48,363 bases of DNA, from IMG/VR virus record IMGVR_UViG_3300020469_000074, positions 1-48,363 of that record, one strand, 5' to 3'. Below, in pieces: positions 1 through 48,363 of this stretch. The notes beneath the pieces are model-generated. The model saw only the letters and a list, made by a program, of their open reading frames with translations. It searched no databases and was not told the origin of the DNA. The translations under genes and the position numbers were made by a program. Each line of letters starts with the position of its first letter. Within the stretch, counting starts at the first letter, position 1. The stretch comes from a virus.

Positions 1-291
1 AATGTACAAACATTATAGGACAGGAAAAATTACATACGACTATGCTAATAAGCAAGCCACTTCTGATCCTTTAAGTATATCTTTAGTTAGTAACGGCGAG
101 GCGATTACAACAACAACTGAAACTAGAACGGTTGTAGACATATATACAGGAGCAGAAATTGAAAGGACACAAGAAGTAGTTTACGGAGTGGTAAATTACG
201 GTACTCCAGAACAAGTAATAGGTAAAGTGACTACTGGACAAACGCCAATTGGTTCCACTGTGCGTACAGCTTTGACAGGTTCAGAATTCGT
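1..291. repeat. Terminal overlap, left copy
   Basis: Matches 48073-48363 without insertions or deletions. Positions 1-77 and about 230-291 are identical, while 78-229 hold all of the roughly 23 mismatches, many changing the encoded residue. The frame is preserved, so joining position 48072 to position 1 rebuilds one open gene. This looks like the overlap left when a circular or permuted phage genome is assembled from a population with two alleles. Confidence 0.9.
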
Positions 292-1177
292 AGACGATAG
301 TTTATTAGAAGCCCAACATGCCGCATATAGAAATGTTTTAGCTAATTATCAAGACGGACAAGTGGACGTAGCGGACGAAATAACTAAAATTAATGAAAAT
401 AAATTTGGAAAGGAATTCGTTTCAAAAGATGACAGCTTTAAAGAATTTAGCACTAACGCTTTGAGAAAAGATTTTATTAAATCTCAAAATAAAATAGCAA
501 GTCAAATAGGATTTAAATTTCCAGAGCTTTCGGTTGAGGCAACAAGAAATCTTGCGGCAACCATAGCAATAGAAGATTTACTTTATTCTGGGGATAAAAC
601 AAACGATCTAAAAGACTTTTCTATTGGTGGAGTAGTGTCCGGCATTAGTCAAGATGTAGATGTCAATGGAGTAAGAGTTCTTTCAGCAATACATAAACTT
701 GTAAGAAATGACAGCACAACTAATCTACAGTCTTTATTTAACGCCCCACTGAGCAAGGACGAGCAAGGTAATTTTATTGGAAAACTTATTAGTCCAAAAG
801 AACTTCATAAATTTAATGGAACAAAACTTGAAAACGGCGCTATAGTTCCAAAAAATGTTACTACGGGAGGTAGGCAACTAAGAACTGAAGCTGAAGCAAA
901 TGAACAGGCATTTAAATATATTTTAAAAACTAATGATCCTTCTGTACGTGATGAAACCGGAAGACAAGGTTTAATAATGTCAGCCATATACGAAGGTAGC
1001 GCAGAACTATTAAATAAAAAATTTAATACAAAACTTAAAAAAGATTTGAGTATAAATGAATATATAGCATTTAGTAGAGATCCTATTAATTGGGAACAAA
1101 AATATTATAATAGATTTCCTAAAGGAAAATCTTCAGAACCATATGATATTAAAAAAGTTATTCCACGATCTCTGTAG
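2..1177 (+). CDS. Large virion structural protein, C-terminal part
   Basis: C-terminal part of the gene that starts at 47117; the frame continues across the circular join, giving a full product of about 710 residues. The visible part is mostly alpha-helical and polar with no recognised catalytic motif. It lies between the internal virion protein genes (42227-47115) and the 1636-residue virion protein, so a role in the ejected internal core or tail is inferred from position. The ATG at 2-4 is only the first in-frame methionine of the fragment, not a real start. The TAG stop is followed 22 nt later by the next virion gene. Residues encoded by 78-229 differ between the two window ends. Confidence 0.8.
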   Translation: MYKHYRTGKITYDYANKQATSDPLSISLVSNGEAITTTTETRTVVDIYTGAEIERTQEVVYGVVNYGTPEQVIGKVTTGQTPIGSTVRTALTGSEFVDDSLLEAQHAAYRNVLANYQDGQVDVADEITKINENKFGKEFVSKDDSFKEFSTNALRKDFIKSQNKIASQIGFKFPELSVEATRNLAATIAIEDLLYSGDKTNDLKDFSIGGVVSGISQDVDVNGVRVLSAIHKLVRNDSTTNLQSLFNAPLSKDEQGNFIGKLISPKELHKFNGTKLENGAIVPKNVTTGGRQLRTEAEANEQAFKYILKTNDPSVRDETGRQGLIMSAIYEGSAELLNKKFNTKLKKDLSINEYIAFSRDPINWEQKYYNRFPKGKSSEPYDIKKVIPRSL

Positions 1178-1198
1178 CAATATATTAGAGGAAACACT

Positions 1199-4100
1199 AT
1201 GAAATTAAATCTCGATATTGATGAAAATAACGAAGTAGAAGAAGAATCAAACTCTTTACTTGATCTTACTTTAAAAACTTCAATTACAGATACATCAGAA
1301 ATACCTACTAATGAACAAGCTTTTATTAACCATCCAAAGGTTCAACAAGAGTTTGATATTTATTATGACGGCATTAAAAGAGAAACAAAAGGACTTGCTA
1401 AACTTCTTGATGCAGGAAGTTGGTTTGGTGGAAGTAGTAGAGAAGACATAGCTGAAGCTTTACGCGACGAAACATATAGAATAACTACAGCAATGTCTAG
1501 GTCTATGTCTAGCGACAAACTAACAGATAGAGAAAAAGAAGCTTATAGATTTTTAAAAGATAATTGGGAGAATGTAGACAGTTCTTTTTCTGAAGCCGCT
1601 AAAGATATAGCATCAGATATTGTGTTTGATCCAGTTAATGCTTTTGGTCTTTTATTTACTGGTGGGTATGGAAATGTTGTAGGGTTAACTGCTAGACAAC
1701 AAATAGGAAGAGCCGCTCTTACGGGCGGTGTAGCTACTGGCGGCGAAGATATTCTTCAACAACAACATGAATTAAATACAGATTATATTGACGAATATAA
1801 CTTCGGCAGAACTCTGGCAGTGACTGCGGCAGGTACAGCGGTAGGCGGTGGATTAGGCGCAGGAATAAGCGGAGTTAAAAAATTAGCTAGTGCAGTTTCT
1901 AATAGTCGAGTTAAAGGATTTGAATTAAATTCTAATCCTACAGAAATGGGTAAAAAGAAAGAGAGCATAAATTCTTTTACAAACTCTAAAGAGACAGAAG
2001 AAACAATAAAAGAAAAAGCAGATATTCTTGAGGGTGAGTTTATAGGAGCAACAGATAAAGGTATTCCCGAAGCACCTCTTTTAACGGGAGAAAAAGCTAC
2101 TGTTATAGTTGATGATATTGTAGAAACATTTAAAGGTGGCCCTTCTTCTAAAGAAGAAATGCAAGATATAGTAGAAGAAACAATAGCAAGCGGCGGAACG
2201 CCTAAAAATATTAAAAGTAATTTTATTTTTAATGCGTCTAAATTTGCTTCAAGATTTGGAGGAAATTCTTTATTTAAGCACTCTTCTGTTTTAGATCCTT
2301 ATACAAAATTTTCTGAGACAGCTAGAAAACTACAAAAGAAGTTTCGTTACGATGCAGGAAGGTCTTTCTTTACAGGATCAACAACTGTTGATGGTCAAGA
2401 CTTTAACGAATACTTTAGAGAAACATTGGGTAGATATACTGTTAGAGTAAATATAGCTCTAGAGCCTATACAATTAACCTCAAGAGGAAAACTTAGTGAT
2501 GTTATAAATAAAGATTTATTAAGATCTTTAAGAGGAAAATCTTCTGACAATGAAAATATTAATTTAGTAGCTAAAGAAATTAGAGGCGTTCTCGACGAAA
2601 TTGGTGCAAGGCTAAAAGAAAATGGACTTATTGAAGGAGATATAGAAAACTATGTTCCTAGACAATGGGATAGAAAATCTGTAGCTGATAATCAAGAAGA
2701 ACTTGCTGAACTTTTAGAATCCGAAAAAATTGTTGAAATGGGTACTGGCAAAAAAACAGTAGAAGAGATGCTTGACAAAGCTAATCAATTAGATAAAGGA
2801 GGCGGTTACGGATCTACATTTTTCTTTAAAAGAGTGTTTACTGATTTAGACGATAATAAATTTGAAAAATTTTTAGATGCTGATACTAATAGACTTGTTA
2901 ATAACTATATAGCTGTAGCTAGTAAACAATTAGCTAAGAAAGAGATATTAGGCGTTTCAAATTTAGAAGAGTTTAAAGATAATGTACTTTCTAAAATTGT
3001 TTCTGAAATAAGAGAAGCGGGAGGTACTGTAACAGGAGGAGACAGAGAAGCTATATTAAATGTTTATAAACTTGCTACGGGAGAAGGATTAAATCGTTAT
3101 GGTGGCTTCGCGCATGCGGGAATTGAAGGCTATGCAACATTTAATAGACTTGCATATCTTCCTTTCGCCACGGCTTCTAGTATTACAGAAATTATGATTA
3201 ATTTAGCAAAAGCGCCTACAACCTCTACTTTAAAAGGTTTTGCAAAAGCTACTGATGATTCAAGAGAACAGCTAACAACCGCAATGAAAGAAATGTTTAA
3301 CAAGAAAGGATTAACAGAAACCGAAATAAGAAAAGAAATGAATGAGTTTGGTTTAGCTTTAAGTGTAGGAATAGACGATACAATAATGAGATTGTCTGAT
3401 GAAGCAATGAACTCTCAGCGTAATCAAAAAGTAAATAATGTTTTTTTCAGAGCTACTTTTTTAGATCAGTGGACTAAATTAGTTCAGACTTCTTCGTATG
3501 TTACTGGAAAAGATTTAATTAATACTAATTTAACTCAAATTAAAAAGCGAGTAGATTTAGGTTTAGAGCCTTCTGTAAGAACTAAACGAATGATGACTGA
3601 GTTAAACGAATTGGGCGTAGATATTAATGAAGGAATTAGTTGGCTTAATAATGGTTCTAAAATTGACGATCCTTTTTATACTAAACTAAAGAGGGGAGCC
3701 GCCAGATATACTAATGAAGTTATTTTAAATCCTAATGCAGAGTCGGGATTAAAACCTGCTATAATGTCTCACCCTAAAACTTCAATACTCTTTCAATTTT
3801 TAGGTTATCCTACAGCGTTTACTAATACTGTATTAAAAAACGCCGCTAGATCAATAGTATCAAATCCTGCCGATATAAGCAATGTAGCTAAAACAGTAGC
3901 GGCAGGAACGATTATGACAGAAATGGCAAGAACTATGAACTATTGGAGAAGCGATGGAGAGTCAGAAAAATTTAAAGATCGTAAAGAAATTTATTTTGAC
4001 GCTATTAGTAGGTTTGGAGGATTCGGTGTTGTTGGAGATGCACTTAGAACAGGCACAGAAAGAGCTACAATGTTCCAAGATCCTTTACAATATGGCACTG

Positions 4101-6109
4101 GATTTTTAGGGCCAGTTGCAAGCGACGTATTACAACTTGCAAAAACAGGAGATTTTGTAAGTCTTGTTGGCAAAAAAGCGCCTCTCTATGGAGCAGGGAA
4201 TTTAATCTTAGGTAGAAATGCAATGGAGGATTATAATGATTCATTAGAAGAAATAAATAAAGATTTTAGAAAAAAGGTTTTAAAGGACAAAGAACCGCGA
4301 ATACAAAACTTTGCAGAGGGTGGGAAAGTTGATCCTCTTAGAGAAATGTTTAGTGTAGGTAGCCTAGTAACTAAAGCTGTTGTAAAAGCTGTGCCTGACA
4401 ATTTAATGTTTTATAGCCCTTTACAAAAATTTCTTTTAAATTATAATCAACCTCAAGCTACAGCACAACAACTATCGCAGACCTTAGTTAAAAAAGCTGA
4501 AAGGGGCGAGGACAATATAACTAAAGAAGAAATTAATTTAACAGGTTTAAATAAACTTGCAGAAGAAGACCCTAATAAAATTATAGCTACTGAAGATATA
4601 CAAAATTTAGTGGCTTCTAATCGTTATGTTTTAACGGAAAAAGACAGTCAAGCATATCAAGAAGCTAGAGATATTGGACGTTTAGATGAAGATACATATA
4701 TAAAAGATTTTGAAGCTGAAGACCGCCTCTCTGATATAGAAAACATAGATGAAGAGGAGTTGTTTCTTGAAGTTCAAAATAGAATGGGCGAATTTGGACA
4801 GTATGGAAAATATACTATGGGAGGCGATTTAACAAACAGCAGAAGTTTTAGACAACCTACAAACTATAAAGAAATTGTATTACAGGCAGACCCTTCAAAA
4901 AAAGTAGATTTTAATTATTATAGTGATCGGCATTATAGCGATATTCCTAATGTCATTGGGTTTGTTAGATTAGGAGATTATAATTTTAAAAGTCTTTCTC
5001 AAAAAACTTCTAGTGATAAACCCACTATTAAAATAATAGAAGAGCTTCAATCAGACTATGATTCTGATAGGATAAAGGGAGGAGCTTTAAAATTAAATAG
5101 AGAAGAATATATTGAGCATTTACAAAATATAAAAAATCTTACTCCTGATTTTACTATTGAAGATTTTATACTAGGAATGGCTTCAGAAAAACTAAATAAG
5201 ATTTTTTCTAAAATTAATGTTACTGACAAAGTAAAAAACAAATTTCAAAAAGAAATAAAACGTACTGAAACAGATATAGATAACTTGACGCAAGAAGGGA
5301 AAGATTTTTACTCTACCGACTATATGGTTAAATTTGTGGATATGTTTAATAGGGGAATAAATTCGTCACTAAAACAAGCTTTAACAAAGGCTGTTCCAGA
5401 TGATCTTCCATTTAAAGGAATTAAAAGATGGGGTAAACTTTTAATTGAGAGGTCTATAGTTGAAGCTGTTATAGACGGCTCAGATTATATAGGAATGCCT
5501 ACGTCAAAAACTATACAAAACAGATATGAAGAAGCTCCTGCCGATAGTATCGTAAAGGCTTACGATAAAGAGTTTAAAAAGATACTAGAAAGATTTGGAA
5601 ATCAATATGGAGAAAAAGTTGATACGCTCGAAGAGAAAGGACTTTCGTATCACTATTTAAAAATAACAGATGAGATGGCTGAAGATGTTTTAGAAGAAGG
5701 CCGTTCTATGTTTAATAAAGGCGGCAGAGTTAAAAAAGATTTTGGTGGCTTAGTAGCTATGGCATTAGGAATTAAAAAAGAAGATCTTAAATGGGCTAAA
5801 AGCATAGATAAAAATTATGCTAAAGAACAAGAACTTGATGGGACAGGAGATGCGGCAAGACATTTAGCTTTAGGTTGGGCCGCTTCTAAATCAAAAAATC
5901 CTAAATTATCATTAAAAGCTATCAATGCTAGAGAGCATATATCTTTAGATCAACGCGGATTAACAATGGATAAGCATAATAATAATTTAGGGTTTCGTAT
6001 TAAAGCAGATACTCAAGAAGAAGCTACTAAGATTATAGACACGTTGATTAAACAAAAGAAAGCAATGTATATAACGCCAGAAGAAAGCTATAAAGCTCGT
6101 TCATATTAA
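1199..6109 (+). CDS. Giant internal virion protein with two C-terminal enzyme-like domains
   Basis: 1636 residues, preceded by an AGAGGAAAC ribosome site. Size and position beside the lysis genes match the large internal or ejection proteins of podoviruses (T7 gp16-like role, inferred). Residues about 150-225 include a Gly/Ala-rich hydrophobic stretch that could meet a membrane. The long central part is helical. Residues about 1195-1510 resemble a domain common in large polyvalent phage proteins: a PNVIGFVRLGD segment, EELQSD near 1280, and IGMPTSKT near 1431. The last ~90 residues carry ARHLALGW and then MDKHNNN (about 1590), like the RHxxW...DxHNNxxG domain of some toxins and phage proteins (DUF6973-like, from memory). 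Gly-Gly linkers (FAEGGKV, FNKGGRV) separate the modules. The activity of the terminal domains is unknown. Confidence 0.8.
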   Translation: MKLNLDIDENNEVEEESNSLLDLTLKTSITDTSEIPTNEQAFINHPKVQQEFDIYYDGIKRETKGLAKLLDAGSWFGGSSREDIAEALRDETYRITTAMSRSMSSDKLTDREKEAYRFLKDNWENVDSSFSEAAKDIASDIVFDPVNAFGLLFTGGYGNVVGLTARQQIGRAALTGGVATGGEDILQQQHELNTDYIDEYNFGRTLAVTAAGTAVGGGLGAGISGVKKLASAVSNSRVKGFELNSNPTEMGKKKESINSFTNSKETEETIKEKADILEGEFIGATDKGIPEAPLLTGEKATVIVDDIVETFKGGPSSKEEMQDIVEETIASGGTPKNIKSNFIFNASKFASRFGGNSLFKHSSVLDPYTKFSETARKLQKKFRYDAGRSFFTGSTTVDGQDFNEYFRETLGRYTVRVNIALEPIQLTSRGKLSDVINKDLLRSLRGKSSDNENINLVAKEIRGVLDEIGARLKENGLIEGDIENYVPRQWDRKSVADNQEELAELLESEKIVEMGTGKKTVEEMLDKANQLDKGGGYGSTFFFKRVFTDLDDNKFEKFLDADTNRLVNNYIAVASKQLAKKEILGVSNLEEFKDNVLSKIVSEIREAGGTVTGGDREAILNVYKLATGEGLNRYGGFAHAGIEGYATFNRLAYLPFATASSITEIMINLAKAPTTSTLKGFAKATDDSREQLTTAMKEMFNKKGLTETEIRKEMNEFGLALSVGIDDTIMRLSDEAMNSQRNQKVNNVFFRATFLDQWTKLVQTSSYVTGKDLINTNLTQIKKRVDLGLEPSVRTKRMMTELNELGVDINEGISWLNNGSKIDDPFYTKLKRGAARYTNEVILNPNAESGLKPAIMSHPKTSILFQFLGYPTAFTNTVLKNAARSIVSNPADISNVAKTVAAGTIMTEMARTMNYWRSDGESEKFKDRKEIYFDAISRFGGFGVVGDALRTGTERATMFQDPLQYGTGFLGPVASDVLQLAKTGDFVSLVGKKAPLYGAGNLILGRNAMEDYNDSLEEINKDFRKKVLKDKEPRIQNFAEGGKVDPLREMFSVGSLVTKAVVKAVPDNLMFYSPLQKFLLNYNQPQATAQQLSQTLVKKAERGEDNITKEEINLTGLNKLAEEDPNKIIATEDIQNLVASNRYVLTEKDSQAYQEARDIGRLDEDTYIKDFEAEDRLSDIENIDEEELFLEVQNRMGEFGQYGKYTMGGDLTNSRSFRQPTNYKEIVLQADPSKKVDFNYYSDRHYSDIPNVIGFVRLGDYNFKSLSQKTSSDKPTIKIIEELQSDYDSDRIKGGALKLNREEYIEHLQNIKNLTPDFTIEDFILGMASEKLNKIFSKINVTDKVKNKFQKEIKRTETDIDNLTQEGKDFYSTDYMVKFVDMFNRGINSSLKQALTKAVPDDLPFKGIKRWGKLLIERSIVEAVIDGSDYIGMPTSKTIQNRYEEAPADSIVKAYDKEFKKILERFGNQYGEKVDTLEEKGLSYHYLKITDEMAEDVLEEGRSMFNKGGRVKKDFGGLVAMALGIKKEDLKWAKSIDKNYAKEQELDGTGDAARHLALGWAASKSKNPKLSLKAINAREHISLDQRGLTMDKHNNNLGFRIKADTQEEATKIIDTLIKQKKAMYITPEESYKARSY

Positions 6110-6120
6110 TAGGAGAAACA

Positions 6121-6468
6121 ATGGAATTTAAATACTTTAAACTTTCAGACTTTGATTGCCAAGAAACAGGCGAAAATAAAATGGAAGATGATTTTATTCT
6201 ATGGCTTGATGCTTGTAGAGAAGCTTGCGGATTTCCTTTTATAATTACTAGCGGGTTTAGAAGTAAAAATCATAGCGTCGAAAAAATAAAGACAAGCGTC
6301 GGAACTCACGTATTAGGAATAGCTTGTGATATAAAAGTAAATAACGGATCTGAGAAAATGACAATAGTTAAAGAGGCTATACGGTTAGGATTTACTGGAA
6401 TTGGAATAGCTAAAAACTTTATTCATTTAGATAGACGAACTACTACACCTGTAATTTGGACATATTAA
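6121..6468 (+). CDS. M15-family peptidase, endolysin
   Basis: 115 residues with the Peptidase_M15 (D-Ala-D-Ala carboxypeptidase-like) signature: SGFRS at 44-48, zinc ligands His63 and Asp70 in THVLGIACD, and His102 in FIHLD. Such enzymes cut the peptide stems of murein and act as phage endolysins. It is a single short catalytic domain without signal peptide or wall-binding domain, so it should rely on the holin at 7465-7863. A good ribosome site (AGGAGAAACA) precedes the ATG. It follows the large virion gene by 11 nt and heads a lysis-type cluster. A virion-associated murein hydrolase is the alternative role. Confidence 0.9.
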   Translation: MEFKYFKLSDFDCQETGENKMEDDFILWLDACREACGFPFIITSGFRSKNHSVEKIKTSVGTHVLGIACDIKVNNGSEKMTIVKEAIRLGFTGIGIAKNFIHLDRRTTTPVIWTY

Positions 6469-6481
6469 AGGAGATAAGATT

Positions 6482-6781
6482 ATGGAAACTATAAAAGTGC
6501 CTGCTTGGGCTTTGCCTATATGTGCCGCCGCTATGTCAGGCGCAATTGCTTGGGGCAGTATGCAAGCTTCTGCTGACGCTACAAATGAAGAAGTAGAGCG
6601 TGTTGCATCTATCCTAAAAGATGTAGAGGCTGACACTGCTTCAAACACTACTAACACTGCTTTAAACTCTCAGGCTGTTAGAAACATAGCTGACTCTCTT
6701 TCTCGACAGGAGGAAATACAGAAAGCCTCAGATGCACGTTTAGCTCACCTTATTCAAATTATGTTAGAACAAAGTAAATGA
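6482..6781 (+). CDS. Small membrane-anchored coiled-coil protein, spanin-like
   Basis: 99 residues: one N-terminal hydrophobic segment (about 7-27, rich in Ala) and then a polar helical region with heptad-like spacing to the C-terminus. This is the layout of an inner-membrane spanin or of a small holin accessory protein, but no diagnostic motif was seen, so the function is inferred from topology and from its place between the endolysin and the holin. AAGGAGATAAGATT precedes the ATG and sets the start. The stop overlaps the short spacer before the next gene. Confidence 0.7.
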   Translation: METIKVPAWALPICAAAMSGAIAWGSMQASADATNEEVERVASILKDVEADTASNTTNTALNSQAVRNIADSLSRQEEIQKASDARLAHLIQIMLEQSK

Positions 6782-6784
6782 TAT

Positions 6785-6997
6785 ATGAATGTAATTGTGT
6801 TTGCACTTGTAGTTTTATTTACTGATGAAGAACAAATTACTTCTTATTGGTTAAACCAAAAGCACTGCCTTTCAGATGCTAGGATGTTGTCTACCCGCGC
6901 AGAAAACTATCAGGCTGTAAAAGCCTATTGTAAACCCGTAATTGTAAACCCTGAAGAAGTAACAATAAAAGGATATTCTAAAAATGGCAGTAATTAA
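6785..6997 (+). CDS. Small hypothetical protein with hydrophobic N-terminus
   Basis: 70 residues. Residues 1-12 are hydrophobic, as in a signal or anchor, and the rest is polar with two cysteines (in HCLSD and YCKPV) that could pair outside the cytoplasm. It starts 3 nt after the preceding stop with no clear ribosome site, which suggests translational coupling. An outer partner of the protein encoded at 6482 in a spanin pair is possible from position, but no lipobox is visible. Function not recognised. Confidence 0.6.
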   Translation: MNVIVFALVVLFTDEEQITSYWLNQKHCLSDARMLSTRAENYQAVKAYCKPVIVNPEEVTIKGYSKNGSN

Positions 6998-7014
6998 AAA
7001 AATATGGGTATAAC

Positions 7015-7440
7015 ATGCTTGCTGAAATTGCGGCGGCTAACATTGCTTTTGCCACAATTAAAACGGCTCTACAAAATGGCAAAGAGCTATATGATTGCGC
7101 TAACAGTTGCGCCACTTACTTTAATAATAAATCTTTAATTACAAGGAACTCAAAAAAGAACGGAAACAAAGCACAGTTTCAAGCTTTTATGGAACTTGAG
7201 AAATTAAAAAAACAAGAAGAATGGATACGTGAGTGGATGATATATGCGGGAAGGTCAGGTTTATATGATGATTGGTTGAAGTTTCAAAGTGAATGTAAAA
7301 GACAAAGAGCCGCAGAATTAAATAAACAACGAAGAAAAAAAATTGAAAGTGATAAACTTGTAGCGACAATATTTAAATGGACAGGTGGAGTTATATTAAG
7401 TATGTCAGTAATATTTTTTGGCATGTGGAGAATATTATAA
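7015..7440 (+). CDS. Conserved small protein with C-terminal membrane helix
   Basis: 141 residues. The N-terminus is Ala-rich, the middle is charged and helical with WIREWMIYAGRSGLYDDW, a segment I recall from proteins common in marine tailed phages, and residues about 122-140 form a single membrane helix (GGVILSMSVIFFGMW). It lies directly before the holin. Its role is not established; holin, antiholin or virion-associated membrane protein are all possible. Confidence in the gene is high and in any function low. Confidence 0.8.
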   Translation: MLAEIAAANIAFATIKTALQNGKELYDCANSCATYFNNKSLITRNSKKNGNKAQFQAFMELEKLKKQEEWIREWMIYAGRSGLYDDWLKFQSECKRQRAAELNKQRRKKIESDKLVATIFKWTGGVILSMSVIFFGMWRIL

Positions 7441-7464
7441 CTTTTAAAATAAAAAGAGGTGGAC

Positions 7465-7863
7465 ATGATACAACATTTAATTGGGCCAGTAACAGGATTA
7501 CTTGATAAATTTATTGAAGACAAAGATGCCAAAAATGCTTTGGCGCATGAAATTGCGACAATGGCACAGAAACAGGCGCATAAAAGTGTATTAGCTCAAC
7601 TAGAAGTTAACAAAACAGAAGCCGCATCGCAGTCTCTTTTTGTAGCAGGTTGGCGGCCCTTTATTGGTTGGACTTGCGGAATAGGATTCTTAGGTAATTT
7701 TATTTTAATACCGATGGGAAATTTTGTTTTAATGTTACTTGAATACGAAACAAAGATACCAATGATTGACACTTCACAGATGATGCCCGTGCTTATGGGA
7801 ATGCTTGGATTAGGCGCTATGCGTACTGTGGAAAAAGTACAGAAAGTATCTAGGGAGAAATAG
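7465..7863 (+). CDS. Holin, three-transmembrane type
   Basis: 132 residues. WRPFIGWTCGIGFLGNF and a following membrane segment, then MMPVLMGMLGLGAMRTVEK, match the GTA-holin/3TM family. Holins open the inner membrane so that the endolysin reaches the murein. A GTG at 7459 would lengthen the protein by two residues, but it sits inside the AGAGG ribosome site; the ATG at 7465 has ideal spacing and is preferred. The gene belongs to the lysis cluster with the M15 peptidase at 6121-6468. Confidence 0.85.
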   Translation: MIQHLIGPVTGLLDKFIEDKDAKNALAHEIATMAQKQAHKSVLAQLEVNKTEAASQSLFVAGWRPFIGWTCGIGFLGNFILIPMGNFVLMLLEYETKIPMIDTSQMMPVLMGMLGLGAMRTVEKVQKVSREK

Positions 7864-7864
7864 A

Positions 7865-8044
7865 ATGGCTAAAGCAAAATCAACAGTTAATAAAGCAGGC
7901 AACTATACTAAACCCACAATGCGTAAGAATCTATTTAATAAAATTAAAAGAGGAACCAAAGGCGGCAACGCAGGACAGTGGAGCGCACGAAAGGCTCAGA
8001 TGCTTGCCAAGCAATACAAAGAAGCAGGAGGAGGTTACAAATGA
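7865..8044 (+). CDS. Small basic conserved phage protein
   Basis: 59 residues, Lys/Gly-rich, with NKAGNYTKPTMRK near the start and GQWSARKAQMLAKQYK near the end; the latter is a pattern I recall from many marine phage genomes. The high positive charge suggests nucleic-acid binding, but no fold is recognised. It starts one base after the holin stop, and its TGA overlaps the next ATG as ATGA at 8041-8044. First of seven consecutive tiny basic genes. Confidence 0.75.
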   Translation: MAKAKSTVNKAGNYTKPTMRKNLFNKIKRGTKGGNAGQWSARKAQMLAKQYKEAGGGYK

Positions 8045-8214
8045 AAGGTGTTAATCATTATAAGAAAGATGGTACACTACACACAGGCGGTACTCACAAA
8101 ATGCCCAACGGCTCTCTGCACTCAGGCAAGACACACGGCAAAACAAGCGTAAAATTATTTCATTTTAAAGAATTGTCTGATACCGCTAAGAAAAAAGCAA
8201 GGAAGAAAAAATAG
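8041..8214 (+). CDS. Small His/Lys/Gly-rich conserved phage protein
   Basis: 57 residues beginning MKGVNHYKKDG. It contains two related short units (DGTLHTGGTHKM and NGSLHSGKTHGK) with regularly placed histidines, which could bind metal, and a lysine-rich C-terminus. The ATG at 8041 overlaps the previous stop and has GGAGGTTACAA upstream, so a longer reading from 7978 is rejected. Function unknown. Confidence 0.75.
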   Translation: MKGVNHYKKDGTLHTGGTHKMPNGSLHSGKTHGKTSVKLFHFKELSDTAKKKARKKK

Positions 8215-8369
8215 TGAAAGTTAAAGCACCTGATGGGTATTACTGGATGGAGCAAAAAAACGGAGCTATGAAATTAATAAAACATAAAGATAAATTTATT
8301 CCGCATAAAGGAGCAAGTTTAGAAGTAGACTTTCCCCTTCAAAAAAGGTATAATAAAACTAATGGCTGA
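8214..8369 (+). CDS. Tiny hypothetical protein, GTG start
   Basis: 51 residues starting with GTG that shares a base with the preceding TAG. The product (VKAPDGYYWMEQ, then FIPHKGASLEV) has a mixed, protein-like composition and resembles small proteins in related marine phages from memory. It fills an otherwise empty gap between two coupled genes and overlaps the next start by 8 nt. Function unknown. Confidence 0.6.
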   Translation: MKVKAPDGYYWMEQKNGAMKLIKHKDKFIPHKGASLEVDFPLQKRYNKTNG

Positions 8370-8649
8370 TCCAAAAAAAGGCACGGGTAAAAAACCTAAA
8401 GGATCTGGAAGGAGATTATATACAGATGAGAACCCAAAAGATACTGTCAGCATATCCTACAAAACTCCAACTGATGCTCGACAGACTGTGGCTAAAGTTA
8501 AGAAAATTAAAAAACCTTTTGCTAGGAAAATTCAGATCCTTACTGTTATGGAGCAAAGAGCCAAAGCAGGAGGAAAAAGACTACAGGCTAAAATTGCTAG
8601 GCGTGGTAAAGAAGCAATAAGAAAAGCGAGGAAAAAAGATGACACTTAA
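8362..8649 (+). CDS. Small highly basic conserved protein
   Basis: 95 residues, strongly Lys/Arg-rich at both ends (DPKKGTGKKPKGSGRRLY and GKEAIRKARKK), with a middle segment FARKIQILTVMEQRAKAGG. The profile suggests binding to DNA or RNA. Similar proteins are, from memory, widespread in marine phages, without assigned function. It overlaps both the previous and the next gene by about 10 nt, consistent with one co-translated cassette. Confidence 0.75.
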   Translation: MADPKKGTGKKPKGSGRRLYTDENPKDTVSISYKTPTDARQTVAKVKKIKKPFARKIQILTVMEQRAKAGGKRLQAKIARRGKEAIRKARKKDDT

Positions 8650-8881
8650 AAAATCTCAGAAGTCTTTAAAAGATTGGACTAAGCAGAAATGGCGCACAAA
8701 ATCTGGAAAGCCCAGTGCTAAAACAGGAGAGCGTTATCTTCCTGAGAAAGCTATTAAATCTTTATCTAATAAAGAATATGCGGCTACCACTAAAAAGAAA
8801 AGAGAAGACACCGCTAAAGGAAAACAACACAGCAAACAACCTAAGAAAATAGCTAAAAAGACAAGAACATATCGAGCATAA
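8639..8881 (+). CDS. DUF5872-like small basic protein
   Basis: 80 residues: SLKDWTKQKWRTKSGKPS, GERYLPEKAIKSLSNKEY and a lysine-rich tail. This order of motifs fits the DUF5872 family as I remember it, a short phage/viral family of unknown function. It belongs to the run of small basic genes after the holin, starts inside the end of the previous gene, and is followed by 12 nt and a new ribosome site. Confidence 0.75.
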   Translation: MTLKKSQKSLKDWTKQKWRTKSGKPSAKTGERYLPEKAIKSLSNKEYAATTKKKREDTAKGKQHSKQPKKIAKKTRTYRA

Positions 8882-8893
8882 TGGAGATATAAT

Positions 8894-9082
8894 ATGGCTA
8901 ACTTATTAAAGTTTCCCTGTCTAAAACCAAAAGTAAATATTCCTGATCTTGTTACTGCCACAGAAAATCAAGAAAAAATAAACACACAGCAACAGCAAAT
9001 GATGGAACTTCAAAAAAAAATTTTAGAGCGACAACGTATTAAAACTGAGGAATATTTTAACAATGAATCTAGAAGAGTTTAA
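8894..9082 (+). CDS. Small hypothetical protein
   Basis: 62 residues. The N-terminal third contains LLKFPCLKPKVNIPDLV; the rest is a Gln-rich predicted helix (about 25-60) that could form a coiled coil. GGAGATATAAT precedes the ATG. It overlaps the next gene by 20 nt. No family recognised; composition and placement support a real gene. Confidence 0.65.
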   Translation: MANLLKFPCLKPKVNIPDLVTATENQEKINTQQQQMMELQKKILERQRIKTEEYFNNESRRV

Positions 9083-9380
9083 AAAAGGCGGCAAAGCCAC
9101 AAAGAAAGATTCCCGACTAACTAATGCAGGAGTATCTGGCTATAATAAACCAAAGCGTACACCTAAACACCCGACGAAGAGCCATGTGGTTGTGGCAAAA
9201 CAAGGAGATAAAATTAAAACAATTAGGTTTGGACAGCAGGGAGTTAGAGGAGCGGGAAAAAATCCCACTACTGCAAAAGACAAAGCAAGAAAAAAATCTT
9301 ACTATGCCCGACACAACGCACAAGATTCAAACCCTTCAAAATTAAGCGCACGGTATTGGTCACACAAAGTTAAATGGTAA
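9063..9380 (+). CDS. DUF6321-like basic protein
   Basis: 105 residues: GVSGYNKPKRTPKHPTKS, KTIRFGQQGVRGAGK, a Lys-rich stretch and SARYWSHKVKW at the end. This matches what I remember of DUF6321, a small phage protein family of unknown role. It is the last gene of the rightward arm. Its TAA at 9378-9380 is immediately followed by the stop codon of the convergent leftward gene, and a hairpin covers the join. Confidence 0.75.
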   Translation: MNLEEFKKGGKATKKDSRLTNAGVSGYNKPKRTPKHPTKSHVVVAKQGDKIKTIRFGQQGVRGAGKNPTTAKDKARKKSYYARHNAQDSNPSKLSARYWSHKVKW

Positions 9381-9398
9381 CTAAGAAAACTTCTTAGT
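9380..9398. terminator. Hairpin at the convergent gene junction
   Basis: Perfect 8-bp inverted repeat ACTAAGAA / TTCTTAGT with a 3-nt loop, lying on the last base of the rightward arm and the stop codon of the leftward arm. Its place between converging transcription units suggests a bidirectional terminator, but neither side has a proper T-tract, so RNA protection or collision control is also possible. Confidence 0.45.
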
Positions 9399-9887
9399 CA
9401 TTACATAACGCCAAAGAGTTTCTATAGGATTTAAATCTTTGGCGGCTACGACTAGTCTCTCGCCGTACCCGAAATCAGTTTTATAAGCAGACTTTAAAAA
9501 TGTTTTCTTACCCATCCAACCATTAACTTTTAACACATTAGGGTGGAGAGTTTTTCCTACAGCTACAGCTAAATCAGATTTAAATTTATTAGCGTTATCA
9601 AATATTAAATCTCCTTCTTCTTTATTAGTAAACTTAACATCGATACTTAAATCTTCTAGCCACAAGTCAACTCCACCGTCACTTACTACATTGATAGTAG
9701 GAAGCTCTATATTAAAAAGACGAGCTACTGCAAACTCTGCCTTATATCCGTATATGTTTGCTTCTATCCTAGTCTGATTAGAATTGTTTAAACGCGGTTT
9801 AAACCCCTGCATTTCACAAAGTTTAACTGTATCTGCTCCCATAGTAGAGCAAGTATGTACATCTTTGTTACTAAGTTTTATATACAT
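9381..9887 (-). CDS. PD-(D/E)XK nuclease-like protein
   Basis: 168 residues. The fold signature is visible as Glu51 in YKAEFAVARLF, Asp74 in SDGGVDLW and Asp83-Val-Lys85 in IDVKF, the usual E...D...(D/E)xK spacing of this nuclease superfamily. The likely activity is DNA cleavage, but the substrate cannot be told. It is the last gene of the replication arm, downstream of the ribonucleotide reductase, and may help host DNA breakdown or DNA processing. AAAGGAAATTA precedes the ATG. Confidence 0.7.
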   Translation of the reverse strand: MYIKLSNKDVHTCSTMGADTVKLCEMQGFKPRLNNSNQTRIEANIYGYKAEFAVARLFNIELPTINVVSDGGVDLWLEDLSIDVKFTNKEEGDLIFDNANKFKSDLAVAVGKTLHPNVLKVNGWMGKKTFLKSAYKTDFGYGERLVVAAKDLNPIETLWRYVMTKKFS

Positions 9888-10130
9888 TTAATTTCCTTTG
9901 TGGTTTAAAGCACTAAGCTCTTCCGATAAATATTCATGTATTGGTTCTAGTTTAAGCTGTGTTAATAAAATAATTGTTTTTATTAATGAAAGCTCATCGT
10001 CCTTAAAAATTTTATCTAAATCGTTTATGGGAATACCGCTCATTTCTGTAACGATATTCCCTTCAGAATTTATAAGGACTTTAAAACTTATTAAGTTTCC
10101 GTCTTTAGAGTTCACAAGCACCGCCAACAC
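9888..10130 (-). CDS. Small hypothetical protein downstream of the reductase
   Basis: Up to 80 residues, beginning at a GTG inside the last codons of the reductase gene (26-nt overlap); other GTG codons at 10121 and 10115 are possible starts and there is no clear ribosome site, so coupling is likely. The sequence (LISFKVLINSEGNIV, DLDKIFKDDELSLIKTI) looks like a small alpha/beta protein. Function unknown. Confidence 0.55.
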   Translation of the reverse strand: MLAVLVNSKDGNLISFKVLINSEGNIVTEMSGIPINDLDKIFKDDELSLIKTIILLTQLKLEPIHEYLSEELSALNHKGN

Positions 10131-11991
10131 ATGCTAATTCTTGAGAGCCGATAGTATTATCTTCTGTTTCAAACCCTTCTAGGTCAGCCCAATCTACATC
10201 TTTAGGCATGTCCTCTAGCATCTTTTTATAATCAGCAGAATCTATTTCTTCATAGGGAGCTTGTTGATAAACATGATCGCTGTAGGGCAACAAAGAAATA
10301 CCTGAACATATTTCAAAGTTTTCCCAGATCCACTGGGCTACCTGTAGAAACTCATTGTCATTGTAGTAAACTGTAATGCTTGGTTTATGCTCACACCAGT
10401 GGTTTTGATAAGTCTTCCAAAGTTCTAACTGTTGCATAGCCCCTACATCCTCAACGGTAACAGAGGCATGTGGTGCTTTTACAGGGAAAGAAAAGACCAA
10501 TGAAGATGGAGACATTACATCTTGCTCAACAGGAAAACCGCTGTTAGACATGAACAGAGCAAGAGGATCTTTTGCATCCGACCTAACTCGTCGAATATAA
10601 AAGCTAGAGAAGCGGGGATGAATACCAGAAGCACTATCAACAAGCTGAGAAACAGTCCCACTTGGTTTAACGCATGTAATAGCCGCGCTTTGATTGACTC
10701 CAAGTTTACTGGCCCATTCTTTATTTGTTGCAATAGATACATCTCTCATCTCCTCAAGCCAAGAAGGTAGCTCTGAAGGCTCCCCTCCTGCTAATATATG
10801 GTGATCCATTATACCAGTTAAACTCACACCTAACAATGCTTCTTCTTCTGTGTTTCTTTTCCAACTATTTCTTAGATATCTAAAGTCGGTTAGGGTAGCC
10901 TGTAGTGTTCCAATGATTGAGGCTATTTTTACTTTCCTCTTTAAGTCCTCTAAGGTGTCTTGGGATCTAACTACTACTTCACTTAGATTGCAAAACTGAT
11001 TACTTCTTAGGATAATCTCACTACAAGGATTAGTTCCAAAATCCTGCTCTGAATTTCTACGTTCATTCCTAGAAGCTATCTTCTGTGCGGCTACTCTACT
11101 AAAGATTCCCCTTTCACCTGCCTTACTCTCATAAATGTTTTGCATTTCAGACAAAAAAGATTCAAAGTCAGGCTTTTCAGTATAAGCTACAGAGTTATTT
11201 GCTAATGCTCTTTGTGCTTCATTCCTCCACCAATCGCCTGACTTAGCTTTAGCCATCCGTGGATCAGACAGATTAGACAAAGAGATTAAAGCACTACGTC
11301 TTACGCCACCCACTACCACTATCTCAGCGATCTTACAGACAACATCATGGCACTCTATTGATGTTAACTTGCGTCCTTTTGCTTTGGTAAAAATACCTAC
11401 ACAAAAATTAAACAGATCCTCTAAAGGGTCAGGCCCACTAGCTCTACCACCAAATACTTTTAGTCTAGCTCCTGACGGCCTTACTTTAGACATATCCCAT
11501 TTGGGTATCTTACCTGCATAAAGTAAACTAATCAGCTCCCTAAAGGCAGAAGCCCAACCAATCTTACTGTCTGCTACAACTATAGTAGTATCAGTATTGT
11601 GGAAAGTCTCAGCAATATCAGGTAGTTTATTAATAAACTTTCTTTCTACACTAAAGCCTACGCCAGTACCGCACATAAGAACATACATTAGCTCATCAAA
11701 ACTTCTAGGATGATCTATGTGTAGATAGCTACAGTTAAACCCTGCCACATTGTCTAAGTCTAACGCCTTACCTGCGGTCATTAGACATCTCATACTGGGC
11801 ATAACTTCTAGATTAAATATAGCATTAAATAACTCTAAGGATACTTTATCATCTATTTGTCCACGGTTTTTCCAAAAGTCTACGTAACGATTAACTGTTT
11901 CATGCCACGCCTCTCTACGTCCTTTTTCTGGTAGCCACCTAGCGTAACGTGACTTATGTATAAATTCTTGATACTGACTCATTTCGCTCAT
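10105..11991 (-). CDS. nrdJ: Adenosylcobalamin-dependent ribonucleotide reductase (class II)
   Basis: 628 residues. Reduces ribonucleotides to deoxyribonucleotides using coenzyme B12, feeding phage DNA synthesis. Visible landmarks: the first redox cysteine in GFNCSYLHID, the central Asn-Pro-Cys-Ser-Glu (about residue 323) carrying the thiyl-radical cysteine and catalytic Asn and Glu, and a C-terminal cysteine pair in ACVGGACEL for re-reduction by thioredoxin. Length and motif style fit the monomeric triphosphate-reductase branch. There is no small radical subunit or activase, as expected for class II. It is oxygen-independent and relies on host B12. It sits in the replication arm; the ATG at 11991 follows AAGGAAAAAAA. 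Confidence 0.93.
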   Translation of the reverse strand: MSEMSQYQEFIHKSRYARWLPEKGRREAWHETVNRYVDFWKNRGQIDDKVSLELFNAIFNLEVMPSMRCLMTAGKALDLDNVAGFNCSYLHIDHPRSFDELMYVLMCGTGVGFSVERKFINKLPDIAETFHNTDTTIVVADSKIGWASAFRELISLLYAGKIPKWDMSKVRPSGARLKVFGGRASGPDPLEDLFNFCVGIFTKAKGRKLTSIECHDVVCKIAEIVVVGGVRRSALISLSNLSDPRMAKAKSGDWWRNEAQRALANNSVAYTEKPDFESFLSEMQNIYESKAGERGIFSRVAAQKIASRNERRNSEQDFGTNPCSEIILRSNQFCNLSEVVVRSQDTLEDLKRKVKIASIIGTLQATLTDFRYLRNSWKRNTEEEALLGVSLTGIMDHHILAGGEPSELPSWLEEMRDVSIATNKEWASKLGVNQSAAITCVKPSGTVSQLVDSASGIHPRFSSFYIRRVRSDAKDPLALFMSNSGFPVEQDVMSPSSLVFSFPVKAPHASVTVEDVGAMQQLELWKTYQNHWCEHKPSITVYYNDNEFLQVAQWIWENFEICSGISLLPYSDHVYQQAPYEEIDSADYKKMLEDMPKDVDWADLEGFETEDNTIGSQELACVGGACEL

Positions 11992-12094
11992 TTTTTTTCC
12001 TTTCCTTTTTATTTTCGGTTGCTGATTTAGTTTTTTTAAACTTTTTCTTTCTAAAGAATCTTGCGGCTCTTTCGTCTTTTCTTGTCGATTCCAT
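11954..12094 (-). CDS. Tiny basic ORF before the reductase
   Basis: 46 codons, start overlapping the previous stop as TAATG, the same coupling used by many neighbours. The product is extremely Lys/Arg-rich (RKDERAARFFRKKKFKK) and its 3' end overlaps the first 38 nt of the reductase gene in another frame. The coupling and its position in an otherwise empty gap support it; the long overlap and biased composition count against it. Confidence 0.45.
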   Translation of the reverse strand: MESTRKDERAARFFRKKKFKKTKSATENKKERKKNERNESVSRIYT

Positions 12095-12384
12095 TATGAC
12101 ACCTTCGATTTCTCCAAAAGTTCCAATATTTTATTCATATACCAAATTGCTTTACGACCATCTTCGACTGTGTAACCTTTAGAAAACAATCGAGTCCCTG
12201 TGTATTTTAATATATTACCGTGACAATAATTAATAACTCCTTCTAGTCCTAAAACATCTTCAATATAATCAATAGTTTCTATCTCTCCTTTATTATAATG
12301 AGGGGGATGATCGACAGCTTCATTTACAGCAGTCCCTACTTTATCCCACCCACCAGTATGAGCATATATAGTTTTAGTTTCCAT
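12094..12384 (-). CDS. DUF3310 protein
   Basis: 96 residues with the DUF3310 pattern: DHPPHYNKGEIETIDYI, then GNILKYTGTR and EDGRKAIWYMNKIL. The family is common in tailed phages, sometimes annotated as a nucleotide-kinase-like protein, without proven function. It overlaps the upstream endonuclease gene by 11 nt and its stop is fused to the next ATG, placing it firmly in the replication operon. Confidence 0.85.
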   Translation of the reverse strand: METKTIYAHTGGWDKVGTAVNEAVDHPPHYNKGEIETIDYIEDVLGLEGVINYCHGNILKYTGTRLFSKGYTVEDGRKAIWYMNKILELLEKSKVS

Positions 12385-12847
12385 CTAGTTCCTCTCTCTT
12401 AGTTAAGTTAATCCAATCGTCAGGCATACTCCATTTACTAAACCATCTAAATCCATTGGCAGTCGCCCATTCACCATGACTTCTTTTAGTTCCGTCTTTT
12501 CTCCTTTTAGCTTGAGGCATCGGAGCAGACGGATTAGCAAATAAAAATACTAATTCTTCTGTATCTTTTAAAATTTTCTTTATCCATATATATTTACTAA
12601 ACTCAGCGTAGTCCCAAAACCTACCTTTAGCTTCTAGCAGAATTGTAATCCCGTCTATTTCTTTTATAAAGTCAGGCTCATAAGTATGCTCTACTACATA
12701 TTTAATTTTATCAGGGTGAAATTTCCACCCGTCTAAAATAGTAGAGTGAAGCTCATATTCAAAAGAAGAGTCATACCCAGTAACTAGATTTTTTTCTACA
12801 GGACGAGGAACTTTATTTTTCCTAGATCCCTTTTTAATTTTTATCAT
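12374..12847 (-). CDS. T7 endonuclease I-like Holliday junction resolvase
   Basis: 157 residues. Matches the Phage_endo_I family: SSFEYELH (Glu30/Glu32), YVVEHTYEPDFI (Asp59) and ILLEAKGRFWD (Glu72, Lys74), with the following KYIWIKK helix. In T7 the equivalent Glu20, Asp55, Glu65 and Lys67 coordinate metal. Such enzymes resolve branched DNA during recombination and packaging and help degrade host DNA. Its ATG overlaps the preceding stop (TAATG at 12849-12845). It works with the polymerase, primase-helicase and exonuclease encoded just upstream. Confidence 0.9.
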   Translation of the reverse strand: MIKIKKGSRKNKVPRPVEKNLVTGYDSSFEYELHSTILDGWKFHPDKIKYVVEHTYEPDFIKEIDGITILLEAKGRFWDYAEFSKYIWIKKILKDTEELVFLFANPSAPMPQAKRRKDGTKRSHGEWATANGFRWFSKWSMPDDWINLTKREELDGN

Positions 12848-13023
12848 TAGTGAATCACCGCCGCTCTTTTTTCTAGTTCAAGTTCTAATAAATCATAGAT
12901 ATCTAATAGCACACCTGATTGAATATCAGATAAATGACCCCCGTTAAAAATATAACTCCCTAAAAGAACTATTACTTCTTCAAGAGTTGCGTCTTCTATA
13001 TCTTGTAAGTTGTCAGATTGCAC
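12847..13023 (-). CDS. Small acidic conserved protein, GTG start
   Basis: 58 residues from GTG at 13023 to a TAA fused with the endonuclease ATG. The product (QDIEDATLEEVIVLLGSYIF, then LLDIYDLLELELEKR) is an acidic, helical protein of a kind I recall in other marine phages. It overlaps the upstream gene by 28 nt. Function unknown; the tight coupling supports it. Confidence 0.65.
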   Translation of the reverse strand: MQSDNLQDIEDATLEEVIVLLGSYIFNGGHLSDIQSGVLLDIYDLLELELEKRAAVIH

Positions 13024-13286
13024 TGTAAAAACTTTAAATTAATATCTTCCAACTTGACCGAAGAGTTTTTAAGAAAGAATTTAATTTTTTGTTTTACCCA
13101 TCTAGGATGAAACACTGAGATATGCATAGTTTCTCCCTTAGTATAGTATTCAAAGGCGGGAGAAAGACTAAGTATATTGGATAAAGTTACTTGATCTTTT
13201 TCTTCTTCTTTTACTAAAGTCTGTATCCATTCAATTAAAATTAATTTAGCTTGTAAGTTAATCGCTTTAACTTTATTCCCTCGCAT
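12996..13286 (-). CDS. Conserved hypothetical protein
   Basis: 96 residues, mixed alpha/beta, with the segments KLILIEWIQTLVKEEE and FHPRWVKQKIKFFLKN. The latter resembles a segment in small proteins of related marine phages (recollection). Its start is fused to the stop of the exonuclease gene (TAATG), so it is co-translated with DNA-processing genes. No catalytic motif seen. Confidence 0.7.
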   Translation of the reverse strand: MRGNKVKAINLQAKLILIEWIQTLVKEEEKDQVTLSNILSLSPAFEYYTKGETMHISVFHPRWVKQKIKFFLKNSSVKLEDINLKFLQCNLTTYKI

Positions 13287-14143
13287 TATAAAACTTCCTC
13301 TACGGTAGGCTCTGCTTCGATATGAGTAAGGTATGTATATCCATTTGAATATTTAAATACTCTTAGCCCTGCTCCATCGTTGGCTGATGAGTGACAATCA
13401 AACTTATAAGAACACCACGAACAAGGCTTTGGAAGTTTCATATTACCTTTCTTTCCTTCTGGTATTGGAGTGTAACATAAATCGGGCTTAGTGTCTAAGT
13501 CTATAGTATCAAGAAGAGTTTGTATTTTGTTTTCAATATTAGGCTTTTCCATATCATCAGGCTGATATAAACAAAGCTCACCTGATTCTTTATTGATTAC
13601 TAAGAACCCGCCGTTATCTGTTTTCTCTGCCGCTTCATATCCTCCAAGCTGACCTAAGTATCCGAAGCCATCGTCTTGAGCCAGAGTCCCGTTTGCAAAT
13701 TTATTAAATGCAAACTTAGATGCAGTCTTTACATCAATAACTTCACCGTCTATTTTACAATCTATATGTCCTGTAATACCTAATACTTCTACTTCTTTTT
13801 GTTCGTCAGTTACTTTATGTCCAGACATACGAACTAGCATTAAAAGTATTTCTTCTAGTATGTGTCCGTATAAAAATTTAATCTGAGTAGCCCCGTCTAT
13901 GCCAGAAGATCTATACTCATCTCTTTTTTGAAACCACAACTGTCTGGCGGGTCTTCCTATATTTGACATTCTAAGAGTAAACTTAGCGTTCCTTTCAGAA
14001 GGTGTCGCCCATGATATAATAGAGTTTTTAATATTGCTTAAAGCTAAGTCTATATCTTCTTCTGTTAGAGGAAGTGGTTTTCCTTCAGATAATTTATTAA
14101 GAGGATCATATATATCTTCTATTAGTGTTGATAGATTACTCAT
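13286..14143 (-). CDS. Cas4/RecB-like PD-(D/E)XK exonuclease
   Basis: 285 residues. Core residues: Glu97/Glu98 in GHILEEILL, Asp128 in TGHIDCKID, Asp137-Val-Lys139 in VIDVKTAS. Cysteines at 223, 241, 244 and 250 (KPCSWCSYKFDC) form the arrangement that binds an iron-sulfur cluster in Cas4 and AddB-type nucleases. The likely role is a 5'-3' or single-strand exonuclease in replication and recombination, replacing T7 gp6. It overlaps the preceding nuclease gene by four bases (ATGA). The iron-sulfur cluster is inferred from spacing only. Confidence 0.87.
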   Translation of the reverse strand: MSNLSTLIEDIYDPLNKLSEGKPLPLTEEDIDLALSNIKNSIISWATPSERNAKFTLRMSNIGRPARQLWFQKRDEYRSSGIDGATQIKFLYGHILEEILLMLVRMSGHKVTDEQKEVEVLGITGHIDCKIDGEVIDVKTASKFAFNKFANGTLAQDDGFGYLGQLGGYEAAEKTDNGGFLVINKESGELCLYQPDDMEKPNIENKIQTLLDTIDLDTKPDLCYTPIPEGKKGNMKLPKPCSWCSYKFDCHSSANDGAGLRVFKYSNGYTYLTHIEAEPTVEEVL

Positions 14144-14487
14144 AAATCTTTTCCTTTCGTATGTTTAATCCAACGAAGCGTTCTTAATTCAGAATCAAAA
14201 GCCAATACTACTACGTTTTTTGCCACCTGCTCTTGTGTCCTGCCCACCATAGTATTTGTTCCACTAGTTTTAACATCAATTAATATAGTCTCGTTATTTT
14301 TCATTCCTATTAAATCTATATCTCCCGAACAGCCGCAGTTTTTAAATACTTCGTAGCCTTCATCCCATAGCCAAGTAACAGCATAGTATTCTGCTAAGTC
14401 TCCTTTCCTACTCGTACACATACTAGAATATTCATCTTCAAAAATAGGCTCTAGCTCTTCTTGCATTTCTTCTGATAAAGATTTCAT
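14140..14487 (-). CDS. Hjc-like PD-(D/E)XK nuclease
   Basis: 115 residues. KGDLAEYYAVTWL (Glu33), GDIDLIG (Asp58) and ILIDVKT (Asp71, Lys73) give a compact nuclease core like archaeal Holliday-junction resolvases and related phage enzymes. The ATG at 14487 overlaps the polymerase stop as TAATG; an upstream ATG at 14505 inside the polymerase gene is less likely. It is a second candidate resolvase beside the endonuclease I-like gene at 12374, or a structure-specific nuclease acting with the polymerase. Confidence 0.8.
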   Translation of the reverse strand: MKSLSEEMQEELEPIFEDEYSSMCTSRKGDLAEYYAVTWLWDEGYEVFKNCGCSGDIDLIGMKNNETILIDVKTSGTNTMVGRTQEQVAKNVVVLAFDSELRTLRWIKHTKGKDL

Positions 14488-16250
14488 TAGTGGGTTTCTG
14501 CCCAATTATTACCTATTTTATATTCACCATCTAACGGACAGTTTAATTTAAAATTACAAGTAACTTCTCTAAGAGCCTGTACTCCCAACTGTCCTACAAG
14601 ATCGGCCTGCTCTTCTTTAACTTCTAACTGCCATTCATCGTGTACATTAGCTACAAACTTAGCGTCAAGATTCTTTTGTTTTATTTTATTGTTTAAAAGA
14701 ACTAGTCCTTCCTTCATTATAATACTACCGCAACCCTGCAATAAAGTATTTAAACTTCTGTGTTCACTGCGTACTTCTAGCTTTCGACCATCTATTGCTT
14801 TAATGAATCCCTGTCTAGCTTCTCTCGATACTCTATCTCTAAAAGCCTTAAATGATGGGAGATTATTGTCGAAGCGTTTCCTAAGTTTTGTTCCATCTTT
14901 TTTATTTCCTCCAACCACTTGTCCAACTTTTTCATCTCCTGCTCCGTACAAGAGGGCATAAATGAAAGTTTTTGCCTGATTTCTTGATTCAAGTCCTGCA
15001 AGTTTTTGATTAGCGGTGTGTATATCTCCGTCGGTGACTTCATGTATATACTCCTTGTTATTCATGTAGTGAGCTAAACATCTTAACTCTAATTGAGATG
15101 CGTCAATGCCAACTAATTTATATCCTTTAGGAACAGTCCAACATTCTCTACACTCTTTCCCGTATGGTGAAGTAAGGCTAGGTATCTGAGCCATATTTGG
15201 TTTTGAATGAGTCATCCTTGATGTTACGGCCCCATTAGGATTTACATACCCTCTGACTCTATCGTCATTTTCTACAACTTCTATCCAAGATTTTACTTGA
15301 GCTATTCTTTTTTGAAGCATTAAATATTCAGATATTTTTAAAGCTTCTGGTATGTGTTTAGCTTCAGATAAAGTTTTCTCATCGACAACAGGCTGTCCTG
15401 TAGGCGTAAACTTTTTAGGTTTCCATCCTAAACCTACTAGGTACTCCCCTATTTGCTGTCTTGAGTTTATATTAAAGTCTTTATATGTGGTTCTCGTTAT
15501 AGGTGTAAATTTATTTAATAAAAATTGCTCGTATTCTTTATCAGTTAAGTGCGCCCCAGTACCGTCTTGTTTTTTTCCTATTTTAGATAGTAATCCCTTA
15601 GCAGTAAACTTAGGGGTTATAACTACCTCAGTTTTTTTAGGCGTGAAAGATTTAGATATATCTTCTTCAAGTAAAGAAACTTTATCGTTTAAAGATGATA
15701 GTAGAATAATTGCACTCTGCATGTCTAACATAAACCCATTGTCTATCTGAGTATTAATTATTTTAGCGACTGAATGCTCTAATACTACAGATTTAGAAGT
15801 GAATCCTCGGCTCTCAACTTTTAAAGCTTTATATACTTTTAAATTTAATAGGACATCTCGAATACAGTACACCATCATCTCAGGATTATAAGAGTCCCAC
15901 GCTTCAATGTTTTTGCCGTAGTCTCCTTTATGATATTTAAGTCGGTGTCCCCAACTTTCTAATCCGTGACCGCCCTCTCTAGAAGGATTAAATAAACGAG
16001 AAAGAACTAATGTATCTATAATTTTTTTATCAGATAAATCAACGCCTAATAAATTTTTAATTACTGGTATGTCATAGCATAAAATATTATGCCCAATTAA
16101 CTTAGTTGCTTTTTGTAAAAGTTTTATTCCTTCTGTAATTGTAAGAGGATCGAACCTATGAAGTTCCTCTGTGTCTACATTTAATACTACAATACAGTGT
16201 ACCATAGTAGGTTTAATACCGTCTGTTTCTATATCAAAAAGTAAGTTCAA
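14487..16250 (-). CDS. DNA polymerase, family A (T7-like)
   Basis: 587 residues. The N-terminal 3'-5' proofreading exonuclease has FDIETDG (Asp6, Glu8), a GHNILCYD segment and YCIRDVLLN. Polymerase motif A is GIDASQLELR (about 380), motif B RNQAKTFIYALLYGAG (about 421-437) and motif C NVHDEWQ (about 538). The residue matching E. coli Pol I Phe762 is Tyr, as in T7, a feature linked in the literature to virulent phages. It is shorter than T7 gp5 (704), so the thioredoxin-binding loop may be reduced. It starts with a four-base overlap (ATGA) on the primase-helicase stop, so the two replisome subunits are translated together. Confidence 0.96.
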   Translation of the reverse strand: MNLLFDIETDGIKPTMVHCIVVLNVDTEELHRFDPLTITEGIKLLQKATKLIGHNILCYDIPVIKNLLGVDLSDKKIIDTLVLSRLFNPSREGGHGLESWGHRLKYHKGDYGKNIEAWDSYNPEMMVYCIRDVLLNLKVYKALKVESRGFTSKSVVLEHSVAKIINTQIDNGFMLDMQSAIILLSSLNDKVSLLEEDISKSFTPKKTEVVITPKFTAKGLLSKIGKKQDGTGAHLTDKEYEQFLLNKFTPITRTTYKDFNINSRQQIGEYLVGLGWKPKKFTPTGQPVVDEKTLSEAKHIPEALKISEYLMLQKRIAQVKSWIEVVENDDRVRGYVNPNGAVTSRMTHSKPNMAQIPSLTSPYGKECRECWTVPKGYKLVGIDASQLELRCLAHYMNNKEYIHEVTDGDIHTANQKLAGLESRNQAKTFIYALLYGAGDEKVGQVVGGNKKDGTKLRKRFDNNLPSFKAFRDRVSREARQGFIKAIDGRKLEVRSEHRSLNTLLQGCGSIIMKEGLVLLNNKIKQKNLDAKFVANVHDEWQLEVKEEQADLVGQLGVQALREVTCNFKLNCPLDGEYKIGNNWAETH

Positions 16251-17914
16251 AGTATTTCTCCACAGTCGTAATCATCTACTTCATTGAGTCTACCAGTTTG
16301 ACTATCATATTTCAAGTATCCCGCTATCCCTGTCTCACCACTAAAACGATTCTTTAGGATACGAACAATAGTCATGTTCCTTTCTTCGGGATCTTCTGCC
16401 TGACGATTACCTTCTAATGCTATAGCAATATTACTTAACTGAGCAATTGAATTAGATCCCCTAAGATCCCGAAGTCTTACTCTACCTCCCTCTTCTGGCG
16501 AAGAATCGGATTTACTTAAATGACTAATAGCTATAAGAGCAACGCCTGTTTCTTCTGTTATTGATCTAAGGTTATGCATAACAGAATCAATAGCTTTTCT
16601 CTCGTCGTTCCCAACGCCCATAGACATGCCTACTAAAATACTAATATGATCTAATACTATTACTCCGCAATCTTCTGCTTTAGCTAGATATCTAATTTTA
16701 TTTAATACGCTTTCCATATCAAACTTGCCTACGTGCCGCAGGAATAAAAATCTACCGTTGCTTAGTATTTCATCGTAAGCTTTTTGCTTTTCCTCTATTG
16801 AGATAGAATCAGCAAGCTTAGGTTTCCTATGTATGTTATGTGGGTTTTTTAAAATATGAGACATCATCTGTTGTTTAGTAGGAAGATGTAAAAGTTTATT
16901 AGCCGATAGCGACATAAGACCTAACGCTGAAGTAGCCACACTTTCCTCTAAAGACAGAACGCCTATCTTCTCATTAGTAAATTTAAATATTTCTTCTTGC
17001 AACTGTTTGACTACAGTAGACTTTCCTACACCTGTGCCTGCCGTAACAGTTATAAGTTCTGCTTTTCTCATTCCATATAACATTAAATTTAAACAGTCCC
17101 ACGGATAGCTACAGAAAGGCATTTCTAGTTCTGCCATTACCTCGCTATGTAATTGATTACTAGATACTATACCATCAGGCACATACTTTTCTGCAAGCCA
17201 CCAATTAGAAACAAATAAAGCTTGCTGATGTTTCTTTAAATAATCGCAGGCATCTTTATATTCTGGGGGATGTTTAAATATTTTAGCTTTCCCGCCAAAC
17301 AATTCCGCAACTTCAAGAGCCGCCTTAGATCCTGCACTATCTCCATCAAAGCATATAATTATATTTTCAAAACTATTTATCCATTCAAAAGATTCTTTAC
17401 AATCTTTAATTGCAGACTGCGCTCCGCTTTTAATAGACACGGAAGGATATTTACTGCCTGTTATTTGATAGCCTGCCATAGCATCGCACTCGCCCTCATA
17501 AAGAGTTAGATACCTGCCGCCTTTAGAAAATAAATTTTGCCCGAATAGCTCTGAGCTTTTTGCATCTCCTGACCAAGAAAAAGTTTTATCTTTTACTTGC
17601 CTAATCTTAATCCCGTTTGAATAAGGATAGAAATGTTTAGTTATTATGCCATCTACCTCTGATACCTGAACACCATAGAATGCACAAGTATCTTGAGTAA
17701 TCGCCCTATCTGTAATAGGTTTAAAACTTTTGTTGCTTCCCTCTTTTTTTTTACTATACTGAGAAAAGTCTTTTACTTTATCATCCTCCTTTATATCTCC
17801 TACATTTTGAAAGAACCCGCCGCAACTAAAACATTTGCCACTGCCATCGGCGTTGAGTGCGAGAGCATCACTGCTCCCACACTCTAGGCAGGGCTGATGA
17901 TATTTTACAAACAT
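16247..17914 (-). CDS. Primase-helicase, T7 gp4-like
   Basis: 555 residues, close to T7 gp4 (566). A zinc ribbon (Cys9, Cys12, Cys28, Cys31) for primer-site recognition is followed by TOPRIM motifs (LYEGECDAMAG, then IICFDGDSAGSKA) and a RecA-like DnaB-type helicase with Walker A AGTGVGKST (about 300) and Walker B GVIVLDHIS (about 418). It unwinds the fork and makes primers for the downstream-encoded polymerase. The full primase and helicase halves are intact. Confidence 0.95.
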   Translation of the reverse strand: MFVKYHQPCLECGSSDALALNADGSGKCFSCGGFFQNVGDIKEDDKVKDFSQYSKKKEGSNKSFKPITDRAITQDTCAFYGVQVSEVDGIITKHFYPYSNGIKIRQVKDKTFSWSGDAKSSELFGQNLFSKGGRYLTLYEGECDAMAGYQITGSKYPSVSIKSGAQSAIKDCKESFEWINSFENIIICFDGDSAGSKAALEVAELFGGKAKIFKHPPEYKDACDYLKKHQQALFVSNWWLAEKYVPDGIVSSNQLHSEVMAELEMPFCSYPWDCLNLMLYGMRKAELITVTAGTGVGKSTVVKQLQEEIFKFTNEKIGVLSLEESVATSALGLMSLSANKLLHLPTKQQMMSHILKNPHNIHRKPKLADSISIEEKQKAYDEILSNGRFLFLRHVGKFDMESVLNKIRYLAKAEDCGVIVLDHISILVGMSMGVGNDERKAIDSVMHNLRSITEETGVALIAISHLSKSDSSPEEGGRVRLRDLRGSNSIAQLSNIAIALEGNRQAEDPEERNMTIVRILKNRFSGETGIAGYLKYDSQTGRLNEVDDYDCGEIL

Positions 17915-17925
17915 CTTTTAACCCT

Positions 17926-18168
17926 TTATCTATTACCGAGTGAATCCTCTTCTTCTATAGTAATTACTGCATCTTCATAATCTGTTAAAGACTCGTTCAT
18001 AGAATCATATAACTTCATTACTGCCGCAGTAGCGACTATACCTTTAACTTTAGTTTGTTGCATATCTTGCTCTGCTAAATGCAGTGCGTCAAAAATATTT
18101 TGTTTCTCTAGTGGTAATAAAGAAACATCATATCGAACTCCTTCGTGATTATAGATTTTATTTGCCAT
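17926..18168 (-). CDS. Small helical protein, DUF6447-like
   Basis: 80 residues: an N-terminal NHEGVRYDVSLLP segment and a long helix with AEQDMQQTKVKGIVATAAVMKLY. The layout recalls the small DUF6447 proteins of phages, but this is a weak match from memory. Its start is fused to the stop of the ssDNA-binding gene (TAATG), placing it between that gene and the primase-helicase. Confidence 0.65.
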   Translation of the reverse strand: MANKIYNHEGVRYDVSLLPLEKQNIFDALHLAEQDMQQTKVKGIVATAAVMKLYDSMNESLTDYEDAVITIEEEDSLGNR

Positions 18169-18596
18169 TAAAGCTCATCCTCCAAAGACGGCTCTGCTGT
18201 AAGCTCTGAACCATCTGCCATAGATCCTGATTCTACTAGCTCTATTACTTGCAAAGCTTGAAGATCTAATCCTTTAAAAGTACCATATGAATTAGTAGTC
18301 TCCCAAGGTCGGTACTGAACTTTTACTTTTGAGCCGTTGCCTACGGTGATGTCCAAAGGATTCTTGTATTTGTCCATCAGTCTTGGAGTTTCATTAGGTG
18401 TTCCATCGGCTCTATTAACTTTACGTTTAAAAATTAAACACTCCTGATCGTCAATGACTTTAGTTGAATATCCTTTATCTTTAAAAGAAGCAACGGTATC
18501 ACTATCTGTTGCTAAGTTTACTTGATACACAGGTGTATACTTAGTGTTAGGTGTAGTGATGCTTGCCCAATAAGCGGTTCCTGATAATACTGGCAT
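18168..18596 (-). CDS. Single-stranded DNA-binding protein
   Basis: 142 residues from the ATG at 18596, which follows ACAGGAGAAAACT; an in-frame upstream start at 18662 lies within the promoter and is rejected. A beta-rich body (YTPVYQVNLATDSD, IFKRKV, SKVKVQYRPWETT) ends in an acidic tail (AEPSLEDEL), the hallmark of phage T7 gp2.5-type and bacterial SSB proteins that contact the replisome. It protects ssDNA at the fork. A consensus-like promoter at 18630-18658 gives it its own strong expression. Confidence 0.8.
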   Translation of the reverse strand: MPVLSGTAYWASITTPNTKYTPVYQVNLATDSDTVASFKDKGYSTKVIDDQECLIFKRKVNRADGTPNETPRLMDKYKNPLDITVGNGSKVKVQYRPWETTNSYGTFKGLDLQALQVIELVESGSMADGSELTAEPSLEDEL

Positions 18597-18622
18597 AGTT
18601 TTCTCCTGTTGGTTTGGTTTGT

Positions 18623-18658
18623 GGTATAAATGGTAACACAGGAATGCCGCCCTGTCAA
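18623..18658 (-). promoter_or_regulatory. Sigma70-like promoter of the ssDNA-binding gene
   Basis: Leftward TTGACA (18658-18653), 17-bp spacer, TACCAT (18635-18630; 4 of 6 consensus). The predicted start near 18623 leaves a 27-nt leader with a good ribosome site. This fits the high demand for ssDNA-binding protein. Confidence 0.6.
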
Positions 18659-18668
18659 CCATGAATTT

Positions 18669-18854
18669 TTAAAACTGAATCCATCCTCGCGTTAATAATA
18701 TATTAAGACTAATTAGTATACAAGTTCCTATATTAATTATAGCTATAATTGATCTTATTATAGATACAACATTATACTCAAATGAATTATTAGTAGTTAA
18801 CTCATTTAATGATAAAGACCAATAAAACCAAATTTTTTTTAAGGATTTTAACAT
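18669..18854 (-). CDS. Small membrane protein
   Basis: 61 residues. The N-terminal half is polar (KKIWFYWSLSLNELTTNN) and residues about 30-56 form a hydrophobic segment (IIAIINIGTCILISLNILL), giving a single membrane helix. It stands alone between two small genes of the early arm. The ribosome site is weak. Function unknown. Confidence 0.55.
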   Translation of the reverse strand: MLKSLKKIWFYWSLSLNELTTNNSFEYNVVSIIRSIIAIINIGTCILISLNILLTRGWIQF

Positions 18855-18881
18855 ATTTATACTTTATAGTCTAGTAATTTA

Positions 18882-19127
18882 TTAAGGCGTAGGATCAAAA
18901 CGAAAAGTTTCTACAGGGTGCTTGTCGTTATACGCTTTTATCATATAATCTAAAAGCATAACTAACTCTTTATTAAAACTTTTATGATCTGATACCTCGC
19001 CTTTATTATATGTTTCTATATATTCTAGAGAAGTTTTAATAATATAATTAGTATATTCGCTATTCTTGTATACATGCACGACATCTAGGTCATCTGTTTC
19101 AAGACTATAGTACTCTTCTCTATTCAT
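18882..19127 (-). CDS. Small acidic hypothetical protein
   Basis: 81 residues, acidic and helical (YYSLETDDLDVVHVY, NKELVMLLDYMIKAYND). AAAGGAAAATTATAT precedes the ATG. No family recognised. Early-arm position suggests a host-takeover or regulatory role, by inference only. Confidence 0.65.
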   Translation of the reverse strand: MNREEYYSLETDDLDVVHVYKNSEYTNYIIKTSLEYIETYNKGEVSDHKSFNKELVMLLDYMIKAYNDKHPVETFRFDPTP

Positions 19128-19140
19128 ATATAATTTTCCT

Positions 19141-19221
19141 TTATGCTAATTGTATAATTATTTCAATAAATACACAGATAACTGCGGTATACACAGCTAA
19201 CTCTGTCCACTCTTCTATCAT
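19141..19221 (-). CDS. Single-helix membrane peptide (26 aa)
   Basis: 26 residues: MIEEWTELAVYTAVICVFIE then a short hydrophobic end, almost one membrane-spanning helix. The ribosome site AAGGAGAAATAAATTTA before the ATG is excellent for so short a frame, which is the main argument that it is real. It lies between two small early genes, where membrane peptides of takeover type are common. Confidence 0.5.
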   Translation of the reverse strand: MIEEWTELAVYTAVICVFIEIIIQLA

Positions 19222-19266
19222 TAAATTTATTTCTCCTTAGCGTTATGAGTACCCTTTAAAGCTATA

Positions 19267-19302
19267 TAAATACATAGCGGCGTTATAACCGCTATGTATT
19301 TA
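19267..19302. terminator. 14-bp intergenic hairpin
   Basis: Perfect inverted repeat of 14 bp per arm (ATACATAGCGG core) with an 8-nt loop, directly after the stop of the gene at 19313-19513. Neither side has a clear T-tract, so it may be a terminator, an RNA-processing site or an mRNA 3'-end stabiliser. Confidence 0.45.
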
Positions 19303-19312
19303 ATTTATAAAG

Positions 19313-19513
19313 CTAGTCAGTGTCCATGCCTTCAATAACTATAGACCCATATGTTACGACAACGAAAGGAATAAGAACCACTAATCCGTTTAAAGTTCCA
19401 AAACAATTTAAACTTCCAACCCATATAGGCCGAGCATCACAAGACTCAATATCTAAACCTATGCCGTTACGAAAATTAAAAGTTAAATGATAGCCTAAAA
19501 AATAGAAAGTCAT
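19313..19513 (-). CDS. Small protein with hydrophobic C-terminal half
   Basis: 66 residues with a hydrophobic stretch LNGLVVLIPFVVVTYGSIVI (about 41-60) and two cysteines before it. Its ATG overlaps the stop of the DUF932 gene by four bases (ATGA), which supports translation. Function unknown; probably membrane-associated. Confidence 0.55.
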   Translation of the reverse strand: MTFYFLGYHLTFNFRNGIGLDIESCDARPIWVGSLNCFGTLNGLVVLIPFVVVTYGSIVIEGMDTD

Positions 19514-20421
19514 GCCGCTTTCCTGAAGTATTCTGCTACTGTATTTTGACGAGAGGCCAATATAGATGGGCGCTTAGATTCGCTACTAGTCGGTGAGTGA
19601 GTAGACCAATCAGTTAATGCATTGTAAACAGCCCACATATTAGAACCTAAACGCGGCTTATAAGTATGATTCCACTTGTCATATATATAATTTAAATTAT
19701 TGTTTTTCCTCGGCATATTTTCTAAGGCACTAGTAGGATTAGAAGATAATTTTAATTCCTCTAATGCTGTATTAGATTTAAGAGCCTCTGCGAAAGTAGC
19801 GAATGCTTCGTTATCTGTAACCTTAGTTTTATGCCACACCGACCACTGCTCCCTTTCAGTATGGAATAATTCTAAGGCTCTATTAATAACACGACTACCC
19901 GCATCTACATTTAAATTATGGGTGTGCCTAGATTTATATAAGCACACTTCACCGCTAGTGAATACTTGTAAGTTAGTACACGCTGACTGGATTGCCGCAC
20001 AGCTTATTAAAAAAGGCCATGTACTATCAAATGAAGTGTGCGCTAACAAACTTAAAGTAGCAGAGTCACCGTCGGGAGTTTTATATTTATATTCTGGTAA
20101 ATTATAATTAACAAATGTCCTTTTACCGTCGTGACTGGTTCTAATTGTCTCTTCTATATTTTTTAAATTAAAGTCAGAACGTAATAAAATATTCCTACAT
20201 GCGTCAATCATTTTCCGTGGAGCTATTGGTTGATACCGATCACCGTGAACACCTAACTCCCTGCCTGTATCAGTGCGGTATATAGAACTTTTACTACTAT
20301 AAAGTGTTCCATTAGGCGTGTCATACATTAGTGGAGCGGTAGCTATATCAAAACCCGCTTCTCCATATCCGCTATCAAAAAAACTTGATTGATCTTTAAA
20401 CATAGTTGTAATGTTATTCAT
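19510..20421 (-). CDS. DUF932 phage/plasmid-type protein
   Basis: 303 residues with the DUF932 pattern: YRTDTGRELGVHGDRYQPI, LLAHTSFDSTWPF, then NMWAVYNALTDWSTH and RQNTVAEYF at the end. The family is frequent in phages and plasmids and has no proven biochemical role; links to recombination or defence evasion are only guesses. It sits between a methyltransferase cluster and small membrane proteins in the early arm. Confidence 0.82.
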   Translation of the reverse strand: MNNITTMFKDQSSFFDSGYGEAGFDIATAPLMYDTPNGTLYSSKSSIYRTDTGRELGVHGDRYQPIAPRKMIDACRNILLRSDFNLKNIEETIRTSHDGKRTFVNYNLPEYKYKTPDGDSATLSLLAHTSFDSTWPFLISCAAIQSACTNLQVFTSGEVCLYKSRHTHNLNVDAGSRVINRALELFHTEREQWSVWHKTKVTDNEAFATFAEALKSNTALEELKLSSNPTSALENMPRKNNNLNYIYDKWNHTYKPRLGSNMWAVYNALTDWSTHSPTSSESKRPSILASRQNTVAEYFRKAA

Positions 20422-20573
20422 GTGTTGTCTCCGTCAGTGTATTTAGTTTGATGTTTATTATAAACACCTGTTTTTTTCGCTTGCTTTTTCCTGTCTAAAA
20501 ATGTTTTTGCTTTATTAAATTTACCACTAAATTTAGCTACTAAATTTCTCCTATGAGTTGATATAGTTTTCAT
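20418..20573 (-). CDS. Small basic hypothetical protein
   Basis: 51 residues from the ATG at 20573, which follows GGGAGTGAAATTA; a longer reading from 20603 has no ribosome site. Lys/Arg-rich (HRRNLVAKFSGKFNKAKTF) and probably nucleic-acid binding. It overlaps the end of the methyltransferase gene by 23 nt and the DUF932 start by four bases. Function unknown. Confidence 0.6.
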   Translation of the reverse strand: MKTISTHRRNLVAKFSGKFNKAKTFLDRKKQAKKTGVYNKHQTKYTDGDNT

Positions 20574-21258
20574 TAATTTCACTCCCAATATAATATCTGT
20601 CATTCCTAATAGCTACTTTACCAGTAGTACCTGTACCCATAAAAGGATCATATATTATATCATGTTTATGAGTAAAATTTAAAATTATTTTTTCAATCAA
20701 AGCTTCGGGGGTAGTGGCCCTATGTTTTTTATTAACACTTCGCTGTCTGTTTATCTGCCAGATATCCGATAAAGTACCCCTATCAAAATTAGCTTGCGGG
20801 AACTGCCTACTAATAGAATTATTTTTATCGAATACTAATATTAATTCCGACTGTTTATTTAAAACAGCAGGGGCCATCGATGGTTGAGCATGGCCTTTAT
20901 CCCATATAATTATGTCTTTTAATTCCTGATGGTAGTCACCTATTAATTTAAACCACGGGCGTTTAGATCCCGTCACTATTTGTATCTGATAAAAAACTAA
21001 TCCGCTTGCTACTCTTAGGCATTCATTTAATACTTCACCGTGAAAATCATAGTATTTTTCGATAGGTAAATTATCATTAAATCCCTCGTATTTTGTACTA
21101 AATTCATTCGTATCTATACTGCGACTACAGTATTTACCATACCTTATTCGTAAATTCATATTATAAGGCGGCGATGTAATTACATGATTAATTGAATCAT
21201 CTTTCATGCCCTTTAAAGTCTGTATGCATGGCTCATTATAAGTTATATTTAATTTCAT
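20551..21258 (-). CDS. Beta-class DNA methyltransferase
   Basis: 235 residues. Catalytic motif IV TSPPYN (28-33) precedes the SAM-binding motif I IIYDPFMGTGTTG (about 200-213), the motif order of beta-class amino-methyltransferases. SPPY is common in N4-cytosine enzymes of this class but also occurs in N6-adenine enzymes, so base and site cannot be assigned. No restriction endonuclease gene is adjacent, so it is an orphan enzyme, probably protecting phage DNA or marking it for regulation or packaging. The start has only a weak ribosome site (GGAGCTGTATTAAA). Confidence 0.9.
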   Translation of the reverse strand: MKLNITYNEPCIQTLKGMKDDSINHVITSPPYNMNLRIRYGKYCSRSIDTNEFSTKYEGFNDNLPIEKYYDFHGEVLNECLRVASGLVFYQIQIVTGSKRPWFKLIGDYHQELKDIIIWDKGHAQPSMAPAVLNKQSELILVFDKNNSISRQFPQANFDRGTLSDIWQINRQRSVNKKHRATTPEALIEKIILNFTHKHDIIYDPFMGTGTTGKVAIRNDRYYIGSEINENYINS

Positions 21259-21271
21259 TTTAATACAGCTC

Positions 21272-21415
21272 CTATGTTTTAGATGACCCGTAAAAATGTT
21301 TTATATCAGACTTAAAAAATGTTAGATAATATTTAATCCAACACCTACTACATACATAGGTGTTAGATTCTACTATATCCGCTCTTCGCCTTTTACATCT
21401 ATTGCATTGTTTCAT
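21272..21415 (-). CDS. 47-residue zinc-finger protein
   Basis: 47 residues with two CxxC knuckles (QCNRCKRR and VCSRCWIKYY) spaced as a treble-clef or zinc-ribbon finger, followed by a short helical tail. Its ATG overlaps the preceding stop (ATGA at 21415-21412). Probably binds DNA or RNA or a host protein; early-arm position suggests regulation. The metal site is inferred from the four cysteines. Confidence 0.65.
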   Translation of the reverse strand: MKQCNRCKRRRADIVESNTYVCSRCWIKYYLTFFKSDIKHFYGSSKT

Positions 21416-22038
21416 ACTGAATCTTCTAGATATCTGATATGAGCCTCGCTCACTTCAAAACCACTACGCCAAGGTGATTCATCTTCTACTGCCCTAGCAT
21501 TGCACCATGTATCCCACAATCTTTCGGTTCCTAATTCGTGACATTTTTCTATATATGTTTTTACTTTTCGGCGTATAGCTTCTTGTCCTTTTGGCCCCGC
21601 TTTTTTGTTAGCGGTAGCAATATTGGGATCTAATCCGTAATAGCGTAAATTATGTACATCTAAACACCCCACTAGATTAAAAACTAATTGACATAAAAAA
21701 CCACCTTTAGCGATGCCAACCGACGGAATCCGCATAAACATTCGCATCAATGCTATAGCTTTTTCATCATCTGTCTTATTAGTAGAGTGCATAACTGCCA
21801 AACACTGAGCGAACATAAGATACTTTTTACTCTGTATATATTCGTAGCAATTCCGTTTTGTTCGCCAGTTTAAAAATCTACTAGCAGTACCATTAAGCAT
21901 GACATCATTTAATTGAATACCTACATTATGCCAACGCTGTTGGATAGATAGGACTACCATTAACACCACCATTGCAAACTGGTCGGGATTCTTTAAAGCG
22001 AATTCACTACATTTTTGGGCGTGATCTTTATACATCAT
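21412..22038 (-). CDS. Helix-hairpin-helix protein, DNA glycosylase-like
   Basis: 208 residues from ATG at 22038, after GAGGACAAT. Mostly helical; the segment RIPSVGIAKGGFLCQLV followed by GCLDVHNLRYYGLDP resembles the helix-hairpin-helix and Asp-bearing loop of HhH-type DNA glycosylases. That would suggest base excision or modified-base handling, but key catalytic residues cannot be confirmed by eye. It lies next to the methyltransferase. A longer reading starting at 22092 runs through the preceding hairpin and is rejected. Confidence 0.6.
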   Translation of the reverse strand: MMYKDHAQKCSEFALKNPDQFAMVVLMVVLSIQQRWHNVGIQLNDVMLNGTASRFLNWRTKRNCYEYIQSKKYLMFAQCLAVMHSTNKTDDEKAIALMRMFMRIPSVGIAKGGFLCQLVFNLVGCLDVHNLRYYGLDPNIATANKKAGPKGQEAIRRKVKTYIEKCHELGTERLWDTWCNARAVEDESPWRSGFEVSEAHIRYLEDSV

Positions 22039-22066
22039 ATTGTCCTCGTTGGTTGGGTTGCTATAT

Positions 22067-22120
22067 CGTCCTACGTTTCTTAAACACTTCACAATGTTCA
22101 GTGTTTAAGAAACTAGGACG
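22067..22120. repeat. Long inverted repeat, 21-bp stem with one bulge
   Basis: CGTCCTACGTTTCTTAAACACT (split here only by position) at 22067-22088 pairs with 22100-22120 except for one bulged C; the loop is 11 nt. It lies between the genes at 22128 and 22038 with no U-tract downstream, so an RNase III-type processing hairpin in the leftward transcript is more likely than a simple terminator. Core of each arm: TTTCTTAAACACT / AGTGTTTAAGAAA. Confidence 0.75.
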
Positions 22121-22127
22121 TTTTGGT

Positions 22128-22325
22128 TTAGGGTCGATAGTTAAAGTGTTCAATGGGATCGAAACAATCGACACAAACATAATGCCTACTATTTCGAGTG
22201 CATAGCTCACAATCAGTATCTTGATAATAGTTAATATTATCTAGATAGTTTACTTCTGAATGCAGTGAGTCAGTTAATGGTAAATTATTATTAATACCAG
22301 TTAATACATTATTAATTAAATCCAT
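22128..22325 (-). CDS. Small zinc-ribbon protein
   Basis: 65 residues from the ATG at 22325, preceded by AAAGGATATAAAC; an in-frame TTG further upstream is not needed. The C-terminal half holds CELC and CVDC, a two-knuckle zinc-binding pattern. Probably a small early regulator. It is followed by the 21-bp hairpin. Confidence 0.6.
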   Translation of the reverse strand: MDLINNVLTGINNNLPLTDSLHSEVNYLDNINYYQDTDCELCTRNSRHYVCVDCFDPIEHFNYRP

Positions 22326-22338
22326 GTTTATATCCTTT

Positions 22339-22512
22339 TTAATAGCCAATAAATCTCAACACCTGTTGAGCGTCGTAGGTTTTTAGGACTCCTAATTCAT
22401 TATAAAAATCATTAATAGTTAGCGAGTCATCTAAGCCATGATTGTTTAATTCCTTTATAGCTCTATCGTGAGTTATAACTATTTCCTCTGCGCTTTCGTA
22501 ATAACTATCCAT
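22339..22512 (-). CDS. Small conserved acidic protein
   Basis: 57 residues (MDSYYESAEEIVITHDRAI, then YDAQQVLRFIGY), helical and acidic, of a kind I recall in related marine phages. The start overlaps the preceding stop by eight bases, and it overlaps the region upstream of the next gene. Function unknown. Confidence 0.6.
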   Translation of the reverse strand: MDSYYESAEEIVITHDRAIKELNNHGLDDSLTINDFYNELGVLKTYDAQQVLRFIGY

Positions 22513-22726
22513 TTGCAAATAATTCCATTTGTCGATCCGTGTATTCTATACCCTCAAATTCTTGCCCTTTAACTTCGCTTTGAAATAAAGTTATTTCATT
22601 TTTAACTTTATCATATTGTCCTGTATCCCTATTATAATTAAGTGATTCTATTTTAATGTCGATCCACCTTTTATCGACTCGCGGATCAATAGTAAGATTT
22701 GTAACTTTATGTATATTAATGTCCAT
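22505..22726 (-). CDS. Small hypothetical protein
   Basis: 73 residues, beta-rich (IHKVTNLTIDPRVDKRW, VKNEITLFQSEVKG) with a helical C-terminus (YTDRQMELFANG). CGGAGATAGTT precedes the ATG. It is the second gene of the early operon. No family recognised. Confidence 0.65.
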   Translation of the reverse strand: MDINIHKVTNLTIDPRVDKRWIDIKIESLNYNRDTGQYDKVKNEITLFQSEVKGQEFEGIEYTDRQMELFANG

Positions 22727-22741
22727 AACTATCTCCGTTAT

Positions 22742-22757
22742 GCCCTCCGAAGAGGGC
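22742..22757. terminator. UUCG-tetraloop hairpin
   Basis: On the leftward RNA the sequence reads GCCCUC-UUCG-GAGGGC: a perfect 6-bp GC-rich stem closed by the very stable C(UUCG)G loop, placed between the first two early genes. No U-tract follows, so attenuation or mRNA stabilisation is as likely as termination. Confidence 0.55.
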
Positions 22758-22768
22758 GGTTAGTTTAA

Positions 22769-23173
22769 TTATTTTGCCAGAGCTTTTAAAAGCTCAGATT
22801 GCGCTGTAAGCAAACTACTCAATGTAGTTTTAATAGTATCCATATCGGCTTCTAGCGTGTCAAGTCTTTTTGTGGCGGCGTTGACTTTTAATTTGGGCGC
22901 GGCTTTTACTTTGGTCTTTTTGGGTTGGAAGTAGTAAAGGCTAGACTTTAAAGCATCGTCAATTGTGCAGATCTTTAGCATTTCAATATAATCGTCAAAA
23001 TTCCAACGGGGATCTTTGGATCTGTTGTCATCAGAGATGACTTTGAGCATTTGCTTATAAACTGTATATACAGCGCCTTTATCCAATTTTAATTGGACTG
23101 CTAGCATTTGAGTTAGCTGATAAGCTACGGCAGGGATGGTTGTCGGCTTCTGAGTGTTAGCTGTTGTTGGCAT
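22769..23173 (-). CDS. First early gene, hypothetical regulator
   Basis: 134 residues from the ATG at 23173, preceded by GGAGAACGACG; a longer frame upstream is rejected because it runs into the 15-bp inverted repeat. An N-terminal Thr-rich segment is followed by a helical domain (VAYQLTQMLAVQLKLDKGAV) and a Lys-rich hinge, and the C-terminus (about 105-134) is a coiled-coil-like helix. First gene of the leftward arm, so a regulatory or host-takeover protein is likely from position only. Confidence 0.7.
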   Translation of the reverse strand: MPTTANTQKPTTIPAVAYQLTQMLAVQLKLDKGAVYTVYKQMLKVISDDNRSKDPRWNFDDYIEMLKICTIDDALKSSLYYFQPKKTKVKAAPKLKVNAATKRLDTLEADMDTIKTTLSSLLTAQSELLKALAK

Positions 23174-23205
23174 CGTCGTTCTCCATATCTGTTTGAGGAA
23201 TATAT

Positions 23206-23247
23206 ATTTTAAAAAACCTTTCACAATAGTTCAAGGTTTTTTAAAAT
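23206..23247. terminator. AT-rich 15-bp hairpin before the first early gene
   Basis: Arms of 15 bp containing AAAAAACCTT and AAGGTTTTTT around a 12-nt loop. The A-tract/T-tract arrangement is that of a bidirectional intrinsic terminator, yet it lies between the leftward promoter and the first leftward gene, so it may act as an attenuator. A TATAAT on the leftward strand (23251-23246) overlaps its outer arm but lacks a good -35. Confidence 0.5.
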
Positions 23248-23415
23248 TATATTCTCTCAAGTTAGCAAGCTTCGACCCACTATAATAATATCTATAGATA
23301 TTCTTATAAGGCTCTGAAATTTCTGGGGAATCTTTATAGCTATGCTAATAGCTATACATACTTTTAATACTTGACAGTCTGGCAACCAGAACGGGGCCAA
23401 AAAAGATACAAATTC

Positions 23416-23424
23416 GCGGGCAGG
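23416..23424 (+). repeat. Direct repeat GCGGGCAGG, copy 1
   Basis: GCGGGCAGG, repeated exactly at 23465-23473, 49 bp apart, in an unusually GC-rich block of the control region. The second copy forms the right arm of a hairpin starting at 23446 (CCTGCC...GGCAGG). Possible iteron or protein-binding site. Confidence 0.5.
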
Positions 23425-23464
23425 AAAGCTTCATATCTGCGTATACCTGCCTAGCCTATGTAGG

Positions 23465-23473
23465 GCGGGCAGG
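23465..23473 (+). repeat. Direct repeat GCGGGCAGG, copy 2
   Basis: Second exact copy of the 9-mer at 23416-23424. It also forms the right arm of the imperfect stem CCTGCC / GGCAGG spanning 23446-23473 and is followed by a C-rich tract. Confidence 0.5.
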
Positions 23474-23565
23474 CGTCCACCCCACCCCCCACCTATATAT
23501 ACTAAATCCTATACATTTTTACCAGAATCTAGTGTAAAGCAGATAGGGCCGCAGATATTAAGCAT

Positions 23566-23590
23566 AAAAAAACGCCCCAATTAGGACGTT
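23566..23590 (-). terminator. Intrinsic terminator of the leftward leader
   Basis: On the leftward strand AACGTCC...GGGCGTT forms a 7-bp stem (one G-U pair) followed at once by seven T residues, a classic intrinsic terminator. It lies about 65 nt after the predicted leftward start, so it should end or attenuate that transcript before the early genes. Confidence 0.65.
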
Positions 23591-23630
23591 ATAAAGGCTA
23601 TATAAGGGGATGTGCAACCCCGCCATAGCT
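23566..23630 (-). ncRNA. Predicted ~65-nt terminated leader RNA
   Basis: Would begin at the predicted start 23630 of the leftward consensus promoter and end at the terminator. Its 5' half can fold (GCUAU...AUAGC outside GGGG...CCCC, 23597-23629). It could be an attenuated leader of the early operon or a free small RNA. Prediction only. Confidence 0.45.
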
Positions 23631-23665
23631 ATATACAGTATACACTTGAAATTTAAGTTTGTCAA
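23630..23665 (-). promoter_or_regulatory. Leftward early promoter
   Basis: TTGACA (23665-23660), exactly 17 bp, TATACT (23642-23637): a consensus -35, optimal spacing and a near-consensus -10. The predicted start is near 23630. It is the mirror image of the rightward promoter about 23672/23673, and its -35 lies in one arm of the inverted repeat TTTGTCAAG/CTTGACAAA. Confidence 0.75.
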
Positions 23666-23687
23666 GAATTAAATATAACTTGACAAA
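23658..23687. promoter_or_regulatory. Operator-like inverted repeat over both -35 boxes
   Basis: TTTGTCAAG (23658-23666) and CTTGACAAA (23679-23687) form a perfect 9-bp inverted repeat with 12-bp spacing (21 bp centre to centre, two helix turns). Each arm contains one of the two divergent -35 boxes, so a dimeric protein bound here would block both promoters. Confidence 0.55.
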
Positions 23688-23715
23688 ACTGTAAATCAGG
23701 TATATACTGTAATAA
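23680..23715 (+). promoter_or_regulatory. Rightward promoter giving a leaderless mRNA
   Basis: TTGACA (23680-23685), 17 bp, TATACT (23703-23708). With the usual six-base discriminator the transcript starts at 23715, the A of the terminase small-subunit ATG. There is no ribosome site upstream. ACTGTAA is repeated at 23688 and 23706, 18 bp apart. Confidence 0.75.
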
Positions 23716-24113
23716 TGGCTACTAAAACATTAACAATAAAACAAAAATCTTTCTTGGATCATTTAATTGACTGCAATGGAGATACAAGACTTGCAGGAGA
23801 ACGTGCAGGTTATTCTCCTACAAGCGTTTCTAATGTAGTAAAATCATTAAAATCTGAGATATTAGAAATGGCAGAAACGATATTAGCTCAGTCGGCACCT
23901 AAAGCCGCATTTAAAATAGTTAGTATAATGGATAGCGATACACCTATACCGCAAGCTAATGTTAGAATGCAGGCGGCACAAACTATTTTAGATCGTGTAG
24001 GTTTAGGTAAAACAGATAAACTAGATCTAAGTGTTAATGCTCAAAGTGGCGGTTTATTTATTCTTCCTGCAAAGCAAGAAACAATAATAGAAGCTGAGTA
24101 TGCGGAGAACTAG
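23715..24113 (+). CDS. terS: Terminase small subunit
   Basis: 132 residues. The N-terminus (TIKQKSFLDHLIDCNGDTR, AGERAGYSPTSVSNVVKSL) is a helix-turn-helix typical of small terminases, followed by a helical oligomerisation region and a short C-terminal tail. It recognises the packaging site and hands DNA to the large subunit encoded downstream. The ATG has no ribosome site and coincides with the predicted transcription start, so it is probably translated from a leaderless mRNA, or from read-through without a standard initiation signal. First gene of the late arm. Confidence 0.85.
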   Translation: MATKTLTIKQKSFLDHLIDCNGDTRLAGERAGYSPTSVSNVVKSLKSEILEMAETILAQSAPKAAFKIVSIMDSDTPIPQANVRMQAAQTILDRVGLGKTDKLDLSVNAQSGGLFILPAKQETIIEAEYAEN

Positions 24114-24327
24114 TAGCACAATTCCTTTTGGTTATAAACTAGATGAAGAAAACCCTTCTTATCTTTTAGAAATACCTGAAGAAAAAGAAGCTTTAGATAA
24201 AATATCATCTATGATTAAAAATAAAGCTCTTAGTCTAAGAGAAGGAAGCTCATGGCTACAATATGAAACAGGCCGCTATATTTCTCATATGGGACTAAAA
24301 AAAATAGTAGATAAACATGCAAAATGA
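24100..24327 (+). CDS. Small conserved protein between terminase genes
   Basis: 75 residues overlapping both terminase genes by 14 and 11 nt. PFGYKLDEENPSYLLEIPEE and then SLREGSSWLQYETGRYISHMGLKKI resemble the C-terminal part of serine-recombinase-type proteins, with a helix-turn-helix-like end. It is far too short to be a recombinase. Genes like this accompany terminases in some marine phages (recollection). A DNA-binding helper of packaging is a plausible but unproven role. Confidence 0.7.
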   Translation: MRRTSSTIPFGYKLDEENPSYLLEIPEEKEALDKISSMIKNKALSLREGSSWLQYETGRYISHMGLKKIVDKHAK

Positions 24328-25984
24328 TTGGGAGATTAATCCACATAATTACTGTAGAGATGAGAAAGGAAGTTTTATTCTTAAACTCGACGGGACTCCA
24401 AAAAGAAAATCAGGAAGAGCTAAAGGATCGAAAGGTAAAGGATATAATTACCACTCTTCTACAAAAGCTGAAATGGCAAATAAAAGAACTCTACTAAATA
24501 ATGAAAAAAAATTAAAAGCCGCCAGACAAAAAGTATTTAAATATGAAAAAACATTAGATGCTTTATCTAAAATAAATGATAAAAAGAAATCTAAGATAAT
24601 TGAAGATACTTCTATTAAGGCAGTTAGTCCTAAAGTACAAAAAGAAATAGAAGAAAATGTAATATTTAAAGCTAACGAAGGGCCGCAAGAAGATTTCCTT
24701 GCATCGGGCGAAACAGACGTTCTGTACGGAGGTTCGGCAGGGGGTGGTAAAAGCTACGCTATGATCGTAGACCCTCTTAGATACGCACACAGGCCCGCTC
24801 ATAGGGCTTTAATACTTAGGCGGTCAATGCCTGAACTTAGAGAACTAATAGATAAAAGTAGAGAGCTATATCCAAAAGCATTTAAAGGGGCAAAGTTTAG
24901 AGAAGTAGAAAAAGTCTGGAACTTTCCTAGCGGTGCAAAGATAGAGTTTGGATTCCTTGAAAGAGATGCAGATGTTTATCGCTATCAAGGACAAGCATAT
25001 AGTTGGATTGGTTTCGATGAAATAACTCACTTGCCTACAGAATATAGTTGGAACTATTTGGCTTCGCGGTTACGAACTACAGATCCAGAAATTGTTCCTT
25101 ATATGCGATGTACAGCAAATCCAGGCGGTGTTGGAGCTAGTTGGGTAAAGAAAAGATATATTTCTCCTTCTCCACCTAATGAAGCATTTAAAGGGCAGGA
25201 CGGATTAACAAGGAAGTTTATCCCTGCCCGACTACAAGATAATCCTTTTTTAGCTATGGATGGTCGGTATGAACAAATGTTAATGTCTTTACCGCCAACT
25301 CAAAGAAGACAATTATTAGAAGGAAATTGGGATGTAGCTGAAGGAGCCGCATTCACAGAATTTAATTTAGAAATGCATGTAATTCCTCCTTTTGATATTC
25401 CTATACATTGGGAAAGAATAAAAGGTATTGACTATGGTTATGCTTCTGAAAGTGCTTGTATTTGGGGAGCCTTAGACAATAGCGACGGAACTTTAATAAT
25501 ATATAGAGAACTATACGCTAAAAATTTGTTAGGTACAGAACTAGCTCAAATGTTAACTAATATGGAACTAGAAGATCCTTATTCTATTGCAGGAGTTTTA
25601 GATACAGCTTGTTGGAATAGAACAGGAACAACTGGCCCAACAGTCGGAGAAACTTTAGTAAAAGCAGGTCATAAACTTAGAAGGGCAGATAAAAATAGAA
25701 TTCAAGGTAAAATACAAATACATGAGTATTTAAAGTCGCGTCCAAACGGAAGACCTAAAATTCAAATTTTTAATACTTGTCCTAATTTAATTAGAGAGTT
25801 ACAAAGCATACCTCTAAGTAAAAATAATCCTGAAGATGTAGATACACATGCAGACGATCATGCGTATGATGCTTTAAGGTACTTGATTATGTCAAGACCT
25901 AGAATTATAGACCCGCTAAGTAGAATGCGGCAACTTCAATCAGAAACATTTTTTCAACCGTTTGATTCAACTTTTGGATATTAA
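24317..25984 (+). CDS. terL: Terminase large subunit
   Basis: 555 residues. A Lys-rich N-terminal extension of about 110 residues precedes the ATPase: Walker A GGSAGGGKSY (about 138-147) and Walker B WIGFDEITHL. The C-terminal RNase H-like nuclease has GIDYGYASES (about 370), VLDTACW and DDHAYDALRYL. It cuts concatemeric DNA and drives it into the prohead through the portal. It overlaps the previous gene by 11 nt. The extended basic N-terminus may bind DNA or the small subunit. Confidence 0.95.
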   Translation: MQNDWEINPHNYCRDEKGSFILKLDGTPKRKSGRAKGSKGKGYNYHSSTKAEMANKRTLLNNEKKLKAARQKVFKYEKTLDALSKINDKKKSKIIEDTSIKAVSPKVQKEIEENVIFKANEGPQEDFLASGETDVLYGGSAGGGKSYAMIVDPLRYAHRPAHRALILRRSMPELRELIDKSRELYPKAFKGAKFREVEKVWNFPSGAKIEFGFLERDADVYRYQGQAYSWIGFDEITHLPTEYSWNYLASRLRTTDPEIVPYMRCTANPGGVGASWVKKRYISPSPPNEAFKGQDGLTRKFIPARLQDNPFLAMDGRYEQMLMSLPPTQRRQLLEGNWDVAEGAAFTEFNLEMHVIPPFDIPIHWERIKGIDYGYASESACIWGALDNSDGTLIIYRELYAKNLLGTELAQMLTNMELEDPYSIAGVLDTACWNRTGTTGPTVGETLVKAGHKLRRADKNRIQGKIQIHEYLKSRPNGRPKIQIFNTCPNLIRELQSIPLSKNNPEDVDTHADDHAYDALRYLIMSRPRIIDPLSRMRQLQSETFFQPFDSTFGY

Positions 25985-25998
25985 AAACAACACTTCGG

Positions 25999-26022
25999 CT
26001 AATAGCAATTATTGTCTATTAG
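25999..26022. repeat. Intergenic inverted repeat after terL
   Basis: CTAATAG and CTATTAG around a 10-nt loop, just after the large terminase stop and overlapping the -35 of the candidate promoter at 26012-26040. AU-rich and without a T-tract. Confidence 0.4.
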
Positions 26023-26047
26023 TAAAATAAATTTTATAACTTAATCG
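26012..26047 (+). promoter_or_regulatory. Candidate promoter of the head module
   Basis: TTGTCT (26012-26017), 17 bp, TATAAC (26035-26040). The match is moderate (4/6 and 5/6), but the spacing is ideal and it lies in one of the few real intergenic gaps of the late arm, just before the head genes. Confidence 0.4.
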
Positions 26048-26058
26048 AGGAAATCAAT

Positions 26059-26634
26059 ATGTCAACAGCAACAGGATTAGTAAACATTAGAGATACAGGT
26101 AGGAACTCTGCGCGAACAGGCGATGTACGAGGACTTTCAGAGCGTGTAGGTGCTGAAGTAACAGTAACTACTGCAACAATCGCAGTAACCGACGATACTC
26201 ATACCGATGTTACTTTTACACAACCCGCAGGAACAATTATTCGTAATTTAATTGCTATTCCCGCAGGCAATATTGTAACAGGTGGATCAAGCGGCAATGA
26301 CGTAGATTTTAGTTTAGGAACATCCGCAGGCGGTACACAAATTATTGCTACTGAAGCAATTCTAGATGACGGCGGTTCTGCTGTAACTTGGGCGGCAAAC
26401 GCTCCTTTATATCTAATTCAAAACTCTCACGGTCATGGAGCTAATGCTTTTGTATCTACTTCAGTAACCGCAGGTGTTGTAGGCGGCCCCGCTACTTCAG
26501 AAGCTATTGTAATTGCAAGCACTTTATATAGTGCCGCAGACCGCACTCTACACGCTCGACTAACTCCAATTGGAGCAAATCTTGCTACAGCGGCGACAAC
26601 TGTTAAATATATTGTTCAGTTTCAAGCACTATAG
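26059..26634 (+). CDS. Probable head decoration or minor structural protein
   Basis: 191 residues, Thr/Ala/Gly/Val-rich and almost wholly beta-strand by appearance (VTVTTATIAVTDDTHTDVT, IVTGGSSGNDVDF), without charged coiled coils or catalytic motifs. It lies between the large terminase and portal genes, where small capsid decoration or head-fibre proteins occur. The function is inferred from fold appearance and position. CGAGGAAATCAAT precedes the ATG. Confidence 0.7.
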   Translation: MSTATGLVNIRDTGRNSARTGDVRGLSERVGAEVTVTTATIAVTDDTHTDVTFTQPAGTIIRNLIAIPAGNIVTGGSSGNDVDFSLGTSAGGTQIIATEAILDDGGSAVTWAANAPLYLIQNSHGHGANAFVSTSVTAGVVGGPATSEAIVIASTLYSAADRTLHARLTPIGANLATAATTVKYIVQFQAL

Positions 26635-26645
26635 AAATATAATTA

Positions 26646-28796
26646 ATGGTTGAAAATAGTTTAATACAAAACGCTGACAGCATCTATTTCAAAGAGGTTG
26701 AAGATGAAAGCGGGATGAGCTTACAGTTAGAAGATAGTTTAAAATCTAACTTAGTAGGTATTATTGAGTCCCGCTTTTCAGCCGCAGAAATGGCTAGAGA
26801 TGCTGATGAAAAACGATGGATGCAAGCCTATCATAATTTTAGAGGCTTGTATCCTAAACACGTTAAGTTTAGAGAATCGGAAAAATCTAGAGTTTTTGTA
26901 AAAGTAACTAAAACAAAAGTATTAGCCGCTTTTGGTCAGTTAGTCGATGTAGTTTTCGGAACAGGTAAGTTTCCAGTAGGGGTTAAAGAAACTTTAATTC
27001 CTGAAGGAGTTTCAACATATACTCACGTTGCGCCTGAACCTTCTATTGAAACAAGCCAACCAACAATGCAAAGAAAAGAAGTAGATCCTTTTGATGTTGG
27101 ATATGAAGGTGACGGTAAAGTTTTAAAAGCGGGAGCTACTTTTTCTAGTGGAGAGGGTTTATTTGAAGAAGCGGTAAAAAACTCTTCTTTAAATATAAAA
27201 GAAGGCCCATCGCCACTACCAAATATTCTTGAAATGTCTCCCGCTAAAGACGCGGCAAGACAAATGGAAAAACTAATACACGATCAGATAGAAGAGTCTA
27301 ACGGCGGCAGTGAGTTAAGAAACGGTTTATTTGAATCTACTTTATTTGGTACAGGAATAGTAAAAGGCCCGTTTAATTATAATAAAACTATTCCTAGATA
27401 TTCAGAAAAAGATGGTAAAAGAGTTTACGACCCTATATCAGTACGTGTTCCTAGAATAGAGTTTGTAAGCATTTGGGATTTTTTCCCAGACCCCAATGCA
27501 ACAAATATGTCTGAGTGTGAATATATATTTCATAGGCATAAATTAAACCGTTCTCAGCTAAGAGCATTATCTAAAATGCCTTATTTTGATAAAGATCAAA
27601 TAAGAGAATGTTTGCAGATGGGGCCAAACTATGTAGAAAAAGATTTTGAAAATGAGTTAAAAGACGATCAAAGATCTTCAGATTACGGCTCTGACCTATA
27701 TGAAGTTTTAGAGTATTGGGGAATAATGGATGCCGAATATGCTAGAGAAGTAGGCATAGAGTTTGAAGATGATGTAGATGATTTAGATGAAGTTCAAATA
27801 AACGCTTGGATTAGCAACGGAAAACTTTTACGATGTGTTGTTAATCCTTTCACGCCTGCTAGAATACCTTATAATGCTTTTACATATGAAAAAAATCCCT
27901 ATAGTTTCTTTGGCATTGGCGTAGCAGAAAACATGGATGATTCTCAACAGATTATGAATGGTCACGCTAGGATGGCTATTGATAATCTTGCATTGAGCGG
28001 ATCTCTTGTATTTGACGTAGATGAGACTGCTCTTGTTGGCGGTCAATCTATGGAAGTATATCCAGGCAAAGTCTTTAGGAGACAAGCAGGAGTGCCAGGC
28101 CAAAGTATTTATGGAATGAAGTTTCCTAATACGTCGCAAGAAAACATGATGATGTTTGATAAATTTAGACAACTTGCAGACGAACAAACAGGCATACCTA
28201 GTTATTCACACGGCATGACAGGCGTACAAAGCATGACACGTACAGCTTCAGGGATGTCAATGTTATTAGGCGCGGCTAGTTTAAATATTAAAACAGTAGT
28301 TAAAAATCTAGATGACTATCTTTTAAAACCTCTTGGAGAAGCTTATTTTCAATGGAACATGCAATTTTTTGAAGGAAAACTAGCTACAGAAGGTGATTTA
28401 GAAATACAAGCAATGGGTACTAATAGTCTAATGCAGAAAGAAGTTCGTAGTCAAAGATTAACTATGTTCTTACAAACTGCTCAAAATCCCGCGATAGCGC
28501 CTTTTGTTAAGATATCTAAGATAGTAAGTGAACTTGCTTATAGTTTAGATTTAGATCCAGATGAAATTTTAAACGATCCCGAAGAAGCCGCAATAATGGC
28601 ACAGATTATAGGAGCGCAAAATGTTGGACAAACAACTAGCGGCGAAGCTGTCCCCCCTAACGAACAACAGGGAAGTGTGGGAGCCGCTGAAGGAACACCT
28701 CAACAACCTCAAGATCTTGGAGCTACGGGTACTGGTGGGGGCAACATCGGAACTGGAAATGTTCCGATCCCAGGGGAGAGTGAGTTCTCTGGATAA
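26646..28796 (+). CDS. Portal protein
   Basis: 716 residues, typical length for podovirus-type portals. KRWMQAYHNFRGLYPKHV near the N-terminus, FVSIWDFFPDPNATNMSEC in the middle and a long helical stem and crown with QQIMNGHARMAIDNLALSG fit the marine podovirus portal family. It forms the dodecameric DNA channel and packaging motor dock. A low-complexity Gly/Pro/Gln-rich tail (last ~60 residues) is unusual. The start lacks a strong ribosome site. Confidence 0.85.
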   Translation: MVENSLIQNADSIYFKEVEDESGMSLQLEDSLKSNLVGIIESRFSAAEMARDADEKRWMQAYHNFRGLYPKHVKFRESEKSRVFVKVTKTKVLAAFGQLVDVVFGTGKFPVGVKETLIPEGVSTYTHVAPEPSIETSQPTMQRKEVDPFDVGYEGDGKVLKAGATFSSGEGLFEEAVKNSSLNIKEGPSPLPNILEMSPAKDAARQMEKLIHDQIEESNGGSELRNGLFESTLFGTGIVKGPFNYNKTIPRYSEKDGKRVYDPISVRVPRIEFVSIWDFFPDPNATNMSECEYIFHRHKLNRSQLRALSKMPYFDKDQIRECLQMGPNYVEKDFENELKDDQRSSDYGSDLYEVLEYWGIMDAEYAREVGIEFEDDVDDLDEVQINAWISNGKLLRCVVNPFTPARIPYNAFTYEKNPYSFFGIGVAENMDDSQQIMNGHARMAIDNLALSGSLVFDVDETALVGGQSMEVYPGKVFRRQAGVPGQSIYGMKFPNTSQENMMMFDKFRQLADEQTGIPSYSHGMTGVQSMTRTASGMSMLLGAASLNIKTVVKNLDDYLLKPLGEAYFQWNMQFFEGKLATEGDLEIQAMGTNSLMQKEVRSQRLTMFLQTAQNPAIAPFVKISKIVSELAYSLDLDPDEILNDPEEAAIMAQIIGAQNVGQTTSGEAVPPNEQQGSVGAAEGTPQQPQDLGATGTGGGNIGTGNVPIPGESEFSG

Positions 28797-28848
28797 CCTT
28801 TTAAATTTAAAAGAAAAAGTAGCGGAAGCTAAAAAGAGGGAAGGATAA
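28759..28848 (+). CDS. Tiny ORF after the portal
   Basis: 29 codons (MFRSQGRVSSLDNLLNLKEK, then charged residues) overlapping the portal 3' end in another frame; its TAA is fused to the next ATG (TAATG). The coupling favours translation, but the short length and overlap make it uncertain. Confidence 0.35.
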   Translation: MFRSQGRVSSLDNLLNLKEKVAEAKKREG

Positions 28849-30077
28849 TGGCAATAGAAGACATGACAACAGATGAATTTAGAGAACGCTTAAAAGAAAG
28901 AGTTCTTCGACAAGAAGAAGCTACAGATGAATCTTCAGTAAGAGTTCAAGAAATGTTGAAATCTATTGACAGGCTTTCTGATGAAAGAATTAAAAATCTT
29001 CAAGATATGGAATCTATGAGTAAAAATTTAGAAGAAAGAGATAATAAATTTGAAGGTGGGTCTATGCTTGTTCCTCCCGAAAGAGAACAATATAGTTTAG
29101 GAGGAGCATTAACTAAGTTAGGCAAGCTTGCTTCTAAAAAACTAGACGAGGCTCAAGGCATTACTGAAAAAACTGCGGGAAGAACCTCAGAAGATAGAGG
29201 AGTAGTTGTAGGAAAAGATCGTACAAAAGCTTATAAAAATACTGAGCAAGTAAAAGGCGCGGCTATGGGGAGCTTACTTAGTGTAGGAGCCGCTAAAGCA
29301 TGGGAAGATGAAAACGATAAAAAACCTACAAAGAAACAAGCTACTGCTTTTGAAGAAGCTTTTAGTTCTGCACACAATGCAGGAGAAGAAACTTTTATAT
29401 TTAAAGGAAAAGAATATAATACTGAAGTTAGAAAAGGAAAAGCTAAAGGCGGCAAGTTTCCTGATCTTACAGGTGATGGAGAAGTTACACAAGCTGATAT
29501 ATTAAAAGGAAGAGGAGTTTATCAAGAAGGAGGAGAAGCTTCTATGCTTGTTCCACCTGAAATGCCAGTAGATACTTATCCTAACATAGCTCCTGAAGAT
29601 ATGGCAGAAGTAGAAGCTTCTCAACAACCTGATGATGTAATGGAAGAAGAATACGAAAATTTTATTATGACAGAAGCTATAACACCAGAAGAACAAGAAT
29701 ATTTAACTGTAGCTTTAAATTCTGATCCTAGATTAGAAGAAATTTTTGATAAGATTTTAAATGTAGCAACTGAATTTTCAGGAGCAGGAGAAGTTGAGGG
29801 GCCAGGCACGGGCGTGTCGGACTCTATTCCTGCTAGACTATCAGATGGTGAATTTGTAATGACTCGTAAAGCTACAGATCAAATAGGCGCAGATAATCTT
29901 CAAATGATGATGGATGACGCTGAACGAGCTTATGATGGAGGATTGCAAAGAAAAGAATATGAACTAGGTGGACTATTAGAAAAACCAGAAGAAGATGGAC
30001 TTACAGCCGATCAAACTGAAAAGCTAGTTCGTCAGAAAATGATTAATGCTGATAGAATGCCTAGCATACAACGATAA
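28848..30077 (+). CDS. Structural protein with SMLVPPE repeats and EF-hand loop
   Basis: 409 residues. A helical N-terminus (1-65) is followed by SMLVPPE at 72-78 and again at 232-238 in Gly-Gly-flanked linkers. An EF-hand/dockerin-like loop DLTGDGEVTQAD spans 206-217. A segment DSIPARLSDGEFVMTRKAT near 325-345 is a pattern I recall from marine phage tail and head proteins. It sits between portal and scaffold genes, so it is probably a head-completion or portal-associated virion protein. Acidic C-terminus. Exact role unknown. Confidence 0.75.
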   Translation: MAIEDMTTDEFRERLKERVLRQEEATDESSVRVQEMLKSIDRLSDERIKNLQDMESMSKNLEERDNKFEGGSMLVPPEREQYSLGGALTKLGKLASKKLDEAQGITEKTAGRTSEDRGVVVGKDRTKAYKNTEQVKGAAMGSLLSVGAAKAWEDENDKKPTKKQATAFEEAFSSAHNAGEETFIFKGKEYNTEVRKGKAKGGKFPDLTGDGEVTQADILKGRGVYQEGGEASMLVPPEMPVDTYPNIAPEDMAEVEASQQPDDVMEEEYENFIMTEAITPEEQEYLTVALNSDPRLEEIFDKILNVATEFSGAGEVEGPGTGVSDSIPARLSDGEFVMTRKATDQIGADNLQMMMDDAERAYDGGLQRKEYELGGLLEKPEEDGLTADQTEKLVRQKMINADRMPSIQR

Positions 30078-30117
30078 GAGCTACTCTAAGTTTTTTTATT
30101 AGACCCTCTTATTATTT
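30072..30117 (+). terminator. Weak candidate terminator
   Basis: ATAAGAG and CTCTTAT (7 bp, loop about 25 nt) followed by TATTTTTT, just after the stop of the structural gene. Thermodynamically weak, but the T-tract and intergenic place support partial termination. Confidence 0.35.
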
Positions 30118-30124
30118 TTTAAAC

Positions 30125-30201
30125 TTGACGGCTACCTTAAATTTTCAAGCCCCTAATACTTTGCAACTATTATGGCTACCTTGAAAGACTTTTAAGCCCC
30201 T
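30125..30201 (+). repeat. Tandem direct repeats before the scaffold gene
   Basis: GGCTACCTT at 30130-30138 and 30174-30182, each followed by AAGCCCCT (30147-30154 and 30194-30201). The second copy ends 14 nt before the scaffold ATG. Possible binding sites for a regulator or a translation-control element; no sigma70 promoter is evident. Confidence 0.5.
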
Positions 30202-30215
30202 GAAGGAGAACGACT

Positions 30216-31043
30216 ATGACAAAAGAAAATGTAGAGCCAACACCTAATCCATACAACGCGAGGAAAGAGTGGCATCATGCAGACGCTCCTGATCGCGGAA
30301 ACGCGAATGGATTGTTTTACGAAACTCGGCAAGAAGAAGAGAATCAGGCTACCTTTGAAAAAGCCCCTGAAACTCAGAAAAGAACAAACTATAAAAAACG
30401 GTATGACGATTTAAAAAAACATTATGATGAAAAGATTTCGTCTTTTAAACAAAGAGAGCTAGAGCTTTTAGCGCAGGCACAACAGGCAGAACCCGCCTAC
30501 AGCCCACCTAAAAGTATCGAAGATCTAAAAGCGTTTAGAGAACAAAATCCTGACTTATATGAAACTGTTGAGTCTGTTGCACATTTAAGAACACAAACAG
30601 CAATGGAAAAAGTTCAACAAAAATTGTCGGCTCTAGAACAAAGGGAAAAACACCTTGCAAAAAAAGAAGCTGAAACAACTTTGCAACGTAGACATCCTGA
30701 TTTTGAAGATATTAGAGGCGATGAAAATTTTCATAACTGGGCAAAACAACAGCCAGTAGAAATTCAAAACTGGATTTATAAAAACCCAGATAATGTTGAG
30801 TTAGCCGTTAAAGCTATTGATCTTTATAAAACCGAGAAAGGTATAGCTACATCTAGAAAAATGTCACAGTCGCAGACCAGAGGAAATGCGGCAGATTTTG
30901 TATCTACTAAAACAACTTCAGTAAATACAAATGAACCAAAAGTCTGGTCACAACGGGAAATCGCTAAGATGTCTATGCGTGACTTTGATAAATTTGAAGA
31001 AGAAATAGATCAAGCCATTGCAGAAGGCAGAATGCGACCATAA
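30216..31043 (+). CDS. Scaffolding protein
   Basis: 275 residues, highly charged and helical: YKKRYDDLKKHYDEKISSF, KVQQKLSALEQREKHLAKK. A Glu-rich C-terminus ends in EEIDQAIAEGRMRP. Position directly before the major capsid gene and the composition fit phage scaffolding proteins that template prohead assembly and then leave. GAAGGAGAACGACT gives a strong ribosome site, as expected for an abundant protein. Confidence 0.85.
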   Translation: MTKENVEPTPNPYNARKEWHHADAPDRGNANGLFYETRQEEENQATFEKAPETQKRTNYKKRYDDLKKHYDEKISSFKQRELELLAQAQQAEPAYSPPKSIEDLKAFREQNPDLYETVESVAHLRTQTAMEKVQQKLSALEQREKHLAKKEAETTLQRRHPDFEDIRGDENFHNWAKQQPVEIQNWIYKNPDNVELAVKAIDLYKTEKGIATSRKMSQSQTRGNAADFVSTKTTSVNTNEPKVWSQREIAKMSMRDFDKFEEEIDQAIAEGRMRP

Positions 31044-31072
31044 CTTAATGTCTTTTAATGGAGTAATATAAC

Positions 31073-32062
31073 ATGGCTTTTAACGTATCAGACCAACTGT
31101 TTGAACAAAGTACCGATACTAACGGTAACTTTGGTAATTCAGTAACAGGACAAACTAACAGCTTTTTCTTACCACAGATTTTTTCTAAGAAAGTTCTTAA
31201 TTTCTTTAGGAAATCTTCGGTAGCTGAAGCAATCACTAACACTGACTATGCAGGCGAGATTTCTGCCTTTGGCGATTCTGTAAAAATCATCAAAGAACCA
31301 GTAATCACTGTCGTTAACTACGAACGCGGTGCAGACATCACTAAAACAGCTTTGACAGACCAAGAAGTTACTTTGGTTGTTGACGTAGCTAACGCATTTA
31401 AATTTATTGTAGATGACATTGAAACTTCTATGTCTCACGTTAATTTTAAAGAAGTTGCTACATCTTCAGCGGCTTATGCTCTTCGAGATGCTTTCGATAC
31501 AGGCGTAATTGCTAAGATGTTTGCAGGCGTTGCCGCTTCAAGCCCTAATCATATCTTAGGTTCTGACAATGCAACTGACATTGCCGCAGGCACTTTTGAT
31601 GGCACTGGTAATCTTGACATTGGTTTTGGAAGTAACGAACATGATCCTATTGACGTTATTTCACGAATGGCTCGACTACTTGATGAGCAAAACGTACCCG
31701 AAGAAGGTCGTTGGTTCTTAGCAGATCCCGCATTTTACGAAGTTTTAGTGCAGAGTTCTTCTAAGCTATTATCAGTAGACTACAACGCAGGACAGGGTTC
31801 AATCCGCAATGGATTGGTTAGCTCTGGAAAGCTTCGTGGTTTTGACATGTATAAAACAAATAACATTGCCGCGACTACTAATGCCGCAGGTAAAGTTATT
31901 GCAGGTCACATGTCTGCTGTTAGCACCGCTCAAACAATTGTTAACACAGAAGTTATGCGAGATCCAGATAGCTTTGGTGATATTGTTCGCGGATTACACG
32001 TATATGGAGCTAAAGTTCTTCGTCCTGAAGCACTTGTGTCTGCATTTTACGGTATCGACTAA
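31073..32062 (+). CDS. Major capsid protein
   Basis: 329 residues, within the range of T7-like HK97-fold coat proteins. Recognisable order: an N-terminal arm (FGNSVTGQTNSFFLPQ), an E-loop-like region (SVKIIKEPVITVVNYERG), a helical spine (DVISRMARLLDEQNVPEEG) and RWFLADPAFYE. It follows the scaffold gene with an ATGGAGTAATATAAC ribosome region. Base usage here is less AT-rich and more codon-biased (many GC-ending codons), typical of a highly expressed gene. Confidence 0.9.
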   Translation: MAFNVSDQLFEQSTDTNGNFGNSVTGQTNSFFLPQIFSKKVLNFFRKSSVAEAITNTDYAGEISAFGDSVKIIKEPVITVVNYERGADITKTALTDQEVTLVVDVANAFKFIVDDIETSMSHVNFKEVATSSAAYALRDAFDTGVIAKMFAGVAASSPNHILGSDNATDIAAGTFDGTGNLDIGFGSNEHDPIDVISRMARLLDEQNVPEEGRWFLADPAFYEVLVQSSSKLLSVDYNAGQGSIRNGLVSSGKLRGFDMYKTNNIAATTNAAGKVIAGHMSAVSTAQTIVNTEVMRDPDSFGDIVRGLHVYGAKVLRPEALVSAFYGID

Positions 32063-32122
32063 TCTAGCAATACTTAGAGATGAGGGGTGTAAAAGCCCCT
32101 CTGATCTTTAAAAGGACTAAAT

Positions 32123-32302
32123 ATGCCACAAGTAGGAACAAATGAAAAGCCAATGATGATCTCTAGCAATCCTAAAGGTAAAATTTTAGGAGATACAGGA
32201 AGTTGGTATAAGCCAGAAAATAAAACAAAATATGATATTAACTACGATAAAATATTTGGAGGTGATCGCAATGTCAATGGGAAAAAAAACTTACGGAAAT
32301 AA
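32123..32302 (+). CDS. Small hypothetical protein after capsid gene
   Basis: 59 residues (MPQVGTNEKPMMISSNPKGK, then WYKPENKTKYDINYDKIF). AAAAGGACTAAAT precedes the ATG. It overlaps the next gene by 32 nt. Probably a small virion or assembly factor given its place; no family recognised. Confidence 0.6.
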   Translation: MPQVGTNEKPMMISSNPKGKILGDTGSWYKPENKTKYDINYDKIFGGDRNVNGKKNLRK

Positions 32303-32456
32303 AATGGGCCGCAATAAAAAAATGATGGGCGGTAAAATGAAGTATGGACATGGCGGCGGTGCAAATCGAAATGTTTCTGACGAAATATTAAAAGATGAAA
32401 AACGCATGAAAAAAATGTCAGGCGGTATAATGGGGTTTAACACAGGGCCAGTATAA
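32271..32456 (+). CDS. Small Met/Lys/Gly-rich protein
   Basis: 61 residues from the ATG at 32271, set by the excellent ribosome site GGAGGTGATCGCA; a longer frame from 32232 has none. The product is rich in Met, Gly and Lys (GNKMGRNKKMMGGKMKYGHG) with a GGGAN linker. It lies between capsid and tail genes. The function is unknown; a small head-completion or DNA-binding peptide is possible. Confidence 0.65.
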   Translation: MSMGKKTYGNKMGRNKKMMGGKMKYGHGGGANRNVSDEILKDEKRMKKMSGGIMGFNTGPV

Positions 32457-32458
32457 AT

Positions 32459-33229
32459 ATGTCAACTTATCTAGAACTATGCAATAAACTGTTATTGGAA
32501 GCTAATGAAGTTGAGTTAACATCTTCTACTTTTGCAAGTGCAAGAGGAATACAAAGTCATGTTAAAGATATTATTAACACAGCATATTTTGATATGATTA
32601 ACGAAGAGCCTCAATTTCCTTTTTTAGCTGTTAGCGAAAGCGGAACACATGATCCTTTATATGGTAATGTATTTATAGAAACAGTAGCAGGAACACGTTG
32701 GTATGAATTAAAACCTTCTAGTTCTAGTTTAGTTAGTGATTATGGATATATTGATTGGGATAATTTTTATGTTACTACAGTAGGGGTTTCAGGAGAAACT
32801 GAGCCTTATGAATCAGCAGAATTAAAATTTTTAACTATCGAAGAGTTTAAAGATTTTTTTCATGCGCGAGAACATATAGATGATTCAAGTAGCGATCCTC
32901 AAGGTGGAAAACCTTCGAGAGTTATAAAAAGTCCTGATAATAGAAAATTTGGATTAAGCCCTATACCTGATAAGGTTTATAGGGTTTATTTTTATGCTTA
33001 TGTTTTACCTACAAAATTATCAGCAGTAACAGATACACCAGTATTTCCTGAAGTTTATGAAACTGTATTATTAAGCAGATCAAGATATTATATGCATCAA
33101 TTTAAAGATAATATACAAGCGTCTGCTTTAGCTTTAGATGATTATAAAAAAGGAATACGTCGAATGCGTTTACATTTAATGACTCCAACCCCAAAGTATT
33201 TTAAAGATGATAGGATGGTTTATATTTAA
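32459..33229 (+). CDS. Head-tail adaptor / tail tubular protein A-like
   Basis: 256 residues. An N-terminal helical hairpin (STYLELCNKLLLEANEVEL), a beta-rich middle and a C-terminal helical part (VYETVLLSRSRYYMHQFKD, ALALDDYKKGIRRM) match the T7 gp11-type adaptor family. It should join the portal to the tail nozzle. Its stop is fused to the next ATG (TAATG at 33227-33231). Confidence 0.82.
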   Translation: MSTYLELCNKLLLEANEVELTSSTFASARGIQSHVKDIINTAYFDMINEEPQFPFLAVSESGTHDPLYGNVFIETVAGTRWYELKPSSSSLVSDYGYIDWDNFYVTTVGVSGETEPYESAELKFLTIEEFKDFFHAREHIDDSSSDPQGGKPSRVIKSPDNRKFGLSPIPDKVYRVYFYAYVLPTKLSAVTDTPVFPEVYETVLLSRSRYYMHQFKDNIQASALALDDYKKGIRRMRLHLMTPTPKYFKDDRMVYI

Positions 33230-34848
33230 TGTCTAGACTTCAACCTTACGGACTATCGTGTAAAGGCGGCTTAAATACTAACTTAACTCAGTTTGAGATG
33301 TTAGCACAGCCTGGCCTTGCTTTAATTTTAGAAAATTTTGAAGTTGATACTGACGGAGGCTACAGGAGAATAAACGGGTTTGAAAAATTTGGTGGGGCTA
33401 ATCAAGCAAGACCTAATTCAACTAATCCTATAATTGGATTACAAGTATATCACGACGGTGTAATAGCCGCATCAGGAACTAATATATATTTTTCAAATGA
33501 TGGAATAACTTGGCTACAAATTAATAGATCAGGAGTTGCATCAGGTGGAGATAATTTTAGCACTTTTTCAGGACGGTCTACTTTAACAAGAACAAATCAA
33601 GGCCAGTGTAATTTTGCTATATATGATGGTGACTCAACTTTTGGTGAAGTTTTTATTGCTGATGAATCATCTCAAAACAATATATTTTATTTTAGAATGG
33701 AAGGTTCAGGAGCTTTAAGCACTAGAACATTTTTTGCTAAAGAAATTACTGTAGGTGATGGATCTCCTAAACCTACACTAGTAACAGTACATGATAGGCA
33801 TTTAGTTGCGGCAGGAGATAATACTAGCTCTAATACACTTTTTATAAGTGGAACAGACGATCCCGAAAGTTTTTCTAGTACAGGATCAAGCACAATAAAA
33901 ACTGACGATAAAATAATTGGTATTAAAGGTTTTCGTCAAGATTTAATTATTTTTGGTAAAAATAGTTTATTTAAATTAGTTAATATTAATGATTCTAATA
34001 CATTAGCAATACAACCAATCACAACAAACGTAGGTTGTTTAGATAACCATAGCATTCAAGAAGTTGCAGGCGATTTAGTATTTTTAGCTCCCGATGGTGT
34101 ACGTACTGTTGCAGGTACAGCACGTATTGGTGACTTAGAGTTAAGCTCTATTAGCAGACAAATACAAAAACGTGTAGAAACTATAGCGGCAGACATTAGT
34201 AATTTAACTATATCTAGTGTAGTTTTGCGTCAAAAATCGCAATATAGAATATACTACTCGGTATTAAATCAGTCTCCAAGATCTTCTAAAGGAATTATAG
34301 GAACATTAACTAGTCAAGGTTTTGCATGGTCTGAAACTATAGGAATACAGGCTCATTCTATTGCTTCAGGATTTGATAGTAATAATGTAGAACAAACTTT
34401 TCATGGGGATAGGGATGGTTTTGTATATAAACATGATTCGGGAAATTCATTTTTTCATAATAATGTAGAAGCTAATATTAGAGCAGTCTATAAAACTCCT
34501 CATTTTGATTTTGGAGATTTTGGAACAGTTAAAAATTTAAGGTACGTTAAACTTGCTTTTACACCAGAAGGTCAAATACAGCCTACTTTAAGAGTTAGAT
34601 ATGATTATGAAGATGTAACTGTACCGCAACCAAATGATTATGTGTTAGATACTATACCTGCTCCTGCAATTTTAGGAAGTTCTAAGTTTAGTTCAGTATT
34701 ATTTGGAAATACTACTGATCCGTTAGTAAGAACATCAGTACAGGGAGCAGGGACATCTGTAAGTTTTAGAATATTATCAGATGATAAAAACGCCCCTTAT
34801 TCTATAAACGGTATATATACTCAGTATTTACCGTCGCAAAGGAGATAA
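33229..34848 (+). CDS. Tail nozzle / tubular protein B-like
   Basis: 539 residues, nearly all beta. N-terminal KGGLNTNLTQFEMLAQPGLA and ENFEVDTDGGYRRINGFEKF are typical of nozzle proteins in marine podoviruses; repeated DGV/DDP/GxxW blades look like a beta-propeller (about 60-380). It should form the distal tail tube like T7 gp12. It is shorter than T7 gp12 (794). The start is coupled to the adaptor gene. Confidence 0.82.
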   Translation: MSRLQPYGLSCKGGLNTNLTQFEMLAQPGLALILENFEVDTDGGYRRINGFEKFGGANQARPNSTNPIIGLQVYHDGVIAASGTNIYFSNDGITWLQINRSGVASGGDNFSTFSGRSTLTRTNQGQCNFAIYDGDSTFGEVFIADESSQNNIFYFRMEGSGALSTRTFFAKEITVGDGSPKPTLVTVHDRHLVAAGDNTSSNTLFISGTDDPESFSSTGSSTIKTDDKIIGIKGFRQDLIIFGKNSLFKLVNINDSNTLAIQPITTNVGCLDNHSIQEVAGDLVFLAPDGVRTVAGTARIGDLELSSISRQIQKRVETIAADISNLTISSVVLRQKSQYRIYYSVLNQSPRSSKGIIGTLTSQGFAWSETIGIQAHSIASGFDSNNVEQTFHGDRDGFVYKHDSGNSFFHNNVEANIRAVYKTPHFDFGDFGTVKNLRYVKLAFTPEGQIQPTLRVRYDYEDVTVPQPNDYVLDTIPAPAILGSSKFSSVLFGNTTDPLVRTSVQGAGTSVSFRILSDDKNAPYSINGIYTQYLPSQRR

Positions 34849-34851
34849 TAA

Positions 34852-37800
34852 ATGGCAAGTGTAGGTTATACAAGACAAAGTTCTTTTGTAGATGGTGATA
34901 CCATTAATGCAGATCTTTTTAATTTAGAATATAATAAACTTGTAAATGCTTTTGCTTATAGTTCTACAGGAACTACTGGACATCAACATGATGGGACAGG
35001 CGCAGAAGGCGGCAATATTCCGCAGATTGGAGATCAAGATTTTAATAATAAAATAGTAGTTGATAGTTCTAATAATCGTTGGGGAGTTTTTGTTGAAGTA
35101 AGTTCTAATTCAGTAGAACAAATACGAATACAAGATGGAGCTATAGTTCCAGTAACAGATAATGATATAGATTTAGGAACAAGTTCTTTACAGTTTAAAG
35201 ATGCTTTTTTTGATGGAACTGTAGAAGCAGACGCTATAACAATTAACGGTACGACACTAGCAGAGACAATTAGTGATACTGTAGGAGCTATGGTAGGTTC
35301 TAATACTGAAACTGGCATCTCAGTAACTTATGATGACTCAGATAATACTTTAGACTTTGTAATAGGTGCTGACTCTATTGTTAGTTCAATGCTTGATACT
35401 AACATAGATATTGCAGGTACGTTAGATGTTACTGGTGTTTTAACAGCAGACACTAATGCTACTATTGCAGGGACATTAGGTATTTCCGGTGGTTCTACAA
35501 ATGGAGTACAAATTTCTCAAGGTGCTATATCAATTAAAAATGGTGGTGCACAATCATATGTAGATTTTTATTGTGAATCTTCTAACGCACACTATGCAAG
35601 ATTACAAGCTCCTGCTCACTCTGCTTTTAGTGGTAACATTACAGCAACATTACCAGTAACAACAGGTACGCTTGCTTTAACATCTGATATACATACTACA
35701 GAAGAGCTACAAGATATTATTGGAGCTATGTTTAGTTCTAATACTGAATCAGGTATTACAGCAACATATCAAGATAGTGATGGTACTATTGACTTAACGG
35801 TTGGTAATGCCGCTACAGCTACAGCACTAGAAACGGCTAGAACAATACATGGTGTTTCATTTAATGGAACAGCAAACATAGACTTAACAGAAGTTGTACA
35901 AGATACTGTTGGTGCTATGTTTTCAAGTAATACTGAGACAGGCATTACTGCAACTTATCAAGATTCCGACGGGACTATAGACCTTGTAACAGATGTAAGC
36001 TCTCTTTCTGCTCCTACTATTACTAGTCCTATAATAGTTGGAGAAATAGCTATTGCTCCTTCTGAAGCTACGACTCAAACACTTACAGTTACAGTAGCCA
36101 GTAAAACTTCTGAGCATCCTTATGATGGTGGTTCTGGCAATGCCTATGTTATAGACGGCGTAGAGTCTCCCTATTTAACTTTAGTTCCTGATACTACATA
36201 TAGATTCGATCAAGCTAACGCTAGTAATGATGGACATCCTCTTAGATTCTATTATGAGTCAGATAAAACAACTGCATATACTACAGGTGTTACAGCTAGT
36301 GGAACGCCCGGCAATGCAGGAGCATATACAGAAATAAAAGCTACCGCTTCTACACCTACTGTTTTATTTTATCAGTGTTCTTCTCATGCTTTAATGGGCA
36401 ATAGAGTAAACTTTGATACTAGAAACTTAACAGGTTTTGCAACTGGTGATCTTGTAACTTCTGGAAGTGTTACTAATGCAATGCTTGCAGGAAGCATAGC
36501 TAATGCTAAATTAACTAATTCTTCTATTACTATAAATGGATCTGCTATTTCTTTAGGGGGTTCTGTAACAACAACAAATACAATGGGTTCTGGTTTTGTT
36601 CTTGAAGACGGAGATGGAACAGAAGTCACTATTACAGAAAATAAAGAAGTTAAATTTGTAGAAGGCGGTGGAATTGATATTAACTGGACTGATACAGATA
36701 ATGGTACAGATGCAGATCCTTACGATTTAACCTTTACTATTGCTTCGGGAGGCGTTACTAATGCAATGCTTGCAGGATCAATAGCTAACTCAAAACTATC
36801 TAATAGTTCTATTACAGTATCAGATGGCAGTAACACTACTGCAACCGCATTAGGAGGAACTATAACTTTTTCAGGGACTTCTTCTGAAACAACTGTAGCA
36901 GAAAGTTCTGGAACAATTACTATTGGACTACCAAATGACGTTACTGTAAGCAACGACTTAACAGTATCAGGAAACTTAATAGTGTCGGGAAATTCAACTA
37001 TTACAGGATCTACTATTTCTAATACAAATTTTACAGGTCTTTCTAATAACAATAGTGCTAACAGCACAGATTTTGGATTTTACGGTAAATATGTAGAATC
37101 AAGCACAACTAAATATGCAGGTCTTTTCTTTGATGCTTCTACTGATAATACTTTTAGATTATTTACAGATACTCAAACTGTCCCTTCTACTACAGTCAAT
37201 ACTGGGGCTACGGGATATGCGGCGGCAGATATTATAATCGCAGGTCTAACTGCAAGCTCTTTAGACATTTCAGGCGATGCGGATATTGATGGAACTTTAG
37301 AAGCAGATGCAATTACCGTAAACGGTACTGCACTTAATACTGTTATTGCAGGAGTTACAGTAACTAATGCTACTAATGCTACTAATTCTTCTCATGTTTT
37401 AGTAACAGACAATGAAGACACAAACGAAGAAAATTTAATTACTTTTGTAGAAGGCGCTACTTCTAGTACAGGCAATGTTGGACTAGAAATGGATGGACAT
37501 TTAACATATAACCCAAGCACAGGCACCGTGTCAGCTACAGTATTTAAAGGTAATATTGATGCAGTAGACGGAGATTTTGATGGCACACTAGAAGTAGATA
37601 ATCTTACTATTGGCGGCGCACAAGGCACTGACGGACAAGTTCTTACTAGTACAGGTTCCGGTGTAGCGTGGGAAGACGCAAGTAGTGGCGGTGGTAGTGG
37701 ACAAGAAATAACAGCTATTACAGCCAACACTACTTTAGCTAATAGCGATAAAGGCAAGTTAATTCAAACTGAAACTTCAGGAATTACAATAACAATACCT

Positions 37801-38988
37801 GCTTTAAGTGGTTTAGATGCTGATTGGTTTGTTGATATAGAAACTATAAATACAAGCACTTTTAATCATGGAAAAGTGACAATAGATATTACAACCAATA
37901 ACACAGGAGCTTCTATAGGACCAGGTGGAAATGGAACTCTATATGGTGCTCAAAGAATAAGACTTCAAAGAAGCCCCGCAGGTGGAGATGCTCAAGGGCA
38001 ACTAAGTGCTTTTATACAAACTATGTTAACTGGTGGAATTATAGTCAGAGAAGATAGATTAGCAGGGAGCTTACAAGGAGGCGATGTTGGCGTTGGAAGT
38101 ATTATGTTAGGAAATGCGAATAATGCTTCTGGAAATGATTGCATAGGTATAGGGCAGTTAGTTACATCTAATGCTACTGGATCTATTGCTATAGGTTCAT
38201 ACTCAGGCGGTTCTGTAACTTCCTCTGCGACAAGCTCTGGTGCTACAGCTATTGGAGGAGCAGGAGCCTCTGGTTCTAATGGCCTTGCAATGCATATAAT
38301 GAATAGTAGCACTTCTTATGGAGCTACAAATACTAGGTCGGTAGCAATAGGTAATCTATCTAAAGCGTCTGGCATTAGTTCTGTATGTATTAGTAATACT
38401 TCTGTTGCAAGTGGATCCAATTCAATAGTTATAGGTGGTGCTTCTGGTACTGCTTCAGCATCTAACTCTACAGTGATAGGTGGTAGTTCAAACATAGCAG
38501 ATCTAGATTACTCAATAGCAAAAGGTTATTATGGTAATGCCAACGGAGTACGTGGTAAAGAGGCTTTTGGTAATGGGCCAGGTAGGCAAAGAGCGCAGTA
38601 TTGTCTTTCTATAGATACTACTGATGATACGGCAACTGTAATGGGAGTACACTATTACGCACCGACCTTGTCTGCGGCTAATCAATTAGTTATACCTAAC
38701 AATACAGTGATGGCATTTAGCGGTTTAGTTACTTGCAGACAACAGGCCGCTGATGGCACAGACTCAGCCGCTTTTGAGGTTAAGGGACTATTAAGAAGAG
38801 AAGGTTCAGCAAGTACGACAACCTTAGTTACTTCACTTATTAATACAATTAGTAATGCTCAAAGTTTTGGAGTTGCTTTAAGTGCGAATACAACACTAGG
38901 CTCTCTTTCTATTACTGTAACAGGCGCGGCATCTCACGATTTACGTTGGGTAGCTCAATTAGATACCGCAGAATCTACTTATGCATAA
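34852..38988 (+). CDS. Long tail fibre with cupredoxin-like domain
   Basis: 1378 residues. The N-terminal attachment region contains GHQHDGT (His44/His46). Three ~30-residue units (D-T-V-G-A-M...S-N-T-E-T-G-I...Y-x-D-S-D) start near 140, 287 and 350. Residues about 408-526 resemble a cupredoxin, with His462, Cys509, His512 and Met515. Two TNAMLAGSIAN units follow (about 540 and 635). A LTSTGSGVAWED linker lies near 930, YadA-type S-x-A-I-G repeats near 1100-1230, and a beta-rich C-terminal tip. It is the main receptor-binding fibre candidate and is followed by a ~100-residue partner gene. Confidence 0.88.
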   Translation: MASVGYTRQSSFVDGDTINADLFNLEYNKLVNAFAYSSTGTTGHQHDGTGAEGGNIPQIGDQDFNNKIVVDSSNNRWGVFVEVSSNSVEQIRIQDGAIVPVTDNDIDLGTSSLQFKDAFFDGTVEADAITINGTTLAETISDTVGAMVGSNTETGISVTYDDSDNTLDFVIGADSIVSSMLDTNIDIAGTLDVTGVLTADTNATIAGTLGISGGSTNGVQISQGAISIKNGGAQSYVDFYCESSNAHYARLQAPAHSAFSGNITATLPVTTGTLALTSDIHTTEELQDIIGAMFSSNTESGITATYQDSDGTIDLTVGNAATATALETARTIHGVSFNGTANIDLTEVVQDTVGAMFSSNTETGITATYQDSDGTIDLVTDVSSLSAPTITSPIIVGEIAIAPSEATTQTLTVTVASKTSEHPYDGGSGNAYVIDGVESPYLTLVPDTTYRFDQANASNDGHPLRFYYESDKTTAYTTGVTASGTPGNAGAYTEIKATASTPTVLFYQCSSHALMGNRVNFDTRNLTGFATGDLVTSGSVTNAMLAGSIANAKLTNSSITINGSAISLGGSVTTTNTMGSGFVLEDGDGTEVTITENKEVKFVEGGGIDINWTDTDNGTDADPYDLTFTIASGGVTNAMLAGSIANSKLSNSSITVSDGSNTTATALGGTITFSGTSSETTVAESSGTITIGLPNDVTVSNDLTVSGNLIVSGNSTITGSTISNTNFTGLSNNNSANSTDFGFYGKYVESSTTKYAGLFFDASTDNTFRLFTDTQTVPSTTVNTGATGYAAADIIIAGLTASSLDISGDADIDGTLEADAITVNGTALNTVIAGVTVTNATNATNSSHVLVTDNEDTNEENLITFVEGATSSTGNVGLEMDGHLTYNPSTGTVSATVFKGNIDAVDGDFDGTLEVDNLTIGGAQGTDGQVLTSTGSGVAWEDASSGGGSGQEITAITANTTLANSDKGKLIQTETSGITITIPALSGLDADWFVDIETINTSTFNHGKVTIDITTNNTGASIGPGGNGTLYGAQRIRLQRSPAGGDAQGQLSAFIQTMLTGGIIVREDRLAGSLQGGDVGVGSIMLGNANNASGNDCIGIGQLVTSNATGSIAIGSYSGGSVTSSATSSGATAIGGAGASGSNGLAMHIMNSSTSYGATNTRSVAIGNLSKASGISSVCISNTSVASGSNSIVIGGASGTASASNSTVIGGSSNIADLDYSIAKGYYGNANGVRGKEAFGNGPGRQRAQYCLSIDTTDDTATVMGVHYYAPTLSAANQLVIPNNTVMAFSGLVTCRQQAADGTDSAAFEVKGLLRREGSASTTTLVTSLINTISNAQSFGVALSANTTLGSLSITVTGAASHDLRWVAQLDTAESTYA
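35270..35993 (+). repeat. Three ~90-bp fibre repeats
   Basis: Units at about 35270-35365, 35710-35805 and 35900-35993 encode DTVGAM(V/F)xSNTETGI followed by TYxDSDxTxDLV. Copies 2 and 3 are the closest. They are probably rigid shaft repeats of the tail fibre. Confidence 0.7.
36469..36777 (+). repeat. Repeated TNAMLAGSIAN segment
   Basis: 36469-36492 and 36754-36777 are identical over 24 bases (encoding TNAMLAG) and the homology continues through SIANxKLxNSSIT. This is a recent internal duplication within the fibre gene, 285 bp apart (a multiple of three). Confidence 0.75.
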
Positions 38989-38999
38989 GAGGAATAAAA

Positions 39000-39296
39000 A
39001 TGGCTATTAAAATAACTAAAGATTCATCAGCTTTTGGTGCAACATTTACTGATGCTTATTACAGAATAGTAAATGTAAGAATTGAAAGAGATGGGGTTAT
39101 GGAAAAATTTAAAACGTGTATAGATGTAAGTGGGTTTGCAACATCTTCCCCTACTGATAACACTAAAGAAATAGATTTTTTATCGTTTAATACAAAAGAA
39201 TCTGATATAAGTTCTCAAAGTGGGTCTGCATACTATGAAAAATGTTATCAGTGGCTTTTAACACAACCAGAGTTCTCTGGAGGGAGTTCAGTCTAA
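39000..39296 (+). CDS. Fibre-associated small protein 1
   Basis: 98 residues from the ATG at 39000, after AAGAGGAATAAAA. It is paralogous to the protein at 40628-40942: both share FTDAYYRIV-like and CYQWLLTQPEFSG segments. Each follows a tail-fibre gene, so a fibre chaperone, cap or connector is the best inference. Its stop is fused to the second fibre's ATG (TAATG). Confidence 0.75.
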   Translation: MAIKITKDSSAFGATFTDAYYRIVNVRIERDGVMEKFKTCIDVSGFATSSPTDNTKEIDFLSFNTKESDISSQSGSAYYEKCYQWLLTQPEFSGGSSV

Positions 39297-40615
39297 TGCC
39301 TATATTAACTAATCATCAAACAAATACTTTAGGTAAAAATGATGATACAGATCTTCTTACCTTTACAAGTGGAGAGCTTGATGTAGCAGGGACAGTAGAC
39401 GCTACTAATTTTAAAGTTAGCGGAGCGCAAGGTACTGACGGACAGGTACTCACTAGCACAGGTTCAGGCGTAGGTTGGGAAGATGCAGGTGGTGGTGGTG
39501 GATTTACCTCTATAACAAGATCAGGAAAAACCGCTGACTATACTATTGTTGCAGGTGACGCAGGAAAAGTCATAGAACATACAGATAATGATATAACTCT
39601 TACGTTAACAGCGGCGGCAACACTTGGAGATGGTTTTCATGTCTGGGTTAAAAATCTTGCAGGTACAGGAGATGTTACATCTTTTGCTTTTAATGGTTCT
39701 GAACACATGGATGGAAGAACTACTGATAAACTTTACTGTGGTGAAAGTTTTCATATATATTGTGATGGCTCAAACTTTAAAATTTTAGACGATGATAGAG
39801 GCATTTCAACAAATATAGGCGATGATTATTCCCCAAGACCTACAGCAAGTGGAGATAGATCTACGGCAATAGGAATAGGATCTAATGCGACAGGCTCTCA
39901 ATCGACGGCTATTGGATATTATGCTACTGCTTCAGGTACATATTCAACTTCTATAGGTCTTGAGAACAATGTATCAGGAAACAATTCTGTTGGTCTAGGT
40001 AATAGCAATTCTGTAAGTGGTAGTAGTGGGGTAGGTATAGGCTATGATAATATTGTCTCCTATAATTATGGTTTTGCTTTTGGGTATAACAACCAGGCAA
40101 GTGCAAATTATTCATCGTGTTTCGGTGCTAGAACAAGGACAAGAACAAAAGGAGAGCATAGTTTTGGTAGTGGTACACTAAATAGTATAGGTTATGTTCA
40201 AGGTAATATTCAAATGCTTCAGGCCGGAACCACAGATGCAACACAAACTACACTGACTTCTTCTACACATTATGCAAGTGCCGATACAGTAAGTAGCGAT
40301 AACGTATTTCTTATACCACAGTATTATGGAAAAACTTTTACAGGCATGATAATTGCTAAAGGAACTGCATCTTCAGAAAAAGTAAGAGGTTGGAAATTTG
40401 AAGGAGTAGCATTTAGAGGAGCAAATGCAAGTGATACAGAACTACTTGGAAGTTCAGTAACAGATCTATATAACAAGAACGCTTCTAGTTGGGCGGTAGC
40501 TTTAGCTGTTAATACAACTAGAGGTAGTATTGACGTAAAGGTAACTGGAGAAGCAAGCACACATATTCATTGGGTATGTAGAATAGATTCTGCCCAAATT
40601 TTTCATCAGACATAA
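39296..40615 (+). CDS. Second tail fibre, YadA-like repeats
   Basis: 439 residues from the ATG at 39296, coupled to the previous stop. VSGAQGTDGQVLTSTGSGV is nearly identical to a segment of the first fibre. Residues about 185-290 are S-x-A-I-G head repeats (STAIGIGSNATGSQSTAIGY), as in trimeric autotransporter heads, and the C-terminal domain ends, like the first fibre, in NTTRGSIDVKVTGEAS and WVCRIDSA. It is probably trimeric and involved in receptor contact. It lacks the cupredoxin-like and long shaft parts of the first fibre. Confidence 0.82.
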   Translation: MPILTNHQTNTLGKNDDTDLLTFTSGELDVAGTVDATNFKVSGAQGTDGQVLTSTGSGVGWEDAGGGGGFTSITRSGKTADYTIVAGDAGKVIEHTDNDITLTLTAAATLGDGFHVWVKNLAGTGDVTSFAFNGSEHMDGRTTDKLYCGESFHIYCDGSNFKILDDDRGISTNIGDDYSPRPTASGDRSTAIGIGSNATGSQSTAIGYYATASGTYSTSIGLENNVSGNNSVGLGNSNSVSGSSGVGIGYDNIVSYNYGFAFGYNNQASANYSSCFGARTRTRTKGEHSFGSGTLNSIGYVQGNIQMLQAGTTDATQTTLTSSTHYASADTVSSDNVFLIPQYYGKTFTGMIIAKGTASSEKVRGWKFEGVAFRGANASDTELLGSSVTDLYNKNASSWAVALAVNTTRGSIDVKVTGEASTHIHWVCRIDSAQIFHQT

Positions 40616-40627
40616 GGAGATTATAAA

Positions 40628-40942
40628 TTGGCAATTACAAATACATTTAATTCTAATAATGTAGAAAATATTTTTGGAATAACTTTTAATGATGCTTATT
40701 ATAGAATAGTAAGAGCAGGTTTTGTAAGAGCTTTTCAAGAAAATCCTGAGAAATTTCAAGTTTCAATTACTGTTTTAGGATATGCGTCACCTAATTTACC
40801 TATTAATTTTAAAGAAATAGACGCAAAAGAGTATACTGTGGATTACGAAAATATTAAAGCTATGTCAGGAAGTGATTTTATACAGAAATGTTATCAATGG
40901 GTTTTAACTCAGCCAGAATTTTCAGGAGCTACTTCAGTTTAG
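40628..40942 (+). CDS. Fibre-associated small protein 2, TTG start
   Basis: 104 residues. The start is TTG, supported by AAGGAGATTATAAA upstream and by alignment with its paralogue at 39000 (TTG-GCA-ATT here, ATG-GCT-ATT there). Shared blocks: NDAYYRIVRAG and KCYQWVLTQPEFSG. It forms a fibre plus partner cassette with the preceding gene, repeating the arrangement 34852-39296. Confidence 0.78.
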   Translation: MAITNTFNSNNVENIFGITFNDAYYRIVRAGFVRAFQENPEKFQVSITVLGYASPNLPINFKEIDAKEYTVDYENIKAMSGSDFIQKCYQWVLTQPEFSGATSV

Positions 40943-41022
40943 TCAAGCGGATTTTCCAGATGATATTACTTGGCCTAACAGTTCGTGACTAACTACGTGA
41001 TTTAAGAAACAATGTAAATTTT

Positions 41023-42054
41023 ATGAAACATAAATTAAAATTTTATATTTTAACATCTTCTAACTTAGAGTGTTTAAAGCGACATAACTCTTTTGAGTGG
41101 ACAGAACTACCTATAGAAGATACAGTTATTGTAATTAATACATTAAATACAGATTATATAGAAAAAGCTGTTGACTATTGTAGAGAAAATAATATAGAAT
41201 ATTATGTTACTGAAAGTGACGGGACTCCCGCTAAAGGTAAAAACTCAGTATTTGAGTTATTTTTAAATTCTGATAACGATTATTGTGTGCTGATAGATGG
41301 GGATGATATGTTAACTCCCCACGGTGTTTGGCTTTATAAACATCTAGCTAATTTAGATAGTCCTCCTGATGCAGTAGGTCTTAAAAAACAAATAGCTTTA
41401 ATGGAGTATAATGGTAAATTATTTAATCATAAACCTTTTACATGTGATTATAATAAATTATTATCTTTAAACTTAACTAAGGAACTACATGAAAATTATA
41501 ATTTAAGTCTTTCTAAATCAAAGAGGTTTGATGATTATAATAAAAAATATTTCCGTTGTCAAGAACTTTATAGTGAAAAAGATGAAATGCACTGTAGGGT
41601 TGTGTTTTTTAGTAAGGAAGCCGCTAAGTTTAAATTTAATGAAACAATTAAAGTAGGGGAAGATACGCTTCAAATGTTAAGATTAAAACATGAATCTTTA
41701 AAAAATAATTTAAATTTTTTAATTAATGATGAAAGACCGTGTACTTATATTTATGATGAAAGGACAGTAGGGATAGTTAAAAAAACATCTAACTTAGGAA
41801 CTAATTATAACTGGATGAATACATATCTTAAAAAATTGTCTGAGATGCGGAAGAAAAACTTTTTACATAAATATACGTATTTAAAAGAGTTAAAAATTAA
41901 TTATCCAAAAGATTATATTGCGGAAGATTACGGGTTAAAAAGTTGTTACACACATAAAATTAATAACTGTAAATTTAAATTCCCTAAAAACGCTAGTAAA
42001 ACATCTTTAAATAAAGCATATAAGTATTACTCGTTAAATAGGGAAAACATATGA
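41023..42054 (+). CDS. GT-A type glycosyltransferase-like protein
   Basis: 343 residues. VIVINTLNTDYIEKAVDYC and YCVLIDGDDMLTPHG (Asp92-Gly-Asp94-Asp95) match the nucleotide-sugar-binding core and DxD motif of family-2-like GT-A enzymes; the C-terminal half is Lys/Tyr/Asn-rich and unassigned. It lies directly after the fibre cassettes, so it may glycosylate fibre or host surface molecules, or be a virion component. It is more AT-rich than its neighbours, which may indicate separate acquisition. Its stop overlaps the next ATG (ATGA). Confidence 0.7.
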   Translation: MKHKLKFYILTSSNLECLKRHNSFEWTELPIEDTVIVINTLNTDYIEKAVDYCRENNIEYYVTESDGTPAKGKNSVFELFLNSDNDYCVLIDGDDMLTPHGVWLYKHLANLDSPPDAVGLKKQIALMEYNGKLFNHKPFTCDYNKLLSLNLTKELHENYNLSLSKSKRFDDYNKKYFRCQELYSEKDEMHCRVVFFSKEAAKFKFNETIKVGEDTLQMLRLKHESLKNNLNFLINDERPCTYIYDERTVGIVKKTSNLGTNYNWMNTYLKKLSEMRKKNFLHKYTYLKELKINYPKDYIAEDYGLKSCYTHKINNCKFKFPKNASKTSLNKAYKYYSLNRENI

Positions 42055-42230
42055 CAATTAAAGAAGCAATTATTAGATTAGAAGCACATGAAAAAGAGTG
42101 TGAGTTACGATATAAAAGCATAGAGGAAAAACTAGCTGACGGTTCTTCAAAGTTCCAAAGATTAGAAATGATGCTGTGGGGTATTTATCCTTTTATTGTG
42201 GGAGTATTTTTAGCAGGGAAATTTTTATGA
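42051..42230 (+). CDS. Small coiled-coil membrane protein
   Basis: 59 residues. A charged helix (KEAIIRLEAHEKECELRYKS) is followed by a C-terminal membrane helix (LWGIYPFIVGVFLAGKFL). The layout matches small phage membrane proteins of the hemolysin-XhlA-like kind. The start is coupled by ATGA to the glycosyltransferase gene, and its end overlaps the next start. Function unknown. Confidence 0.65.
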   Translation: MTIKEAIIRLEAHEKECELRYKSIEEKLADGSSKFQRLEMMLWGIYPFIVGVFLAGKFL

Positions 42231-45172
42231 TGAAAAGAAAATTAAAAACTAGACAGTTTAAAAGTAATGGTGGCTATACAGCAGGCGGTTACTCTGGTTC
42301 AAAAACCTCTACTCAATCTAGTAAAACAAGCAATCCTAATCAACAGAATACTACTATTTCTGTGGATGATAGATTTACTAGTGATTTAGAACTTAAAGCA
42401 GAGCAAGAAAAACAGGCGGCAGATAGAGAAGCGCAAACTCCTCAAAACATTTTGCGGGGTGCTGTAAGTGGCAGTTCTGATATGTCTCTGGATTATAATA
42501 ATGATGGTAGAATTACTTCAGCAGATGCTTTAGCAAAAACTAAAGCTGACGCAGAAAAAAATAAATCTGATCCTCCTAAAAATACTGGCTCTGTTACTGT
42601 TTCAAATCCAAACACAAATAGCTCTACAGGTGCAGGTACAAGTACAGGTACAGGTACAGTTGGGGTGATCGAAAATGCAATTTATGGGGGTAGTCAAGCG
42701 TATAAAGACTCTTTAGGAGATACTGAAGCTCCTAAAGTAGAATACACATTGCCTGATTCTTTAGATGCAGAAAAAATAAAAGTAGACGAAATAACTCCTG
42801 TTGAAGCTGAGTTTTCTAGAACACAGCAGTTAGGAGAAAGAAAAAAACTAGCTTCTGAAAAAGCTGATTCTAGTACGGCATTTTTTCAAAGAGGATATGC
42901 AGGAACCGCTTTAAAACAAGAAGAAGGAACAGCCGCTAGTTTTGATTCTGTTGATGTTGAAGATCTTGAGGATACTGTATCCGCTCAAGTCATAGAAGAT
43001 CCTGAGAAGGCTCAAGAAATAACTGTGGGTCAGTCTTCTTTAGATGCCGCTGAAAGAGATGATGTTCAAGAAGATGCCGCTAAAGCAGAAACATCTTTAT
43101 TTACAAAAGATGCTAAATCTGAAGTAGGGCGAGTCATTGCCGATAAAATTATATTATCTTCAAGCAAAGAAGCAGAAGAAAAAACAAGGGAAGTTCTTAC
43201 AGAAGATAATATGCCTAAAGGAACTGCCGCACAAATTATTAATGCTGTAGGATTTGATGCGGCGCAAAGAAGGACAGTAACAGGTCAAGCGGCTAAAGGC
43301 GCGGCGGCAACTATGATTGCAGAGGTAGGTAATCTACCTGAAGAAATAGCCCCTGCTCTTGTAGAAGATCCTGCTAAAGTTACGGCGCAAATAGATGAAC
43401 AGCCTGTAGAAGTAAGAGCCGCAATAGCCGCTCTACCGCAAGAAGCATTGGTTTCTACGCAGATAGAAGGTTTATTAGCAGGTATTGAAGATGGCGAAAC
43501 TCCTGTTTGGGCAAGAGCCGCTGTAGCTTCCGTAAACAATAAAATGGCGGCTAGAGGATTAAATGTTTCTACAATTGGCAGAGATGCTTTGTTTAATGCT
43601 ATTATACAGACAGCTTTCCCTATTGCACAAGCAAATGCTCAAGCTTTACAGACAAGGGCCGCACAGAATTTAAGTAATCAACAACAAGCTAATATGGCAC
43701 AGTCTGAGTTAGACATGCGTAGACGTATGACTAACTTAGCTAATCAACAGCAGTCAGAATCACAGTCTGCTCAAATGGCTCAACAGCTTAATGTTTTGCA
43801 GAGTCAGTTTAAACAAGATGCTAGAATGTTATCGGCACAGCAAACACAACAAACTGAAGTGCAGAACCTATCTAACAGACAAGAAGCTTCTAAAGTCTCA
43901 GCTTTAAACAAACAAGCTATTTTAGCTCAAGAATTAAATAATGAGCAACAAGTAGAACTTGCTGAAATGCAATACATGAACGCTACTGAAAAAGAAAATA
44001 TGTCTGCTATCCAACAAGAAAGATTAGCAGAGTTTCAAGTAGCCGCAGATTTTATGTCTAAAAATGCCGCATTTAAACAGCAAATGGAAATAGCTAATAT
44101 AAATGAAGAATCAAAAATTAAACTTGCTAATTTACAGTCTAAGAATTTAGCGGCTTCTGAACAATTAAGCAATAGTGAAAAAATAGAATTAGCTAATTTA
44201 AATGCTAGAGTACAAGAAAATATAACTTCCGCAAAAATAGCAGAGTCAATGGGGGTTGCTCAACTTAATGTAGATCAACAAAGAGCCGTAATAAATGCTC
44301 AAACACAAGCTAAAATAGATTTAACTAAGTTTAACGATGCTCAACAAGTTGAAATAGCTAATAGTAAATTTATGCAGAGCATGACTTTAACAGATTTTAA
44401 TGCTCGGCAACAAGAAGCTGTTCAAAATGCTACGCTTTTAGCTCAAACAAATTTAGCTGAAGCAGATGCAAATACTAAAATTAGAGTTAGCAATGCCCAA
44501 AACTTTCTTAAAATGGATATAGCTAATCTTAGCAATGAGCAACAAGCCCTTATGTTAGATCAACAATTAGAGCAACAAAGATTATTGTCTAATCAATCTG
44601 CTAGTAACGCCTCTAAACAATTTAATGCGGCTAATGAACAACAGTTAGAAATGTTTATGGCTAATTTAGCTCAAGATGTAGAAAAATTTAATGTGGCTCA
44701 AAGATCTAGTATGTCACAGTTTAATGCAGTAGAAAAAAATAAAGTTTCTGCTCTTAATTCAGGAAGAGAAATTGACGTATCTAAATTTAATGCTCAACTA
44801 CTTGCTCAAAATGCACAGTTTAATGCAGAAGCGTCTTTTAAAAGAGATCAGTGGAACGCGGCTAATAAACAAGCTGTTGAGCAAGCAAATGTAGAATGGC
44901 GTAGACAGAGCAATACAATTAATACTGCCGCTCAAAATGCCGCGAATCAGAAAAATGCTCAAATGCAGTTTAGTATTGATTCAATGGAGCAAGATTTTAT
45001 GTGGCAAATGTTAAGAGATGACGCTAAATATGTTAGAGATGCTTATGAAAATTCTGAGGGCCGTAAAGCGGCTTTATATTCTGTGGCACTTCAAAATGAA
45101 GCCGCCGCAGGAAAAGGACTTTCAAACACTGAAAATTTATTAACTTTTATTGCGGATATATTCGGAGAGTAA
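42227..45172 (+). CDS. Internal virion protein, Gln/Asn-rich repeats
   Basis: 981 residues from ATG at 42227 (ATG at 42230 is equally possible). After a Gly/Ser/Thr-rich N-terminus comes a perfect EF-hand/dockerin-type loop DYNNDGRITSAD (89-100), an Ala/Glu-rich helical region (about 200-460), and then about 450 residues of Gln/Asn/Ala-rich imperfect repeats with 'NLxNxQQ' themes, predicted as a long helical or hendecad coil. Size and place match core ejection proteins (T7 gp15-like role, inferred). A reading from GTG 42176 is less likely. Confidence 0.8.
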   Translation: MMKRKLKTRQFKSNGGYTAGGYSGSKTSTQSSKTSNPNQQNTTISVDDRFTSDLELKAEQEKQAADREAQTPQNILRGAVSGSSDMSLDYNNDGRITSADALAKTKADAEKNKSDPPKNTGSVTVSNPNTNSSTGAGTSTGTGTVGVIENAIYGGSQAYKDSLGDTEAPKVEYTLPDSLDAEKIKVDEITPVEAEFSRTQQLGERKKLASEKADSSTAFFQRGYAGTALKQEEGTAASFDSVDVEDLEDTVSAQVIEDPEKAQEITVGQSSLDAAERDDVQEDAAKAETSLFTKDAKSEVGRVIADKIILSSSKEAEEKTREVLTEDNMPKGTAAQIINAVGFDAAQRRTVTGQAAKGAAATMIAEVGNLPEEIAPALVEDPAKVTAQIDEQPVEVRAAIAALPQEALVSTQIEGLLAGIEDGETPVWARAAVASVNNKMAARGLNVSTIGRDALFNAIIQTAFPIAQANAQALQTRAAQNLSNQQQANMAQSELDMRRRMTNLANQQQSESQSAQMAQQLNVLQSQFKQDARMLSAQQTQQTEVQNLSNRQEASKVSALNKQAILAQELNNEQQVELAEMQYMNATEKENMSAIQQERLAEFQVAADFMSKNAAFKQQMEIANINEESKIKLANLQSKNLAASEQLSNSEKIELANLNARVQENITSAKIAESMGVAQLNVDQQRAVINAQTQAKIDLTKFNDAQQVEIANSKFMQSMTLTDFNARQQEAVQNATLLAQTNLAEADANTKIRVSNAQNFLKMDIANLSNEQQALMLDQQLEQQRLLSNQSASNASKQFNAANEQQLEMFMANLAQDVEKFNVAQRSSMSQFNAVEKNKVSALNSGREIDVSKFNAQLLAQNAQFNAEASFKRDQWNAANKQAVEQANVEWRRQSNTINTAAQNAANQKNAQMQFSIDSMEQDFMWQMLRDDAKYVRDAYENSEGRKAALYSVALQNEAAAGKGLSNTENLLTFIADIFGE

Positions 45173-45174
45173 AT

Positions 45175-46548
45175 ATGGGATTTTTTAGTAAAATATTTAA
45201 AGGCGTTAAAAAAGTAGTTAAAAAAGTAGGTAAAGCTATATCAAAACCTTTTTCTTTAATAAAGAAAATAGGAAGCAGGGTTGTTAAGGGTGTTAAAAGT
45301 GCTTTTAAAAGTGTAATGGGATTTATGGGAAAGTTAGGGCCGTTTGGTAGTATAGCTTTAAGTTTTTTATTGCCTGGAATTGGTAGCGTTTTAGGAGGAT
45401 GGGCTAATACAATGATGGCTTCTGCTAATGGATTTATAGCAGGTGCAGGAAATGTATTAAATGCCGCTATAAATGTAGGAACAAAAGTAGGAAACGTAGT
45501 AAGTAAAGTTTCTAGCGGTGTTAAAAAAGTAGTAGGTAAAGTAGTAGGAGCGACAATTAATTCAATTGATGGCGGCGCAGACTTTGTAGATTTTATTTCT
45601 AAAGGTAAAATAGATGTTTCAGGAGATTATTTTACAGGTGATACAGGCGTATTAAAAACGGCTAGAGGAGCGTTTGACGATATAACAGCGGCAGGAGGAG
45701 ATTTATTTAGTAAGTCTACACTTGTTGATACAAATAAATATTCTCAAGAACTATTAGATATTAGTAATAAAGCTACAGAGCTAACTAAAGAAGTTACTAT
45801 ACCAGATTTAAATGCTAAATTAGATGCTAAGATGAAAGGTGTAATACCTGAAACTGTTTCTGTAGAAATGCCTGATCTTGAAATACAAACAGGAACAGAT
45901 TCTTTATTAGCACCACCTCCCGAAACAAAAATAATCGGTGATGTTCCTTCTTTTACACAAGAAGTAATAAATCCAGATACAAAAGCTTTTAAAGGTGTGC
46001 AAGGAACAACTCCTGCGCCATCCTATAATGATTTAGGCAATATAGGCGTTAACAAAGATATGCTTAGACAAGAAGCGTTGACTCAAGCTCCTGTAGATTC
46101 ATTACTTGTTCCTTCAAATGCAGAAATAAATTTGCCGCCTTTATCGACTCCTGAAGGTTTAATAGAAAGATTTGGCCCTGAAACTGTAGAGCCTGTAGGC
46201 ACTGGAACAGTTTTAAGGACTGATCCTGTGGGTACTGGAACAGTATTAAGGGCTGGAGCGGCGGGGGCTGTGGCAGAAGAAGCTACGTCGGGAATTCCTG
46301 ATTCTAATGTAAGAGATGCTTTAAAGAAATTAAATAAAGAATCTGTGTCTGATATAGAAGTTCCAATGGCAGGATATGGTTATGATGAGCCTAATCAATA
46401 TGGAGGAGAATCCGAAGGTTTAACATATGCTATACTTCAGAAACACAACTCAACTTTTGTTGATGGGTTGGGTTATGATCCTACATATAGAGGCGAAACT
46501 TCTAGTTGGTCACAGAACTTTGCTCGATCAATGCAATATGCCGCATAA
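45175..46548 (+). CDS. Internal virion protein with cationic amphipathic N-terminus
   Basis: 457 residues. Residues 1-48 are an almost uninterrupted Lys-rich amphipathic helix (FKGVKKVVKKVGKAISKPF), then a hydrophobic Gly-rich segment (FGSIALSFLLPGIGSVLGGW, about 56-75), a second Lys/Val helix, and an acidic C-terminal half. This resembles membrane-penetrating peptides and suits a protein ejected early to breach the host membrane (T7 gp14-like role, inferred). It starts 2 nt after the preceding stop. Confidence 0.75.
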   Translation: MGFFSKIFKGVKKVVKKVGKAISKPFSLIKKIGSRVVKGVKSAFKSVMGFMGKLGPFGSIALSFLLPGIGSVLGGWANTMMASANGFIAGAGNVLNAAINVGTKVGNVVSKVSSGVKKVVGKVVGATINSIDGGADFVDFISKGKIDVSGDYFTGDTGVLKTARGAFDDITAAGGDLFSKSTLVDTNKYSQELLDISNKATELTKEVTIPDLNAKLDAKMKGVIPETVSVEMPDLEIQTGTDSLLAPPPETKIIGDVPSFTQEVINPDTKAFKGVQGTTPAPSYNDLGNIGVNKDMLRQEALTQAPVDSLLVPSNAEINLPPLSTPEGLIERFGPETVEPVGTGTVLRTDPVGTGTVLRAGAAGAVAEEATSGIPDSNVRDALKKLNKESVSDIEVPMAGYGYDEPNQYGGESEGLTYAILQKHNSTFVDGLGYDPTYRGETSSWSQNFARSMQYAA

Positions 46549-46557
46549 GGAGATATT

Positions 46558-47115
46558 ATGCAACCTAATCAAGATATAGAGCCGTCTATACAAAAACATA
46601 TGTCTAAAATGACTAGCCCTATTCCTGGTTCTTCTCTGACAGAAGATCCTAATATGCGCCAAGCTCATTTATCTTCTCCTGAATTTACTGTTCCTAGAGA
46701 AGCTATTGAATATGTTTTTATTAATTTAATGGAAGAAGAAAATCATACTCGTTTATTACAGGCTTTATTAGATGAAAATAATGTGCTTGAAATTACTCAA
46801 GCTCTTTTGTTTAAAGGATTTACTCAAGGCAAATGGAATCCTGATTTAATGATTCTTTTAATAGAACCAGTTGCTCATATAGTTATGGCTATGTCAGAAA
46901 GAGCAGGAATTGAATATGATTTAGACGATGAAGACAGTCAAAATTATAATGCGGGTGTTATGGAACAAGCTATCTCAAGTTTAAATATTAAAAAGACAGA
47001 TAAAGAACCTGAAATTGTAAAAGATTTATTAGTAGAAATAGAAAACTCGGAGCCTATCGGCCCTAGTTTATTAGAAATGCCCGAAGAAGTTCCAGAAGAA
47101 ATGGAGGAACAGTAG
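46558..47115 (+). CDS. Small internal virion protein
   Basis: 185 residues, acidic with a helical middle (REAIEYVFINLMEEENHTR, LLIEPVAHIVMAMSE) and a Glu/Pro-rich end. Flanked by internal virion protein genes and probably co-translated with them; AAGGAGATATT precedes the ATG. No catalytic motif; a virion core or assembly role is inferred from position only. Confidence 0.7.
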   Translation: MQPNQDIEPSIQKHMSKMTSPIPGSSLTEDPNMRQAHLSSPEFTVPREAIEYVFINLMEEENHTRLLQALLDENNVLEITQALLFKGFTQGKWNPDLMILLIEPVAHIVMAMSERAGIEYDLDDEDSQNYNAGVMEQAISSLNIKKTDKEPEIVKDLLVEIENSEPIGPSLLEMPEEVPEEMEEQ

Positions 47116-47116
47116 A

Positions 47117-48363
47117 ATGTCCGTAGAGTCAACATATAAATTATTATCGGCACAACAAAAAAGCCGAAACAAAAAAATGCAACGTACTCAAGACTTTTCT
47201 GAAATTCTTAGGGGCGTTAAAAATTTTGGAGAGTTGGCTAGAAATAGAGCCGCTGAAGAATTTGATAAAGACGCTAGAATTAGAGAAGATAAGTTAAAAC
47301 AAAATAAAGCGTTGCAAGATTTTTCTGCTCTTGAAAAAACATATATGGCGGGACAATCTCATTTAGGAGGATTAGGATCATATTTAATGCGAGAAAATGG
47401 CGAAGCTTATAATATAGTACAGAACCAATTAAACAATGATATTGAAGAAGGTCGAGTAACCTCTGAAGATGATCTATCTAAAGTTAGACAAAATATGATG
47501 CAAGAGTTAGTTAATGGCAGAGTATTTAAAGCGGGTGACACTATTATAAAAACTGATGCTGACGGTAATGATTTAGAGTATGTTCTTAAAAAGGGAGACA
47601 AGCAAATAGGCACTAAAGAAGCAGGCTTATTAGCGGCTTATGAAAATGCTTATAAAACAGGATCAAAATTAATGAATGCCGAAGATTATACTTCTTATCT
47701 TCAAGATAGAACAAGCAGACCTGAGAATGTTGGCGGTTATCTTATGTCTCGTTTATCTGGTGAATATAAAAATGAAAACGATAGAAAAGAAGATTATATT
47801 AAAAGAGCTTTAGCTACTGACGGCATTACTGTAGGAGACGTAACTGTTTCAGCAAACGAACAAATAGCTAATCGAGTAGCTTTTAATGCGGCTAATCAAG
47901 CATTTAAAAAGGGATTAGGAATTGAAACATCTTCTAGAATTGCACAAATTGTAAAAGAAAATAAACAAGAACTATCGTTTAGAGAAGATTTAGATTTTGT
48001 AAAACTTGAAGATCAAGAAATTGAAGTACCTACAGGGCCAGACTCATCTACAAAAGTTAAAATAAAAGTTCCAATGTACAAACATTATAGGACAGGAAAA
48101 ATTACATACGACTATGCTAATAAGCAAGCCACTTCTGATCCTTTAAGTAAATCTTTAGTTAGTAGCGGCGAGGCGATTACAACAACAACTGAAACTAGAA
48201 CGGTTGTAGACTTATATACAGGAGCAGAAACTGAAACACAACAAGAAGTAATTTACGGAATAAAAAATTACGGCGGAGAAAAACAAGAAATAGGTAGATT
48301 GACTACTGGACAAACGCCAATTGGTTCCACTGTGCGTACAGCTTTGACAGGTTCAGAATTCGT
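47117..48363 (+). CDS. Large virion structural protein, N-terminal part (continues at position 1)
   Basis: First 415 codons of the gene that ends at 1177 after the circular join (full product about 710 residues). It is helical and charged (QDFSEILRGVKNFGELARN near the start) with a conserved-looking VPMYKHYRTGK segment where the terminal overlap begins. The ATG lies 1 nt after the preceding stop. From 48073 the sequence is a second allele of positions 1-291. Role as an internal or tail virion protein is inferred from neighbours. Confidence 0.75.
   Translation, partial: MSVESTYKLLSAQQKSRNKKMQRTQDFSEILRGVKNFGELARNRAAEEFDKDARIREDKLKQNKALQDFSALEKTYMAGQSHLGGLGSYLMRENGEAYNIVQNQLNNDIEEGRVTSEDDLSKVRQNMMQELVNGRVFKAGDTIIKTDADGNDLEYVLKKGDKQIGTKEAGLLAAYENAYKTGSKLMNAEDYTSYLQDRTSRPENVGGYLMSRLSGEYKNENDRKEDYIKRALATDGITVGDVTVSANEQIANRVAFNAANQAFKKGLGIETSSRIAQIVKENKQELSFREDLDFVKLEDQEIEVPTGPDSSTKVKIKVPMYKHYRTGKITYDYANKQATSDPLSKSLVSSGEAITTTTETRTVVDLYTGAETETQQEVIYGIKNYGGEKQEIGRLTTGQTPIGSTVRTALTGSEF
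48073..48363. repeat. Terminal overlap, right copy
   Basis: Variant copy of 1-291. The outer 77 and last ~62 bases are identical, and the middle carries all the differences (for example SLVSNGEA versus SLVSSGEA), with the frame intact. Confidence 0.9.

Follow-up and report, generated by a model that had tools for sequence, protein, structure and literature searches.

Promoters and genes at the divergence point

In the window, the whole stretch of 48,363 nucleotides analysed here, two gene blocks diverge from a single region, whose features are collected in Table 1. The leftward block is the replication arm, in which large ORFs from 9381 to 23224 encode ribonucleotide reductase, endonuclease, exonuclease, DNA polymerase, primase/helicase and single-stranded DNA-binding protein, and PHROG families could be assigned to the replication genes. 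The rightward block is the terminase and virion arm, with ORFs that run from 23715 across the closure of the genome to 9380 and encode terminase, portal, head, tail and lysis functions. The closure follows from the ends of the window: its first and last 291 bases (1-291 and 48073-48363) are identical, which indicates a closed genome of about 48,072 bp. The repeated stretch lies within a late gene and is either a circular-assembly overlap or a true terminal repeat.

Table 1. Coordinates of features around the divergence point of the window
Feature	Position	Strand	Remarks
First leftward gene	22769-23173	-	N-terminal helices, basic linker, long C-terminal helix; candidate DNA-binding protein
Conserved element (83-position profile)	23463-23544	-	TATATATA beside G tract; found in 82/85 loci by profile search
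Terminator-like hairpin	23571-23590	-	Run of seven T; about 40-60 nt into the leftward leader
Hairpin at 5' end of predicted leftward transcript	23597-23629	-	GCTAT...GGGG...CCCC...ATAGC
Leftward promoter, TTGACA-17-TATACT	23637-23665	-	-35 at 23665-23660, -10 at 23642-23637
10 bp ahead of leftward -10	23643-23652	-	Within-genome likeness to rightward counterpart
Outer inverted repeat	23634-23711		TACAGTATA (23634-23642) / TATACTGTA (23703-23711); arms perfect, at both -10 regions
Inner inverted repeat	23658-23687		TTTGTCAAG (23658-23666) / CTTGACAAA (23679-23687); arms perfect, 12 bp apart
Rightward promoter, TTGACA-17-TATACT	23680-23708	+	-35 at 23680-23685, -10 at 23703-23708
10 bp ahead of rightward -10	23693-23702	+	6/10 match to leftward counterpart in the window
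terS (terminase small subunit)	23715-24113	+	PHROG 2538, E 1.2e-5; ATG 6 nt past -10, predicted leaderless mRNA
Small ORF	24100-24327	+	14-nt overlap with terS end; no Shine-Dalgarno 4-mer
terL (terminase large subunit)	24317-25984	+	Overlaps the preceding small ORF

The sequence places the window among podoviruses akin to the HTVC103P/HMO-2011-type marine phages. Its packaging genes are related to those of Pelagibacter phage HTVC115P (TerL 66% and TerS 54% identical), and TerS relatives are present in 20 phage records. A search of genome contigs for a host gave four matches (L229, L230, L231 and L232), in bins of unrelated phyla, and we therefore infer no host; the partial match, L232, has neither the promoters nor the 83-bp element. 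In Rfam, nothing matched the window. The initial annotation took the phage to lack an RNA polymerase of its own, and this agrees with a search using a profile that covers single-subunit polymerases only: neither the window nor any of 11 other records yielded a T7-type RNA polymerase, and T7 itself, as positive control, was detected. The pelagiphage Skadi, too, is reported to be without a viral RNA polymerase, and four sigma70 promoters are predicted in it (PMC10504331). It belongs to a different phage group, and the parts of that paper covered here describe no back-to-back pair (PMC10504331).

The twin promoters lie back to back on the two strands about an axis at 23672/23673, with the -35 boxes in one perfect inverted repeat and the -10 regions in a second, just as the initial annotation had it. 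Within these 78 bp, symmetric offsets agree at 12/12 hexamer positions and at 15/27 of the remaining positions. Both promoters have sequences of the sigma70 type, matching TTGACA/TATAAT at 11/12 positions with a 17-bp spacer. Transcription is predicted to start at about 23715 (+), the first base of the terS start codon, and at about 23630 (-).

Conservation of the pair and the start of terS

Relatives were collected in two IMG/VR scans for TerS, which gave 14 loci and then the best 80 of 580 confirmed ones; since the second scan was limited in this way, the sample is weighted toward closer relatives. Three cultured pelagiphages and the window were added and one duplicate contig was removed; 97 loci were then examined, and the 93 that have enough upstream DNA fall into 61 groups at 90% identity. 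A promoter was counted as present if each hexamer had at least five of six matches. Both promoters are kept in 89 of the 93 loci and in 57 of the 61 groups, and TTGACA is retained in 113 of the 114 promoters of these 57 groups. The pair in the window very likely represents real divergent host-type promoters at the boundary of the two transcription arms. In three of the genomes (G002, G004 and G005) the pair is the sole match to TTGACA-16/18-TATA(A/C)T. The cultured pelagiphages HTVC115P and HTVC103P share with the window the divergent early and late blocks, the twin promoters and a TerS ATG 6-7 nt past the -10; they differ from it in TerL (62-66% identical), in having a 16-bp spacer in one promoter and in having more consensus sites elsewhere.

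Four groups were scored as lacking the pair. HTVC033P (L003) has its consensus rightward promoter displaced upstream by about 155 bp, and in L216 a rightward promoter is present by eye, with an ATG 8 nt past the -10, ahead of a longer TerS. The other two, L140 and L146, have no consensus pair, though they are 72-74% identical in TerS and are among the closer relatives. L146 has a row of long AT-rich hairpins (2260-2740) between the first leftward gene and terS. In the Roseobacter relatives CRP-207, CRP-2, CRP-738 and CRP-9, and in HMO-2011, terS lies inside a gene block of one direction. The genomes of CRP-207, CRP-738 and CRP-9 have no such consensus sites, CRP-2 being the exception among the four Roseobacter records. 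When we scanned the IMG/VR collection for the -35 arms alone, at least 87 among the 120 sites listed had a -10 with at least five of six matches on both sides; a TerS relative is found within 300 bp of 55 of these paired sites but not of the other 32, so that the arrangement also occurs outside this phage group. Six loci with no adjacent TerS relative (L028, L029, L062, L085, L113 and L114) have a symmetric TTGACA-17-TATATT on both strands, likewise with an arm distance of 12 or 13 bp.

The position of the terS start codon relative to the rightward promoter falls into two classes. An in-frame TerS ATG lies 6-8 nt past the -10 in 47 of the 57 groups, 9-10 nt past it in 3 and 29-32 nt past it in 7, with nothing between 10 and 29 nt. 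The public annotation of HTVC115P makes an identical choice of terS ATG. Three held-out loci with longer TerS N-termini (L229, L230 and L231, the last with TTGTCA as its -35) have the ATG 7 nt past the -10. In 50 of the 57 groups the ATG is therefore so close to the -10 (6-10 nt) that a late mRNA with little or no leader is to be expected, and in the window the spacing leaves no upstream room for a Shine-Dalgarno site. None was found within the predicted terS transcript of the window, where a Shine-Dalgarno 4-mer accompanies 29 of the 48 listed genes, terS, the next ORF and terL not being among them. The ORF after terS overlaps terS, often by 14 nt when the longest frame is taken, in all 57 groups with enough downstream DNA. 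It has a Shine-Dalgarno 4-mer in 21 of 57 groups, so relatives lack such sites only in part. From the spacing between the -10 and the ATG, then, the terS mRNA is predicted to be leaderless. The cI mRNA of lambda is a leaderless phage mRNA, and the predicted terS mRNA resembles it in having the start codon at the predicted transcription start and no Shine-Dalgarno site. It differs in that the gene predicted to be leaderless here, in 50 of 57 groups, is terS, the first of the late genes.

The leftward leader and the first leftward gene

The predicted leftward transcript opens with a hairpin, and this position of the hairpin recurs in relatives. In 97% of 58 leaders the first 22 nt fold with an MFE no higher than -1.5, compared with 10-41% at later offsets. 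Shuffles of the identical bases reach this value in 56% (mean energies -5.3 for real and -2.1 for shuffled leaders), so the effect is partly one of base composition. A stem of at least 4 bp begins at nt 1-5 in 54 of the 58 leaders, and its arm sequences are many and different. The terminator-like hairpin is found in only four of the 58 leaders, from scattered lineages (the window, L001, L204 and L209). Its T run begins at nt 59-81, and in each of the four TTTTTTTATG follows the hairpin. This hairpin may give rise to a short RNA or act as an attenuator.

Further into the leader lies the 83-bp element, which recurs in nearly all of the loci searched (Table 1). Searched for in 16 whole records, it gave a strong single match in each of eight IMG/VR genomes and none in five others. 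In the cultured phages the match is weak in HTVC103P (E 5e-4, in noncoding DNA upstream of terS) and in HMO-2011 (E 0.007, in noncoding DNA at the divergence), and in HTVC115P the profile gave E 0.2, away from the region. L146, which is without the promoters, keeps the element, which there starts 47 nt before terS and so indicates that the element is not dependent on them. In 54 loci the two halves of its tract are G-G in 40, C-C in 7, G-C in 6 and mixed in 1. As the tract is C or half-C in 13 of the 54, a purely RNA-level role of the tract is unlikely; the swapping of G for C half by half may instead mean that the element is read as double-stranded DNA, on either strand. A replication origin or a packaging site is possible.

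The first leftward gene belongs to a fast-evolving family, present in 29 of the 44 groups with at least 1500 bp of leftward DNA. In the structure model of its product (mean pLDDT 75.5) the basic linker is of low confidence, and the model has no PDB or viral structure match at E 0.001 or better. The linker of the relatives in L146, L201, L205 and L211 contains GRPKGS, which we take to be AT-hook-like. A Pfam search with five relatives gave nothing above the curated cut-off, AT_hook being at E 0.92 in L211. The protein is at most a candidate regulator.

Control of the two arms

The reading that we consider probable is that this is the phage's main divergent pair and consists of two independent consensus promoters for the host RNA polymerase, with a rightward mRNA that is leaderless at terS. 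The host polymerase with its housekeeping sigma factor would start both the leftward replication arm and the rightward terminase/virion arm. The mirror image would be a by-product of two consensus promoters that face apart, its exact spacing not being under selection. The rightward transcript would begin on the terS ATG or no more than a few bases from it. Translation of terS would then be leaderless, and that of the ORF overlapping it, and probably also of terL, would occur by coupling. This could hold the terminase below the level of later genes, Shine-Dalgarno sites being present at many of these. The hairpin that opens the leftward transcript may stabilise it, and the long leader would carry the 83-bp element. 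Counting against this explanation are the two relatives that lack the pair (L140 and L146), the 7 of 57 groups with the ATG at 29-32 nt, the shifted promoter of HTVC033P and the one-direction arrangement in the Roseobacter phages and HMO-2011.

Divergent promoter regions are known from phages that use the host RNA polymerase, for example PRM/PR of lambda and A2/A3 of phi29. There, as here, two host-type promoters serve opposite arms from one control region. Here, however, there are no flanking repressor genes, the sites are near-perfect matches to the consensus, relatives do not preserve the mirror spacing and the rightward product is terminase. At somewhat less than even confidence, we propose more broadly that the region serves a large group of marine podoviruses, in which no polymerase of their own has been detected, as a compact module for starts in both directions. 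It would combine twin promoters, a leaderless terminase mRNA, a hairpin-capped leader and an 83-bp element of a new kind, a replication origin or packaging site that would be read as double-stranded DNA indifferent to strand. The portions of the open-licence literature covered here (PMC8528129, PMC10504331, PMC11288001, PMC9004378, PMC9437464) contain no description of the pair or of a leaderless terS. To judge from these sources, little work seems to have been done on gene ordering in marine hosts by phages that lack an RNA polymerase of their own. For one large group the region offers a conserved and directly testable proposal, consisting of two promoters, a predicted leaderless late mRNA with terminase as its first cistron and a noncoding element. 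Since cultured relatives exist in HTVC115P and HTVC103P, mapping of 5' ends should be feasible.

Two equally strong promoters alone give no order of early and late expression. One way in which such an order may be set is through a shared factor, a phage protein or a modified host polymerase, that acts on each promoter via the bases before the -10. The 10 bp ahead of the left and right -10 boxes agree at 5.68 of 10 positions within the same genome, compared with 3.89 of 10 in shuffled pairings, and none of 5000 shuffles of the pairings was as high. The excess persists in mutually dissimilar subsets (mean z 5.1 with about 16 loci; mean z 2.8 and mean p 0.018 with about 9 loci). When all non-hexamer positions are taken, own-genome likeness is 13.1 against 11.2 of 26. 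This likeness makes a factor acting on both promoters possible, and two further observations favour it: the left/right likeness does not fall with the gap between the promoters (Spearman +0.30), and the protein family of the first leftward gene is basic and coiled-coil-like. Against it, the six bases ahead of the -35 have no own-genome excess (2.35 against 2.74), no palindrome or common operator was found, no binding protein is known and an equal pattern would arise if the host polymerase preferred certain bases in each lineage. The correlation with distance (+0.30) also makes repair between the arms an unlikely cause of the likeness. We regard a shared factor as possible but rather unlikely. 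It may be compatible with the two promoters being otherwise independent, and a phage or host factor that reads lineage-specific bases before both -10 boxes would be the best lead on the timing of the late arm.

A stricter form of common control, put forward in the initial annotation, is that a single protein, bound symmetrically to the mirrored arms, switches the two promoters together through this fixed geometry. The arms are indeed perfect in the window, the symmetry goes beyond what the hexamers require (the 15/27 other offsets) and the nearest relatives (L004-L006) have the same -35/-35 gap of 14 bp as the window. Conservation of the symmetry in related genomes was to be the check on this idea, and there it is lost: across the 57 groups the gap ranges from 6 to 104 bp, 41 bp being commonest, and in L004 the outer arm is already imperfect. 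What is conserved, therefore, is neither the exact mirror nor the reading of both arms by one protein in a set geometry. In many relatives the two promoters share their -35 flanks (a C ahead of the box, A-rich sequence behind it), which makes promoter context likelier than one operator. As a conserved mechanism the symmetric protein is thus largely refuted, and we consider it very unlikely; what stands of the proposal is its weaker form, a factor acting on each promoter separately.

A lysogeny switch of the lambda type, in which the divergent promoters would be under a repressor and an antirepressor, is more improbable still. Divergent promoters with symmetric arms would suit such a switch, as would a leaderless start like that of lambda cI, and HMO-2011 is annotated with an integrase; but the neighbours of the pair are terS and the replication block, not a repressor pair, and no integrase or repressor family was found among 36 window proteins scanned with PHROGs. 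Chance can be dismissed as the origin of the two consensus-like sites, for although the genome is AT-rich and promoter-like sites of lower stringency are common (31 found against 25.9 expected in 7 kb), back-to-back pairs with at least 11/12 matches did not occur in 60 random genomes of the window's dinucleotide make-up (about 0.003 expected per genome), and nearly all groups of relatives retain both promoters.

Sites with at least 11/12 matches number four in the 48,072-bp genome: the twin promoters, one at 4420 (+), which reads TTTACA-16-TATAAT, and one at 41562 (-). The last is a perfect 12/12 TTGACA-17-TATAAT (41534-41562), which lies antisense within an AT-rich late gene (41023-42054), where the surrounding GC content is 26%.

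Follow-up and report, generated by a model that had tools for sequence, protein, structure and literature searches.

Our results indicate that residues ~408–521 of a tail fibre protein from a marine virus are probably a divergent module of the type-1 cupredoxin family, with a working type-1-type site inside the fibre. The fold, the homology, the conservation of the ligands, the presence of the domain in virion structural proteins and its exchange as a module were established computationally. A cupredoxin fold with a competent metal site is very likely, and it is fairly likely that copper is the natural metal of this predicted site. The fibre is encoded in a virus record of 48,363 bases, hereafter called the window. 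Because its terminase and portal proteins are closest to those of the Pelagibacter phages HTVC115P, HTVC103P and HTVC104P, followed by HTVC033P, the Roseobacter CRP phages and the Puniceispirillum phage HMO-2011, the virus can be classified from these sequences as an HMO-2011-type podovirus. Pelagibacter (SAR11-type bacteria) is the likeliest host group. The fibre and its domain have the following features:

34852..38988, + strand: tail fibre open reading frame (ORF) of 1378 amino acids (PHROG tail fibre protein)
34864..35256, + strand: N-terminal virion-adaptor region, residues 5–135, common to fibres of HMO-2011-type phages without the copper domain
35275..36036, + strand: shaft region with three repeats D[TI][VI]GAM.. 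at residues 142, 288 and 351
36073..36414, + strand: cupredoxin-like domain, residues 408–521, from the first to the last strand of the model (~115 residues)
36235..36237, + strand: His462, putative N-terminal copper ligand just before a strand (GHPLRF from residue 461)
36376..36378, + strand: Cys509, putative copper thiolate ligand at a strand end (YQCSSHALMG from residue 507)
36385..36387, + strand: His512, putative second imidazole ligand in a short loop
36394..36396, + strand: Met515, putative axial ligand, with C-x2-H-x2-M spacing as in amicyanin
36415..38985, + strand: remaining fibre, residues 522–1378

A Pfam search with the complete fibre ORF gave no match. Residues 908–972 and 1158–1374 of the fibre resemble the next ORF (39242–40615) at 29–50% identity, and this ORF encodes another fibre-like protein, which has YadA head repeats. 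The ORF at 33229–34848 carries the PHROG label 'amidase' (phrog_5107), which is probably wrong; the remaining matches of this ORF were to proteins of head closure and virion structure.

The original prediction, made from the letters of the window, had named His462, Cys509, His512 and Met515 as a full type-1 copper ligand set, and all four residues are indeed found at these positions of the fibre ORF. Residues 509–515 read CSSHALM, an amicyanin-type loop, since the ligand loop of amicyanin is spaced C-x2-H-x2-M. Cysteines are few in this fibre. The longer pattern aromatic-x-C-x2-H-x2-M occurs only once in it, and was found in 1 of 20,000 shuffles of the fibre sequence. Evolutionary conservation, as read from the aligned relatives, is a stronger argument against chance than this shuffling of a motif.

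The structure of the window domain was predicted with AlphaFold2 from an input of 53 window and scan-derived sequences, which yielded a model with nine strands, a pLDDT of 88.2 and a pTM of 0.82. Rather than placing the four residues far apart, the model gives them the layout of a cupredoxin. In the numbering of the query, His67 (His462) lies just before the strand 69–72, Cys114 (Cys509) ends the strand 109–114, and His117 (His512) and Met120 (Met515) occupy the short loop preceding the last strand (122–126). This predicted order of strands and ligands is that of a type-1 copper site. With this model, all eight Foldseek matches in the PDB at E ≤ 0.001 were rusticyanin (best 4.5e-5), and the next-ranked matches were nearly all laccases, SufI and copper nitrite reductase. 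A second AlphaFold2 model, of a relative (L059) whose domain is 46% identical to that of the window, reached a pLDDT of 91.9 and matched AcoP, laccases, rusticyanin, plastocyanin, amicyanin and an azurin with a CAAHAAM loop; as the input alignments overlap, the second model is only partly independent of the first. The CAAHAAM loop of this azurin has the C-x2-H-x2-M spacing of the phage domain, with alanines between the ligands. A passage in PMC4059628, citing earlier work, proposes that copper geometry follows the length of the loop and not its sequence. The TM-scores of the PDB matches were only moderate (0.42–0.60), and hence the domain is a divergent cupredoxin. Three features by which a cupredoxin fold with a type-1 site is recognised were found, namely a Greek-key beta-sandwich (about eight strands are expected, and both models have nine), the order of the ligands along the strands and the conservation of the ligand set. 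The claim of a type-1 ligand set in a cupredoxin-like domain at about residues 408–526 thus holds, as the model, the Foldseek matches and a profile alignment with the ligands in register all agree.

Homology was much harder to detect from single sequences. Searches of Pfam and NCBIfam with the window domain gave no match even at an E-value of 1. Of 53 relatives, eight matched the Pfam family PF00127 (Copper-bind) at E-values up to 1, the best being 0.0051, and among the matches listed no relative reached the cut-off of 21.2 bits (best 17.3 bits). One relative (L068) matched the amicyanin family TIGR02657 at 6.7e-5, in the loop region only and with 23.2 bits against a cut-off of 110.2, and relatives matched halocyanin at 0.001. 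Wherever they were scored, the matches of relatives to plastocyanin/azurin, amicyanin and halocyanin stayed below the curated cut-offs. A sequence search of the PDB returned pseudoazurin only at E 0.2–1.1 and polysaccharide monooxygenase at 0.2–0.3, which is too weak when taken alone. Weak, sub-threshold matches of relatives to CBM_4_9, isopeptide-fimbrial and FecR families were set aside.

A profile bridge was more informative, in which the family profile was compared by hhalign with Pfam-recognised copper-binding domains taken from host-type genomes. The alignment had a probability of 95.7, an E-value of 1e-8 and a score of 52.5, and all four phage ligands pair with ligands of the copper-binding domains. 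The highest score was 15.0 in 50 column shuffles and 13.0 with the reversed profile. Masking of the four ligands lowered the score to 22.3, and therefore most, though not all, of the signal resides in the ligand columns. Given these shuffling, reversal and masking controls, a chance resemblance is unlikely. Against HPF-type domains alone the score increased to 68.9 (E 7.8e-12), while plastocyanin-type domains gave 38.1 (E 3.6e-6).

The ligands are the best conserved part of the domain. We grouped 189 unique domains, partly recruited with the motif itself, into 74 clusters (70% identity). Relative entropy was highest in the four columns of Cys509, Met515, His462 and His512, which were retained in 73, 74, 74 and 73 of the 74 clusters, respectively, and 73 clusters kept all four. 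A recount was limited to 128 domains at loci found with patterns omitting the Cys and the ligand His (one of these patterns began at the Met) or by whole-domain tblastn; here, H...CxxHxxM was kept in 126 domains. Both synonymous codons are in use at His462, Cys509 and His512 across the relatives, which therefore points to purifying selection and not to a recent copy.

A few relatives have lost ligands. In L178, Ser and Asp replace the Cys and His, and the rest of the domain is retained. Two further relatives, one of them from the cyanophage P-RSM6, share a replaced loop, S[FY]AEPxVANTADxNAGFG, in which the Cys, His and Met are gone and outside which the domain is again retained:

ORF from 1906, residues 385–453: domain of L066, loop replaced
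ORF from 1888, residues 383–451: domain of L130 (P-RSM6), loop replaced

This sister branch still has the upstream His and, judged from its sequence, would serve as a natural metal-less control. The joint loss of ligands in these three relatives is as expected if the ligands serve one site. Since all three keep the domain, the metal is not needed everywhere.

As the original prediction suggested, similar segments are widespread in marine phages, which scans of IMG/VR and of phage records demonstrated. The first IMG/VR scan found relatives at 69 places and the profile scan at more than 500 places among the matches listed, and the domain occurred in 62 phage records and at 50 places in GTDB genomes. 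It was found in cyanophages, pelagiphages and Methylophilales phages, in fibres, baseplate proteins and other structural proteins. Examples are annotated tail fibres of Melnitz, Mosig, P-SSM2, Bellamy and Baldr, gp7 of P-HM1 and P-HM2 (annotated as baseplate wedge initiator), and virion structural proteins of S-TIM5 and Syn1. The only Pelagibacter phages among the 62 records were Mosig and Baldr, and Roseobacter or Puniceispirillum phages were absent from them; hence, the nearest isolates of the window lack the domain. In BFVD, 72 viral proteins matched the model at E ≤ 0.001, including baseplate wedge tail-fibre connectors and a pithovirus beta-sandwich protein. Three beta-sandwich proteins from pithovirus and marseillevirus metagenomic genomes (A0A481Z6J5, A0A481Z7Q7 and A0A481YWX9) matched at E-values of about 1e-8.

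From these sequence comparisons, the domain is an exchangeable module, and fibres sharing the adaptor are usually without it. None of the 80 loci recruited with the adaptor (L220–L299) contained a copy, with many of the fibres there ending at contig ends. When all loci were pooled, eight adaptor-bearing ORFs had the domain, at positions ranging from residue 234 to 719 where the start of the ORF was present. Since most fibres with the same adaptor lack it, the domain is dispensable for the fibre as such. One relative (L004) carries a near-identical domain (93%) that lies at residue 719. In three others (L005, L007 and L011), a stretch corresponding to window residues of about 280–715 or more is 55–60% identical and stands behind a different N-terminus. 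In other virion-type proteins the domain is the first or the last element, and some carry two tandem copies (L041, L043–L048 and L105).

The domain also has cellular homes. In Actinomarina it is the C-terminal part of proteins of 219–304 amino acids with a long Thr-rich stalk (L109, 3368–4279; L108; L111), and the N-terminus of these proteins, as read from the sequence, looks lipoprotein-like. In Flavobacteriia, including the chromosome of Arcticimaribacter forsetii, giant proteins combine the domain with DUF11, DUF7507 and C-type lectin domains, and in several of their ORFs (L106, L092, L097, L116 and others) it lies at a matching place, around residue 1330. The Actinomarina and flavobacterial domains are interspersed among the phage domains in the tree. 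Some other GTDB matches are probably phage contigs in bins. Phage and cellular homes share the theme of a surface-exposed module rather than that of a soluble electron carrier.

Several other explanations must be weighed against a type-1-type site. A short motif in an unrelated domain might resemble a copper site by chance, in line with the failure of Pfam and NCBIfam to recognise the window domain. Yet, the fold searches, the in-register profile alignment and the family-wide conservation all concur, and even the ligand-masked score exceeds every shuffle, so that chance is a most improbable explanation. It is also quite unlikely that the domain is a metal-free descendant of the cupredoxin fold, a beta-sandwich decoration or sugar-binding module whose ligands are conserved for packing. 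Such a descendant would fit the metal-less relatives L066, L130 and L178 and the CBM_4_9 matches in 12 of the 53 members, of which the best E-value was 6.2e-5; among the matches listed the best relative (L070, 23.8 bits) stayed below the cut-off of 25.9 bits, and the window domain had no such match. It would also have a parallel in SufI, one of the fold matches, which keeps the multicopper-oxidase fold without copper. However, packing would not be expected to make one Cys, two His and one Met the four best conserved columns of a fast-evolving fibre module, and the ligands vanish jointly (Cys and His in L178; Cys, His and Met in L066 and L130), as they would from a joint site.

Alternatively, the cupredoxin-fold site might hold only Zn(II) or Cu(I) acquired in the cytoplasm, and act as a structural staple without copper(II) or redox chemistry. 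The fibre lacks an export signal and is synthesised in the cytoplasm, and virion proteins of the L034 type begin directly at the domain without a signal peptide. The bacterial cytoplasm is poor in copper, so that the virion could carry zinc or no metal, and recombinant cupredoxins are often loaded with zinc. In contrast, a C-x2-H-x2-M loop combined with Cys-His-His-Met ligands represents the canonical set for type-1 copper, and the axial Met, retained in all 74 clusters, would not be required for zinc. We consider a site without copper(II) chemistry unlikely. Predicted binding of copper by the domain is well supported by the sequences and the models, and we infer from them both the occupancy of the site and the identity of the metal.

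For this type-1-type site, the most likely mechanism would be as follows. Phage fibre and baseplate proteins would have acquired a cupredoxin domain as an exchangeable module. Synthesis and assembly of the fibre would take place in the cytoplasm, where its site would be pre-formed and either apo or loaded with Cu(I) or Zn, and a trimer, as in known fibres, would carry three such domains. The apo site of cupredoxins is pre-formed and binds copper very tightly, and therefore loading would be possible after lysis or at the host surface. Copper could then be taken up once the particles enter seawater or when they reach the host envelope. Once bound, the metal would hold together the upstream strand and the C-terminal loop of the beta-sandwich, and the resulting module would be rigid, compact and resistant to unfolding, while His512, on the exposed edge through which cupredoxins contact their partners, could offer a surface for contact with the host envelope. 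A role at the tip of this fibre was rejected, as the domain lies at residues 408–521 of 1378.

Given copper, a structural or adhesive role is somewhat favoured, and we infer a metal-stapled adhesion or shaft module rather than one for electron transfer. Electron transfer as the main role was ranked second, because none of the scanned neighbouring ORFs was recognised as a redox gene. To our knowledge, there is no redox partner on a virion. A redox or copper-dependent recognition role is unlikely. In a variant involving adsorption, the domain might dock on copper-handling or electron-transfer proteins of the host envelope, or sense copper. If so, copper chemistry would be part of phage-host recognition in the ocean; it is rather unlikely, though, that virions of several marine phage lineages carry redox-active type-1 copper centres on fibres and baseplates that are active in adsorption.

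If the domain does bind copper, many marine tailed phages would display a copper centre, bound to protein, on the exterior of their particles, and these virions might form a pool of colloidal copper in seawater. A fold and a testable chemistry would be gained for structural proteins that lack annotation in P-SSM2, P-HM1/2, S-TIM5, Bellamy, Mosig and Melnitz. Phage fibres have this one module in common with the stalked surface lipoproteins of Actinomarina and with giant adhesins from marine Flavobacteriia. The copper centre would join the T4-type HxH iron sites as another kind of metal site in phage fibres. Iron-binding HxH motifs occur in T4 gp37 and in fibres of marine phages and are the subject of the Ferrojan or Trojan Horse hypothesis, and the fibre-bound iron has been proposed to aid adsorption in a metal-poor ocean (PMC11705849). 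What they share with the proposed copper domain is a metal bound by a phage tail fibre. However, the iron of the HxH motifs is octahedral and held in a needle-like fibre, whereas the putative mononuclear Cys/His/His/Met site would lie within each chain's own domain.

In the open-licence literature, we found no report describing a cupredoxin within the fibre of a phage, an absence that is weak evidence. Cyanophages encode plastocyanin (petE), likewise a cupredoxin of marine phages, but as a free electron carrier in the host and not as a virion module. Amicyanin resembles the phage domain in its C-x2-H-x2-M loop and in the Foldseek matches, but not in score, which is far below the cut-off. It is a periplasmic electron carrier to methylamine dehydrogenase and not part of a virion, whereas the phage domain is. 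Rusticyanin and AcoP were the top structural matches, but with only 12–16% identity in most alignments, and unlike the fibre domain they are respiratory electron carriers. AcoP has an unusually long Cys-to-Met loop (PMC4059628).

The best profile match was to cellular cupredoxins of the HPF type (PF00127) from marine microbes, for example from a Prochlorococcus genome (L216) and a Bacteroidetes genome (L218), with all four ligands in register. The HPF-type domains exceed the Pfam cut-off, and the phage family differs from them by its occurrence in virion fibres and by a long conserved segment, YTTGVTxxGTPGNAGAYTEI. Next to the ligand residues, query residues 85–100 of alignment A1 (GTPGNAGAYTEI, with V85, G92 and A96 invariant) are the second strongly conserved part of the phage domain, and the cellular cupredoxins that were fetched lack them. 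By its fold and ligand set the phage domain is a cupredoxin, and under the Pfam and NCBIfam cut-offs none of the named families includes it. The Bacteroidetes protein has the upstream His in HPFYIKT and a YYYQC-x2-H-x2-M loop, as in the phage domain, while the Prochlorococcus protein has two extra residues before the Met.
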